Origin: Pseudotamlana agarivorans
Lineage (GTDB): Bacteria; Bacteroidota; Bacteroidia; Flavobacteriales; Flavobacteriaceae
Length of the DNA stretch: 51,894 nt
NCBI RefSeq assembly: GCF_018860245.1
Contig: NZ_JAHKPD010000004.1
Span: 1 to 51,894 of the forward strand
Direction: 5' to 3'
Shown: positions 1 through 51,894 of the stretch, one piece after another
Numbering within the stretch: the first letter of the stretch is position 1
How the letters are laid out: the number at the start of each line of letters is the position of its first letter
Made by a program: the position numbers and the translations under genes
Notes under the pieces: generated by a model
What the model was told of the DNA's origin: nothing
The model's database searches: none
Seen by the model: only the letters and a program-made list of their open reading frames with translations

Positions 1-457
1 GAAAACATACGGATTTAAGGTAAAAACGAGCGCTAGCGTAGGTTTTAACAATTAAAAATTAAAAAGGAAAAGTTAAAAATTCGCTATTCTAACGTCGGTT
101 ACACGATTAAACAATTCCACAACTAAACAATTTTGCCGTGATCGGTCAATAATCAATAATAACTAGTCAATAATCAATTTCAAGGTCATCCGTCTTTGGT
201 CAAAATACCACCAACTAAAAAAAATCTGTGATAATCTGTGTAATCTGTGTCAGGAAAACTCTTTGTGCTCCTCTGTGAAATCTTTGTGTATCTCTGTGTA
301 ATAGTATAATGAGCAACTAAAAACCAACAACTAATAATAACCATTTTTATTCGATATATTTACAAGCGTTATTAAAACCCCTAAATAACTAAATCGATAT
401 TACAGCAGAACCACATGTTTTTAAAAAGTTAAGCAAAACACGTTAAATGAAACACTT
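1..457. other. Non-coding, repeat-rich spacer
   Basis: I see no gene here. The stretch holds low-complexity runs typical of flavobacterial spacers: a TCAATAA-type run near 145-178, a 9-base repeat of the form TAATCTGTG around 223-250, and AACTAAAAACCAACAACTA at 315-333. That last sequence recurs exactly at 1416-1434 on the other side of the histidine kinase gene. The 10-mer CTAACGTCGG at 89-98 also recurs at 1379-1388. The first 18 bases could be the last codons of a gene outside the window, but that is too little to call. Confidence 0.6.
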
Positions 458-1276
458 ATGCTCTTAATAGTCATTACCGAAGCTGGAGAACGTTTAGGAA
501 GTACCTCTGCAGAGCGTTATCTGTTAATCTATATGGTTAACGTTATTGCTATTATCATGATGCTGTTTATCACGTTTTTTGTGATGTTTAACATCCGAAA
601 AAACAAATTACTTCAAGAACAACTGCGCCAAAAACAAGCTTTAGAATCGGAAATAGCAAACGCTAAAGCGGAAACACAAGAACAAATTTTAAAAGATATA
701 GGTTGGGAGTTACACGATAGTGTGGGGCAGATGCTCATTTTAGCCAATATACAAATGGGACCTATTAAAATGAAGATGCCCGAGGAATTTCAGCACCATG
801 TTGCTGAATTACAAGATTCTTTAAAAACTAGTTTAACAGAAGTACGTTCGCTTTCAAAAAGCTTAAATGGTGAGGTGGTTTTAGATGCTGGTTTTGTAAA
901 GTCTATTAAAAATGAGCTCGATCGCCTTGAAAGAATGCGTTTTGATACAGCCAGATTACATGTTATTGGTAAACAAATACCAATGAATAAAAGCAAGGAT
1001 GAAGTGGTGCTTTTTAGAATTATTCAAGAATTTTTGTCTAACTCTGTAAAATACTCCAAGGCTAAAAATATAAACATTATTTTAGATTATGAACCCGAGC
1101 TTTTAGTTGTTAGGGCTTTTGATGATGGTGAAGGCTTTGATATTAATAAAATAGAAAAAGGTTCTGGCTTAATAAATATGAAAGGTCGAGCGAAACTTAT
1201 AAAAGCTGAACTTGAACTTCATAGCGAACCTGGAAATGGTGTGGAGTTGATGATTCGTTATCCTTTTGACTGTTGA
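458..1276 (+). CDS. Small membrane sensor histidine kinase, HisKA_3/LiaS-NarX type
   Basis: This is a 272-residue sensor kinase that would autophosphorylate on His and pass phosphate to a LuxR/NarL-type response regulator. One membrane segment (about residues 21-46) leads into a short coiled coil. The dimerisation/phosphoacceptor box ELHDSVGQ follows with His86, then a HATPase_c domain with an N box (EFLSNSVKYS), a G1 box (DDGEGFD) and a G2 box (GSGLINMKGR). There is no extracellular sensor domain, so the signal may be sensed in the membrane or by a partner. An ATG at 447 is out of frame and stops at once, and the frame is closed by a TAA at 422, so 458 is the only ATG start. No response regulator is adjacent. 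The last codons (FDC and stop) lie inside a 7-base tandem array, so the true C-terminus may have been altered by repeat growth. Confidence 0.85.
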   Translation: MLLIVITEAGERLGSTSAERYLLIYMVNVIAIIMMLFITFFVMFNIRKNKLLQEQLRQKQALESEIANAKAETQEQILKDIGWELHDSVGQMLILANIQMGPIKMKMPEEFQHHVAELQDSLKTSLTEVRSLSKSLNGEVVLDAGFVKSIKNELDRLERMRFDTARLHVIGKQIPMNKSKDEVVLFRIIQEFLSNSVKYSKAKNINIILDYEPELLVVRAFDDGEGFDINKIEKGSGLINMKGRAKLIKAELELHSEPGNGVELMIRYPFDC

Positions 1277-1372
1277 CTTTTGACTGTTGACTTTTGACCA
1301 TTGGCTGTTGACTGTTGACTTTTGACCTTTGACTTTTGACTGTTTACTGTTTACTGTTTACTGTTGACGGAT
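1265..1372. repeat. Imperfect 7-base tandem array (TTGACTG/TTGACTT)
   Basis: About fifteen imperfect heptamers of the family TTGACTG, TTGACTT, TTGACCA and TTTACTG lie head to tail. The array begins inside the last codons of the histidine kinase gene and includes its stop codon. It is one of several different heptamer arrays in this 1-kb neighbourhood. Such arrays usually arise by replication slippage. Confidence 0.85.
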
Positions 1373-1400
1373 GACCTGCTAACGTCGGAAAGACAACCTT

Positions 1401-1440
1401 AAACTAGAAACTAGAAACTAAAAACCAACAACTAACAACT
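1401..1440. repeat. Heptamer array AAACTAG plus AACTAAAAACC run
   Basis: Three imperfect AAACTAG-type heptamers run into AACTAAAAACCAACAACTA (1416-1434). That 19-mer is identical to 315-333, so direct repeats flank the histidine kinase gene. The array reaches the stop codon of the minus-strand pseudouridine synthase gene. Confidence 0.75.
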
Positions 1441-2143
1441 AATTATCGCACGCCTTCCAAATTACGTCGTCTGGCAAAGGTGCATCAACGGCTATGGGTT
1501 CTTTTTTTACAGGATGAACAAACTCTATGTGTTTCGCGTGTAAATGGATGCTGGCGTCTTTGTTACTGCGGTCGAAACCATATTTTAAATCGCCTTTTAT
1601 GGCGCAGCCTATGGTTGCTAATTGCGAACGGATTTGATGATGCCTTCCGGTTTCTAAATTGATTTCAAGTAAAAAGTAACGGTCTAGTTTTTTAATCATT
1701 TCGTAATGAAGAATTGCTTTTTTACTGCCTGTTACTTCGTTACGATGTGCTTTAGACTTGTTGTTTTTTTTGTTTTTTACCAACCAATGGGTTAAGGTAT
1801 CTGTCGTTTTAGGGGGGGCATTTTTTACCACTGCCCAATAGGTTTTTTGAATGTCTTTTGAAAGGAATAATTTATTAAGCCTGGGTAAAACCTTGCTCGT
1901 TTTTGCAAAAATAACCAATCCCGTTGTTGGACGGTCTAATCGATGCACGGTGCCTAAATACACGTTACCAGGTTTGTTGTATTTGTCTTTTATGTATTCT
2001 TTAACGACATCACTTAAAGGTTTGTCGCCCGTTTTATCGCCCTGTACAATATCGCCAGCACGCTTGTTAACGATGATAATGTGATTGTCTTCGAAAAGTA
2101 CTTGAAGGTTATTTTTGTTAGAAAGTTGCTTGGTGGCGGTCAA
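1439..2143 (-). CDS. RluA-family RNA pseudouridine synthase
   Basis: This enzyme would isomerise uridine to pseudouridine in rRNA or tRNA in the cytoplasm. The 234-residue protein has the family signature HRLDRPTTG (residues 68-76), in which Asp70 is the expected catalytic nucleophile. It also has the later LETGRHHQIRSQL motif (Arg and His near the active site) and IKGDLKYG. There is no N-terminal S4 RNA-binding domain, so it belongs to the short, single-domain RluA group (RluC/TruC-like). Its RNA target cannot be told from sequence. It is transcribed leftward with panB and the serine dehydratase gene, but repeat-filled gaps separate the three, so it may have its own promoter. Confidence 0.9.
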   Translation of the reverse strand: MTATKQLSNKNNLQVLFEDNHIIIVNKRAGDIVQGDKTGDKPLSDVVKEYIKDKYNKPGNVYLGTVHRLDRPTTGLVIFAKTSKVLPRLNKLFLSKDIQKTYWAVVKNAPPKTTDTLTHWLVKNKKNNKSKAHRNEVTGSKKAILHYEMIKKLDRYFLLEINLETGRHHQIRSQLATIGCAIKGDLKYGFDRSNKDASIHLHAKHIEFVHPVKKEPIAVDAPLPDDVIWKACDN

Positions 2144-2152
2144 TTTTAGATA

Positions 2153-2187
2153 TTAAAAGTTAAAAGTTAAAAGTTAAAAGTTAAAAG
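2153..2187. repeat. Five perfect copies of TTAAAAG
   Basis: Five exact head-to-tail TTAAAAG heptamers lie just upstream of the pseudouridine synthase gene, within its likely 5' leader or promoter region. A change in copy number could shift promoter spacing, but I have no evidence that it does. Confidence 0.9.
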
Positions 2188-2270
2188 TGTGAAAACCAAC
2201 AACAATTTTAAATTTATTAATGATTATTTATTATTGCAAAAATATATAGCCTATGGCAATTTATTTTTTT

Positions 2271-2308
2271 GCCTAAAGCCTAAAGCCTAAAGCCTAAAGC
2301 CTAAAGCC
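2271..2308. repeat. Five perfect copies of GCCTAAA
   Basis: Five exact GCCTAAA heptamers plus a final GCC end one base before the stop codon of panB (minus strand). The unit is unrelated to the neighbouring TTAAAAG, AAACTAG and TTGACTG arrays, but it has the same 7-base length. Confidence 0.9.
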
Positions 2309-2309
2309 A

Positions 2310-3128
2310 CTAATACTTCTCCTCATCATTAGGGAAATCCTGAGTTTTTACATCATCAACATATTGTCCGATTGCCGAAGTCATGTCGTCGTATAAATTT
2401 AAATAGCGACGTAAAAATCTTGGATGAAATTCATGGGTCATGCCTAACATATCGTGAAGGACTAATACTTGTCCGTCAACATCTGGTCCAGCACCAATAC
2501 CTATAATTGGAATGCTCACACTTTCGGCAACTTCTTTGGCTAAACTTGCAGGTATTTTTTCTAGAACGATGGCATAACAACCAATACGCTCAAGCATTTT
2601 AGCATCGGCGATAAGGCGTTTGGCTTCTTCTTCCTCTTTGGCACGTACGGTATAGGTTCCGAATTTATATATAGATTGCGGCGTTAAACCTAAATGCCCC
2701 ATTACAGGAATACCGGCGTTTAAGATACGTTTTATAGATTCTTTAATTTCTTTACCACCTTCTAGTTTTACAGAATGCGCACGACTTTCTTTCATGATTC
2801 TAATGGCAGAGCGCAGGGCTTCTTTAGGATCACTTTGGTAACTTCCAAAAGGTAAATCGACTACAATTAAGGCGCGATTTGCGGCACGCACTACAGAAGA
2901 GGCGTGGTAAATCATATGATCTAAAGTAATGGGCAAGGTGGTTTCGTAACCTGCCATGACATTACTTGCAGAGTCTCCAACTAAAATAACATCAACGCCA
3001 GCGCCGTCAACAATTTTGGCCATGGTGTAATCGTATGCAGTAAGCATCGATATTTTTTCACCACGGGTTTTCATATCTACCAATGTTTTTACGGTAACGC
3101 GTTTGTATTCTTTTTTTGCTGTAGACAT
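2310..3128 (-). CDS. panB: 3-methyl-2-oxobutanoate hydroxymethyltransferase (PanB)
   Basis: PanB catalyses the first committed step of pantothenate and coenzyme A synthesis. It transfers a hydroxymethyl group from 5,10-methylenetetrahydrofolate to 2-oxoisovalerate to give ketopantoate. The 272-residue length is usual for the family. Recognisable motifs are VGDSASNV with the Mg-binding Asp52, the second metal ligand Asp91 in [16 protein letters not shown] near residue 120, and IVLEKIP with Glu190 at the position of the catalytic base. [17 protein letters not shown] is the usual C-terminal signature. The start gives the standard [13 protein letters not shown] leader. It lies leftward between the pseudouridine synthase and serine dehydratase genes. 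No panC or panD is in the window. Confidence 0.96.
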
Positions 3129-3204
3129 TTTTCTATAAATTTTATGAAATGTAAAAATACTAAATTAAGCAGATATGGCTAAACTTTTCTTGGTAAAGCT
3201 CGTC

Positions 3205-3287
3205 GCGCAAGGGATAGCAGTGGAAAGCCCACAGGGAGGCACGACCGCGGACTTGCAGCGTATAGCCCGACCCTTGTGGTTGCGCCC
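3205..3287. other. GC-rich foldable intergenic element, candidate structured RNA or repeat
   Basis: Between panB and the serine dehydratase gene lies an 83-base block far richer in GC than its surroundings. Its ends can pair: GCGCAA at 3205-3210 with TTGCGC at 3280-3285, or alternatively CAAGGG at 3208-3213 with CCCTTG at 3271-3276. Inside are GGGATAGCAG and TATAGCCCGACCC blocks. From memory, near-identical GC-rich blocks occur in spacers of other Flavobacteriaceae, so a dispersed element or non-coding RNA is plausible. The transcribed strand is unknown. Confidence 0.4.
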
Positions 3288-3295
3288 AAATACTG

Positions 3296-4717
3296 CTAAC
3301 AATCGGTTAAATGAACACCCACGGCTAGGCCACCTTCACTAGTTTCTTTGTATTTACTGCTCATGTCTTTGGCAGTTTCCCACATGGTTGAAACCACTTT
3401 ATCTAGAGGCACTTTTACGTTGTCGGGGTTGGTGTCTAGAGCCAATTCGGCAGCATTAATGGCTTTTATGGCGCCCATGGCATTGCGTTCGATACAAGGG
3501 ATTTGTACAAGGCCGCCAATAGGATCGCAGGTAAGGCCCAGGTGGTGTTCCATAGCAATTTCGGCAGCCACAAGCACTTGCTCGGGTGATCCGCCAAGAA
3601 GTTCACACAAAGCGCCAGCAGCCATGGCTGATGATACACCTATTTCGGCTTGACAACCTCCCATGGCGGCACTTATGGTCGCACCTTTTTTAAAGATGCT
3701 GCCAATTTCGCCGGCAACGAGTAAAAAACGTTTGATGTCTTCAAAATTACCATCGTGGTTTTCGATAACCAAATAGTACATGAGCACCGACGGAATCACA
3801 CCTGCGCTTCCGTTTGTTGGTGCTGTAACCACACGCCCTAGCGCGGCATTTACTTCGTTTACCGCTAAAGCAAAACAGCTCACCCATTTTAGGATTTGAC
3901 GAAATTTGACTTCGGTTTGCCTGATGGAATAAATCCATTCGACAGGCGTTGTGTAAGGTGCACTGCCTTTTATGTTTTTATGCATATCGAAGGCGCGACG
4001 TTGCACGTTTAAACCACCAGGAAGTTTCCCTTCGGTATGGCAGCCCAGATACATACTCTCAAGCATGGTATCCCAAATGCGCTTTAATTCGAAGTCAATG
4101 GCTTCTTCGCGACGAATGGATTTTTCGTTTTCTAAAACTATTTCTGAAATGGATTTATTCCAGATTTTACAAAACGCAAGCAGTTCGGTGCCTTTATCGA
4201 CAGGATAAGGAAAACTACATTTTATTTCGAAATTCTTTTTTGAATTGTTTTTGGTTTCCTTCACTACAAATCCACCACCAATGGAGTAGAAGGTAGAGCG
4301 GTGTTTTTTACCATTTATAACTGTTGAAAATGTAAGTCCGTTAGCATGAAATGGCAGGAACTTTTTATTGAATACGATATCGGTACTCGGGTTGAATTCT
4401 ATCGTTTTTTCATTGTTTAAAGCTAGGGTATTGCTGCTTTTAATATCTGCAATGATTTGATTGATATTTTCGGTAGGCATGGTTTCTGGGTTAGCACCAG
4501 TTAGCCCTAACATAACCGCGAGGTCTGTGGCATGCCCTTTTCCAGTTAGGGATAAGGAACCGTATAAATCAATTTTTATGCGGTCTATGTTTTCAAATAA
4601 ATGGTCTTTTTTTAGCTCGGCCAGCCATTGTTCGGCAGCACGCCAAGGGCCTAAAGTATGGGAGCTAGAAGGACCAACACCAATTTTAAGCATGTCGAAC
4701 ACAGAAATACATTCCAT
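3296..4717 (-). CDS. sdaA: L-serine dehydratase, single-chain iron-sulfur type
   Basis: This enzyme deaminates L-serine to pyruvate and ammonia using a [4Fe-4S] cluster rather than PLP. The 473-residue chain fuses the beta domain ([12 protein letters not shown] near residue 14) to the alpha domain ([13 protein letters not shown] near residue 298). The expected cluster ligands are Cys355 (GGCQAEIG), Cys397 (TCDPIGG) and Cys408 (IPCIERN). The spacings of 42 and 11 match those of the structurally known Legionella enzyme. The chain ends in Cys473, matching the tail-in-mouth C-terminal cysteine that caps the cluster in that family. The start [13 protein letters not shown] is the family's usual N-terminus. 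It is probably a monocistronic catabolic gene. Confidence 0.95.
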
Positions 4718-4804
4718 AGGGCAAGAATTTCTGTAAAGATATTGTTTTTTAGAGTGATTTGAATCTGTAAAATTTGTTGTGTTTTGTAAAATTTGTGAAA
4801 AAAG

Positions 4805-4941
4805 AAAGAGACTGTCTAGAAAGTAAAACTTTCGTCAACCTGAACTTGTTTCAGGTTCTCATAATGATTGGTAATCAGTATGATGAGATTCTGAAACAAG
4901 TTCAGAATGGCGTGATTCGTTACTCCATAGACAGTCTCTTT
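4805..4941. repeat. Nested palindromic repeat element (MITE-like)
   Basis: The outer arms AAAGAGACTGTCT (4805-4817) and its exact inverse complement (4929-4941) enclose a second inverted repeat, 4840-4862 against 4883-4905, which pairs at 22 of 23 positions and carries CTGAACTTGTTTCAG. The CTGAACTTGTTTCAG-type palindrome is, from memory, common in flavobacterial spacers. With no coding capacity and inverted ends it resembles a small non-autonomous mobile element or a structured repeat. Confidence 0.7.
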
Positions 4942-4963
4942 TGTATAAATATTAATTTAGTAT

Positions 4964-5033
4964 TGTCAGTTCAGAGCGCAGTCGAGAACGTTTTGGTGTC
5001 AAGAATTAGACCTCGACTCCGCTCGGCCTGACA
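4964..5033. repeat. Dispersed palindromic repeat with TGTCAG...CTGACA ends
   Basis: The left arm TGTCAGTTCAGAGCGCAGTC (continuing GAG, 4964-4986) pairs imperfectly with 5012-5033, which begins CTCGACTCCGCTCGG and ends CTGACA. From memory, the consensus with CTCGACTGCGCTCG is widespread between genes in Flavobacteriaceae. It could form a long hairpin and may stop transcription leaving the serine dehydratase side. Confidence 0.65.
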
Positions 5034-5101
5034 ACTCGGTTACGATTTGACATGGTATTAAAAATTTAATTCATACTAAATTCTGTTAATTATTAAGTTG
5101 C

Positions 5102-5227
5102 TTATTTCTTCACAATCTTAATTGCTTTGTTTAAAGCTGCAATTTGTAAAATGTATATTCCAGAAGGTAATGTTGATATAAAGTTAAATGTTGTGCTGCT
5201 GTAGTTAAATTTTATAACGCATTCGCT
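5102..5227 (-). pseudogene. Remnant of a T9SS type A C-terminal sorting domain
   Basis: On the minus strand a 41-codon open stretch ends in a stop codon and reads ...FISTLPSGIYILQIAALNK followed by AIKIVKK. This is the end of a type A T9SS sorting signal (Por secretion tail: LPSGIY, hydrophobic strand, basic end). The frame is closed by TAG at 5228-5230 and no start is available, so only the last part of a former secreted protein gene survives. It borders the T6SS locus and suggests a deletion or insertion at this junction. Confidence 0.7.
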
Positions 5228-5316
5228 CTATTACAGAAAAGTTAACTATAATAGTAGGAAAATATTTATTTAATGTTGCGAATGCCTTATATTTAGCGTT
5301 TAAAAATTTAAAACAT

Positions 5317-5775
5317 ATGGCGATAGGTTACGGTTTAGAACGTGATGCTAAACATAAAGACGGGGTTCAAGAATTACCCCCAAATAGAACACTGTTGGTA
5401 CAGAATTTTACAGATTTAGCGCCGCTACTTCCTAAGGTTGTAGAAGGACTACAAACTCCACAAGCTGTTTTTGATTATTATAAACCAAATGTTCATATGG
5501 TTTTTGAAGATTTAAATGGTAGGCAGGTTAAGGAAAGGATAGATTTTAGGAATTTGTCTGATTTCGAACCATCCCATATCACTTCAAGAAGTCCTTTTTT
5601 TAATAATTTGGAACAGAAAAAAATGAACTATTTTGATATGTTAAAGGCACTGCAAAGTGATGAGACTCTAAAGCAGGTTTTTCAGGATAGTGCTTCTAAA
5701 AATATGCTTCTTCAGCGGTTAAAAGCAGTTAAAGTAGAATTAAAGGGCGGCAACCCTGAAAGCACTTACGAATAG
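5317..5775 (+). CDS. tssB: T6SS sheath small subunit TssB, copy 1
   Basis: TssB (VipA) pairs with TssC to build the contractile sheath around the Hcp tube in the cytoplasm. This 152-residue protein has the family N-terminus ELPPNRTLLVQNFTDL, the VVEGLQTPQAVFDYY and IDFRNLSDFEP motifs, and a C-terminal helix that should pair with TssC. It aligns along its length with the second copy at 15057-15509 (NRTL, VEGL...AVF, F.NL.DF) but is clearly divergent. It is followed after one base by tssC copy 1, so the two form a bicistron, as is normal for sheath pairs. It starts at the ATG that gives MAIGYGL. Confidence 0.88.
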   Translation: MAIGYGLERDAKHKDGVQELPPNRTLLVQNFTDLAPLLPKVVEGLQTPQAVFDYYKPNVHMVFEDLNGRQVKERIDFRNLSDFEPSHITSRSPFFNNLEQKKMNYFDMLKALQSDETLKQVFQDSASKNMLLQRLKAVKVELKGGNPESTYE

Positions 5776-5776
5776 C

Positions 5777-7072
5777 ATGATTGAAAACGTACACTTAGAA
5801 GAAGTCAATTTCAAATTTCTGGAAACGCTTATTCCTAATTTGAAATATATGGATACTGAAAAGCCTTTGGAGAAACAACATTTTCTAACTTCAAGTGAGA
5901 ATCAAGCCACTAGAGCGGAACTTTTACAAACTTTAGACTTGTGGGAAGATGTATTAGAAAGTCATGAAGCACTTGAAGATCTAGTAGCTTCTACAAAAGA
6001 GAAAATTATTTGCACTGAAAGTATTTACCAAAAGAACTTAAAGCGTGTTATAAACCGAGCGAAGGATCTGGAGGTTGCTTATAGGGGGCTGACTTTATTT
6101 TTTGAAAACGCTCAAGCTGAAAAAATAAATAATTTAAGTATTCTTAATGCCGATTTAGATCAGCTGAAGGATTTAGATAACCCGATATTTATTGAAGCCG
6201 TTCGTGATGCTTTTGTTGATGCTTACGATCGTTTAGATTTGTGTGATCATTATGCGCTTTTAGTGATTCCAGGCTATTTAGGAAGTCCGATGGTTTTAGA
6301 TAAATGGTCTAAAATTGCTCATGACAATAAAGTATTATTGGTGACCGATTTTGCGCATTTGGACACTCCAGACGATGTTGTTGAGGTTTTTGAGACTATA
6401 GATCATGTTCGTGCAGATACCTACTTGTCTAATACGATTATGACATGTAATTGGCTAGTGGGGCGCGGAAAATATGACGCGATAAGAGAGCTTGATGATT
6501 TGTTTCTGCCACCATCGCCATCTTTAGCTGGGAAAATTTACAGTAATAAAATGTCGCAAGCCAGTGCAGGTATTAAATTTGGAGCCTTAAGTCGGGTTGG
6601 AGGTGTAAGCTTTGATCTTAAGAAAAATGACTTGGCCGTTTTGGAACGCCTTGGTTTAATACCTATGGTTTATAAAAATGGTGAGATTATAGCCTTTTCT
6701 GCAAAAACCTTGTTTAATGGTGATAATTTAGGCTTACAGACGTACTCCGTAGTGCGTGTGTTTGATTATGTGAGTAAGGTGCTTATCGATTATTTTAATA
6801 GGAAAACTTTTGAAAACTTTAATGTACGTACCCGTAGGGCACTCATGCAAGACATTGTAGATTTTTTAGATCGCAACACGGGACCACAAAAACTTATTGA
6901 AAGCTTTGCTATAAAACGTTTGGAGCAAGATTTACAACAAAAGGACCGCGTGCATTTGGAATTGCACATGGAGCCTTATTTTCCTGCTAAAAATTTCTTA
7001 ATTCGTATGGATGGGAAAATTGGAGATTCTGGAAAAGCTAATACATGGGAAGCGGCTTATGAGCAGGGGTAG
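5777..7072 (+). CDS. tssC: T6SS sheath large subunit TssC, copy 1 (DUF5458-type)
   Basis: TssC (VipB) is the large sheath subunit that shortens to drive the Hcp tube outward. The 431-residue protein carries the Bacteroidota TssC core: DRLDLCDHYALLVIPGYLGS, then VTDFAHLD, then SNTIMTCNWLVGRG, then FNGDNLGLQTYSVVRVFDY, and a C-terminal EPYFPAKNFLIRMDG strand. All these blocks occur in copy 2 (15523-16875). Measured to the shared FLT motif, copy 1 is 21 residues shorter at its N-terminus, the region where the ClpV-binding helix lies in VipB. It looks intact. Whether the two pairs make separate or mixed sheaths is unknown. It converges with the minus-strand lipoprotein gene across a terminator. 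Confidence 0.88.
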   Translation: MIENVHLEEVNFKFLETLIPNLKYMDTEKPLEKQHFLTSSENQATRAELLQTLDLWEDVLESHEALEDLVASTKEKIICTESIYQKNLKRVINRAKDLEVAYRGLTLFFENAQAEKINNLSILNADLDQLKDLDNPIFIEAVRDAFVDAYDRLDLCDHYALLVIPGYLGSPMVLDKWSKIAHDNKVLLVTDFAHLDTPDDVVEVFETIDHVRADTYLSNTIMTCNWLVGRGKYDAIRELDDLFLPPSPSLAGKIYSNKMSQASAGIKFGALSRVGGVSFDLKKNDLAVLERLGLIPMVYKNGEIIAFSAKTLFNGDNLGLQTYSVVRVFDYVSKVLIDYFNRKTFENFNVRTRRALMQDIVDFLDRNTGPQKLIESFAIKRLEQDLQQKDRVHLELHMEPYFPAKNFLIRMDGKIGDSGKANTWEAAYEQG

Positions 7073-7120
7073 GGATTGTAGGACACACTAATAAAAACCT
7101 TATTCTAACTAATAAACTAA

Positions 7121-7151
7121 AAACCTCCTAATCTAAATAGACAGGAGGTTT
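7121..7151. terminator. Bidirectional terminator between tssC copy 1 and the lipoprotein gene
   Basis: A perfect 9-base stem, AAACCTCCT (7121-7129) with AGGAGGTTT (7143-7151), has a 13-base loop. It is followed on the plus strand by AATTTTTAT, and on the minus strand by a T-rich run. It lies between two convergent genes and can serve both. Confidence 0.8.
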
Positions 7152-7164
7152 AATTTTTATACCA

Positions 7165-8610
7165 TTACTGAACAGGATCTTCCGTAAGTATGATATTATC
7201 AATTTGATACTCTGTTGTCGCAGCAGTACTGCCTTTTTTGTATCTGAAACCTATTCTAAATTGATCTAAATTTTCAGGAATCGTGATGGTTAATTCTTGA
7301 GTATTAAACCCTTCAGTGTTATTTAAAGGCACGACGTCTTCAATTTCATTGGCTTCATCAAAATCAATGATATCTCCTGTAACATTATCAATTATAAATA
7401 GTTTTAGATTATCACTGTTGTGTTTATGAACGTTAATATCGAAGGTTAGTTTTAATGTACGCACTTGGTCAATTTCTATTTCTTTTGTAATTAACCAAGC
7501 ATCATAATTTGTGGTAGCGCCCCCTTGTTCTATTTCTGCAAAAGCATCAGTATCCGTCATATTTGAAATCCAGAATTTTAGAAGTTGAGGATTTGATATA
7601 TTCATGTTTTCCCATCCGTTAAGGGAAATGATTTCGCCAATTTTTGAAATACTCTGAAAATCTTCAGAAAGTAGGACTCCTGGATCTAAAACATTTTCTA
7701 CGATTTCACACCTAGTTTCTTCAAAAACAATATCATCTATCTCTCTTATAATTAAGGTGTTCGAGGAAAGTATGCCTGTTATAGTACCTTGTTCGTTAGG
7801 AAATGCCCTAGAGTTAAAATTTGAACTGATACTATTTTGTAAATCGATTGAAAGTCCAGAGTCACAATCAGTCAAGGCTTTAATAACATGGCTTCCATTC
7901 ACACTAATTGTATTGTCCACATCCGCATAAGTACTCCCTAATTGGTCTTCCCTTAATTGGATGTTTTCCAGAGTTACTAAAATTGTTGGAAGGGTGGTAT
8001 TTAAAGCATTAGGATCGGTAGATTCTAGCGCCTGTTGAATAGTTAGTACTTTCGGTACTATGGTTTCAGTAATATCTGTTTTAATAATATGCGTATCAAA
8101 TTGATCGCTAGAAATAGGGGTTATTGACTTACTAACTTTATCATAAGTTCCAATATGAATGGTGCTACCAATTTTTTGCATGCCTAGACCGGCCAGTTTA
8201 ACTTGAATTTCTTGACCTACACCAAGGGTACGGTAAATATCATCAACTGCCACGTCGATAACAACACCACCGGTAGGATTCAGGGCTTTATCTTGAATGT
8301 AAATTTCGTGGTTAATATTTTTTTTAGAGTCATTAGAAATCACAAATCCTTTGGTCATTAACGCTTCAGGTAATATTGAGGTATCGGCAAAAGCGATGAC
8401 ATCTCCATTATAAAAAGGCACTATTTGAGACAGTTCGGTAACCGTGAAATTAGTAATTTCTGCGTCTTTTTCATCATCCATGCCATCGTTGGTAATTTCT
8501 TCAATTTCATTATCTAAATCGGGGATTGAAATTTCGTCCTCCGCACATGAATAAACGGTGGATGCGATAATAAAAAAGGCAATAATGGGTTTTAAAAGGT
8601 TGTTTTTCAT
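7165..8610 (-). CDS. DUF5689-type surface lipoprotein with C-terminal jelly-roll domain
   Basis: This is a 481-residue lipoprotein. The signal peptide ends in a lipobox (STVYSC) with Cys22 as the lipidated residue. The acidic AEDE right after it resembles the Bacteroidota export signal that sends lipoproteins to the outer face of the outer membrane. The middle (about residues 50-300) resembles DUF5689, a beta-rich domain often found with TonB-dependent receptors. The end (about 315-481: LLSEDFQS ... YQIDNIIL) looks like a choice-of-anchor J or MAM-like jelly roll, a fold that often binds ligands. The gene starts 12 bases after the TonB-dependent receptor gene, so the two surely form one operon and probably one uptake machine. 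The substrate is not known. Confidence 0.75.
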   Translation of the reverse strand: MKNNLLKPIIAFFIIASTVYSCAEDEISIPDLDNEIEEITNDGMDDEKDAEITNFTVTELSQIVPFYNGDVIAFADTSILPEALMTKGFVISNDSKKNINHEIYIQDKALNPTGGVVIDVAVDDIYRTLGVGQEIQVKLAGLGMQKIGSTIHIGTYDKVSKSITPISSDQFDTHIIKTDITETIVPKVLTIQQALESTDPNALNTTLPTILVTLENIQLREDQLGSTYADVDNTISVNGSHVIKALTDCDSGLSIDLQNSISSNFNSRAFPNEQGTITGILSSNTLIIREIDDIVFEETRCEIVENVLDPGVLLSEDFQSISKIGEIISLNGWENMNISNPQLLKFWISNMTDTDAFAEIEQGGATTNYDAWLITKEIEIDQVRTLKLTFDINVHKHNSDNLKLFIIDNVTGDIIDFDEANEIEDVVPLNNTEGFNTQELTITIPENLDQFRIGFRYKKGSTAATTEYQIDNIILTEDPVQ

Positions 8611-8622
8611 TGTTATGTTTAT

Positions 8623-11600
8623 TTAAAATCTATAATATATGTTTACAAAATAGGTGGCGCCATAGCCTTTCCAGAAACGATTTCCATAAATAGGTTGTTG
8701 GCGTTTAGCGTCTTCTAAAAGGGTGTCGTATTTTAATTGGCCTTGGGTCTCGAACCCTGCGATGTCATGATTTTGACCTAAGGCATTATTTACGCCGGCC
8801 TTAAAACCCATGTGATTTTCTTTAATTTCCCAATATTTTCCACCAAAAAGATTTAAAGTGAGGTAGTTTTCAAGGCTTTTTTGTTTTAATAGAATAGCAG
8901 CGTATTCTGGATTGTAATTGGAGAAAATGGTATTGTTTGTGTCCAAAAAGAAATCACGGGTTCTAAAATAGGGGTTAATATCTAGATAGTTGTCGGCGAA
9001 ATAGTTACCCATGACTTCAAACCACCAATGGTCTTCATCTCTGTACTCGAAACCAAGTGAAAATACTTGAGTAGGGGTGTTTGGTACATGATAATCTTGT
9101 AAAAATACCTCGTTAAGATTAACCACTTCACTTTCCGACATGATATACTGAAGATTAGGATTATTGGTATAGATGAAATCACCCATAGCCACAGCTGTTT
9201 TTATACTTAGCGATTTATGAATTTTGTATGAAGCACCAAACTCTAAGCCCATGTACCTTTTGTCAATGCCGGTAAGGACTTCTTGTATGGTTGAAGAGGA
9301 TGCGTTGTTAATGGTATTACCCGCAAAAGGTCTGTTTGACATACCATCCGATTGAATGTTGAAATAACCTGCTATTTGAGCATTGAATTTCGGACTGCTA
9401 TATGTGTAATTTAATTCTGAAGATAAGTTAGTAGATTGATTAATCTCTATCAATTCAGGAGCTTGGTTGATTTCAGATATAGTGGTTATACCCTGGAGAT
9501 CTCTTGGGTTCTCACTTTCCGCTGCATTTAAAAACATTTGGTTTAACATAGGCGCATTGTTGCCATATAGTGCTCGAAAGCTGATTTTATGTTTCGTATT
9601 TAGTTTTAGACTAAAACCTCCTTTGAAATTGTAATCTAAAAACGTGTAAGTGTTCCCTTTTCCGTAAGATAAATAAGGGGATCGACCATTTTGATATTTG
9701 CCCACTCTGTAGTTGTTAGAATGTGTGATATCTGCCCCTAAAAAAGCATCAAAATGTTCGTTTTTGTATTGACCTTGGATAAAACCATTAAAGGCCGTTC
9801 GATTTAATGCATAATGGTACTTAAATGTTTCATCGGCTTGAACAACTCTATAAGGATTCAATAAATCGGATTGTATCATATCTCCTGTACCATCGCTCGT
9901 ATTTACATCTAAATACCCTGATCCACCTAATAGATTACCCATTTTTGCGTATTGATTGGTAACGTAACTAGAATATCCGAAAGCAGTATTTAGGCTGAAT
10001 AAATTGGTTATTCTAATATCCGCTATCGAATTGACATTGAAATTAGAGTGTTCGACGATGTCATCAAATAGGGTATATGTTGAAGTGTTTAGTCCACTAT
10101 TTATATTATGCTGAAATAGCTCAACCCAGTAAATTTGTCCATATTGCTGGAATGATTGTTGAGCCAAAACAGCGCCTTTATAATCAGGGTTGTTTTCATC
10201 GGCTAGAAAGAAACTAGGAAGTTTTGTGTAAAATGTGGGGTCTGGATTTTTTCCATTTGAAGGTGTAATTTGGTTTGCACCATCGATACTGGCTCCTTGA
10301 AAATCAATTTGACTTCTTGATTTACTTCCAAAATTATATGCAATGTTTGTTTGTACTTTAACACGGGCGCCAACATTAAGATAATGGTTCAACATTAAAT
10401 AAGGTTGTGAAAATTTCTGCTTTCTTGAATTTGTAATATCCTCATTTAACGTGCCCCAATAACTGTTGTATTTGTGGTTTTTTAGATGAAATACTTCGTT
10501 GGTGTTTGCAGATCTTCCGCTGCGACTGGTGCTATTGAAAAAACCAGTAAAATTAATCCAATTACTACTGTTTAATCTCGTTTCTGCACTGATAAGTAAG
10601 GCGTTAGAGTCGTATGGTGTTCCGTCAAAATACCCTTCATTAAAAGCAGATCTTTTTGTTGCTGAAACAGCTAGCGAAAACCCATTGGCTGAAACTCCAG
10701 TAGCATATGTTACATTGACACCATGTGAGTAGTATCTGTTTGCAGACAAATAGGAAATTTTACCGCCTTGTCTTTGAGCTGAAGCTCTTGTGTTCATGTT
10801 TAGACCGCCTAAATTGCCACCTAAACTGTAGTTTGAGGATGCTAAACCATAACTTAAATTATTGTCCTGAAGAGCCTCGTCGAGGCCACCAATACCATTC
10901 CAGTCTGCCGAACCGTTTAACGGACTGTTATAAGTCACACCATTAATGAGCACATCGCCTTCTGAATATTCTTGTCCTCGTGCTTTGAAGAAAGCCGAAC
11001 TGAATTGATAAGACGCTGTTCTTAGAAAGGTTGTGCTTGACGATTGGTAAAAAGCGGCGTTATTAGTTAAGGTTTGATCACCATCGTACAATTGATCTTC
11101 TGCAAAGGTGTTTATTTGTTGATTTTCTATATCATAAAGATCATTTCCTAAAGTTAGGCCATCAATGTTTGTAATTTTTCCTGCACTAATAAATACATGG
11201 TATTTTTTTGTAGTATAGTCGTCTTTAGATACTTTTAGTACTACAGGACCATCGGGTACTTGACCATTAAAAACGAACCTACCATTTTCATCTGTTTTAG
11301 TGGTCATGTAAGCATCGACAATACTTACTCTGGCATTTGGAATAACAGCCCTTGTTTGTTTATGGATAATAATTCCTGTGAGAGAGGTTCCTGTTAGCAG
11401 CGTTAAGTCTTCTTTTTTTGCTTTAGGTTTTTTTTTAGGGTATAGTTTAATGTTTTTTATAGTCGCTTGTTTGCCTTTCAGGATGTTAATGTCAAATTTT
11501 CGAGAGGAATAGCCCAGCATTTCAATAACAACTGTTATTTTACCTAGAGGGACATTTTCTTCTATTATAAATGCTCCAAGCGCATTGGTTTTTTGGTTAA

Positions 11601-11745
11601 CTGTGCTGTTTTCAATAAGTACAAGCGCATTAACAACTGGTTTTTTAGTGGTGTTATTAATGATATTTCCTTTTATTGAAGCTTCTTGTGACCAGCTGGA
11701 GCAAAATATACTCACAAACAAAAGGGTGTAAAAAAATCTTGTCAT
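8623..11745 (-). CDS. TonB-dependent outer-membrane receptor with two CarboxypepD_reg domains
   Basis: This is a 1040-residue outer-membrane active transporter driven by TonB-ExbBD. A signal peptide (cleavage after about residue 19, CSSWSQ/EASI) is followed by two CarboxypepD_reg-like beta-sandwich domains: about 22-100 (IKGNIINNTTKKPVVNALV) and 120-200 (LTGIIIHKQTRAVIPNARV). Then come a plug domain (VLINGVTYNSPLNGSADW) and a long barrel ending in aromatic Phe (VNIYYRF), as barrels inserted by BAM do. Two tandem N-terminal sandwiches are more than the single one in typical receptors. The start lies 37 bases from the clpV stop with no promoter visible in the gap, so co-transcription with clpV is likely. 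The DUF5689 lipoprotein partner follows. The substrate is unknown. Confidence 0.88.
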   Translation of the reverse strand: MTRFFYTLLFVSIFCSSWSQEASIKGNIINNTTKKPVVNALVLIENSTVNQKTNALGAFIIEENVPLGKITVVIEMLGYSSRKFDINILKGKQATIKNIKLYPKKKPKAKKEDLTLLTGTSLTGIIIHKQTRAVIPNARVSIVDAYMTTKTDENGRFVFNGQVPDGPVVLKVSKDDYTTKKYHVFISAGKITNIDGLTLGNDLYDIENQQINTFAEDQLYDGDQTLTNNAAFYQSSSTTFLRTASYQFSSAFFKARGQEYSEGDVLINGVTYNSPLNGSADWNGIGGLDEALQDNNLSYGLASSNYSLGGNLGGLNMNTRASAQRQGGKISYLSANRYYSHGVNVTYATGVSANGFSLAVSATKRSAFNEGYFDGTPYDSNALLISAETRLNSSNWINFTGFFNSTSRSGRSANTNEVFHLKNHKYNSYWGTLNEDITNSRKQKFSQPYLMLNHYLNVGARVKVQTNIAYNFGSKSRSQIDFQGASIDGANQITPSNGKNPDPTFYTKLPSFFLADENNPDYKGAVLAQQSFQQYGQIYWVELFQHNINSGLNTSTYTLFDDIVEHSNFNVNSIADIRITNLFSLNTAFGYSSYVTNQYAKMGNLLGGSGYLDVNTSDGTGDMIQSDLLNPYRVVQADETFKYHYALNRTAFNGFIQGQYKNEHFDAFLGADITHSNNYRVGKYQNGRSPYLSYGKGNTYTFLDYNFKGGFSLKLNTKHKISFRALYGNNAPMLNQMFLNAAESENPRDLQGITTISEINQAPELIEINQSTNLSSELNYTYSSPKFNAQIAGYFNIQSDGMSNRPFAGNTINNASSSTIQEVLTGIDKRYMGLEFGASYKIHKSLSIKTAVAMGDFIYTNNPNLQYIMSESEVVNLNEVFLQDYHVPNTPTQVFSLGFEYRDEDHWWFEVMGNYFADNYLDINPYFRTRDFFLDTNNTIFSNYNPEYAAILLKQKSLENYLTLNLFGGKYWEIKENHMGFKAGVNNALGQNHDIAGFETQGQLKYDTLLEDAKRQQPIYGNRFWKGYGATYFVNIYYRF

Positions 11746-11782
11746 TTGTAGGTTTTAAGATGTGGTTTGTTTTGTTATTAAA

Positions 11783-14233
11783 TTAGTATGAAGACTGAGG
11801 AATAAAGGCAACTAGATTATTTTCTAATTTGACTTCGACCACTTGTGGTGGTTTTATGGTGTCTGAAATGATCATTTTAGCCAATGGTCTTTTAAGTTGA
11901 TCGCGAATCACGCCTTTTAGTGGTCGAACGCCATAGACAGGAGAAAAACCGTTTAGTGCCAAATGTTTTCTAGTGTCATCATCAATATTTATGGTAATGC
12001 CCAGTTGTTCGGCAGTATTGAGCAGTTCCTTTTGCAAGTGTAAATTGAAAATGGAAACCGCATTATTTTCAGAAATAGGGGCGAAGGGAACGATTTCAGT
12101 AATGCGCCCTAAAAACTCCGGACGGAAATAATTGGCCATGATTTCAGTAAGTTGATGAGATGTTGGTATGTTACCATTTTTCATGCTTTTAGAAATAAAA
12201 TCGGAACCAATGTTGGAAGTGAATAAAATAACGGCATTGGAAAAATCTCCTACTTTGCCTAAACGATCATGTAGTTTTCCTTCATCTAAAATTTGTAGAA
12301 AGACATCAAAAACCGATTGATGTGCTTTTTCAATTTCATCAAAAAGGACAATAGAATAAGGTTTTTGTCGAATTTTATTTACCAAAACACCACCTTCTTC
12401 ATAACCCACATATCCTGGAGGGGCACCATATAAAAGCGCTGCGGAATGTTCTTCTTTAAACTCAGACATATCAAAACGAATGATGGCATTTTCATCGTTA
12501 AATAAAAATTCGGCTAAGGATTTCGCAAGTTCCGTTTTACCTGTTCCTGTTGGGCCAGAGAAAAAGAATGAGCCTATAGGTTGTCCAGATTTTGATAAAC
12601 CAGATCTCGATTCTACTATGGCATCGGCAATGGTTTTTATAGCCGAATCCTGACCAATAACCCGTTTTCTTAGAATGGCTTCCATATCAAGTAAGCGCGC
12701 TTTTTCTTGAGTTTGCACCTTTCCAGCAGGAATACCTGTTATAATAGAAACCATGGCCGCTAAATCACCTTCTGTGATCGCTGTGATGTCTTTTTGGGAA
12801 TGCACATAAATTTTCTCTAATACAGAAAGAATATGAATAGTCTTGGCTTCTAAGGTTTTATGCTTTTTATGATCTTCTTCTAAATATTGATCCAATACAA
12901 TAGGACTAATTTTATGGCTGAGGTTGAGGTAAAACGCATCAAGAGCTTCCAGTGTATTTGCTTTAGCGTTTTCGGTATGCTTTTTTTGAATGGCTTCAAA
13001 TTCTAATTGTAAAGCAGTAATTTCTTTGGGAAGGGATTGTTTTGAGACTTTAACAGCCGACATGGTTCTATCGATTAAGTCTATGGCAGAGTCGGGGAGA
13101 CTTTTTTCCTTTAAATAACGTTTCGCTAATCGTATAATTTCTTTTATCGCATGATTTGAAATGTTAAGCTCATGGTGCTTGGTATAAATTTCAGCATGAT
13201 TTTTAATCATTTTAAAAGCTAGTGGATCACCGGGTTCTTCAATATTAACCGTTTCCATACGGCGTTCTAGAGCTTCATCTATAGCAATGAGTTTTCGGTA
13301 GTTTTCAGAAGTTGTTGCCGTAATAAGTGTGATGCCACCAGTGTTAAGTTCCGATTTAATGGTATTGATTATACTTTTATTGGTGGTTTTATCTTCTAAA
13401 AGGGTATGGAAATCATCAATAAAAATTATGGGTTTTTCATAGTGTCTTGAATCTTTGAATAGACTTACTAACCGGTCTTCAATTTCCCCTTTATATGCTG
13501 CAGCAGAAAGTAATGCTGCGGTGTTAATTTCGAAAACCTTAGCACACTTCAAGCTATCTACAATTGTTTTGTGGTGTATGGCAGTTGCAAAGCATTTTAT
13601 AAAAGCTGTTTTTCCAACACCAGATTCCCCTATAATAATAACATGCGGTTTCGATTTTCTGTTTAAAATTTCAGAAACCTGTTTGATCTCGCGATCACGA
13701 CCAATTATAAAATCGTAAGCACCTTCTGAAGCATCCAAAACTAAGTTTTTTGTATATGTAGTTAGGTTGTTGGTATTTGTTAGCGGTTCTAATTCAGATT
13801 TATTCTTATGATTTGGGGCTAACTTTTCATTAAAAAGAGCCATGAGTTGTGTGTGCGTAAGCGGTAAGGATTTTAGTTGGTCAAAACTAAAACCTATTCC
13901 CGGTGTTATCGCGGCAATAAAAATTGGTAGGAGTGGATGGTTATCGGTGGTTAGCGTAAGGTTTAAGTCTTCGGCTTCTTCTAATAGCGTTAGCGCTTGA
14001 CTATCAGCTAAAACGGTATGGTTAAGATTTGAACGTTTGGGATAGTTTTCTAAATGGACAGTGGCCCATTCTTCGATAAAGTATACATCAATATCATGAT
14101 TAAATAACAATCTGAAAATTGAAAAATCTTTGTGTAACAGTGCTTTTATTAAGTGAACAGGTCCATAGTTTTCATGCTGATATTCCTTAGCAATCTGGGT
14201 GGCGATATGGATGACTTTATCGAGTTCTGGCAT
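11783..14233 (-). CDS. tssH: T6SS sheath-recycling AAA+ ATPase ClpV (TssH)
   Basis: ClpV unfolds the contracted TssB-TssC sheath so that its subunits can be reused. The 816-residue chain has a Clp_N domain (about 1-145) and NBD1 with Walker A GESGVGKT (202-209) and pore loop AYKGEIEDRL (Tyr247). A middle region follows, then NBD2 with Walker A GPTGTGKT (560-567), pore loop GYVGY (607-611), Walker B VLFDE (629-633) and a D2-small C-terminal domain. In NBD1 the Walker B reads IIFIDDFHTLL, so Asp replaces the usual catalytic Glu of the DE pair. The arginine pair ALERRM (324-325) is kept. The setting among tss genes marks it as ClpV rather than ClpB. It diverges from hcp and leads a possible operon with the receptor and lipoprotein genes. 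Confidence 0.9.
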   Translation of the reverse strand: MPELDKVIHIATQIAKEYQHENYGPVHLIKALLHKDFSIFRLLFNHDIDVYFIEEWATVHLENYPKRSNLNHTVLADSQALTLLEEAEDLNLTLTTDNHPLLPIFIAAITPGIGFSFDQLKSLPLTHTQLMALFNEKLAPNHKNKSELEPLTNTNNLTTYTKNLVLDASEGAYDFIIGRDREIKQVSEILNRKSKPHVIIIGESGVGKTAFIKCFATAIHHKTIVDSLKCAKVFEINTAALLSAAAYKGEIEDRLVSLFKDSRHYEKPIIFIDDFHTLLEDKTTNKSIINTIKSELNTGGITLITATTSENYRKLIAIDEALERRMETVNIEEPGDPLAFKMIKNHAEIYTKHHELNISNHAIKEIIRLAKRYLKEKSLPDSAIDLIDRTMSAVKVSKQSLPKEITALQLEFEAIQKKHTENAKANTLEALDAFYLNLSHKISPIVLDQYLEEDHKKHKTLEAKTIHILSVLEKIYVHSQKDITAITEGDLAAMVSIITGIPAGKVQTQEKARLLDMEAILRKRVIGQDSAIKTIADAIVESRSGLSKSGQPIGSFFFSGPTGTGKTELAKSLAEFLFNDENAIIRFDMSEFKEEHSAALLYGAPPGYVGYEEGGVLVNKIRQKPYSIVLFDEIEKAHQSVFDVFLQILDEGKLHDRLGKVGDFSNAVILFTSNIGSDFISKSMKNGNIPTSHQLTEIMANYFRPEFLGRITEIVPFAPISENNAVSIFNLHLQKELLNTAEQLGITINIDDDTRKHLALNGFSPVYGVRPLKGVIRDQLKRPLAKMIISDTIKPPQVVEVKLENNLVAFIPQSSY

Positions 14234-14289
14234 GTATATAAATGATTAATATTCACCTTTATTTTGATGAATTAAAAATTAAAATTTGC

Positions 14290-14297
14290 CAAATGTA
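14290..14297 (-). promoter_or_regulatory. tssH: Possible clpV promoter -7 box
   Basis: Read on the minus strand this is TACATTTG, a full match to the Bacteroidota -7 consensus TAnnTTTG, 57 bases upstream of the clpV start. No clear TTG lies 19 bases further up, so this is a weak call. Confidence 0.3.
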
Positions 14298-14420
14298 AGA
14301 TTAATTTGTAAGAATTAACCCTATATATTATAATTATAAAATCCTACATATGAAATGTTTTTCCTACTTATTGAATACCAGAATGTTAAGTATTTATTTA
14401 CATATAATGAAATAAAATTC

Positions 14421-14450
14421 TTGCAAAACTTGTAATTTTTTATAGTTTTG
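14421..14450 (+). promoter_or_regulatory. tssD: Bacteroidota-type promoter of hcp
   Basis: TTG at 14421-14423 and TAGTTTTG at 14443-14450 are exactly 19 bases apart. This is the consensus -33/-7 arrangement of the Bacteroidota primary sigma factor. Transcription would start near 14456, giving a leader of about 60 bases before the hcp ATG. It is one of the two best promoter matches in the window and fits the need for abundant Hcp. Confidence 0.7.
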
Positions 14451-14514
14451 TGCTTGGCTTTTATGCCGTTATATATATTTAATCAGGTAGTATTTACCAC
14501 AAAAACAAGTTATT

Positions 14515-14904
14515 ATGGCTTTTAAAACAAAGTTAAAAGTAGGCGGAAACGAGTACAACGTGTTAAGTTGTAGTTATGCGCTTAAACAAGAAACTGATGC
14601 AACGGGTAGACCCTCTTCTGTAACTAGAGGTGGTGAAGTTAAAGTTGTAATCGAATCGACTGGAGGAACCGAATTATTCGAGTGGCAATGCAGTAGTTTT
14701 GAGCGTAGAGATGGCTCTATTGAATTTACAAAAAGAGACACCGACGCCAAACTCAAAGAAATTACTTTCGAAGAAGGGTATTTAACCTATTACAGAGAAG
14801 ATTTTGATGCAAACGGAAGCAATCCACTTACTCAAACATTTACAATCTCTGCTAAAGTACTTTCTAGTGGAGGAGGAATTCATGAAAATGAGTGGCCTGT
14901 TTAA
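14515..14904 (+). CDS. tssD: T6SS tube protein Hcp (TssD)
   Basis: Hcp stacks as hexameric rings to form the tube expelled by sheath contraction, and it can carry effectors. The 129-residue protein matches the Bacteroidota TssD family: MAFKTKLKVGGNEYNVLSCS at the start, then YALKQETDATGRPSS, VVIESTGGTELFEW, and a C-terminal TFTISAKVLSSGGG strand. Its length is typical of a plain tube subunit with no toxin extension. It has a strong consensus promoter 65 bases upstream and a terminator just downstream, so it can be made in excess over the sheath genes that follow. It is the only hcp in the window. Confidence 0.92.
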   Translation: MAFKTKLKVGGNEYNVLSCSYALKQETDATGRPSSVTRGGEVKVVIESTGGTELFEWQCSSFERRDGSIEFTKRDTDAKLKEITFEEGYLTYYREDFDANGSNPLTQTFTISAKVLSSGGGIHENEWPV

Positions 14905-14947
14905 TTTCAGTGATTAGACCTTTTTAAAAGTCTATTGAAATGATTTT

Positions 14948-15000
14948 ACAAAAAGGGGGTGTTTATGTTTTTTCATGCATGCTCTTTTTGTTCTTTTTTT
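14948..15000 (+). terminator. Terminator or attenuator after hcp
   Basis: ACAAAAAG (14948-14955) pairs with CTTTTTGT (14984-14991), with partial pairing inside, and is followed by a TTCTTTTTTT run ending at 15000. It would end most hcp transcripts and let a fraction read into tssB copy 2, for which I see no separate consensus promoter. Confidence 0.65.
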
Positions 15001-15056
15001 AGTTAAACATGAAGCCGTTTTGGCGAGGTAAAAAAATAAATTTTAAATATATAATT

Positions 15057-15509
15057 ATGGCATCCAATAAAGTAGGACTAGGTGGTAATGTAACAGATAT
15101 TGATGCTGGTGAAGCATTAAATGAAATTCCACAAAATAGAACACTAATTGCTGGGAAACTCACACCTAATACTCCTATTAAACCAGTAGCTGTTGAGGGT
15201 TTAAGGTCTGTAGACGCAGTTTTCGAACATTTTCAACCCGAGATAAATATCGCGTACGAAGACAAGGAGGGGGGAACAATTAATGAAGTGACCAGGTTTA
15301 CTAATTTAGGTGATTTTGGAAAAAAAGGCATTACCGAAAGTAGTGATTTTTTAAAAGGACTTGAGATAGAAAGTGAGCAATACAACAAGGTTATTAAGCA
15401 ACTTAAAACCAATAAAGTTTTAAAACAGGCTTTGCAAGATGAAACATCAAAAGCAGGATTAATTAGCACTTTGGAATTGTTAATTGAAGAGTTGAGCGCT
15501 TCTAAATAA
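15057..15509 (+). CDS. tssB: T6SS sheath small subunit TssB, copy 2
   Basis: This is the second VipA-type sheath subunit. I start it at 15057, giving 150 residues beginning MASNKVGLGG. This matches the length and N-terminus of the family. An earlier in-frame ATG at 15009 would add sixteen residues (KPFWRGKKINFKYII...) right after the hcp terminator and is unlikely. Family blocks are EIPQNRTLIAGKLTPNTP, AVEGLRSVDAVFEHF, TRFTNLGDFG and a C-terminal helix LISTLELLIEEL. It sits with tssC copy 2 after a 13-base gap and directly behind hcp. That is the usual core setting, so this pair is the better candidate for the main sheath. Confidence 0.9.
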   Translation: MASNKVGLGGNVTDIDAGEALNEIPQNRTLIAGKLTPNTPIKPVAVEGLRSVDAVFEHFQPEINIAYEDKEGGTINEVTRFTNLGDFGKKGITESSDFLKGLEIESEQYNKVIKQLKTNKVLKQALQDETSKAGLISTLELLIEELSASK

Positions 15510-15522
15510 AGAAATACAAATT

Positions 15523-16875
15523 ATGGCACAAATAGAAAATAGTCAGCAAGGTTTACTTGAAAAACCATATGTAGAGCAAATATTAGAGAAATCTGATGCA
15601 TTAGCTAAATTTGGCGGGTTTGATCTTTTGGAATCTGCAATTGATGATATTCAAAATTTAAACCCTGATCGTAAAGCCCGTCGTAAAATCTTCCTAACAG
15701 AGAATAATAAAAAGCAAGACCGCACCGAACTACTTAAGGTTTTAAAACTTTGGAAGGAGACCTTAAGTTCTGAGGGCGATTTAATCGATCTTATTGAAAA
15801 AACGAATGAAAAGGAAGTTCAGGCGAAGCAGGTATTAAAAAAGAATTTAAAAATAGCTCTAAACTCAACAAGAGAGTTAGAAGCTTCTTACCGTTCGGTA
15901 GCTTTATTTTATAAGAACACAGATGAATCTGCTATAAAAAATGCGACGATTGTAAATGCTGAATTAGAGCAATTAGCCGATTTGGATAATACGCGATTTT
16001 TTGATTATATCCGTGAAGAAATTGTATCCAGTTACGACCGTTTAGATTTAAGAGATAATTACGCCTTACTAGTTGTTCCTGGGTACCTAGGAAGTAAGTC
16101 GGTAGTGGACAAATGGGCTAAAATGGCACATGCTAATAAAGTAACTATGGTTACTGATTTTGCACACCTAGATGAGGCAGATGATGTTATGGAGCTTTTT
16201 GAAAGTGCTAATTTGGCCAGTGGTGATGCATATCTTTCTAATACAATTATGACTTGTAATTGGTTAGTTGGAAGACCAAAGGAAACGGAGTTAGGTGAAG
16301 AAGAAGATCTTTTTATCCCGCCTTCTGGGGCTTTAGCAGGAACCATGTATAAAACCTTAATGTCTCAGGTTACGGCTGGTAAAAAACATGGTGGGTTAAG
16401 CGAAGTGGAGGCTGTAAGTTTTGACTTAAAAAAGAGTGAGATCGCCGTTTTGGAAAATCTAGGATTGGTGCCCATGGTAAACGAATATGGTAAAGTTATG
16501 GCCTTTTCTGCTAAAACATTATTTAACGGGGATAATATTGGGTTACAAACGTACTCTGTAGTTCGTGTGTTTGATTACATATCTAAAGTGTTAATGGATT
16601 TCTTAAACCGTCGTGCGTTTGAAAACTTCAATACTAAAACGAGAAATGAAATTTTAAAGCAAATCGTAAAATTTTTAGATGGTGTCACAGGACCAGATAA
16701 ACTTATTGAAAACTTTGATATTAAACGATTTGAACAAGATCAATTTCAAAAGGATAAAATACATGTTGACATCCGTTTAAAACCATATTTTCCAGCTAAA
16801 AACTTCCTTATTTCTATGGATGGACAAAAAGGAGATGAAGGCGCAGAATGGGATACCGATTATGCGGAGCAATAA
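15523..16875 (+). CDS. tssC: T6SS sheath large subunit TssC, copy 2 (DUF5458-type)
   Basis: This is the second and longer TssC (450 residues). It shares with copy 1 the blocks DRLDLRDNYALLVVPGYLGS, VTDFAHLDEADDV, SNTIMTCNWLVGRP, FSAKTLFNGDNIGLQTYSV and KPYFPAKNFLISMDG. By eye roughly half of the residues in the core are identical. Its extra N-terminal part (about residues 10-45, LLEKPYVEQILEKSDALAKF) is helical and has no equal in copy 1. In VipB the N-terminal helix is the ClpV handle. It is followed by an inverted repeat before tssE that may lower expression of the baseplate genes. Confidence 0.9.
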   Translation: MAQIENSQQGLLEKPYVEQILEKSDALAKFGGFDLLESAIDDIQNLNPDRKARRKIFLTENNKKQDRTELLKVLKLWKETLSSEGDLIDLIEKTNEKEVQAKQVLKKNLKIALNSTRELEASYRSVALFYKNTDESAIKNATIVNAELEQLADLDNTRFFDYIREEIVSSYDRLDLRDNYALLVVPGYLGSKSVVDKWAKMAHANKVTMVTDFAHLDEADDVMELFESANLASGDAYLSNTIMTCNWLVGRPKETELGEEEDLFIPPSGALAGTMYKTLMSQVTAGKKHGGLSEVEAVSFDLKKSEIAVLENLGLVPMVNEYGKVMAFSAKTLFNGDNIGLQTYSVVRVFDYISKVLMDFLNRRAFENFNTKTRNEILKQIVKFLDGVTGPDKLIENFDIKRFEQDQFQKDKIHVDIRLKPYFPAKNFLISMDGQKGDEGAEWDTDYAEQ

Positions 16876-16891
16876 TAACTAGGTGATAAAA

Positions 16892-16931
16892 CCAAAATAG
16901 CTGCCTATAATAAATTAGGGAGCTTTTTTGG
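16892..16931 (+). terminator. Terminator-like hairpin between tssC copy 2 and tssE
   Basis: CCAAAATAGCTGCCT and AGGGAGCTTTTTTGG pair at 13 of 15 positions around a 10-base loop. The T run is the 3' arm itself, as in many flavobacterial terminators. Placed inside an otherwise continuous tss gene row, it is best read as an attenuator that makes sheath transcripts more abundant than baseplate transcripts. Confidence 0.5.
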
Positions 16932-16983
16932 TTTAAAGTTTATAAATACAGCAGACTTCATTACACTTTCTTTTCCTTAACTG

Positions 16984-17415
16984 ATGCAACATAATTATTA
17001 TAAGTTTCCTTTAAATGCTACAGCATTAATCCAAAATAGGTCGATTGAAAAATCAAATATCGAGGTGTCAATAGCCAATTATATCCATTTGATTATGACA
17101 ACGCGTTTTGGAGAGTGCCACTTCGATCCTTCTTTTGGAAGTGCGATATGGGATGTGGACTTCAATAATATTGGGTCGGATAATAAGCTTAGGACCATGG
17201 TGTTAGAATCTTTAATAAAATCACTAAAAACATACGAAACACGACTTTCAAATATTGAATTTGACGTTCATATAGCACAGGAGGAAATAAACCTTCGCCG
17301 TGAAAAAAGTAGAATTAAAAAAGGTGTATCCATTTCAGTTAATGGGGTTATAAAAAAAATCAATGAAGCTTTTAGTTATAAAGAACATTTTTTCATCGCG
17401 CCATTATCCTATTAA
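16984..17415 (+). CDS. tssE: T6SS baseplate protein TssE (gp25-like)
   Basis: TssE is the gp25-like wedge protein of the baseplate and the point where sheath assembly starts. The 143-residue protein has the family core GECHFDPSFGSAIWD (about residues 43-57) and a following helical part (LESLIKSLKTYETRL), then a lysine-rich strand pair. Its length is normal. It is separated from tssF by five bases, and both are downstream of the tssC hairpin, so tssE to vgrG probably form one lower-level unit. Confidence 0.85.
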   Translation: MQHNYYKFPLNATALIQNRSIEKSNIEVSIANYIHLIMTTRFGECHFDPSFGSAIWDVDFNNIGSDNKLRTMVLESLIKSLKTYETRLSNIEFDVHIAQEEINLRREKSRIKKGVSISVNGVIKKINEAFSYKEHFFIAPLSY

Positions 17416-17420
17416 TAGTT

Positions 17421-19280
17421 ATGAGTTATAGCACTAAAGAGGATATAAAAAACCGCATGATGAAAAAGGCAGCTAGCCTTTGGAACATCCCTAATAATGA
17501 GGTTTCCGATTCATTCGATCCATTAATTTCTTTATTACTTTCAGCTTGTGCTTCAGAGATAGAAAAGCTCTCTGGAGATATTAATGATTCTCAAAATAGA
17601 ATTACCGAGCGACTTATTCAGCTCATGACACCATCATCAACTTTCGATGTAAAACCAGCCCATGCCATTGCCTATTGTGAGTCTGTAGAACCTAAAAGTA
17701 TAATCACTCCAGAGCATCAATTATTTTATAAAAAAAGGAAGGCTTCTTCGAATATTGGTGAGGGGCATAAAGATGTGTTTTTCACACCAACCCAAGAAAC
17801 GAATCTGTTAGACGCAAGGCTTAAGTACATGGTTTCTGGTCAAAAATTATTTACTTTTTCTGGTCGAAAATCAAAAGACTTAACGCGTAGATTAAATACA
17901 AAATCTGATCCTGATCAGACCACATTATTTCTAGGTATTGAAAGTGACCATAAGCAAATTGATTTGAAAGATATTTCATTTTATTTTGAGTATTTAGGCG
18001 TTTCAAATAGCGAACTTTTTTATCATCACTTACGTAATGCTACATGGTATTTAGGTGAACAAAAAATAGAAACAGTTAATGGTTATCATAATGGTGATGT
18101 CGATAATAACGCGGAACTCGATCGTATTATTAATGGTGTGGTAAGCAAGTCTGATACGTTATGTGCGGATGTTAATCAGTATTATCAAAAGCATTTTGTA
18201 ACCTTGAAATTGGAAAATTCGATTAGCAATTTCCCAAAATACGCGGAATTAGAAAAATTAAAAGCAGAAGATCAAGAGGCATTTTTAGCAACAAATATTT
18301 TATGGATTAAGGTGCAATTTTCGAGTATTATTAGTTCAAAATCATTAGAGCAATTATACTGCGCGATTAATGCTTTTCCTGTGATAAATAGAAAAAGGAA
18401 TCGGTTTACTTATCAAATGAGAAATTTCATTGATATTATTCCTATTCTTTCTGAAGATCCGTTTTTTGATGTTCAGACCATTGAAAACACTTCAGGGCAA
18501 ATCTATAAAAATGAAGGTGCCCAAACAGCAGATGGTTATCAAGGGAGTTATTTTTTACGAAGTGACAATGTAGGTAAATTAGATTCTAGAAAAGCTCAGG
18601 ACTATATCGTGCATTTGTTAGAATTACTTAAAGATGAAAGTGCCGCCTTTACTTTTTTTAATCACGAATTTCTACAGAATAACTTAACTACTCTAAATCA
18701 AACCATTGCTTCTATAGAAAAGAAGGTTAATGAAGTGGTGCATGATGGTGTTTATACGAATTACGTTTATTTAAACCCTTATACTGGCAATGAGAATGTC
18801 AAAGTGACTTACTGGACGATTAATGGGGAAGAAGCAAACCATATCAAGTCGGGTAAAAGCCTTGAAATTTATAAAGGTTCCCATTTAAAACCTAAAAGCA
18901 GTTATTTTATTAGACCTGTTTTTGGAGGTCGCAACAGTTTATCAATGGCGCAGCGCCTTCAAGCCTACAGGCGCATAACATTAACAAAAAACCGGATTGT
19001 AACAGAAGAAGATTTAAAAGCGCTTTGTTATGAGTTGTACACCGAAAATGTCAAGTCTATTGAAATAAAAAAGGGGGTCATAACAGATATATCCGTAAAC
19101 AAAGGGGTGTTACAGTGTATCGAAATTGTTCTTACACCAAGTGAAAACAGTGCTTTGAAAGCTTATGAATGGGATTATTTAAATGAAAATTTATTAGCTG
19201 TTCTAAAAAAACAATCTGTAAATATTTTTCCTTATAAAATTAAATTAAAGCATCTTAATAGTCAATTAAAGTATGAATAA
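17421..19280 (+). CDS. tssF: T6SS baseplate subunit TssF
   Basis: TssF is the large wedge subunit of the baseplate and normally works with TssG. The 619-residue protein shows the TssF start: SFDPLISLLLSACASEIEKL, then RITERLIQLMTPS, then FDVKPAHAIAYC. Beta-rich middle domains follow, and near residue 500 an RPVFGGRNSLSMAQRLQAYR block just before a helical C-terminal domain. The length fits TssF alone, so TssG is not fused to it. Its end overlaps the next gene by eight bases, which implies translational coupling. No tssG homologue follows in any frame, although wedges in other T6SSs need it. Confidence 0.82.
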   Translation: MSYSTKEDIKNRMMKKAASLWNIPNNEVSDSFDPLISLLLSACASEIEKLSGDINDSQNRITERLIQLMTPSSTFDVKPAHAIAYCESVEPKSIITPEHQLFYKKRKASSNIGEGHKDVFFTPTQETNLLDARLKYMVSGQKLFTFSGRKSKDLTRRLNTKSDPDQTTLFLGIESDHKQIDLKDISFYFEYLGVSNSELFYHHLRNATWYLGEQKIETVNGYHNGDVDNNAELDRIINGVVSKSDTLCADVNQYYQKHFVTLKLENSISNFPKYAELEKLKAEDQEAFLATNILWIKVQFSSIISSKSLEQLYCAINAFPVINRKRNRFTYQMRNFIDIIPILSEDPFFDVQTIENTSGQIYKNEGAQTADGYQGSYFLRSDNVGKLDSRKAQDYIVHLLELLKDESAAFTFFNHEFLQNNLTTLNQTIASIEKKVNEVVHDGVYTNYVYLNPYTGNENVKVTYWTINGEEANHIKSGKSLEIYKGSHLKPKSSYFIRPVFGGRNSLSMAQRLQAYRRITLTKNRIVTEEDLKALCYELYTENVKSIEIKKGVITDISVNKGVLQCIEIVLTPSENSALKAYEWDYLNENLLAVLKKQSVNIFPYKIKLKHLNSQLKYE

Positions 19281-20262
19281 GAAAAGTAATGAAACTATAA
19301 CAAAATATCTTGATAAGAATGTCATAGTGCTTTTTCTATGTGTTTTCCTAGCATCAGGAACCGCTTTAGCATATAGGATTTTTACCGATTTTCCATGTGA
19401 GCAAATTGTAATGGATATTAATTCTAGAGCCTATCGCGTAGGTGAGTTGGTGAAATTTACAGATCTCACGGAACAAAGTGAAAGTTGGCAATGGCATTTC
19501 GGAGACAGTTCTGCGGTTTCTACTAAAAGAGAGGCCCTGCATGTTTATTCGAAACCAGGTAAATATGAAGTTAAACTTAAGGTGAATAATAGCTGTGAAA
19601 CAACTCAAACTGTTATTATAAAGAAAAAAAAGTTTGTATTAGATCCTAATAAAATCCCCAATTTAATTGTGCCAGATAGTGTTACAGTAGGGCAAAAATT
19701 AATTCTAACCGATAGCACTGCTGGAGCTTATAGCTGGGAATGGCGTTTTGGTGAAACGGCAAACGCCAATGCGACGACGAAAACGGCTGAATATACTTAT
19801 ACCGATTTTGGTTTAAAAACGATCACATTAGTAGTTAATGGAGATATTAATCATATGGCTAAACAGCGTATAAGGGTTTATGCTGAAGCAATTGAAGAAA
19901 AGCCTTTAGAGCGAATCAAACCTAAAGAAAGAGAATTGGGTTGGGATATTCCTTATGAACCTGAAGTTGAAGCTGCTGAAGAAAATGTGGAGAAAAAAAT
20001 TCCCTTTATTAGTGAATCAGATTTTAAAGTAGAAATTTTAAAAGTGTCAGATGAAAAGATTACGGAAAAGCAATTGGAAATATATTTCTGCGGAAGCATT
20101 AATAAATCTATAGTCGTAAACGGTAAAAACACCACGTTTTTAGTCTTTTGTCAGAAAATAAGAGGGAAGAATATAAAAATTAAACGATTAACTATTTTTA
20201 GAAATGAAGGCTCTAATTGTATTGAGAATATTAATCTAGAATATAATAGAAAAATTCTTTAA
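19273..20262 (+). CDS. Membrane-anchored PKD-domain protein of the T6SS, TssP candidate
   Basis: This is a 329-residue protein with a short cytoplasmic N-terminus, one membrane segment (about 17-35) and a periplasmic part. The periplasmic part holds two PKD-like domains: about 45-118 with SWQWHFGDSS, and 130-208 with YSWEWRFGET. A charged linker rich in Glu and Lys (about 210-240) and an unrecognised C-terminal domain (245-329) follow. It overlaps tssF by eight bases and ends two bases before tssK, so it belongs to the T6SS unit. T6SSiii replaces the TssJLM membrane complex with TssN, O, P, Q and R, and a single-pass periplasmic protein at this place fits TssP best. The assignment rests on layout and position, not on a motif I can name. 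Confidence 0.6.
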   Translation: MNKKSNETITKYLDKNVIVLFLCVFLASGTALAYRIFTDFPCEQIVMDINSRAYRVGELVKFTDLTEQSESWQWHFGDSSAVSTKREALHVYSKPGKYEVKLKVNNSCETTQTVIIKKKKFVLDPNKIPNLIVPDSVTVGQKLILTDSTAGAYSWEWRFGETANANATTKTAEYTYTDFGLKTITLVVNGDINHMAKQRIRVYAEAIEEKPLERIKPKERELGWDIPYEPEVEAAEENVEKKIPFISESDFKVEILKVSDEKITEKQLEIYFCGSINKSIVVNGKNTTFLVFCQKIRGKNIKIKRLTIFRNEGSNCIENINLEYNRKIL

Positions 20263-20264
20263 TT

Positions 20265-21413
20265 ATGGAATATAAACACAGGTTAAACTGGGTAGATGGC
20301 ATGAAAATCAATAAAGATCATTTTGTTGGTTTTGAGGATTCTATGATGCAACAATTAATGGTGATGCATAGCAATTACGTGCATCAAAATAATTATGGAT
20401 TATTACCTAGCCCTGGAGATCGTGAATTGCCGGTGAAATTGTCTATTTCTATGGATGGACCAGAAAATTTATTGGTGACCGTAAGCAAATGTTTGGCCGT
20501 AACTTTAGGGGGGTATCAGATCGTAATTAATGATGAAGTTAATGCCTTCTTAGAGCAATCTGGACACATTATCAAAAATAAATTTGCGCTCAATCCTGAA
20601 AATAAGATATGTTATATTGTACTGTCTGTAAACCCTTTTAAGCGAATACCAGTTGGTTTTTCAAATCCAGAAGAGGAGCCTGTTAGAAAACCATTTGTTA
20701 TAGGTGCATATCAAATTTCATTAGTGTCCGAAACAGCCATGCCTAACCAAGAAATTAGTTTAAATAGTATCACGATAGGTAAGCTAATTACAGATAGCGG
20801 TCAAGCTCGATTAGTTGATGATTTTATTCCACCATGCACGTCTATTCAAAGTCATCCCGATTTGAGATACGCATTCTTAGAAGTAGATACTTTTTTAAAT
20901 GGCATGGAACTTTATTGTACGCAGGTTATTCAAAAAATATATCAAAAAAAACAAGCCAATGATTTAGCTAAAATGGTTCTAGCATTATCTAACGATGTGT
21001 TAACTTATTTAAGAGCTGTGATTACCACTTATCGTATAAAGGATAAATATGCTTCTCCAGTTGAAATGATTATAAAGCTTGTTAGTTTGGCGAGAACTAT
21101 TAAAGGGAGTTTGGATGTGCATGCAGGAACGGGCAAGGAGCATCTTCTAAACTACCTCACAGATTGGTGTGATGTAAATCAAGGTGCTTTTGAAAAGGTT
21201 TTAGATGACATGATTAGCCTAGAATATTTGCATAATGATATAAATGTGGCGCTCCAAAAGGTATCTGGATTTACAGCGTTAATGAGTGCTTTGTTTAAAA
21301 AGCTAAATGAATTAGAATACATAGGAAAGAAATCTGACTCTAACATTTTTGTAAAAGAAGATGTAATTGTTGAAGAGCAAGTAAAAAAACGCCGTCGTTT
21401 TTTTATGGAATAA
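20265..21413 (+). CDS. tssK: T6SS baseplate connector TssK
   Basis: TssK is the adaptor that joins the baseplate to the membrane complex. The 382-residue protein begins with the family signature LNWVDGMKINKDHF, equivalent to the WxxGMxLxPQHF start of classical TssK. It continues with a beta-rich shell region (residues 50-165) and a helical bundle with a C-terminal domain. It is a little shorter than proteobacterial TssK (about 440), as is usual for T6SSiii. It ends in the basic stretch KKRRRFFME. It is packed between the PKD protein (two-base gap) and tssO (37-base gap). Confidence 0.82.
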   Translation: MEYKHRLNWVDGMKINKDHFVGFEDSMMQQLMVMHSNYVHQNNYGLLPSPGDRELPVKLSISMDGPENLLVTVSKCLAVTLGGYQIVINDEVNAFLEQSGHIIKNKFALNPENKICYIVLSVNPFKRIPVGFSNPEEEPVRKPFVIGAYQISLVSETAMPNQEISLNSITIGKLITDSGQARLVDDFIPPCTSIQSHPDLRYAFLEVDTFLNGMELYCTQVIQKIYQKKQANDLAKMVLALSNDVLTYLRAVITTYRIKDKYASPVEMIIKLVSLARTIKGSLDVHAGTGKEHLLNYLTDWCDVNQGAFEKVLDDMISLEYLHNDINVALQKVSGFTALMSALFKKLNELEYIGKKSDSNIFVKEDVIVEEQVKKRRRFFME

Positions 21414-21450
21414 TTAAATAAAAAAGAACTTACTTAAAATAAAGCCCACA

Positions 21451-21960
21451 ATGAAACCAAAAAATATAAAGGATCGTAGATCTAGTTTTATCAAGTTTTT
21501 ACTCTTATTCATACTAACAACGACAACGGTGGTTATGGCTGTTTTTTTTAATTTCAGCGTGCCTCAAAAAGAAAATGCTTTATTAAAAGAACGCGCTGAA
21601 AATATTGAAAGAGAAATGTCTTACCAAAAGGAATTTGCTATTGAAGTTGGTGATGTACAAGCTATGATTGATTCTTTAGATGCACCTGGGCAAAACTTAC
21701 CATTTACGAATACATTAATTCATAGTAAACTTGCTGATTTACAAAGGTCTATTCCGAGAAAAGATTCTACATACCGTTATAACATGTATGCAGGGATCAT
21801 AGAGACCTTGGTAGATTTACAAGCCACAAAAAATGAACTGCACAGTTTGGATAATGCTAAAACACGTATTGCTGAATATAAAGAAGTACTAGAACAAACT
21901 AGAAACGAACTGGAGCAAACCAAGCGAGATCTTGATATTTTAAGGATTTCTAGAAACTAA
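21451..21960 (+). CDS. tssO: T6SS membrane protein TssO
   Basis: This is a 169-residue protein with a basic N-terminus, one membrane segment (about residues 13-35, FIKFLLLFILTTTTVVMAVF) and a helical remainder. That remainder ends in a clear coiled coil (about 115-165, ELHSLDNAKTRIAEYKEVL onward). Size, layout and position between tssK and vgrG match TssO, a Bacteroidota-specific part of the TssNQOPR trans-envelope complex. The protein would span the inner membrane with its coiled coil in the periplasm. It could be another small single-pass component, as no catalytic motif exists to settle it. Confidence 0.6.
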   Translation: MKPKNIKDRRSSFIKFLLLFILTTTTVVMAVFFNFSVPQKENALLKERAENIEREMSYQKEFAIEVGDVQAMIDSLDAPGQNLPFTNTLIHSKLADLQRSIPRKDSTYRYNMYAGIIETLVDLQATKNELHSLDNAKTRIAEYKEVLEQTRNELEQTKRDLDILRISRN

Positions 21961-21986
21961 TAATCCTATTTAAACGCAATTATTTT

Positions 21987-23813
21987 ATGGCCTTACAATC
22001 GATTACAGAAATTTATATTGGCAATACGGCCATAACATCATTTAAGCGTTTAACGCTAGACCAGAGTATTAATGAACACCATACATTGTATTTAGAGTGT
22101 AGAACTGATGTTTTAGAAAATATTAAGGGTGAAATTTCTAGTACTACAAAAAACTATTTAGGAGAGACTTTAACATTGCAACTTTCTTCTTTTTCAGAGT
22201 ATTCAGCCTATAGAACTTTAGAGTTTAAAGGTGTGGTAACTTCAGTTGGTAATAAAAGAGGGAAGAATAGTGAGCAAATAGTGGTTGTAAAAGCGGAAAG
22301 CCCCACAATTTTGTGTGATCATGGGCCACATTATAACTCGTATTTAGACCATAGCCTATCAGATATCATTTCGGAAACCTTACAAGGCTATGATGCCTCA
22401 AAATTAAGTGTGGTAATAAATCCGAAAAACACAGCGACTTTACATTATTCGGTACAGCACAAGGAAAGTAATTGGTCTTATTTAAGTAGATTGGCTATGC
22501 AATATAGCGAATGGTTGTATTATGACGGGAAGAAATTGATTTTTGGAACACCAGAAGAAGATGAAGATTTGACGCTCACCTATGGCCACGATTTACAAGG
22601 TTTTTCATTAGATTTAGTGCCTTTAGCCAATAAATTTAGTTATTTCTCTAATGATTATCTTTTAGATGAAAATCAACAGAAAAAAACATCCGAAATTAAT
22701 ACGGGAGCAATTGGGTATCATAGTTTTGTAAGCGAGCGAAGTGAAATTTTGTTTGCTAAAGAAACGAGTGTTTGGATAAATGGCTTTGATGCTCCGGGAT
22801 TGAAACAACGTATAGATGTTCAAGCAGAACAGCAAAAAAGGGCAGTAGAGAGTAAACAAGTATGTCTTAAAGGAGAAAGCGATAATCCAGGAGTTGGAAT
22901 AGGTAAGATTATAGATATCAAAGATGAATCTGGAAGTCAAGGTCGATATCGCGTAATTGGAGTGACTCATTCTAATAACGAAAATGGTCAATATCATAAT
23001 ACTTTTGAGGCGTTAAGTGCCGATACCGATGTATTTCCGCATACCAATTTTGAAGCGATCCCTAAAAGTGAGACACAAACTGGGGTAGTCATAGAAAATG
23101 CAGATCCAGAGGGATTATCACGCGTTAAGATTCAGTTTTCTTGGCAAAAAATAACAGGAGAAACTACACCTTGGATTCGAATAGTTACACCGCATAGTGG
23201 AAATGAAAAAGGGTTTCATTTTATTCCTGAAATTGGCGAGGAGGTTTTGGTAGGTTTTGAAGGAGGAAATGCAGAGCGACCTTATATGTTAGGTAGTTTG
23301 TATAACGGAAATAATAAAACTGAATCTTGGAAAACAGATGCAAATGATATTAAGGCCATTCGTACACGTAGCGGACATACCATAGAGTTTAATGACACTG
23401 ATGGTGCGGAAAAAATTAGTATATATGATAACGAAGGCAGTATTATCACATTTGATACTCAGGCAAAATCTTTATTTATTTCAGCAACTGAAAATTTAGA
23501 ATTTCAAGCTAAAAATATTAAAATGATCGCTGAAGAGCATATTGAATTAGAAGCTCAAGGTGAAATAAAAACAGCTTCCGATGGAGACACTTCGATAATT
23601 TCTAAAGGACTTGCTAACATTCAGGCTGATGGTGATGCTAATGTAAAAAGTGGAGCTAATTTAACAATAGAAGCAAACACAAATGCGGTACTAAAAGGGC
23701 AAAACGTCACTGCTGAAGGTCAGGTTGCAACTGAAATTAAAGGGCAGCAAACTGTAGTGCAGGGACAAATTACCGCGTTACAAGGGGCTTCAGGGAAGGT
23801 GGAAATTATATAA
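21987..23813 (+). CDS. tssI: T6SS spike protein VgrG (TssI)
   Basis: VgrG forms the trimeric spike at the tip of the Hcp tube. The 608-residue protein has the gp27-like part (about 1-360) and a gp5-like OB domain with TGVVIENADPEGLSRVKIQF and GFHFIPEIGEEVLVGFEGG followed by ERPYMLGSLYNG. It then has a C-terminal beta-helix of short repeats (IELEAQGEIKTASDGDTSI, NVKSGANLTIEANTNAVLKG). It ends in VEII with no toxin domain. There is no PAAR gene, adaptor or effector-immunity pair after it, so cargo must be encoded elsewhere or be carried by Hcp. It is the last gene of the tss row. A 276-base gap before nrfH holds nothing I can name. Confidence 0.92.
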   Translation: MALQSITEIYIGNTAITSFKRLTLDQSINEHHTLYLECRTDVLENIKGEISSTTKNYLGETLTLQLSSFSEYSAYRTLEFKGVVTSVGNKRGKNSEQIVVVKAESPTILCDHGPHYNSYLDHSLSDIISETLQGYDASKLSVVINPKNTATLHYSVQHKESNWSYLSRLAMQYSEWLYYDGKKLIFGTPEEDEDLTLTYGHDLQGFSLDLVPLANKFSYFSNDYLLDENQQKKTSEINTGAIGYHSFVSERSEILFAKETSVWINGFDAPGLKQRIDVQAEQQKRAVESKQVCLKGESDNPGVGIGKIIDIKDESGSQGRYRVIGVTHSNNENGQYHNTFEALSADTDVFPHTNFEAIPKSETQTGVVIENADPEGLSRVKIQFSWQKITGETTPWIRIVTPHSGNEKGFHFIPEIGEEVLVGFEGGNAERPYMLGSLYNGNNKTESWKTDANDIKAIRTRSGHTIEFNDTDGAEKISIYDNEGSIITFDTQAKSLFISATENLEFQAKNIKMIAEEHIELEAQGEIKTASDGDTSIISKGLANIQADGDANVKSGANLTIEANTNAVLKGQNVTAEGQVATEIKGQQTVVQGQITALQGASGKVEII

Positions 23814-24089
23814 TGGATTAAAATTATTTCTGTATTCAAAAAAAAACAAATTTATTCATTTGATATATAGTTAGTTATGGTGTTTTTATTTGTGAGTTAT
23901 TTAAAATGATTCTTGATAAAGGCGCCTGTGTAGTTTTTTACGTATTAAAGTTTGAGTAGAAATAGAATTTAACTAAATTTAACACAGTTTAAAAAGTGCA
24001 ATTTTATGAATCTTTTTGTTCTTCGAATAGAATATTAGCTTGATATAAAATTGGAATTTATTTTTATTAATTTCTAGACCAACTTTAAA

Positions 24090-24689
24090 TTGATACGTAA
24101 AAAGAATATATTACCTCCAAAGAGTTCCAAATGGCGAACAACGGCAGTGTTCTTTATTGCTGTAATTATTGGTTTAGCGCTTTTCATGGCTAGAGAGTCT
24201 AAAATAGTTTCATACATGTCTGATGATCCTCAGGCTTGTGTGAATTGTCATGTCATGACCCCTGTTTATAATAGTTGGATGCACAGTTCGCATCGTGAAT
24301 GGGCAAAATGTAATGATTGTCATGTACCGCATGATAACGTTTTCAACAAATATTATTTTAAAGCTAAGGATGGTTTGTATCACGCTTCGGTTTTTACCAT
24401 GCGCGCAGAACCTGATGTGATAGAAATGCAACCAGCTTCACAGGAAGTGGTTCAAAGCAATTGTATTCGATGCCACGTTCAACAGGTCACGCAAGCGAAG
24501 TATGATGGCTGGATTGAAGGGCATAGAGAGAATAGAACCGGAAGACAATGTTGGAGCTGCCATCAGCAAGTGCCACATGGAAAGGTTCACGGATTATCAA
24601 CCATAAAGTTTAATATAGCACCAATACCCACAGATCGCGAGGACGAACTTGTTATTCCTGAGTGGATGCAAGAGCAGATTAAAGAATAA
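24090..24689 (+). CDS. nrfH: NrfH, membrane tetrahaem quinol dehydrogenase of nitrite reductase
   Basis: NrfH oxidises menaquinol and passes electrons to NrfA at the outer face of the inner membrane. The 199-residue protein has one membrane anchor (about 17-36) and four c-type haem sites: CVNCH (50-54), CNDCH (74-78), CIRCH (125-129) and CWSCH (154-158), the NapC/NirT pattern of NrfH. The start is TTG at 24090. The frame is closed by TAG at 24075-24077, and the first in-frame ATG lies after the membrane anchor, so TTG is the only start that keeps the anchor. The gene is 14 bases from nrfA. I find no clear -33/-7 promoter in the upstream gap. Confidence 0.93.
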   Translation: MIRKKNILPPKSSKWRTTAVFFIAVIIGLALFMARESKIVSYMSDDPQACVNCHVMTPVYNSWMHSSHREWAKCNDCHVPHDNVFNKYYFKAKDGLYHASVFTMRAEPDVIEMQPASQEVVQSNCIRCHVQQVTQAKYDGWIEGHRENRTGRQCWSCHQQVPHGKVHGLSTIKFNIAPIPTDREDELVIPEWMQEQIKE

Positions 24690-24703
24690 TAAAAGTACAG
24701 CAG

Positions 24704-26200
24704 ATGAAAAACAAAGTCTTATTTATCGTAACCATTATTGTCGTATTCCTTTTGGGGCTTTTAGCTTCAAGTATTGTCAATAGAAAATCTGAAGCGAAAT
24801 ACAAATACGTGCCTCAGGTAAACATTGCTGAAAATGAACCAAGAAATGAAGTCTGGGGAGAGAACTTTCCTTTGGAGTATCAATCTTATATGCAAACTTT
24901 AGATACCACATTTGCTTCTATGCAAGGAGGTTCTGCAACTCATGATGTTCTTGAGGATGATCCTAATCTTGTTGTTCTATTTGCAGGTTATGGATTCTCT
25001 AAAGATTACAACCAAGGTAGAGGTCATGCTTATGCCATTGATGATATTCACAATACCTTAAGAACAGGTGGACCTAAAGGCGAAGGTGATGGACCAATGC
25101 CTGCAACGTGTTGGACTTGTAAAAGTCCGGATGTGCCACGTTTGATGAATGAAATTGGGGTTGCTGAATTTTATAGTGGTAAATGGGCAGATAAAGGTGA
25201 AGAAATAGTAAACCCAATTGGATGTGCCGATTGTCATAACCCAGAAACCATGAAACTTCGAATTACTAGACCAGCTTTAGTTGAAGCTTTTGATGCGATG
25301 GGGAAAGATATTAATCAGGCTACACATAATGAAATGCGCTCATTAGTATGTGCGCAATGTCACGTAGAGTATTATTTTGACAAAACGATTCCAGGAAAAG
25401 AAGGCGTACCTTATTTAGTATTCCCATGGAAAGATGGTACGACAGTGGAAGACATGGAGAATTATTATGATAATATTGAATTTTCAGATTGGACGCATAA
25501 GTTAAGTAAAACACCAATGTTAAAAGCGCAGCATCCAGGTTACGAAACGTTTACTACAGGTGTGCATGCCGACCGTGGGGTATCTTGTGCCGATTGCCAT
25601 ATGCCATATAAGAGTGAGGGTGGACAGAAATTCACAGACCACCATATTCAATCGCCTTTAAATAATACATCAAATGCGTGTCAGGTTTGTCATAGAGAAG
25701 AATCTAGTAAGCTAATCGCAAATGTTTATGAGCGCCAAAAGAAAGCTTCTGAAAATCGCTTGAAACTAGAAGGTTTATTAGTTAAAGCACATGTTGAGGC
25801 TAAAAAATGTTGGGATTTAGGTGCAACTGAAGAACAAATGAAACCGATATTAACTGATATTCGTCACGGACAATGGCGTTGGGATTATTCAGCAGCAGCT
25901 CATGGGGCATCCTTCCATTCACCAGTTGAAACAGCAAGAGTTATTGGAGGTGGTCTAGTTATTGCACAAGAAGCTCGTGTAAAATTAGCACGTTTATTGG
26001 CCAATTTGGGGCATAATAGTCCTGTTGAAATGCCTGATATTTCAACCAAAGCTAAAGCGCAGGAGTATATTGGTTTAGATATGGAAAAACTTAAGGCTGA
26101 AAAAGCGGAGTTTAAAAAGAACTTATTGCCAAAATGGTTAGAGGCCGCTAAAGAACGTGAAGATAAAATGCCAATTAATACGGTTTCTTCAGTGAATTAA
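24704..26200 (+). CDS. nrfA: NrfA, pentahaem ammonia-forming cytochrome c nitrite reductase
   Basis: NrfA reduces nitrite to ammonium with six electrons in the periplasm and can also reduce NO and hydroxylamine. The 498-residue chain starts with an uncleaved-looking anchor or signal (about 5-25). It carries the active-site haem motif CWTCK (136-140), where Lys replaces His as ligand, and four normal sites: CADCH (174-178), CAQCH (216-220), CADCH (295-299) and CQVCH (326-330). The VEYYF tyrosines after the third haem and His277 in KAQHPGYETF fit the substrate pocket. It is made with NrfH, its electron donor. A strong terminator follows. Confidence 0.96.
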   Translation: MKNKVLFIVTIIVVFLLGLLASSIVNRKSEAKYKYVPQVNIAENEPRNEVWGENFPLEYQSYMQTLDTTFASMQGGSATHDVLEDDPNLVVLFAGYGFSKDYNQGRGHAYAIDDIHNTLRTGGPKGEGDGPMPATCWTCKSPDVPRLMNEIGVAEFYSGKWADKGEEIVNPIGCADCHNPETMKLRITRPALVEAFDAMGKDINQATHNEMRSLVCAQCHVEYYFDKTIPGKEGVPYLVFPWKDGTTVEDMENYYDNIEFSDWTHKLSKTPMLKAQHPGYETFTTGVHADRGVSCADCHMPYKSEGGQKFTDHHIQSPLNNTSNACQVCHREESSKLIANVYERQKKASENRLKLEGLLVKAHVEAKKCWDLGATEEQMKPILTDIRHGQWRWDYSAAAHGASFHSPVETARVIGGGLVIAQEARVKLARLLANLGHNSPVEMPDISTKAKAQEYIGLDMEKLKAEKAEFKKNLLPKWLEAAKEREDKMPINTVSSVN

Positions 26201-26234
26201 AAGATCATCGAAATATTTAATAATTGAATACGAG

Positions 26235-26271
26235 AAAGATACCTTATATATATAATAAGGTATCTTTTACT
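26235..26271 (+). terminator. Terminator after nrfA
   Basis: AAAGATACCTTAT (26235-26247) pairs perfectly with ATAAGGTATCTTT (26255-26267) around a 7-base loop, with T residues after it. It ends the nrfHA transcript. The following ccsBA gene starts 23 bases later, so it depends on read-through or on a promoter overlapping the hairpin. Confidence 0.85.
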
Positions 26272-26294
26272 TTAATAAGCCATCCCAACTCTAT

Positions 26295-29200
26295 ATGAAT
26301 AAATTATATCGCTTCTTCGCATCTCCTACATTAGCTGTATTACTTTTATTCATTTTTGCGGTTTCTATGGGGGCTGCCACTTTCGTTGAAAATGACTTTG
26401 GCACGGCCACCGCTTGGAAAATGATATATGATACCTGGTGGTTTGAGCTAGTCATGCTTGGTTTAGGTTTGTGTTTTATAATGAATATTTATAAATATAA
26501 ATTATGGCGATTGGAAAAATGGCCACTGCTTACTTTTCACTTAGCATTTATAATTATATTATTAGGGGCTGGAATAACCAGATATGCTTCCTACGGCGGG
26601 ATAATGCGCATTAGAGAAGGCGCGACTTCTAACATGATTATCTCAACAAATAATTACCTACATGTGCATCTTTCTATAGGAACTGAAACAAAAACAGTTC
26701 GGAAAAAAATAAACTTTTCCCCATTGAGTAATAATAATTTTGAGATTAATACAGATTTTGAAGGTAGAAATGTTTCTGTTTCATTTAACGAGTTTATAGC
26801 TGATGCCGTTCCTGAAATTATTGATGATGTTGAAGACGGCAAACCACTTATTCAAATGGTTGTTTCTGCCGGGAATGGGAGAGAAACGGTTTATCTAGAA
26901 AAAGGGGAGATCGAGTCTATTGGGCAACATCAACATAAGATTGGTTTTGATGTTGAACAGGAAGGTGTCATAAATATTATTGAAAATAATGGTGTTTTTC
27001 AAATATTATCTCCTAGAAATTTGAGCACTTTTGTGATGGCTACCGAAACTGCTGGTACTATTGCTAAAGATAGTTTACATACGATTAGTTTACGAACATT
27101 GTATCGTGATGGTGATGCGTCATTTGTGCCATTATCATATCATCCAAAAGGAAAAATTTCTTTAGTTAGTGTTTCAGAAAAACCAAAAGACAATGACGAT
27201 CAGAAGGATGATGCCCTTATTGTAAATGTTCAAGTAGATGAAAAAAAAGAAACTTCTACCTTATTATATAGACAAGGATTTTTGCCAACGACTCATGATA
27301 TCGAGCTAGGAGGAGTGAAAATGACGTTGTCCTATGGAGCGGAACCTATAATTACGCCATTTTCAGTGAAACTAAATGATTTTCAATTAGAGCGTTACCC
27401 TGGTTCTACAAGCCCATCTGCTTATGCTAGTGAGGTTACTGTTATAGACGGTGAAGAAGAAATTCCGCATCGAATCTATATGAATAATGTATTAGATTAT
27501 AAAGGGTATCGTTTTTTTCAGGCCAGTTATGATACTGATGAGTTAGGAACGGTCTTAGCTGTAAACCACGACGCTCTAGGTACGAATATTACTTATCTAG
27601 GCTATTTTTTAATGATGATAGGCATGTTTTTTACGCTTTTCAGTAAATCATCACGATTTACATTGGTTAATAAAAAACTTAAAAAGTTGAAATTGAAAAC
27701 TGCTGCAGTAATTTTGGTATTGTTGAGTTTTTCAGCCGTTGGATTTTCTCAAAATAAAACTCCAGAAATTAATCTTAATACGATTGAACGATTACGTGTT
27801 GATGATCAGCATGCCGAAATGTTTGGGCGATTAATGGTACAGGATTTAGACGGACGAATAAAACCAATGAATACATTGGCGTCTGAGTTTTTAAGAAAAC
27901 TAACTCGAAAGCCATATTTTAAGTTTACCGAGAATGGACAACGACTTCAATTTAATGCAAATCAAGCTTTTCTTGCGATGCAATCGGCTTCTAATATTTG
28001 GCAGTTTATTCCGCTAATTAAAGTAGATGTTGAAAAAGGCGGGGAGTTGTTTAGAAACTTAAAAGTGAGCGAAGATGATTTGGTGTCTTTTGTGGGTTTA
28101 TTAGATGAAGCTGGAAAATATAAATTAGGTGAAGTTGTTGAAAAAGCAAATAAAAAGAAGCCAGCCGAGCGTAATGAATTCGACAAGGAGGTTATAAAGG
28201 TTGATGAACGTTTTAATATATTGTATAATGTGTTTTCCGGTAACTATTTAAAAATATTTCCAAATAGTAATGATGAAAATAATAAATGGCACAGTCAAAC
28301 ACATGATTTTTTAGATTTCCCACCTGAAGACGCGCAGTTTGCTCAACAAATAATACCAACTTATTTTAATGATGTTAATAAAAAAGACTGGGTAGCTGCT
28401 AGTGAAAAATTAGAATATATAAAAACCTTTCAAGATGTTTTAGGAAAGGATATCATTCCCTCAAGAAAAAGAATAGAAGCGGAACTTTGGTATAATCAAC
28501 TCAACTTAAATTTTTGGCTATTTCAAGTGTATTTTGCTTTAGGTTTAATTTTATTAGTTTTAGCAATGTCTAAAATTTTCCTTAAAAAGAAAACAATAGA
28601 TATATTATGGAATATGGGGGTTTTATTGACACTCATAACTTTTATAGGATTTACTGGGAATATTATATTAAGATGGTATGTGGCGCAACATGCACCTTGG
28701 AGTAATGGATACGAAATGCTTGTATTTGTTTCTTGGGTTTTATTGTTATGTGGACTATTAACTTTTAGGAAGTCAGATTTCGCTTTGCCGCTAGCTACAT
28801 TATTTGCTGGAGCGTTATTGTTTGTGAGTTACCTAGATTGGTTAAGCCCAGAAATTACAAATTTAATGCCAGTTTTAAAATCATATTGGCTGAAGATTCA
28901 CGTAGCAACCATAGTTAGTAGTTATGCTCCTTTGGCGCTTTCAGCAGTATTAGGATTTATGGCTTTGGTATTAACGATTTTCAAAACTGAAAAAACTAAG
29001 AAAGAAATAGATATAAGAATTAAAGAGCTAACATATATTAATGAGATTTCTATGACTATTGGTTTGTTTGTGTTGGCGGTAGGTACATTTCTAGGTGGTA
29101 TTTGGGCAAACGAATCTTGGGGACGCTATTGGGCTTGGGATCCAAAGGAAACATGGGCTCTAATAAGTATTATAGTGTATGCTATGGTATTGCATTTAAG

Positions 29201-29438
29201 ATTAATACCTAATTTAAAAAGTAACTATGTGCTGAATACAGCCAGTGTTTTTGCTTTTGGATCTATAATTATGACGTCCTTTGGTGTAAATTATTATTTA
29301 TCAGGATTACATAGTTATGCGGCTGGTGATCCTTTACCGATACCGAAGTTTATATATGTTCTTTTAGTATTGGTAGTTCTTGTATCTGCATTGGCATTCA
29401 TTAGAAAGGAAAAATTTAAAAGATCAGATTCAATTTAA
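26295..29438 (+). CDS. ccsBA: CcsB-CcsA (ResB-ResC) fusion cytochrome c haem lyase, NrfI-like
   Basis: This System II cytochrome c synthase would carry haem across the inner membrane and attach it to CXXCH/K cysteines. The 1047-residue fusion has ResB-type membrane segments and a large periplasmic region in the first half. After a Lys-rich break and another hydrophobic segment (near 460-480) comes a second periplasmic region, then the CcsA part with the haem-handling motif WGRYWAWDPKETW (about residues 940-952) between membrane segments. In Wolinella succinogenes a fused enzyme of this kind, NrfI, is encoded next to nrfHA and is needed for the CXXCK site of NrfA. The same placement here suggests the same task. 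It could also serve all c-type cytochromes of the cell, as many Bacteroidota have one such fusion. Confidence 0.9.
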   Translation: MNKLYRFFASPTLAVLLLFIFAVSMGAATFVENDFGTATAWKMIYDTWWFELVMLGLGLCFIMNIYKYKLWRLEKWPLLTFHLAFIIILLGAGITRYASYGGIMRIREGATSNMIISTNNYLHVHLSIGTETKTVRKKINFSPLSNNNFEINTDFEGRNVSVSFNEFIADAVPEIIDDVEDGKPLIQMVVSAGNGRETVYLEKGEIESIGQHQHKIGFDVEQEGVINIIENNGVFQILSPRNLSTFVMATETAGTIAKDSLHTISLRTLYRDGDASFVPLSYHPKGKISLVSVSEKPKDNDDQKDDALIVNVQVDEKKETSTLLYRQGFLPTTHDIELGGVKMTLSYGAEPIITPFSVKLNDFQLERYPGSTSPSAYASEVTVIDGEEEIPHRIYMNNVLDYKGYRFFQASYDTDELGTVLAVNHDALGTNITYLGYFLMMIGMFFTLFSKSSRFTLVNKKLKKLKLKTAAVILVLLSFSAVGFSQNKTPEINLNTIERLRVDDQHAEMFGRLMVQDLDGRIKPMNTLASEFLRKLTRKPYFKFTENGQRLQFNANQAFLAMQSASNIWQFIPLIKVDVEKGGELFRNLKVSEDDLVSFVGLLDEAGKYKLGEVVEKANKKKPAERNEFDKEVIKVDERFNILYNVFSGNYLKIFPNSNDENNKWHSQTHDFLDFPPEDAQFAQQIIPTYFNDVNKKDWVAASEKLEYIKTFQDVLGKDIIPSRKRIEAELWYNQLNLNFWLFQVYFALGLILLVLAMSKIFLKKKTIDILWNMGVLLTLITFIGFTGNIILRWYVAQHAPWSNGYEMLVFVSWVLLLCGLLTFRKSDFALPLATLFAGALLFVSYLDWLSPEITNLMPVLKSYWLKIHVATIVSSYAPLALSAVLGFMALVLTIFKTEKTKKEIDIRIKELTYINEISMTIGLFVLAVGTFLGGIWANESWGRYWAWDPKETWALISIIVYAMVLHLRLIPNLKSNYVLNTASVFAFGSIIMTSFGVNYYLSGLHSYAAGDPLPIPKFIYVLLVLVVLVSALAFIRKEKFKRSDSI

Positions 29439-29537
29439 TTAAAATGTAAATCATCAATAATTATTGAGATTTAAGCGATATTATTGAAATAGAGCGCTAT
29501 AAGTCGTAAAAAAAAATAAAAAAAATCGACAAAATGC

Positions 29538-29567
29538 TTGTTAATTTCGGTTAATTACATAAATTTG
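29538..29567 (+). promoter_or_regulatory. Bacteroidota-type promoter of the small exported protein gene
   Basis: TTG at 29538-29540 and TAAATTTG at 29560-29567 are separated by exactly 19 bases, a full consensus match. The predicted start near 29574 leaves a leader of about 20 bases before the ATG at 29593. Confidence 0.7.
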
Positions 29568-29592
29568 TTGCACTAACCCTAAAATCTTAAGC

Positions 29593-30036
29593 ATGAAAAT
29601 AAAATTATTTTTATTAGTTTTTTGTCTCTCACTCGTATCTAGTATTAGTTTTGCTCAAAAAGATGGAGCAAAAAGTATTATTAGTGATAAAGTTAAGATA
29701 AAGAAATATCATAATATAGAAGAGCTAGAACGTATGCCAAAAGGTGAGGTGTTAGCGCTTTATAGAGAGAGAAATACAGTTTTAACTAGAATCTTACCTT
29801 ATATTGCTTTTGCAACTAAGCCTGGGGTTACTATGGTTACATTAGGTATCCCAACTAATAGTGATAATATAAAGGCGCTGGATAACCAATTAGAAGCGGC
29901 GGATGATTATGTTAACAGCACAACTTTTTTCCTGAATGAATATTTACCGTATGCAGATACTAGAAACTTAATTTCGGGTATTTTATTTTACGAAGAAATT
30001 ATGAAGTCATTACATACGTTTAATGAATACCGTTAA
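29593..30036 (+). CDS. Small exported protein of unknown function
   Basis: I do not recognise this 147-residue protein. It has a clear signal peptide (MKIKLFLLVFCLSLVSSISFA, cleaved before QKDG) and no lipobox, so the mature part of about 125 residues should be periplasmic or outer-membrane associated. The mature part is mostly helical: ELERMPKGEVLALYRERNTV, then a hydrophobic YIAFATKPGVTMVTLGIPTN stretch, then acidic helices. It has no T9SS tail and no cysteines. It has its own consensus promoter and terminator, so it is a single-gene unit that appears to be well expressed. It stands between the nrf genes and the gliding cluster with no firm link to either. Confidence 0.7.
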   Translation: MKIKLFLLVFCLSLVSSISFAQKDGAKSIISDKVKIKKYHNIEELERMPKGEVLALYRERNTVLTRILPYIAFATKPGVTMVTLGIPTNSDNIKALDNQLEAADDYVNSTTFFLNEYLPYADTRNLISGILFYEEIMKSLHTFNEYR

Positions 30037-30072
30037 GGAGTAATCTCGTTAAAATATAATTGAATTAATTTT

Positions 30073-30127
30073 ATGCTATTAAGTATTTGAACTTTTAAGT
30101 TTGAAGTGCTTTAATAGCATTTTTTTA
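30073..30127 (+). terminator. Terminator of the small exported protein gene
   Basis: ATGCTATTAA (30073-30082) pairs exactly with TTAATAGCAT (30111-30120), with a long loop that may fold further, and is followed by seven T residues. Confidence 0.75.
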
Positions 30128-30318
30128 TGACTAAAGGCGTTGTTTTAATAATGTTTTTTAATTGCTAAAAAAGCAAAAGGCTGCATTAGTTATTGTGAAG
30201 GTGTTTTTTAAAAATTGTTAGGAACGATAATTATTATAATTTTGAGTGGTGTAAGTATGCATTTCATCGATAGATTTTTCTTAATAAAGTATTTATTTTG
30301 TGTATTTAGTCGAAATAA

Positions 30319-30350
30319 TTGGTATTTCGTGGATTTTTTTGTTAAATTTG
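30319..30350 (+). promoter_or_regulatory. Probable promoter of the beta-helix protein gene
   Basis: TTG at 30319-30321 and TAAATTTG at 30343-30350 have a 21-base spacer, slightly longer than the preferred 19. The -7 box is identical to that of the gene before it. The leader would be about 50 bases. Confidence 0.5.
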
Positions 30351-30407
30351 ATTAATTATTGATTCAAAAACTATACTTTAGGTTCTAACCCCCAAATTGA
30401 TTAAACT

Positions 30408-31724
30408 ATGAAAAAAATTACCCTTACTGTTTTCATATTCCTATTTGCCTTGGCAAATGTTGTTGCTCAACAAGAGAAAGGAATTATAGGAAAAGATAAC
30501 TGGCTTAATAATTGGACGGATTTTCAATCAGGAAGTCAGGCTGATCATATGGAACCCACACAAATTCTAACTGGGAACATTACCGAGGATAAAAGATTAG
30601 TAAAAAGACATGTGTATTTATTGGTAGGTAGTATATTCGTTACTAATAATGCTGTGTTAACTATAGAGCCAGGAACAGTGATTATTGGAGATTACGCTAG
30701 TAAAGCTTCATTAACTATTGCAAAAGGATCGAGTATAGTAGCTTCAGGATTAGAAACAGATCCAATTATTTTTACATCCAATAGGCGTGTTAAAAAAGCA
30801 GGAGACTGGGGAGGTTTAATTATCCTAGGTGATGCTGCAACTAATAGATTCGGAAATGGATCAGTATCTCCATATTATACAAGACTTGCACCTGCAAACT
30901 ATGCTTTTACAAATTTTGGCGGTGAAAATCCTAATGCTAATTCAGGCTTATTAAAATATGTTAGAATTGAATATGCTGGTAGTCGTGTAAAAACCGGATT
31001 AAATTTTAATGGATTGTTATTGGCTGGCGTTGGAAGAGAAACTGTTTTAGAGAATGTCATGGTTAGTAACTCGGCAGGGAATTCAGTTGAAGTTTGGGGT
31101 GGAAATGTAAATTTACATAAATTCGTTTCTTATAAATCGAATCAAACAGACTTTAAATTTAATTACGGTGTACAAGGTGAGTTGATTAACTCGTTAGCTG
31201 TTAGGTCTCCATATGTTTCTAGTAGTAGCGGTGCAAGATGTTTAGAAGTTGTTGCATACAGCGAAAGACAAGAAGTTGATTTCTCTAAACCATCTACTTC
31301 GGTTAAGGCTCAAAATTTAACAATTTTAAATGCTTCTAAAGATTTAAGAGAAGATATTAGAATGGGGCTTGTTAAAGAAGGTGTATTTGTAGGAGAGCAT
31401 GCATCACTCGACATGAATAAAAGTGTTATTTCTGGTTTTAATCCAGCTGTTATTTTTGAAAATAAAATTCGAATTAATCAAGAAAGTTTAGATAAAATTA
31501 AGTTTACAAATATGTATTTCAATAATTGTAATGGGAATATATTTGTTGAAAATAGTGCTAACAACGAGGATTTAGAAAACTGGTATGGAAATCATGCGTT
31601 TTTTAATGTATACTCTAAAGGACATGATGCCGAAACATTTATTGAGATTAACAATCCTAGAAGACCAGATTACAGGTTACGTATCAATAAAATTATTGCC
31701 TCAAATGAAGTAGATGCAAACTAA
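30408..31724 (+). CDS. Exported right-handed beta-helix protein
   Basis: This is a 438-residue protein with a signal peptide (ends in NVVAQ, about residue 21). The body is a parallel beta-helix, seen in repeated short strands such as VLTIEPGTVIIGDYASKASL, ITIAKGSSIVASG-like turns, DWGGLIILGDA, and later NSGLLKYVRIEYAGSRVKT and LENVMVSNSAGNSVEVWGG. The pattern PGTVI.G ... GDWGGLIILG is widespread in secreted Bacteroidota proteins. No T9SS sorting tail and no lipobox are present, so its final location is unclear (periplasm or outer membrane). It has its own promoter and lies just upstream of the gliding gene cluster, separated from it by a perfect AT-rich palindrome. A link with gliding is possible but not shown. 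Confidence 0.75.
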   Translation: MKKITLTVFIFLFALANVVAQQEKGIIGKDNWLNNWTDFQSGSQADHMEPTQILTGNITEDKRLVKRHVYLLVGSIFVTNNAVLTIEPGTVIIGDYASKASLTIAKGSSIVASGLETDPIIFTSNRRVKKAGDWGGLIILGDAATNRFGNGSVSPYYTRLAPANYAFTNFGGENPNANSGLLKYVRIEYAGSRVKTGLNFNGLLLAGVGRETVLENVMVSNSAGNSVEVWGGNVNLHKFVSYKSNQTDFKFNYGVQGELINSLAVRSPYVSSSSGARCLEVVAYSERQEVDFSKPSTSVKAQNLTILNASKDLREDIRMGLVKEGVFVGEHASLDMNKSVISGFNPAVIFENKIRINQESLDKIKFTNMYFNNCNGNIFVENSANNEDLENWYGNHAFFNVYSKGHDAETFIEINNPRRPDYRLRINKIIASNEVDAN

Positions 31725-31822
31725 TAAATAGTATATCATATAAATATTCCTTAAGGTAATTTCGTAGATTACAAACTAACAAACCAAATCAATTATTCTA
31801 CACATTTATCTAAAACTTATAA

Positions 31823-31865
31823 CTTACATAATATAATTTGTTATTAACAAATTATATTATGTAAG
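31823..31865. promoter_or_regulatory. Perfect 20-base AT-rich palindrome upstream of the gliding cluster
   Basis: The arm CTTACATAATATAATTTGTT (31823-31842), a 3-base loop, and its exact inverse complement (31846-31865) form a perfect hairpin. No T run follows on the plus strand. It lies between the beta-helix gene and the first gliding gene, so it may end the first transcript, act as an operator for the second, or be a leader hairpin. Confidence 0.6.
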
Positions 31866-31932
31866 ATTTACCGTTATTCTTTATTCAAAAGTTTCGCTTA
31901 AGTTTTATGGCTTTTCTGTGGGAAGACTACAA

Positions 31933-33402
31933 ATGAAAAATTTCTCGTTAATATATATTGTTACTTTTTTCCTTTTTATTTTTTCGAATATAGTTCAAGG
32001 ACAAGTGGTAATCACTAAACCCAATTTGGTTAATTTTAATCAGGCTTGTGCTTATTCGGGTTATAATGAATATAATGTAAGTTTTTCATTTAGTCCAGAA
32101 GCAGAAATAACAGGGTCAAATCAATTTATTTTAGAACTTTCAGATGCCGATGGTAGTTTTGCTAATAGTCAAGTTGTTTATACGTCTAGCGCAGGTGCCA
32201 TAGTAACTTCTCCAGCTACTATTAAATTTTCAGTTCCAGAAACAGTTTCAGGTGAAAACTATAAAGTTAGAGTAAAAAGTACTTCCCCAGCAGCGACAAG
32301 TCAGGCTTCTAATGCATTTCCAGCATATTATAGACTTCAAAATAGTCCATTTACAATTAATAATTTAATAGCCTCTGCAAATTTCTGTTCTGGTGGAAGT
32401 TATCTTTTAACGATCGATAATCCTGGAGATGAAAATAACGACTCGCCTTTACAATACCCTTCTTTAACTTATAATTGGTATCGAGAAACAAGTGCTACAA
32501 CTAAAGAATTTGTGGCTAATGGTGAGAGTTTAGAAGTGACTAGTCCAGGAAAGTATTTTGTAGAAACCAATTATGGTACCTGTACTTCAAATTCTTATTC
32601 AAATAGAGTTACGGTTAATGAAATAGCAACAGGGGTTGTAGTGAGTGTAACCTCTAGTTTAGGAAATCCATATTGCATGAGTGACGGACCAACTACTTTA
32701 ACTGCTACTGAGGGTAATAGTTATCAATGGAGTAAAGATGGACTAATTATAGATACTGCAACTGATCAAACTTATACAACTAATGAATCTGGAGAATATA
32801 CAGTAAATGTAGATTTAGGCAGTTGTACTTCATCGGCATCCCTACTTTTAGATAATTCTGGATTTAATAGTAGTATTGAAGGTGTGAGTTTAGATGAAGA
32901 CAATATTTTAGAAGAAGAGGAATCTCTTATAGCTTCAATTGTAACAGATGCTACAAATCCAACTTATACGTGGTACAAAAATGATTCTCAAATTTCAGGA
33001 GAAATTAGCGATAGTTTATTTATAGATCAATTTGGAAACTATAGAGGAGTAGTGTCTCAACCATCATCATCAGGAAGTTGTATCGCATCTACAGAGTTTA
33101 CTTTTACAGTTTCCGGAGGTGAAAATTATTTTCCAGATGTTCCTGAAATCCCAAATATTGTGAGTCCAAATGGTGATGGTACTAATGATACGTGGATTGT
33201 ACCAAAAGAGTACGTATCAGGAACAGGTACTGAAGTTCTCATTATAAGTTCAATAGGAAAAGTCGTTTTTCAAAGTAAAGATTATTTGAATAATTGGCCA
33301 GAAGATACTCTTAATTTTGAGAATGTAAATCCGGTTTATTATTACATTATAACAAGTTCAGATGGCAGTACAAGAAAGGGTTCTATAACGGTAATAAAAT
33401 AA
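31933..33402 (+). CDS. sprC: SprC-like exported protein with T9SS type B sorting domain
   Basis: This is a 489-residue exported protein. I start it at the ATG at 31933, which gives a normal signal peptide (MKNFSLIYIVTFFLFIFSNI, ending in QGQ). The GTG at 31918 would add five residues before it. The middle is several Ig-like beta sandwiches with paired cysteines (TYNWYR, YQWSKDGLII, YTWYKNDSQI are typical Ig-like strands). The end, from NIVSPNGDGTNDTWIVP to STRKGSITVIK, is the gliding-motility-associated (type B) T9SS sorting domain. It is followed after one base by the PorP/SprF-like coiled-coil protein, then by the SprB-like giant. This order matches sprC-sprD-sprB-sprF of F. johnsoniae, where sprC is needed for colony spreading. 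The symbol rests on that synteny. Confidence 0.7.
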   Translation: MKNFSLIYIVTFFLFIFSNIVQGQVVITKPNLVNFNQACAYSGYNEYNVSFSFSPEAEITGSNQFILELSDADGSFANSQVVYTSSAGAIVTSPATIKFSVPETVSGENYKVRVKSTSPAATSQASNAFPAYYRLQNSPFTINNLIASANFCSGGSYLLTIDNPGDENNDSPLQYPSLTYNWYRETSATTKEFVANGESLEVTSPGKYFVETNYGTCTSNSYSNRVTVNEIATGVVVSVTSSLGNPYCMSDGPTTLTATEGNSYQWSKDGLIIDTATDQTYTTNESGEYTVNVDLGSCTSSASLLLDNSGFNSSIEGVSLDEDNILEEEESLIASIVTDATNPTYTWYKNDSQISGEISDSLFIDQFGNYRGVVSQPSSSGSCIASTEFTFTVSGGENYFPDVPEIPNIVSPNGDGTNDTWIVPKEYVSGTGTEVLIISSIGKVVFQSKDYLNNWPEDTLNFENVNPVYYYIITSSDGSTRKGSITVIK

Positions 33403-33403
33403 C

Positions 33404-36292
33404 ATGAAAAAATATTTATTCTATATTCTGTTGTTTTTTAGCACCATTTACCAATCTTCTGCACAGGATGATGGCGTTGTGGCTTTAAATATACCCGTTA
33501 GAAATTCATTAAAATTTAATAGAACATTTATAAATCCAACTTTTAGTTTTGTAAGAGAGGGGCATCGCTATGTTTCTTTCAATAATAAACGAGATTGGAC
33601 GCAATTTGAGAACGCACCACAAACATATTTATTTGGTTATTCTGGGCGTTTTAGAGAAAGTATTGGAGCTGGATTGAGTTTATTTCAGCAAAATTATGGG
33701 GCCTTAACAACATTTGGAGGTATGGCAAATTTCGCCTACAACGTGGTTGTTAACCGTTCAGGCAACTTGACCTTTGGAATGAACCTTGGATTTTATAGAA
33801 GTACTATTAATGATGGTGCTATTATTTCCAATACGCCAGATCCTTCATTAGACAATATACCTTCAAACTCAATTATTACCATTAATCCTGGGATTAATTA
33901 TGGTACAGAGTTTTTTGATTTTGGTGTTAGTTTAAATAATATTGTAGCTTATAATTTGACTTCAACGGCAATGATAGCCGAAAATCCGGAGCAGGGGATA
34001 CAGGTACATGGCATGTATACAGGCTATGTGAGTAGCTATGGTTATTTTAGAGATAGCAGATTTTCTACTTTGATACGTTCTGAATTTAAAAAAGAGCAAA
34101 TAGTATTTTCAGGACTTATGATGTTTACCGTTCCTAAGGGTTTTTGGGGGCAAGCCGGATATAACTCATTTTATGGATTGTCAGCTGGTATTGGCTTAAA
34201 TATTTCACCTCAAATTGCTATTGAATATAATTTTGAAAGAGCGGTAGGCGACATTTCCGCTTTAGGTAATTCACACGATATAACATTAGCATATAGATTT
34301 AAATCTAAGGACAATTATGATTACTTTGGTGATGAAGACGAGGAAGGATTATTTATCTCTGATAAGAAAAATAAAAACACTCGTAAAGTAACAAAAAGTG
34401 TCACACCGAAAAACTTACCTCGTAAGTCGGATCCTCTAGAAAAGAAACGAGCGGCAGAAGCTGCGGCTGCAGCAGCTTTGGCTGAAGAAAAAAGGGCATC
34501 AGAAGCTGCGGCTTTAAATGGTGTAGTCGAAGCAGATCGTTTAGCTGAAAAAGCTGAAGCTGACCGAATTGCAGCGGAAATACGTGCAAAGGAAGTCGAG
34601 AAAGAGGCCGTTTTAGAAGCAGAAAGACGACTTCAGGAAGAACAAGCGGCATTAGCCTTGGCTGAAGCAGAGCAATTAAGAAAAGCCGAAGAAGCACGAT
34701 TAGCAGAGGAGGCTAGAATAAAAGCAGAACAAGAAGCTGCTGCATTGGCAGAATCAGAGCGTTTAAGAAAAGAACAAGAAGCTTCTCGTTTAGCAGAAGA
34801 AAAACGACATCAGGAAGAACAAGCGGCATTAGCCTTGGCTGAAGCAGAGCAATTAAGAAAAGCCGAAGAAGCACGATTAGCAGAGGAGGCTAGAATAAAA
34901 GCAGAACAAGAAGCTGCTGAACTGGCAGAAGCAGAGCGTTTAAGAAAAGAACAAGAAGCTTCTCGTTTAGCAGAAGAAAAGCGACTTCAGGAAGAACAAG
35001 CGGCATTAGCCTTGGCAGAAGCAGAGCAATTAAGAAAAGCCGAAGAAGCACGAATAGCTGAAGAGGCTAGAATAAAAGCAGAACAAGAAGCGGCTGCATT
35101 AGCAGAAACAGAGCGTTTAAGAAAAGAACAAGAAGCTTCTCGTTTAGCAGAAGAAAAACGACTTCAGGAAGAACAAGCGGCATTGGCCTTAGCTGAAGCA
35201 GAGCAATTGAGAAAAGCCGAAGAAGCACGATTAGCAGAGGAGGCTAGAATAAAGGCAGAACAAGAAGCGGCTGAATTGGCAGAGGCGGAACGATTAAGAA
35301 AAGAACAAGAAGCTAATCAAATAAGTGAAGCTGAAAGACTTAAAAATGAAGAAGCGGCTGCATTAGCGGAAGCTGCCAGACTTAAGGCACAGAAAGAAGC
35401 AGACTTAAAAGCTATTGCTCCTACCGATGAAGCTACGAAAATGATGAATGATGTAGCCAGGTCTTTACACGAATCGAGTAAAGAGCAGCAAGAGCTTATA
35501 GATAAGTTAAAAGAAAAAGTTGCTATCAAGCAGCAGGATCTTGATGACTTAGTTGAAGAGAATAATTTAAGTGAGCAAGGTATTGTAAAAGCGCCTAAAG
35601 CCTTTAAGAGTATTTCGGCTGAAAATCGAGAACTAGAAGAGCTTACTAATGAGATAGACAATATAGTTGCCGCTCAAAATAATAAGATTCGTCGATTAGA
35701 TAGAATTTATAAAGAACGTTTAAGTGAAGTTCCTGATGCTAATGATGCCACAAACAAATTCTATAAACGTAGAATAGAAGAGTTGAAGACGCAACAAGTT
35801 GAAGTATTACAAATTAGAGAAGGATCGATCTTTAAAATTCAAGAATTAAAAGAAGAAATTAAAGAAGAAAGAAAACGTAGAATTAAACGAGCGCTTTATG
35901 ATAATGACGAGGAACGTTACCAAAAAGATAGGGCAGCACTCAATGTGATTAGGCAGAATACACCAGTAAGTTCACAACCATTAACAGCAGATGATTTTGA
36001 TTACGGAGAGGAGTTAAGTAATATTCAAATTGTTAAAGGGGTTAAAAATATTGAAGAAGGCTATTATATGGTCGTAGCCGTGCATTCAGACATTGATAAA
36101 AGAAATGAGTTTCTGAAAAAGGCAGTTGCTGCGGGGCAAAAGAATATTAATTTCTTCTTTGATGTGAATACGAGTAAGTACTATATTTATTATGAAAACT
36201 ATGACTCTATGGGGAACGCTCAGAATGCATTGAGAAATAAAGGAAATAAATCATTCAATGGTAAGATGTCTATTGTTAAAATAGAAAAATAG
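33404..36292 (+). CDS. sprD: SprD-like PorP/SprF-domain protein with long coiled coil and SPOR-like end
   Basis: This is a 962-residue protein with a signal peptide (ends in QSSAQ near residue 21). A PorP/SprF-type outer-membrane barrel (about 25-300) has FINPTFSFVREGHRYVSFNN and ends in DITLAYRFKSK. A long periplasmic coiled coil rich in Ala, Glu, Lys and Arg (about 345-660) includes four 59-residue tandem copies. Further coiled coil follows (670-850). The C-terminal domain (about 870-962: GYYMVVAVHSDIDKRNEFL ... KYYIYYENYDS) is SPOR-like and could bind peptidoglycan glycan chains. The layout suggests a barrel tethered to the wall. It is one base downstream of the sprC-like gene and closes that unit with a strong terminator. 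Synteny supports SprD, which in F. johnsoniae helps SprB function. Confidence 0.7.
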   Translation: MKKYLFYILLFFSTIYQSSAQDDGVVALNIPVRNSLKFNRTFINPTFSFVREGHRYVSFNNKRDWTQFENAPQTYLFGYSGRFRESIGAGLSLFQQNYGALTTFGGMANFAYNVVVNRSGNLTFGMNLGFYRSTINDGAIISNTPDPSLDNIPSNSIITINPGINYGTEFFDFGVSLNNIVAYNLTSTAMIAENPEQGIQVHGMYTGYVSSYGYFRDSRFSTLIRSEFKKEQIVFSGLMMFTVPKGFWGQAGYNSFYGLSAGIGLNISPQIAIEYNFERAVGDISALGNSHDITLAYRFKSKDNYDYFGDEDEEGLFISDKKNKNTRKVTKSVTPKNLPRKSDPLEKKRAAEAAAAAALAEEKRASEAAALNGVVEADRLAEKAEADRIAAEIRAKEVEKEAVLEAERRLQEEQAALALAEAEQLRKAEEARLAEEARIKAEQEAAALAESERLRKEQEASRLAEEKRHQEEQAALALAEAEQLRKAEEARLAEEARIKAEQEAAELAEAERLRKEQEASRLAEEKRLQEEQAALALAEAEQLRKAEEARIAEEARIKAEQEAAALAETERLRKEQEASRLAEEKRLQEEQAALALAEAEQLRKAEEARLAEEARIKAEQEAAELAEAERLRKEQEANQISEAERLKNEEAAALAEAARLKAQKEADLKAIAPTDEATKMMNDVARSLHESSKEQQELIDKLKEKVAIKQQDLDDLVEENNLSEQGIVKAPKAFKSISAENRELEELTNEIDNIVAAQNNKIRRLDRIYKERLSEVPDANDATNKFYKRRIEELKTQQVEVLQIREGSIFKIQELKEEIKEERKRRIKRALYDNDEERYQKDRAALNVIRQNTPVSSQPLTADDFDYGEELSNIQIVKGVKNIEEGYYMVVAVHSDIDKRNEFLKKAVAAGQKNINFFFDVNTSKYYIYYENYDSMGNAQNALRNKGNKSFNGKMSIVKIEK
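34628..35335 (+). repeat. Four tandem 177-base repeats inside the sprD-like gene
   Basis: Units begin at 34628, 34805, 34982 and 35159, each exactly 177 bases apart, and encode 59 residues starting R(L/H)QEEQAALALAEAEQL. They are nearly identical in DNA, with a few synonymous or conservative changes. The fourth breaks off after about 150 bases into a related but diverged end. All keep frame, so recombination between them would lengthen or shorten the coiled coil without a frameshift. Confidence 0.92.
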
Positions 36293-36317
36293 AGTTTTAA
36301 ATTATTAAATAAATCTT

Positions 36318-36350
36318 AAAAATATCGGCTTTCTAGCCGATATTTTTTTA
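36318..36350 (+). terminator. Strong terminator between the sprD-like and sprB-like genes
   Basis: A perfect 13-base stem, AAAAATATCGGCT (36318-36330) with AGCCGATATTTTT (36335-36347), has a four-base loop and a T run. It is one of the clearest terminators in the window. It separates sprC-sprD from sprB-sprF, so sprB should have its own promoter. Confidence 0.9.
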
Positions 36351-36683
36351 TGTTAATTTTTGAGATATTTTATTTTAAGATTTTAGATTGTTATAAATAC
36401 AAATTTCAAATTCCCACAAAAAGAAGGTTAAATCTTACACCAAATTCTAAATCCTATATTAAAGGTGTTATTTTATCGATAAAATGCATAATTTTATTGA
36501 AGTCTATGTTCTGTTCCGAAATATTTTACGATATTTATGACGTTAAAAACCGTTAAAAAACCAAAAAACACAGTTTAAATACATGTATTCATGCATTATA
36601 AGTGCCTGGAGCCATGATTAAACTAGGTTTATATTGTCTTATTCTTTGGAATAAAGCAAGTAAGCGCCCCAAACCTAACCAAC
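36351..36683. other. Leader region of the sprB-like gene, no gene seen
   Basis: This 333-base stretch should carry the promoter and 5' leader of the giant adhesin gene. No exact TTG-N19-TAnnTTTG is present. TATTCTTTG near 36641 has one base too many. ATACATGTAT near 36580 is a short palindrome. Short open frames here have flavobacterial-spacer composition and no recognisable product, so I do not call them. Confidence 0.55.
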
Positions 36684-39600
36684 ATGAAAAAAACTACTTT
36701 TTCTACATTTATACTTGTATTGCGTGCATTTTTGTCAAAATTGATGACTCCGCTTTGCGATATAAAAAAATGGAATATCACTTTCGTTTTATTGTTTTTT
36801 ATAACTCTTATTGGTCAAGAGGTAATTGCTCAGGTTGCTGTGCCATTTACCCCACGTGAATTAGCTCCAGGCGAGACTAGTATTCGTGTAAAAGGGGATA
36901 TTGCTTTAATTGGTAATAGTATTATTAAAGGGAAAGGAAGTACTTATGACCTCCCTTATAATGGGAGTACTAATAATAATAATGTTGATGCTGAATACAT
37001 AGATATAGATGGGGATTCTAGTACATTCAGCTCAAGTTCTGCAGGATTAAATACTAATATTACTTGTAAAAAAATAATTTATGCTGGTTTATATTGGGCT
37101 TCTGCTTACCCAAATGGTGTTGGTGACGGTTCAGCCTTCGGTGGAACAACACGTGAAGATGATTGGAATAAAATTAAATTCAAGTTGCCTACAGGTGCTT
37201 ATATTGATTTAGAAGCAACGGGAAGTGAGATTATTCTAGATGGTTTAAATGCCAATTATTTAACAGGAAGTGGTCCTGTGAAAGATGGGCCAATTGTATG
37301 CTATAAAAATGTTACTACTTTACTACAAGGGTTGGCTGACGCGGATGGAACTTATACGGTTGCAAACTTACGAGCTACTCAAGGAAAAAGAAATGGAGGT
37401 TGTGCCGGCGGATGGACGCTAGTGGTTATTTATGAAAGTCCAGATTTACCGAGTAAATTTATCTCAACTTTTGATGGGTATGCTGTAGTACAAAATTCTC
37501 AGGCTGATGTAGATATTGATATTTTAGGTTTTCAAACATTACCTTCTCCTTTGCCTGTTAATGCTAAAATTGGTGTAGCCTCTTTGGAAGGAGATGTTGG
37601 TATATCTGGTGATACGTTTCAATTTAAGGCAAACTCAAATTCTAATTTTACGCCACTATTTGATGCGTTAAATCCAAGTACTAATTTCTTTAATTCTAGA
37701 ATTACTAGCGATGGGGCCTATATGTTGGATAGGAACCCAAATAGTGAAAATTCATTAGGGTTCGATATTAAAAATATAGTATTACCAAATAACGGAAATG
37801 CCATTCTTCCAAATGATGAAACCGGTGGAACATTAAAGCTTACAACATCAGGTGATGGTATAGGTCCGTTTCTTACCACTTTTGCTGTTGATATTATTGA
37901 GCCAAAAGTGGTGTTAACTAAAGCCGTTCAGGATGATCAAGGTACAGATATCGGAGGTGGAATTGTTAATTTAGGTGACGACTTAAAATATGTTATCTCA
38001 ATAGAAAATATTGGTAATGATGATGCGAAGGATCTAACAATAAGAGATGCACTTCCTATAAATGTCGATTTTAATTATCCTGGGGATATAGATTTTGTTA
38101 CGCCGGGGATTACACATACCTACGACGCTGTAACAAACGAAATTGTTTTTACAGTACCTCAGAGTTTAGTAACCAAAAAGGAAGGTCCTACTGATATTGA
38201 TATTTCAGAAATCATTTTTAGTGTTAAGGTCGTTCAAACCTGTAATGAATTAAGTGATGCTTGTTCTAATATTATTCAAAATCAGGCTTTTGCAACCTAT
38301 AAAGGGGTCACAAATGATACCTATGAGATCACAGATGAACCAAGTTACGAGTTTAATGCTGGGAACAATTGTTTATTAGCTCCGCAAGCTACTAACTTTT
38401 TAGCAGATATTGATAACTGTATTTTTGAGGAGGATGTTATTTTATGTGGGGATCGTACAGAAATTATTGCTCCAGATGGTTACGATGCTTATTTATGGTC
38501 TACAGATCCAACTTTTAGCGATAGTAGCCAAGAGCTAGGAAGTGACCAAAATATATATGTAACTAATCCAGGGTCTTATTATGTTAGAAATTCGGCGATA
38601 GCACCTTGCCAGTCTACTGAAAAGAAATTTAACGTCGCATATTTTGGTGGTAATGTTGGTAATCCGGTGTCCTCATTTGCAGATGAAATCGTAATCTGTG
38701 GTAATGATGGATCTGAATTACCTAATTTCTACTTATGTGGTTTAAATGATGTTAGAAATATTCAAACCTCTTTAACAAATTACCAAAGTATAATTTGGGA
38801 AAAACTTAATGAAACAAGCTGTAATGCAGTTACACAAGTAAATTGTGCTAATACTGATCCTGGCTGTCAGTGGGATTTTTTATCATCTGGTCCTGATTTT
38901 GATTTGTCCCAATCTGGAGAATACCGATTAACTATTGAGTATGATGGTGGATGTTTTAATCAATTTTATTTTAATTCTTACACCAATTTATTAAACCCAA
39001 CTATTGAAACTCAGGATATTATTTGTAATACTAAAGGTGAAATTACGGTAAATAATATTCCTTCTGATTACGAGTTTAGTTATGATGGAGGAGCTTACAC
39101 TGATGAAAATAGTTATGAAGTAACAAGCCCAGGTTTTCATAATGTAAAAATTAAGCAAAAGGGTGTAAATGTGAACCCTTGTGTTTTTGAGTATGAAGTT
39201 TTAGTTGATGAATTTGAACCTACTTTAGAGGTTACTGCTTTTAACGCTACATGTTATGGAGACATAGATGGCCGGATAAAATTAAGTGTAAATGGTGGAA
39301 ATAATAATGATTACAGTTATCTGATAACGCAGGGATCGGATATTAAAGGAGATACGGGCTGGGTTTCAAATAAATCCCATGAATTCATAAATTTAACATC
39401 AGGAACATATGATATTAAAGTTTCATTGGAGGATGGTTGCGAGTTTACTGAAAGTGTTGATATTATTGCGCCAGATGATTTGGTGATAAGTGCTTCATCC
39501 TCACCAATAACTTGTGGAAATGGTGCTGTTAGTATAAGCGCTACGGGGGGTACCCTCGATTACTCGTTTGTTGATTTAAGTGAACCTCATAATATACAAG

Positions 39601-42600
39601 ATCATGGTGATTTTGTAGTAACCACAGCTGGAACCTATAATTACAGGGTAACAGATGTAAATGGTTGTATTAAAGATGTTAGTGTCGAGGTTGATGAATT
39701 AGCTCCACCAACTTTTTCAGTAGTTGGTTCAGATTTAAATTGTTACGGAGAAGTATCAGCTCAAATAGTATTCAATTTAACTAATGCTAATGGTTATACT
39801 ATTGAATATAGTATTGATAATGGAGCGAGTTATTCTAGTAATGCAACTTTTCCAAACTTAGCTGTAGGTACTTATCCTACTATGATTAAATATTCTTTAA
39901 ATGGTGTTGAATGTTTAAGTCCAGCAACAGATGTTATTATTGATGGACCAGACGACGCTTTAACAGCTTCAGCAGGGGTGTCAGAATTGGCAGGTTGCGG
40001 TGCTAATGGGGAAGGAACTTTAAGGATTACTAATCCGCAAGGTGGCGTTCCACCATATGAGTTTAGTTTTGATAATCAATCAACTTGGATTTCTTCAAAT
40101 AGTGCTGAAGTTTTACCAGGAACATACGATTTATATATTAGAGATTCCTCGGGATGTATTTTTCCAATGCCAGGAATTGTTCTTGATCAAGAACCTTTGC
40201 CTCCAACTATTGATGATAATATTGACCCACAATACAATTGTGACGGTACGGCAAATGCTACTGTTCAAGTAACCAACAATGGAGGTGCAAATTTTGAATA
40301 TACTTATTTACTTAATGGTATTGAAAATACAAATACTGCCGATCCAACTACGTTTTTAAATGTACCTAACGGAAACCATACTATAAGTGTAACTTACAAA
40401 CTTTTAGATGCACCTACATATAGTAATTTATTACTAGAAACTTTTGGTTCGGGTGACGATACAGAATCTCCAGGTATTAATACAGCATTTTATTGCTTTG
40501 AATATCAACAAGCTCCACCTTATTGTAAAGGGAGTCAAAACATTCAAGATGGAGATTACTCAGTAACTTCACACATTGAGTCGCCTTATGGGGACTGGAG
40601 TCAACCGGGAGATCATACGTCTAATAATACTGATCCTAACGGACGTGCTTTAGTCGTAAATATTGGTGATCAATTACCTGAAGATGATGTGCTTTACAAA
40701 AAGACGATTAATGATATTATTCCTAATCAACCTATTAATTTTGAGCTTTTTGTTTATAATTTGATGCAAAGTCATACAACGAAGTTCGATCCAAATTTAA
40801 CAATAGCCTTAGTGGATGCTTCAGGAACTGAAATTTCGAGCTTTGCCACTGGAGATGTGCCTAAAACTGAACGCTGGGAGAATTATCCCAAAACACCTAT
40901 AACATTAAATCCAGGGAATAATACAACTTTAGAATTTTTGGTACGCTCAACTGTGAGACAAACTAGCGGTAATGATGTAGCTATAGATGATATTAAAATA
41001 TATCAATTACCAATAAGCTGTATAGATCAAGTAGATTTCCCTATTATTATTGATGCTGATAGGGCATTTAGCGCAGATGCGGTAAGCGCAACTGATGTAA
41101 CTTGTAATGGAGCTGACGATGCAACGATAACCATTTCTGCTTCTAATTTTGACACCACTAACGGTTATCAATACTCTATCGATGGTGGAACAAATTGGAA
41201 TACAGTTACCACATCACCGTATGACATTACAGGTTTAGATGATAATGGCGGAAATCCATACAACGTACAAATTCGTTACGATGCTGTTTCAACAGGTTGT
41301 GAGGTTTCTATACCTCAAACGATTAGTGAGCCGAGTGAAATCCAGTTAAGTCTAACGCCCACGCAAGCAACCTGTACTACAGGAGCTAGTATAGAGGCAG
41401 TTGTTACAGGAGGAACACCGCCTTACACAATGGAGCTATTAGATACCGCGGGTGTAGTAGTAAATACTTTTCCTAATAGTGGCATTTTAAGTAATGTAGC
41501 TGTAGGAGATTATTCAGTGCGTGTAACAGACGCTAATAGTTGTACACCTACCGGAACGTTTGATGTAAAGATTGAATCTGTTGGTACACCGACTGCAGAT
41601 ATTGACATCACAAAGCCTTGTCTAGATTTAGGCACGGGAGCAACGATAAGAATTGACCCTATTGATGGTAAAAGACCATTCCGCTATAGATATGATAGTA
41701 CCAATGGTAACATAACTTACCAAGCAAGTCAAGAACTTACTGGTTTAGCTCCAGGTTCTTATGTGGTTTGGATGATTGATGCTAATAATTGTGAGGCGAA
41801 TTTAGGGACTCACATAATTGCTGGAGGAATAGGAGTTTCTGCACAATTAGATAAAGGACTAGATTGTTCTGCTTCACCAGATGCGGAAATTTCAGGGACA
41901 ATTACTGCTGGTTATGCGCCTTACACCGTGACATTAGCTCAAGGTACAGGAACTGTGAATTTAACGGGTTCAACATTTACTTTAGAAACGGCTAATGCTG
42001 GAACTTATCAATTTGAGGTAACCGATGCCGAAGGTTGTACAAGTTTATCTCCAGAGATTACAGTGAGCACCATTAGTAACCCAACGGCAACAACTACAGA
42101 TACCAACCCAAGTTGTTTTGGTGATACAAATGGTTCTGTGGTTATAAATGCGGTTGGAGGAGCAACGCCATATGAATACAGTTTTGATGGTAGCGTATTT
42201 ACAAATAATGCGAGTTACTCAGGCTTATCGGCTGGTGTAACATATAATTATAGTGTTCGTGATGCTAATCAATGTGAATTCTCTGGTGATATAACATTAA
42301 GTGAACCAACCGAATTAATAGTAAATGCAAGCGTTACAGATTTATCTTGTGATACAAGTAATGTAGAACAACCTGCGGTAGTAACTATTGATATACCTAC
42401 AACAGGAACTGCACCATACCAATATAGTTTTGATGGTACGAACTTTAGTAATACAAGAACCTTAGATGTTTTTGATGACGGAACAACACAAACTATTAAC
42501 TACTCGGTTAGAGATGCTAACGGATGTACATTAGGAGGTAGCGTGACAGTTGATCCTTTAGACTCACCTACAGATTTAAGCTTTTCCTCTAATGCATTAA

Positions 42601-45600
42601 CTTGTACAGCACCTGCAACTGGAGTTTCTGTTACAGCTGTTGGAGGAGTTATGCCATTAACTTTTGAAATTATTGATCCAACTGGTTCAGCAGTATCTAA
42701 TACGGATGGGAACTTTACCGGATTAGGTCCAGATACTTATATCTTTAAAGTGACCGATGCTAATGGTTGTTCTTATTCTGAAGCCTATACCATAGGATCG
42801 GTGACACCAATAGCTCTTGTTGCTAGAGTAACTAGTGATGTATTGTGTTTTGGTGGCACTACAGGAGCTATTCAATTAGAAGTTTCTGGGTTTTCAGGAA
42901 CATATAGTTATTCAGTAGATTTAGGTACTCCTATAACAGGTCAATCAGCGGCAACTATCGATTTACTAAATTATGCGGCGGGAACTTATTCTGTTACAGT
43001 CACTGATGACGTTACAGGATGTACTGCCACAGATGATGTGACTGTTGGTGAGCCAACGGCGGCATTAGGCTTAGCAGAAATTAATAATGTAAATGCCAAT
43101 TGCGATAATGCAGAAGCACAGGTAACTGTTGAAGCAACAGGTGGAACACCAAATTATACCTATGCCTTTGTTCAAGTTGGTGTAAGCCCAACCACTGGTG
43201 ATTATACATCTAGTGCTATAGCTAACCTAAATCCATCAACAGCTACGGTTTGGGATGTTTATGTGAAAGATGCTAATGATTGTACAGAAGTTATTCAAGT
43301 TACAGTGGATAGTGATGGTACACCTGCACTTTCTATCGCTGTTAATAATGGATGTACATTACCTTTCGAAATTGAAGCTATTCCAGATTCGTCATTAGGA
43401 GGAGTAGCACCTTTTGAATATAGCTTAAACGGAGGCGCTTATACAACGAATCCTGTATTTACTGTAAATACTGACGGACTTCAAACCGTAACAATTAGAG
43501 ATGCTAATGGTTGTATCGCTTCAGCGACGACTACTTTAAACCCTATATTGACTGGTAGTGCTAGTTTAACTAAAGATTTAACTTGCTCGGTACCATCAGA
43601 TGCGACAATAGAACTTTCTGTTTCGGGAGGAGATACTAGTGCACCTTATGTATACCAAGTTTCGACTGATGGAGGTTTAACTTATTCTAATATTACTGTA
43701 ACTTCAACATATTCAACAAGTTTAGCAGGGGATTATCAATTTAAGTTTATTGATGCTAATAATTGTGAGGTTATAACAGAGGTCATTACTGTAAATCCTA
43801 CTGTGCTTCCTAATATTACAAATGTTTTCCAAACACAATTTATTAATTGTCATGGAGAAGAAACGGCGGCGATTGATATCACTCATGATCCTTCATTAGG
43901 TTTAGCGCCTTTTGTATTTAACGTTACAAATACAACTACAGGCACTGATTATGGCACACAAACTTCTGGTTTAGCTGCTGGTGATTATACGATTACAGTA
44001 ACCGATGCTAAAGGCTGTACAGATACTGAAACAATTATTATAGGTGAGCCTGATCCATTGGTTTTGGTTCATGATACGACGCCTGTGAGATGTGTGGATG
44101 ATGGAACTGGTACTGGAACAAATGTTTCTTTAGGAGAAGTGATTATTAACTCTGTTTCCGGAGGTACTGGTTCATATACTTACCACGTAACAGGTAATGG
44201 TTTTGATAAGTCTATTACAGGTCAAGATGGTTCAACTGCAGTGTTTGAAGTTGTTGACTTTGGTCTTTATGAAATTATCATTACAGATGATAATGGATGT
44301 TCAGTTTTACAACAAGATGTTCTTGTAGCTTCACCACCAGATGATTTAGATATTGCTATTGATGCCGCTGCTAGTAGTTGTGCCTTAGGTGCTACTGTAG
44401 ATGTTAGTATTGGAACCTCGTCTACTATCACAGGTGCTGGTCCTTTCTATTTTGCTGTGTACACTGGACCTTCTACAGAATATATTGTTGGTGATCCTGA
44501 TTGGATATTAGGTACAGGTTCTCCAGTATCAGCGACATTTACAGGTTTAATTTCTGGAATCACTTATACCTTTGTTGTTTACGATACAGTTACTGGGTGT
44601 TATTATTATGAAGTGGCTGATACGCCAACTCCTTCAGATTCTACTTTGGCCATAGATAATCTTACGCCAAATAATATTACTTGTACAGGCAGTGCAGATG
44701 GTAGTGTAAGTTTTGATATTGTAAGTACATACGGAACTGATGCCAATGTATCTTATGAAGTATTTGATGCGCTTTCACTAGTGTCAACAGGTGTTTCAGG
44801 TACAGGAACAGTTCCTTCAAATGGTACATTATCTATTACTAATTTAGGTCTTCTAGACTTTGGAAATTATATCATTATTGTTGAAGAAGCAATAGGAGCC
44901 CCAAATGCTGGTTGTAGTGTTACTGATTTACCATTTAATATTTCAGAATCAGCAATCGAATTAGTCCTCACAGCGTCTTCAACAAGAAATGAAAACTGTA
45001 ATGAGTTGGGTATTATTTCCGCGGCAGCGCAACATGGTACAGCGCCTTATGAGTATTTAGTGTTAGTAAATACAGCCTCTACACCAGTTGCTTCAACTAC
45101 AGGATGGGATGCCGCTTCTACATATGAGCGTGCTGAGGGAGATTATACGGTTTACGTAAAAGATGCCTATGGATGTATTAAAGAAGTAGATGTTTCAGTG
45201 GTAAAAGATGCTGAGCCAACAATCAATGCTGTTGCGCAACAATGTTTTGATGGCACCTCGTTTGATATAACATTATCAGGTACTACTTTTGATACAAACG
45301 CAACCTATGCGATAGGTACAGGTGGTGCAGCAGGAGCCTATACCACAAATGATACTTTTTCAATAACCGCCGCAGGAACTTATGATCTTTTTATTAAAGA
45401 TGCCAATGACTGTGTTGCTACGACTACTTATATTGTAAATGCTCAATTAACGTTAGATGTTATTGGAACAGAATTAGACTGTGTTCCTACAGATGCAAGT
45501 TTCACATTTACACCTAATGGTGGTGATGGTACTTATGGTAGTTATGAAGTAAGTACAAATGGAGGTTCTATTTATTTTCCAATAACAACAGGGTATACTA

Positions 45601-48600
45601 CAAGTACTCCAGGAAACTATATTTTTAGAGTTACTGATGGTGCAGGTTGCGAAGCTGTATCTTCAGAAATAATAGTAGCGCCAACCGTTACACCAACACT
45701 CACTGAAGTTCATACAGATGTAACCTGTACTACAGGTAATGACGGACAAATTGTGGTGACCGCAGGAGATGGTGTTGCACCGTTTGAATATGGTATTGAT
45801 GATGGATCAGGAATAGTTTATCAACCTTCAAATATCTTTAATGGACTTATAGCAGGAGATTATGATGTGTTTGTTCGCGATAGCAAAAGCTGTGTTTCAT
45901 TGCCAATAACAGTTACTATTACAGAGCCAGTATTATTAGATGTTGATTTGGTAAGTTCAAGCCCTCTTCAATGTGGTGTAAATAATACCACCCAAGGTGC
46001 TGAAATTACTGCAGTAGCAACCCATGGTACTGCACCTTACTTGTACAGTTTCAATGGTGGCCCTTTTACTACTAGTGATACCTATAGCACTAACATTGCA
46101 GGGGTAGTTAGCGTAACAGTAAAAGATGCTAATGGTTGTACAGATAATAATTCGTTTACGATAACAAACCTGACACCTCCTAGTGATATGGACATTTCAA
46201 GTTCAATAGTTACTTGTAATAATCTAACTAGTGAGGTAACGATTTCAAATATAATAGATGGTTTTGGACCATTTACTTATGAAATTATAGCACCAGCAAG
46301 TGCAACTTCAAACGTAACAGGTGCGAGTAATGGCGTTTTCACTGGTTTATTGCCAGATACCTATGCGTTTAGAGTCATTGATTTTAATGGTTGTTATTAT
46401 GACGAAAGTTTCACTGTTGACCCTGCTGTAGATATTAATGTTTCTGGTTCGGTGACTAGCGATGTGTCTTGTTATAGTGGAACTAATGGTGAAGCTGTGT
46501 TTACAGTGACAAACGTACCAACAACATTTACTCCCGTTTTAACTTCTACAAGTCCTTTAGTAGGTACAGAATCAGTATCTGTTTCAGGAAATACAGTAAC
46601 AGTTACAGGTTTAGATGCTATTACTTATATACTTACGATTACAGATAATGATACCGGTTGTACAGCAGATACCGATGTGACTATTACAGAACCAGCAGCA
46701 GCATTGAATCTGACTGCAATTGCTACCAACGTACATTGTAATGAATACAATTCAACAATTACAGTGACTCCAGCAGATGGTACACCAGGTTATAGCTATG
46801 CGGTTGTGCCTAGTGGTGCTACTGCACCAACTGTATTTACTCCAAATACTAATGTATTGGTTGTGGATACAAATTCTGGCGCTGATTTAGACTGGGATGT
46901 ATACGTTCAAGATGCCAATGGTTGTATCGAGTTTACAACCGTAAATGTAATTCTAGAAACCATGCCAACAGTAATGGCGCCTGCTATTGCAACATGTGTT
47001 ACTGCTGGTGGAACTTACGGGTTTACAGCGACTGGAGCAGATGGTGTAGCACCTTACGAATATTCTATTGGTAACGGTTTCCAAACAAGTCCTACCTTTA
47101 CAGGATTAACGGCTGGAACTTATACTGTGACTATTAAAGATGCTAATGGTTGTGAAGGAACAAGTACTTCGGTAACTGTTTATGAGAACTTGGACTTATA
47201 CGCAACTATTGTTTCACATCCAACTTGTTTAGATAATGATGGTGTGATTGATGTAAATGCTACTGGCGGTTCATCAAATTATACTTATACAATAAGTCCT
47301 TCAGCAGGGATTACACAAACGACAACTGGATTTGAAGGCTTAACACATACTATTGAATACACAATTACAGTAACTGATAATGACACAGGTTGTGCTTTAG
47401 ATACTAAAGTGACTTTAGAAGAGCCTACCCCAGTAAGCTTTACCACTGATGTTATTGATGTGACTTGTTTTGGTGGTACCGATGGACAAATAACAGTAAA
47501 CTTAGATGCTACTCAAGATAATCCAATTTATAGTTACGAAATTATAGGTTCACTTAATAATGGAACTATGGTACCAGCTCAGGCATCTAATGTGTTTAGC
47601 GGTCTTGAAGCAGATACATATACGGTTCAAGTAACTTCAGGAAGAAATTGTGTCGTGACTCAGGATATAATAGTAAATGAAGCACCTGAAATTTCAGTAC
47701 CGCTTCCTACTGTAATTCAATATGCTTGTATTACAGATACTAATACATCTAATTATGCGACAATTACGATAGATAATTCATTAATTTCTGGCGTGTCTGG
47801 TGGTTCTGGGAATTACGCTATTTACGAGTTTATCCGTGGAACAACAAAGGTGCAAAGTAGTAATAGCCCAGAATATACTGAAACAGACCTCATTGGTGGA
47901 CTATATACAATTAATGTATACGATGATAAAGGTTGTGTAGGAAGTACTTCTGCAACGATAGCTCCATTTGTAGCTATAGATGATTTGGATATTACTGTTA
48001 CCAATGCAATAACATGTGTTTCTGGAGAAGATATTTCTGTTTCTGTAAACCCTATAGGTACTGGAACACCAGCATTACAATATGATATTGCCGAGGTAGA
48101 ATCTGATGGTACACCAATATCAGGAGGATTTACAGCAATAAATACTTCTGGGATTTTCACAGGGTTAGATATTGCGAACTATTTAGTAACGGTTAGAAAC
48201 ACAAATACCGGATGTTCATTAAGAAAATTCCATTATGTTGATGATCCTAATACTTTCGATATAACAATTGATAATGTTATAAACGTTACTTGTTTTGGTA
48301 ATAATGATGGAGAAGTTAATGTAACTTTTATCGATCGTGTACCAACACCAACAGATGAATCGGGAGCCTTTAGTTATATTATTGAAGATGCTTTAGGAAA
48401 CACCGTTTTAACTGGAAGTGTTGCTAGTTCAGGACCAGAAACAATTACAGGGTTAGAAGCGGGAATCTTTACTTTAACAGCTGTTTTAACGAACACTCCA
48501 GAATGTGAGGTAAGTAAAGCATTTACTATTGCTGGGCCAACCACAGCCTTAACAGCGCTAGAAACGCATACTGATATAACATGTGATTTAGCAAACGGTA

Positions 48601-50792
48601 CAATTGCTGCTAGTGCTACAGGTGGATGGCCAGGAGGTTATGAATATCAGTTGGAAAAAATAGGAGGTGCGACAACCGCATTTAGTTCTACGTTTACATT
48701 CCTAGATTTAGATGCTGGCGATTATAATGTAAACGTTAGAGATTCTAGTGGATGTATTGCATCAACCTTAGTGCAATTAGTTGATCCTACACCAATATCA
48801 ATAACTGCGACATTAGATCCAGCGTCTGCTTTACTGTGTTACGGTGATGCAACAGGAATCATTAATGTTATTGCTACTGGTGGTCAAAATTCTAATTACA
48901 CTTATACTTTAAATAAAATTGCCCCTGTTTTAAGTCAGACAGGGCCTCAAATAGCTACTAATTTTACAGAATTAAGTGCGGGCACTTATAATGTAACTGT
49001 TACCGACGGTTGGAACTGTACTGCAACCTCTACGGATATTGTAATAAATGAACCAACAACGATAACAAGTAACTTAGTAATCGCAAGTACACAAACCTGT
49101 ATTGATAAAACATCATTGACACTTAGTGCTACAGGAGGAACAGGAGCTTATGAATATAGTGATGATCCAAACTTCGGAAGCATAATAGGTAGTTTTACTA
49201 CTTCGATTACTTTTGATGTAGATCCTGGAACCTATCAGTATTACATAAAAGATGCGAATAATTGTGCGTCTGGTATATCAAATGAGATAAGAATTGATCC
49301 GTTACCAACATTAACCGTTGCTATCGACGCGACTAGCGCGAGTATCAACTGTTATGGAGATAATACAGGTGTTATTGTTGCTAAAGCTCAAGGTGGATTG
49401 GGTAACTATATTTATACGTTACAAGATAATTTAGGTAATGACATCTCACCAGTTGTTCAAAATAGCCCAGGTGTATTTACAGAACTTGTTGCGGGAGACT
49501 ATAAAGTATTTGTAACTAGTGGTGATTGCGAGGTAACCTCATTACCAGTAACTATCAGTGAGCCAAGTGCTCCATTAACGGCACCTTTTATTGTTACTGA
49601 TGTCGCATGTAATGGTGGAGACGATGGGAGTATTGAAATTATCGCAACTGGTGGTACAGGGGTTATTAAATATGCTATTTCACCTCAATTGAATCAGTTC
49701 TTTGACTCTGGATCTTTTATTAACTTAACTGTTGGAAATTATCAAGCGGTTGTACAAGATGAAGCAGGTTGTTTTGTGATTATTGATTTCCAAATTGGTG
49801 AGCCTACTCCTGTAATTTTAACTGAAATACCAACTTCGGTAATACCAGAACTTTGTGCAGGTGATCTTAACGGTGAATTTAGTGTGAATATTACTGGAGG
49901 AACAGCACCTTACAGCGTAACCTTAGATGATATTAACGGTAGCTATGTAACAGGTGGTGCTACACAAACACAGTTTGATTTTACAGGTCTAACAGGTGGT
50001 AGCCATACCGTGTTTGTTGTTGATGCAGAAGGTTGTGAATCGGAATGGTATATTGATTTACCGGAATCTGTAAACTTAGACCCTCATGTTGTTGTTGAAT
50101 ACGATTGTTTAAACAACACATCTACTAATAGAGTGGTTGTTACTGTTGATGATAGTATTCAAGATTTAACTCAAGTTGAATACTCGCTTAATGGTGGTCC
50201 GTATCAAGCTAGTAATATTTTTATTGATGCACCAGGAGGTTTCGATCAATTTGTTGATGTGAGACATGCTAATGGTTGTATTAAACAAACAAGATTATTT
50301 GATGTTGATCACATTACACAAATGCAAGTGCTTTTAGAAGATGGTGTATTAAATCAAATTGTTGTTACGGCAACTGGAGGTGTAGCGCCTTACGAATATT
50401 CATTAAATGGTGGAGCCTTTAGCGGAACTGATAAATTCTTGATTTACGAGTCAGGGGATTATACCGTTACTGTTAGGGATTTCTATGGATGTGAAGCCTC
50501 TGGAACACGCTACTTCGAGTTTATCGACGTATGTATTCCTAATTACTTTACGCCTAATGGTGATGGTACTTTAGACGGTTGGGGACCTGGTTGTGCAACG
50601 CAATATAAAGATTTAACTGTACAAGTATTTGATCGCTACGGTCGTAAACTAGCAGAGTTAGCCGTGAATGAAACTTGGGACGGAACCTATAATAATGAAG
50701 AGTTACCTTCTGGTGATTACTGGTATGTCATTAATCTTAATGATCCGCTTTATGATAAAGATTATGTTGGTCACTTTACACTTTACAGGTAG
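36684..50792 (+). CDS. sprB: Giant SprB-like gliding adhesin, T9SS type B cargo
   Basis: SprB-type adhesins are secreted by the T9SS and driven along the cell surface to pull the cell forward. This one has 4702 residues. The order is an unusually long signal region (about 1-50, main hydrophobic core 33-46, ending in VIAQ) and an N-terminal surface domain (about 55-400, with GGWTLVVIYE). A DUF11-like domain (about 409-555, VNLGDDLKYVISIENIG) and a Cys-rich Ig-like part (560-840) follow. Then come about 41 SprB-type modules (about 845-4612), each of the type CxG..DG ... GG..PY.YS ... F..L.AGTY.V.V.DANGC ... EP. The last is a type B sorting domain (about 4617-4702, PNYFTPNGDGT ... GHFTLYR). A jelly-roll-like domain (about 1252-1440) interrupts the fifth module. 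F. johnsoniae SprB is of similar design. The sprF gene follows. Confidence 0.88.
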   Translation: MKKTTFSTFILVLRAFLSKLMTPLCDIKKWNITFVLLFFITLIGQEVIAQVAVPFTPRELAPGETSIRVKGDIALIGNSIIKGKGSTYDLPYNGSTNNNNVDAEYIDIDGDSSTFSSSSAGLNTNITCKKIIYAGLYWASAYPNGVGDGSAFGGTTREDDWNKIKFKLPTGAYIDLEATGSEIILDGLNANYLTGSGPVKDGPIVCYKNVTTLLQGLADADGTYTVANLRATQGKRNGGCAGGWTLVVIYESPDLPSKFISTFDGYAVVQNSQADVDIDILGFQTLPSPLPVNAKIGVASLEGDVGISGDTFQFKANSNSNFTPLFDALNPSTNFFNSRITSDGAYMLDRNPNSENSLGFDIKNIVLPNNGNAILPNDETGGTLKLTTSGDGIGPFLTTFAVDIIEPKVVLTKAVQDDQGTDIGGGIVNLGDDLKYVISIENIGNDDAKDLTIRDALPINVDFNYPGDIDFVTPGITHTYDAVTNEIVFTVPQSLVTKKEGPTDIDISEIIFSVKVVQTCNELSDACSNIIQNQAFATYKGVTNDTYEITDEPSYEFNAGNNCLLAPQATNFLADIDNCIFEEDVILCGDRTEIIAPDGYDAYLWSTDPTFSDSSQELGSDQNIYVTNPGSYYVRNSAIAPCQSTEKKFNVAYFGGNVGNPVSSFADEIVICGNDGSELPNFYLCGLNDVRNIQTSLTNYQSIIWEKLNETSCNAVTQVNCANTDPGCQWDFLSSGPDFDLSQSGEYRLTIEYDGGCFNQFYFNSYTNLLNPTIETQDIICNTKGEITVNNIPSDYEFSYDGGAYTDENSYEVTSPGFHNVKIKQKGVNVNPCVFEYEVLVDEFEPTLEVTAFNATCYGDIDGRIKLSVNGGNNNDYSYLITQGSDIKGDTGWVSNKSHEFINLTSGTYDIKVSLEDGCEFTESVDIIAPDDLVISASSSPITCGNGAVSISATGGTLDYSFVDLSEPHNIQDHGDFVVTTAGTYNYRVTDVNGCIKDVSVEVDELAPPTFSVVGSDLNCYGEVSAQIVFNLTNANGYTIEYSIDNGASYSSNATFPNLAVGTYPTMIKYSLNGVECLSPATDVIIDGPDDALTASAGVSELAGCGANGEGTLRITNPQGGVPPYEFSFDNQSTWISSNSAEVLPGTYDLYIRDSSGCIFPMPGIVLDQEPLPPTIDDNIDPQYNCDGTANATVQVTNNGGANFEYTYLLNGIENTNTADPTTFLNVPNGNHTISVTYKLLDAPTYSNLLLETFGSGDDTESPGINTAFYCFEYQQAPPYCKGSQNIQDGDYSVTSHIESPYGDWSQPGDHTSNNTDPNGRALVVNIGDQLPEDDVLYKKTINDIIPNQPINFELFVYNLMQSHTTKFDPNLTIALVDASGTEISSFATGDVPKTERWENYPKTPITLNPGNNTTLEFLVRSTVRQTSGNDVAIDDIKIYQLPISCIDQVDFPIIIDADRAFSADAVSATDVTCNGADDATITISASNFDTTNGYQYSIDGGTNWNTVTTSPYDITGLDDNGGNPYNVQIRYDAVSTGCEVSIPQTISEPSEIQLSLTPTQATCTTGASIEAVVTGGTPPYTMELLDTAGVVVNTFPNSGILSNVAVGDYSVRVTDANSCTPTGTFDVKIESVGTPTADIDITKPCLDLGTGATIRIDPIDGKRPFRYRYDSTNGNITYQASQELTGLAPGSYVVWMIDANNCEANLGTHIIAGGIGVSAQLDKGLDCSASPDAEISGTITAGYAPYTVTLAQGTGTVNLTGSTFTLETANAGTYQFEVTDAEGCTSLSPEITVSTISNPTATTTDTNPSCFGDTNGSVVINAVGGATPYEYSFDGSVFTNNASYSGLSAGVTYNYSVRDANQCEFSGDITLSEPTELIVNASVTDLSCDTSNVEQPAVVTIDIPTTGTAPYQYSFDGTNFSNTRTLDVFDDGTTQTINYSVRDANGCTLGGSVTVDPLDSPTDLSFSSNALTCTAPATGVSVTAVGGVMPLTFEIIDPTGSAVSNTDGNFTGLGPDTYIFKVTDANGCSYSEAYTIGSVTPIALVARVTSDVLCFGGTTGAIQLEVSGFSGTYSYSVDLGTPITGQSAATIDLLNYAAGTYSVTVTDDVTGCTATDDVTVGEPTAALGLAEINNVNANCDNAEAQVTVEATGGTPNYTYAFVQVGVSPTTGDYTSSAIANLNPSTATVWDVYVKDANDCTEVIQVTVDSDGTPALSIAVNNGCTLPFEIEAIPDSSLGGVAPFEYSLNGGAYTTNPVFTVNTDGLQTVTIRDANGCIASATTTLNPILTGSASLTKDLTCSVPSDATIELSVSGGDTSAPYVYQVSTDGGLTYSNITVTSTYSTSLAGDYQFKFIDANNCEVITEVITVNPTVLPNITNVFQTQFINCHGEETAAIDITHDPSLGLAPFVFNVTNTTTGTDYGTQTSGLAAGDYTITVTDAKGCTDTETIIIGEPDPLVLVHDTTPVRCVDDGTGTGTNVSLGEVIINSVSGGTGSYTYHVTGNGFDKSITGQDGSTAVFEVVDFGLYEIIITDDNGCSVLQQDVLVASPPDDLDIAIDAAASSCALGATVDVSIGTSSTITGAGPFYFAVYTGPSTEYIVGDPDWILGTGSPVSATFTGLISGITYTFVVYDTVTGCYYYEVADTPTPSDSTLAIDNLTPNNITCTGSADGSVSFDIVSTYGTDANVSYEVFDALSLVSTGVSGTGTVPSNGTLSITNLGLLDFGNYIIIVEEAIGAPNAGCSVTDLPFNISESAIELVLTASSTRNENCNELGIISAAAQHGTAPYEYLVLVNTASTPVASTTGWDAASTYERAEGDYTVYVKDAYGCIKEVDVSVVKDAEPTINAVAQQCFDGTSFDITLSGTTFDTNATYAIGTGGAAGAYTTNDTFSITAAGTYDLFIKDANDCVATTTYIVNAQLTLDVIGTELDCVPTDASFTFTPNGGDGTYGSYEVSTNGGSIYFPITTGYTTSTPGNYIFRVTDGAGCEAVSSEIIVAPTVTPTLTEVHTDVTCTTGNDGQIVVTAGDGVAPFEYGIDDGSGIVYQPSNIFNGLIAGDYDVFVRDSKSCVSLPITVTITEPVLLDVDLVSSSPLQCGVNNTTQGAEITAVATHGTAPYLYSFNGGPFTTSDTYSTNIAGVVSVTVKDANGCTDNNSFTITNLTPPSDMDISSSIVTCNNLTSEVTISNIIDGFGPFTYEIIAPASATSNVTGASNGVFTGLLPDTYAFRVIDFNGCYYDESFTVDPAVDINVSGSVTSDVSCYSGTNGEAVFTVTNVPTTFTPVLTSTSPLVGTESVSVSGNTVTVTGLDAITYILTITDNDTGCTADTDVTITEPAAALNLTAIATNVHCNEYNSTITVTPADGTPGYSYAVVPSGATAPTVFTPNTNVLVVDTNSGADLDWDVYVQDANGCIEFTTVNVILETMPTVMAPAIATCVTAGGTYGFTATGADGVAPYEYSIGNGFQTSPTFTGLTAGTYTVTIKDANGCEGTSTSVTVYENLDLYATIVSHPTCLDNDGVIDVNATGGSSNYTYTISPSAGITQTTTGFEGLTHTIEYTITVTDNDTGCALDTKVTLEEPTPVSFTTDVIDVTCFGGTDGQITVNLDATQDNPIYSYEIIGSLNNGTMVPAQASNVFSGLEADTYTVQVTSGRNCVVTQDIIVNEAPEISVPLPTVIQYACITDTNTSNYATITIDNSLISGVSGGSGNYAIYEFIRGTTKVQSSNSPEYTETDLIGGLYTINVYDDKGCVGSTSATIAPFVAIDDLDITVTNAITCVSGEDISVSVNPIGTGTPALQYDIAEVESDGTPISGGFTAINTSGIFTGLDIANYLVTVRNTNTGCSLRKFHYVDDPNTFDITIDNVINVTCFGNNDGEVNVTFIDRVPTPTDESGAFSYIIEDALGNTVLTGSVASSGPETITGLEAGIFTLTAVLTNTPECEVSKAFTIAGPTTALTALETHTDITCDLANGTIAASATGGWPGGYEYQLEKIGGATTAFSSTFTFLDLDAGDYNVNVRDSSGCIASTLVQLVDPTPISITATLDPASALLCYGDATGIINVIATGGQNSNYTYTLNKIAPVLSQTGPQIATNFTELSAGTYNVTVTDGWNCTATSTDIVINEPTTITSNLVIASTQTCIDKTSLTLSATGGTGAYEYSDDPNFGSIIGSFTTSITFDVDPGTYQYYIKDANNCASGISNEIRIDPLPTLTVAIDATSASINCYGDNTGVIVAKAQGGLGNYIYTLQDNLGNDISPVVQNSPGVFTELVAGDYKVFVTSGDCEVTSLPVTISEPSAPLTAPFIVTDVACNGGDDGSIEIIATGGTGVIKYAISPQLNQFFDSGSFINLTVGNYQAVVQDEAGCFVIIDFQIGEPTPVILTEIPTSVIPELCAGDLNGEFSVNITGGTAPYSVTLDDINGSYVTGGATQTQFDFTGLTGGSHTVFVVDAEGCESEWYIDLPESVNLDPHVVVEYDCLNNTSTNRVVVTVDDSIQDLTQVEYSLNGGPYQASNIFIDAPGGFDQFVDVRHANGCIKQTRLFDVDHITQMQVLLEDGVLNQIVVTATGGVAPYEYSLNGGAFSGTDKFLIYESGDYTVTVRDFYGCEASGTRYFEFIDVCIPNYFTPNGDGTLDGWGPGCATQYKDLTVQVFDRYGRKLAELAVNETWDGTYNNEELPSGDYWYVINLNDPLYDKDYVGHFTLYR
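39220..50520 (+). repeat. About 41 SprB-type protein modules
   Basis: The modules are about 80-95 residues each. Each begins near a Cys (TCFGGTDG, NCYGDNTG, SCFGDTNG), has a GG..PY.YS strand, and ends with an Asp-x-x-Gly-Cys (DANGC, DSSGC, DAEGC). Linkers often read EP. I counted about 41 such Cys pairs plus a last module that lacks the first Cys. DNA identity between modules is low, so these are old, diverged copies rather than recent duplications. Ends are approximate. Confidence 0.8.
50530..50792 (+). other. Region coding the T9SS type B sorting domain of the sprB-like gene
   Basis: The last roughly 86 codons read PNYFTPNGDGTLDGW, then VQVFDRYGRKLAEL, then WDGTYNNEELPSGDYWYV and a final VGHFTLYR. 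This is the gliding-motility-associated C-terminal domain that targets the protein to the T9SS and usually needs a PorP/SprF partner, here the next gene. Confidence 0.9.
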
Positions 50793-50827
50793 AATAATTA
50801 GTAGCAATAACCGCTGAATTAAAAATT

Positions 50828-51808
50828 ATGCAAATAAGAAAATTTATCATATATCTAGTACTTTTGGTCGTAGTAAAAAGCTATGGCCAAGAGTTAAATT
50901 TACCTGTATTCACGCAATATTTAGCAGATAATCCTTTTGTTATTTCGCCAACATACGCGGGAATTGGTGATAATGTAAAACTTAGATTTAATGGTTTAAC
51001 TCAATGGGTGGGTATTGAGAATGCTCCAGACAACCAGGCTTTTTATGGCGATGTAAGAATTGCAGATAGAACAGGGGTAGGTTTAACCTTATATAATGAC
51101 AGAAATGGAAATACGCTTCAGTCGGGTATAAAAATATCCTTTGCACATCATATTATATTAGATTATTATTCTAAGCAATACCTTTCTTTTGGACTTTCAT
51201 ATAACATGAATAGTTTTAAAATTAACATTGATAATTTTGATGGCGGTTATGAACATCCAATTTTAGACTCGTATGTTACAGATGACAGGCGTACTACAAA
51301 TCATAACTTTGATGTCGGATTATTATATAGAAACAAAGGCTATTTTTTAAGTTTCAATGCCAATAATATTTTGCCTAAAAATATTGATGAGGCCATTCGA
51401 ACACTAGAACCAAGTTTACTTCTAAACTATCAGATATACACAGGTATTACTTTAGGAAAAAAATATGGAAGAATAGAGTATGAGCCTTCCGTATATTACC
51501 AGATGTTTAGCTCAGATAAGCGTTCAAGTACAGATGTAAACTTTAAAGTTAGAAGTTATAACAGAAAGGAAGATTACATTTGGGCTGGTGTTTCATACCG
51601 CTTCTTAAATGATCAATTCTTAAAACCATTAAGTATAGGGCCAATGGCTGGTTTTCAAAAAGGTATGTTTTATTTTGCTTACGCCTATCAAGTTACTACA
51701 AATGATATTGGAGCCTATAACTCAGGAACGCATTTAGTCACTTTGGGGATAAACTTTTTACAAGGTATTAGTAATTGTCCTTGTACACAAAGTCCGATTC
51801 ATTATTAG
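50828..51808 (+). CDS. sprF: PorP/SprF-family outer-membrane protein for SprB export
   Basis: SprF helps export SprB through the T9SS and may hold it at the outer membrane. The 326-residue protein has a signal peptide (ends in VKSYGQ) and the family start LPVFTQYLADNPFVISPTYA. An outer-membrane barrel follows, with FNGLTQWVGIENAP, GVGLTLYNDRNG, IWAGVSYRFLND and a C-terminal GTHLVTLGINFL strand. Its length is normal for PorP/SprF. It starts 35 bases after the sprB-like gene, as in F. johnsoniae, and type B sorting domains usually come with such a partner. The 86 bases after it show nothing I can name. Confidence 0.9.
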   Translation: MQIRKFIIYLVLLVVVKSYGQELNLPVFTQYLADNPFVISPTYAGIGDNVKLRFNGLTQWVGIENAPDNQAFYGDVRIADRTGVGLTLYNDRNGNTLQSGIKISFAHHIILDYYSKQYLSFGLSYNMNSFKINIDNFDGGYEHPILDSYVTDDRRTTNHNFDVGLLYRNKGYFLSFNANNILPKNIDEAIRTLEPSLLLNYQIYTGITLGKKYGRIEYEPSVYYQMFSSDKRSSTDVNFKVRSYNRKEDYIWAGVSYRFLNDQFLKPLSIGPMAGFQKGMFYFAYAYQVTTNDIGAYNSGTHLVTLGINFLQGISNCPCTQSPIHY

Positions 51809-51894
51809 TATTATATAAATGAGTTGTTAAAGTTAACGCTTAGGAAATAAAAGTACTTAGAGCAGTATAAACTAAAAAAGTTGGTATGACTTAT

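Follow-up and report, generated by a model that had tools for sequence, protein, structure and literature searches.

The T6SS locus in the window analysed here, a stretch of 51,894 nucleotides from the marine bacterium Pseudotamlana agarivorans, encodes two intact and divergent TssB-TssC sheath pairs (Table 1), while T6SS sheaths are usually described with one pair per machine. The source genome has a single TssK match and a single TssN match, and the two sheath pairs are therefore taken to serve one machine. We consider, at about an even chance, that the upstream pair (TssB1C1) constitutes a second, specialised sheath protomer that shares the baseplate, the membrane complex and the Hcp tube with the main pair (TssB2C2).

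Table 1. Coordinates of the sheath genes and their neighbours in the window, with the basis of each assignment.
Feature	Positions	Strand	Description	Basis
tssB1 upstream footprint	5254..5295	+	candidate promoter or operator	GTAGGAAAA (5254-5262), TATATTTA 25 bases later
tssB1	5317..5775	+	second small sheath subunit, 152 aa	PF05591 (VipA) E 1.4e-4, residues 68-136, below Pfam cut-off
tssC1	5777..7072	+	second large sheath subunit, 431 aa	PF17541 E 2.5e-188, profile 12-430
DUF5689 gene	7165..8610	-	lipoprotein-like protein within T6SS cluster	PF18942 E 2.9e-40
outer-membrane-like protein gene	8623..11745	-	1040 aa, two CarboxypepD_reg domains	PF13620/PF13715
tssH/clpV	11783..14233	-	sheath-disassembling ATPase	AAA_2 E 1.6e-57, ClpB_D2-small; cluster position
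tssD/hcp	14515..14904	+	tube protein, 129 aa	PF17642 E 3.3e-48
tssB2	15057..15509	+	main small sheath subunit, 150 aa from MASN start	similarity to TssB1 and position
tssC2	15523..16875	+	main large sheath subunit, 450 aa	PF17541 E 3e-231, profile 3-429
tssE	16984..17415	+	gp25-like baseplate protein	PF04965 E 2.1e-7
tssF	17421..19280	+	baseplate	PF05947 E 9.7e-6, slightly below cut-off
tssP-like	19273..20262	+	PKD protein, membrane complex	PKD_4 E 2.7e-18; named by PKD domains only
tssK	20265..21413	+		TIGR03353 E 5e-8, below its cut-off; sole match in the genome
tssO	21451..21960	+	membrane complex	PF17561 E 1e-37
tssI/vgrG	21987..23813	+	spike	PF04717 E 1.9e-22

The original prediction placed two intact pairs at 5317-7072 and 15057-16875 and judged about half of their core residues identical by eye. 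Both pairs were located there without internal stops, and the computed identities amount to 229/429 aligned residues (53%) between TssC1 and TssC2, the former with an N-terminus shorter by about 20 residues, and 49/145 (34%) between TssB1 and TssB2. These two TssC proteins are the sole matches in a PF17541 scan of the whole source genome. TssB2 was named by its similarity to TssB1 and its position because it has no Pfam match at E 0.01; its ORF has a longer version starting at 15009, and the protein compares at 43% over 149 residues with TssB of the canonical T6SSiii of genome G004. Neither TssC1 nor TssC2 matched a PDB sequence at E 0.01, and a PDB profile search gave a DUF877 protein at E 0.2 as its best match.

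ClpV, Hcp (TssD), TssE, TssF, the TssP-like protein, TssK, TssO and VgrG are all encoded within 11783-23813, with TssN and a TssG-like gene outside the window cluster, on contig C20. The source genome thus contains TssN, TssO, a TssP-like protein and a TssD of PF17642, all T6SSiii markers, and by this gene content we assign the locus to T6SSiii. Two PKD-like domains are predicted for TssP (PMC10781749, in part). TssR (PF20782) was matched in 1 of 7 genomes searched, G004, and the accessible text of PMC10781749 gives it as unidentifiable or absent in 31% of systems. Between the two sheath pairs lie the DUF5689 gene, with relatives in the T6SS clusters of seven of the eight genomes carrying a TssC1-type protein, and the gene for the 1040-aa protein, whose N-terminus is signal-like and whose C-terminus reads YYRF as judged by eye, with related genes in 7/8 of the same genomes.

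A survey with PF17541 at E 0.001, taken as the union of the matches listed over 1132 distinct genomes (a total derived from the numbering of the genome handles), gave 81 positive genomes among the matches listed, one of them (G1043) below the family cut-off. Among these same matches 11/81 genomes have at least two, in keeping with the earlier assumption that one sheath pair is the normal state. The TssC1 type was found in eight genomes (five Tamlana of the window's genus, one of a different genus, Algibacter lectus and an uncultured Flavobacteriaceae), in each case without internal stops and with an adjacent or fused TssB1 partner. All eight also encode the TssC2 type, TssC1 never being the sole sheath. 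The TssC1 pair is located away from the main cluster in G005 and G1135; in G179 a fused TssBC1 gene lies directly between tssC2 and tssE. One locus with 53% identity was seen on viral contigs.

TssK and TssN were each matched once per genome in 9/9 genomes, all eight of the TssC1 type included. Other multi-TssC genomes (Chryseobacterium, Niabella and others) are alike in having two TssC per genome but have two TssN in 11 of 12 examined, and those 11 probably hold two systems, so that TssC duplication is in itself unremarkable. The distinctive trait is the presence of two pairs beside one TssK and one TssN, in 8/8 genomes. A second complete T6SS as the owner of TssB1C1 is ruled out by these single matches. 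The sheath of another contractile system (eCIS) is ruled out as well: among the eight genomes a second gp25 occurs in the window genome only, in a separate eCIS-like cluster on contig C11 that has its own sheath, and the other seven have one PF04965 match each, in the T6SS cluster.

In the 133 other TssC sequences left after six distant rows were dropped, 164 columns are conserved to at least 95%. Within TssC2 residues 1-100, 2 of 17 conserved columns are kept by at least seven of the eight TssC1; past residue 100 the count is 113 of 147. By this measure TssC1 keeps the core, while conservation has been lost over its outer, N-terminal part. At 13 positions TssC1 has a residue specific to it, among them F360Y and A365T (TssC2 numbering; 8/8 TssC1 versus 133/133 others), and these positions could just as well indicate a lattice of its own that does not mix with that of TssC2. 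A two-residue insertion in the C-terminal linker was rejected as a TssC1 mark, being also found in TssC of G004 and L105 and missing from L067 TssC1.

TssB1 and TssC1 are fused into one ORF (513, 514 and 580 aa) in 3/8 TssC1-type cases versus 0/139 other TssC; the window pair is unfused. In the fused forms the PF17541 match begins at profile position 38-46, and there is no free TssC N-terminus. In V. cholerae and EAEC, ClpV targets the free TssC N-terminus (PMC5048182 and PMC4239648, in part), P. aeruginosa H1 differing in this use (PMC4239648, in part), and it belongs to outer domain 3 (accessible text of PMC5807055). A similar role in T6SSiii would be carried over from Proteobacteria by analogy. 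Unfused TssC1, that of the window included, keep an N-terminal helix, FKFLETLIPNL, similar to FDLLESAIDDI, which weakens the view that TssC1 at large has lost its ClpV handle; such a helix is unrecognisable by eye in the three fused sequences, and the loss could hold for these alone.

Upstream of the tssB1 start, at 63-65 bases, GTAGGAAAA is present in four of the five genomes of the genus and in a two-change form in the fifth; it was not found upstream of tssB1 in A. lectus, isolate 710 or G179. The TANNTTTG box is absent upstream of tssB1, in contrast to hcp. GTAGGAAAA was discarded as a motif common to the main cluster: with R as the first letter it occurs five times in the window versus 2.1 expected, and it lies upstream of clpV in G000 only. 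An upstream region of its own and the separate locus in two genomes fit a smaller or conditional amount of TssB1C1. The same footprint, unlike the hcp promoter region within the genus, together with the separate loci in G005 and G1135 and the conserved core and C-terminus of TssC1, could also be read as TssB1C1 replacing TssB2C2 under other conditions to form a full sheath on the shared baseplate. We regard this as unlikely, though the most credible of the alternatives: TssC2 accompanies TssC1 in every case, the fused gene of G179 sits inside the main gene order, and in fused lineages such a sheath would be poorly recycled or single-use, a homogeneous fused sheath possibly being a ClpV dead end for want of a free TssC N-terminus.

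In the TssC tree, TssC1 forms its own group of eight (support 100/99) apart from TssC2, which clusters with Flavobacterium TssC and others; in the TssB tree, TssB1 likewise forms its own group of eight (98/100, from a rough bootstrap), apart from TssB2, which falls inside the main TssB tree. The two pairs are, on these trees, old paralogues, and the separate groups rule out a very recent tandem duplicate, the finding that the original prediction had named as telling against it. An AU test rejected a joint clade of C1 and C2 from the seven close genomes (p 0.009); with the long-branch G179 sequence added, one clade was not rejected (p 0.12). Co-evolving, separate clades had been proposed as support for distinct roles. 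The separateness stands and lends that support, both groups being jointly present in 8/8 genomes, whereas the inner branching is partly discordant: G002 joins G001/G005 in the TssC1 group but G000/G003 in the TssC2 group. Recombination or transfer is therefore likely to have entered the history of the pairs too.

For G000/G003, dN/dS is approximately 0.07 for TssC1 and 0.19-0.24 for TssB1; for TssC1 of G001/G005 it is 0.17-0.28, a pair that looks recombinant, the first 140 residues being 26% identical and the remainder 93%, with TssC2 at 99%. These values indicate that TssC1 is under purifying selection. Relaxed constraint also fits the higher G001/G005 values, the recombinant look and the faster evolution of TssC1 and TssB1 versus TssC2 and TssB2 in G000/G003. 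On such grounds, and from the Hcp proteins with a C-terminal extension near the TssB1C1 pair in G003 and A. lectus, one might see an extra copy under weak constraint, redundant or allele-like, kept close to effector-like genes, reshuffled by recombination and with no distinct role. We judge this improbable in view of dN/dS far under 1, the stop-free genes, the joint presence of old groups in all eight genomes and the footprint retained within the genus. A role of TssB1C1 as a brake, entering the main sheath to halt it, shorten it or keep it extended, is very improbable. F360Y and A365T in an otherwise conserved C-terminal half and an altered N-terminal region with a compatible core speak for such a brake; against it, nothing in the sequence results points to inhibition, and a brake has no obvious need of a TssB-TssC fusion.

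The specialised second protomer thus has in its favour one TssK and one TssN per genome, TssC2 in 8/8, the G179 gene position, the separate groups, dN/dS and the fusions; counting against it are the displaced pairs in G005 and G1135, the partly incongruent trees and the faster evolution of TssC1 and TssB1. Both kinds of protomer would be built into the same lattice, TssB1C1 being a minor or position-specific component (the first ring at the baseplate, the distal end, or scattered), and TssB1C1 could do without a ClpV-binding TssC N-terminus of its own because adjacent TssC2 subunits would provide one. A narrower version, which we hold to be doubtful, makes TssB1C1 a position-specific segment (first ring or distal end) in which outer domain 3 is dispensable, in a class of T6SS with no TssA detected (gut Bacteroidales; PMC4714493, in part), and pyocin-like in its single chain in some lineages. 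If true, one machine with a two-protomer sheath would give the T6SS an equivalent of the eCIS particles with several sheath proteins.

The sheath subunits of eCIS are single chains in released particles, unlike T6SS TssB-TssC. PVC and Afp resemble a two-pair machine in having more than one sheath protein per particle, as the original prediction had stated for Afp-type particles, AlgoCIS having a single one (PMC8894135, in part). Canonical Bacteroidota T6SSiii, as far as the accessible text of PMC10781749 describes it, shares with the window pairs a PF17541 TssC, adjacent tssB-tssC and a conserved core; it differs in having, as a rule, one pair per machine in our survey, and TssC1 in its shorter, altered or lost N-terminal region. 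With two old pairs, one baseplate and natural one-chain protomers, a mixed or segmented T6SS sheath becomes directly testable, and the same lineage lets one ask what terminates the sheath in T6SSiii and if there is any need, beyond ClpV recycling, for the outer domain and a free TssC N-terminus.

The closest precedent is TssCL of roseobacters, in a system that we take to be T6SSi. TssCL is an extra sheath protein in a T6SS that also has its normal TssB and TssC, and, as in fused TssBC1, its single chain joins a TssB (VipA) to a TssC (VipB) portion; in its place, two tssC with 34-37% identity occur in four Tateyamaria clusters (PMC9515649, in part). By its published description, TssCL is an alphaproteobacterial protein of 1684 aa in which two VipA domains accompany a single VipB domain (same source), whereas the TssBC1 fusions are of 513-580 aa with one of each part and belong to T6SSiii, the pair being unfused in five of the eight genomes, so that neither the fused ORFs nor the window pair have the TssCL architecture. 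The welding of the second set into one protein in some relatives hints at a specialised further role within the machine, and the analogy between TssBC1 and TssCL would suggest repeated origins of extra, fused sheath proteins in T6SS classes far apart from each other.

The original prediction placed two TssB-TssC sheath pairs in one T6SSiii locus, and both were found in the T6SSiii cluster of the window (G+C 35%), with the other components arranged as listed in the table. The name of the TssG-like gene on contig C20 of the same genome is based on position and weak similarity, and a Pfam scan of this gene gave no family match.

Sheath pairs, cluster components and other features, with their locations
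Feature	Location	Strand
TssB1-TssC1	5317-7072	
TssB2-TssC2	15057-16875	
DUF5689 (lipoprotein-like) and 1040-aa outer-membrane-like protein	7165-11745, between the sheath pairs	minus
ClpV	between the sheath pairs	minus
hcp	between ClpV and tssB2	
tssE, tssF, PKD protein (TssP-like), tssK, tssO, vgrG	after tssC2	
NlpC, TssG-like gene, TssN, another Hcp	contig C20	
C-terminal stub	about 5100-5230	minus
SprB-repeat adhesin, 4702 aa, CHU_C type IX signal	36684-50792	plus
eCIS-like cluster (gp25, PAAR, gpV-like, CIS_tube, two gp19 tubes, sheath)	loci L218-L219, contig C11, about 228-236 kb	
Hcp-like proteins, 231-235 aa	surveyed loci L024, 16353-17048; L185, 7812-8507; L186, 363-1070	

Two matches to the TssC profile PF17541 are present in five of the six genomes of the genus, that of the window among them, and genus member G004 has a single match, within a canonical T6SSiii distantly related to that of the window. 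TssC proteins of the TssC1 type occur outside the genus in G179 (another genus of the family), Algibacter lectus and the uncultured Flavobacteriaceae isolate 710, and are thus known from at least eight distinct genomes (one per species, five of the eight from one genus), all eight of which also carry a TssC2-type gene. TssK and TssN each gave one match in every one of nine genomes tested, including all eight of the TssC1 type. Twelve other genomes with at least two TssC served as a contrast set; since 11 of these have two TssN, a second TssC elsewhere looks mostly like part of a second system. G1125 has three TssC and two TssN. The twelfth, G675 (loci L152 and L153), combines two TssC with one TssN, lies outside the TssC1 group and is possibly an independent two-sheath case. 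In the union of the matches listed by several PF17541 scans, a TssC match occurs in 81 of 1132 distinct genomes; at least two occur in 11 of the 81, and six of these 11 are of the TssC1 type.

Clustering the 147 distinct TssC at 82% identity, with every TssC1 retained, gave 60 for the TssC tree, and removal of one very long row left 59 in the careful tree. Here the eight TssC1 form one group (100/99) and the seven TssC2 of close genomes another (100/99), the latter joined by TssC of Flavobacterium and related ones in a wider set (96/88), outside which TssC1 branches. The TssB tree, rough in that its bootstrap had not settled, again shows two such groups, at 98/100 and 100/98, so that the separate clades named originally as a test of distinct roles are seen for both proteins. 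Holding the seven close TssC1 and seven TssC2 together is rejected in an AU test (p-AU 0.009); inclusion of the long G179 row takes the value to p 0.12, at which the joint grouping is not rejected. The main TssC of G179 groups with that of another surveyed genome, G363, apart from the Tamlana TssC2, and the TssC1 lineage is therefore either older than these genera or has moved between them. The order of branching inside the TssC1 and TssC2 groups is not the same: Tamlana haliotis (G002) joins T. agarivorans (G001) and genus mate G005 in the TssC1 group, but the window genome (G000) and Tamlana sp. 2_MG-2023 (G003) in the TssC2 group. Because the branching differs, the sheath pair has probably been exchanged as well as retained.

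In assembled sequence, TssB1 and TssC1 share one open frame in G001 (514 aa), G002 (513 aa) and G179 (580 aa), a fusion seen in 0 of 139 other distinct TssC. The junction is common to G001 and G002 and different in G179, whose fusion may, by sequence, be a separate event. For the unfused pair of G005 (locus L026), TssC1 is 26% identical to that of G001 over the first 140 residues and 93% over the remainder, with TssC2 at 99%, a contrast suggesting a recombination point close to residue 140. Compared with G001, recombination seems to have exchanged TssB1 as well as the N-terminal stretch of TssC1.

Values of dN/dS between G000 and G003 are about 0.07 for TssC1, 0.19-0.24 for TssB1, 0.03 for TssC2 and 0.07 for TssB2; between G001 and G005 they are 0.17-0.28 for TssC1, 0.02-0.03 for TssC2 and, from few changes, 0.34-0.56 for TssB2. 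Compared segment by segment, TssC1 and TssC2 are 23-38% identical within the first 100 residues and 45-78% from residue 101 on. Of 164 conserved columns (at least 95% in 133 other TssC, six distant rows left out), 17 fall within the first 100 positions, and 2 of these are kept by at least seven of the eight TssC1; of the 147 columns further on, 113 are kept by as many. In the P. aeruginosa sheath, outer domain 3 includes the TssC N-terminal helices, and the lattice handshake comprises TssB N-terminal and TssC C-terminal strands (PMC5807055); by analogy, TssC1 would have retained its lattice parts and drifted in its outer part. We infer this domain mapping onto T6SSiii, as sequence-level PDB searches gave no match strong enough to support it. 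ClpV is bound by the TssC N-terminus in V. cholerae and EAEC, P. aeruginosa H1 being different (PMC4239648, PMC5048182). A free TssC N-terminus is lacking in the fused forms; the unfused TssC1 of the window retains a similar N-terminal helix.

Most likely, TssB1C1 joins the TssB2C2 sheath on the single baseplate as a specialised protomer. Arguing for this are the single copies of the tested machine parts, the conserved core and the gene order in G179, where TssB1C1 is flanked by tssC2 and tssE. A further argument is that the fused forms would presumably be difficult to recycle if a whole sheath were built from them alone. The protomer could be dispersed through the sheath or located either at the baseplate or at the distal end.

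Upstream of tssB1 lies GTAGGAAAA, followed by TATATTTA; the former stands 63-65 bases from the start in four of five genus genomes, with a two-change form in the fifth, and was not seen upstream of tssB1 in A. lectus, isolate 710 or G179. The same five genomes carry a TANNTTTG box 72-73 bases upstream of hcp, and these differing motifs suggest that the two pairs are probably controlled apart.

The DUF5689/1040-aa pair lies inside the T6SS cluster in seven of the eight TssC1-type genomes and was not seen in the G179 stretch examined; in the best 80 of the 220 TssC loci from named genomes, taken with flanks of up to 10 kb, it occurs at four, all of the TssC1 type. It is possibly an outer-membrane part of this T6SS. 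TssR was not found in six TssC1-type genomes tested. The stub matches a 1285-aa protein at its T9SS-type end; this protein is intact in G003 between sdaA and tssB1, and G001 and G002 have 1284-aa ORFs at the equivalent position, matched by place alone. The 231-235-aa Hcp-like proteins lie close to the TssC1 pair or DUF5689 and resemble carried effectors; the one tested (L024) has its Hcp domain N-terminally. The eCIS-like cluster of the window genome is separate, and PorP/SprF genes lie near the adhesin.

T6SSiii loci are often split, with multiple copies named for tssD (PMC10781749), and nothing on two sheath pairs was seen in section 11 of that source. In the gut Bacteroidales of PMC4714493, TssA was not detected. 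Among the papers listed by phrase-based searches of the open-access literature, no natural TssB-TssC fusion or second sheath pair was seen besides roseobacter TssCL, which, as described in PMC9515649, is the nearest precedent for TssB1-TssC1.
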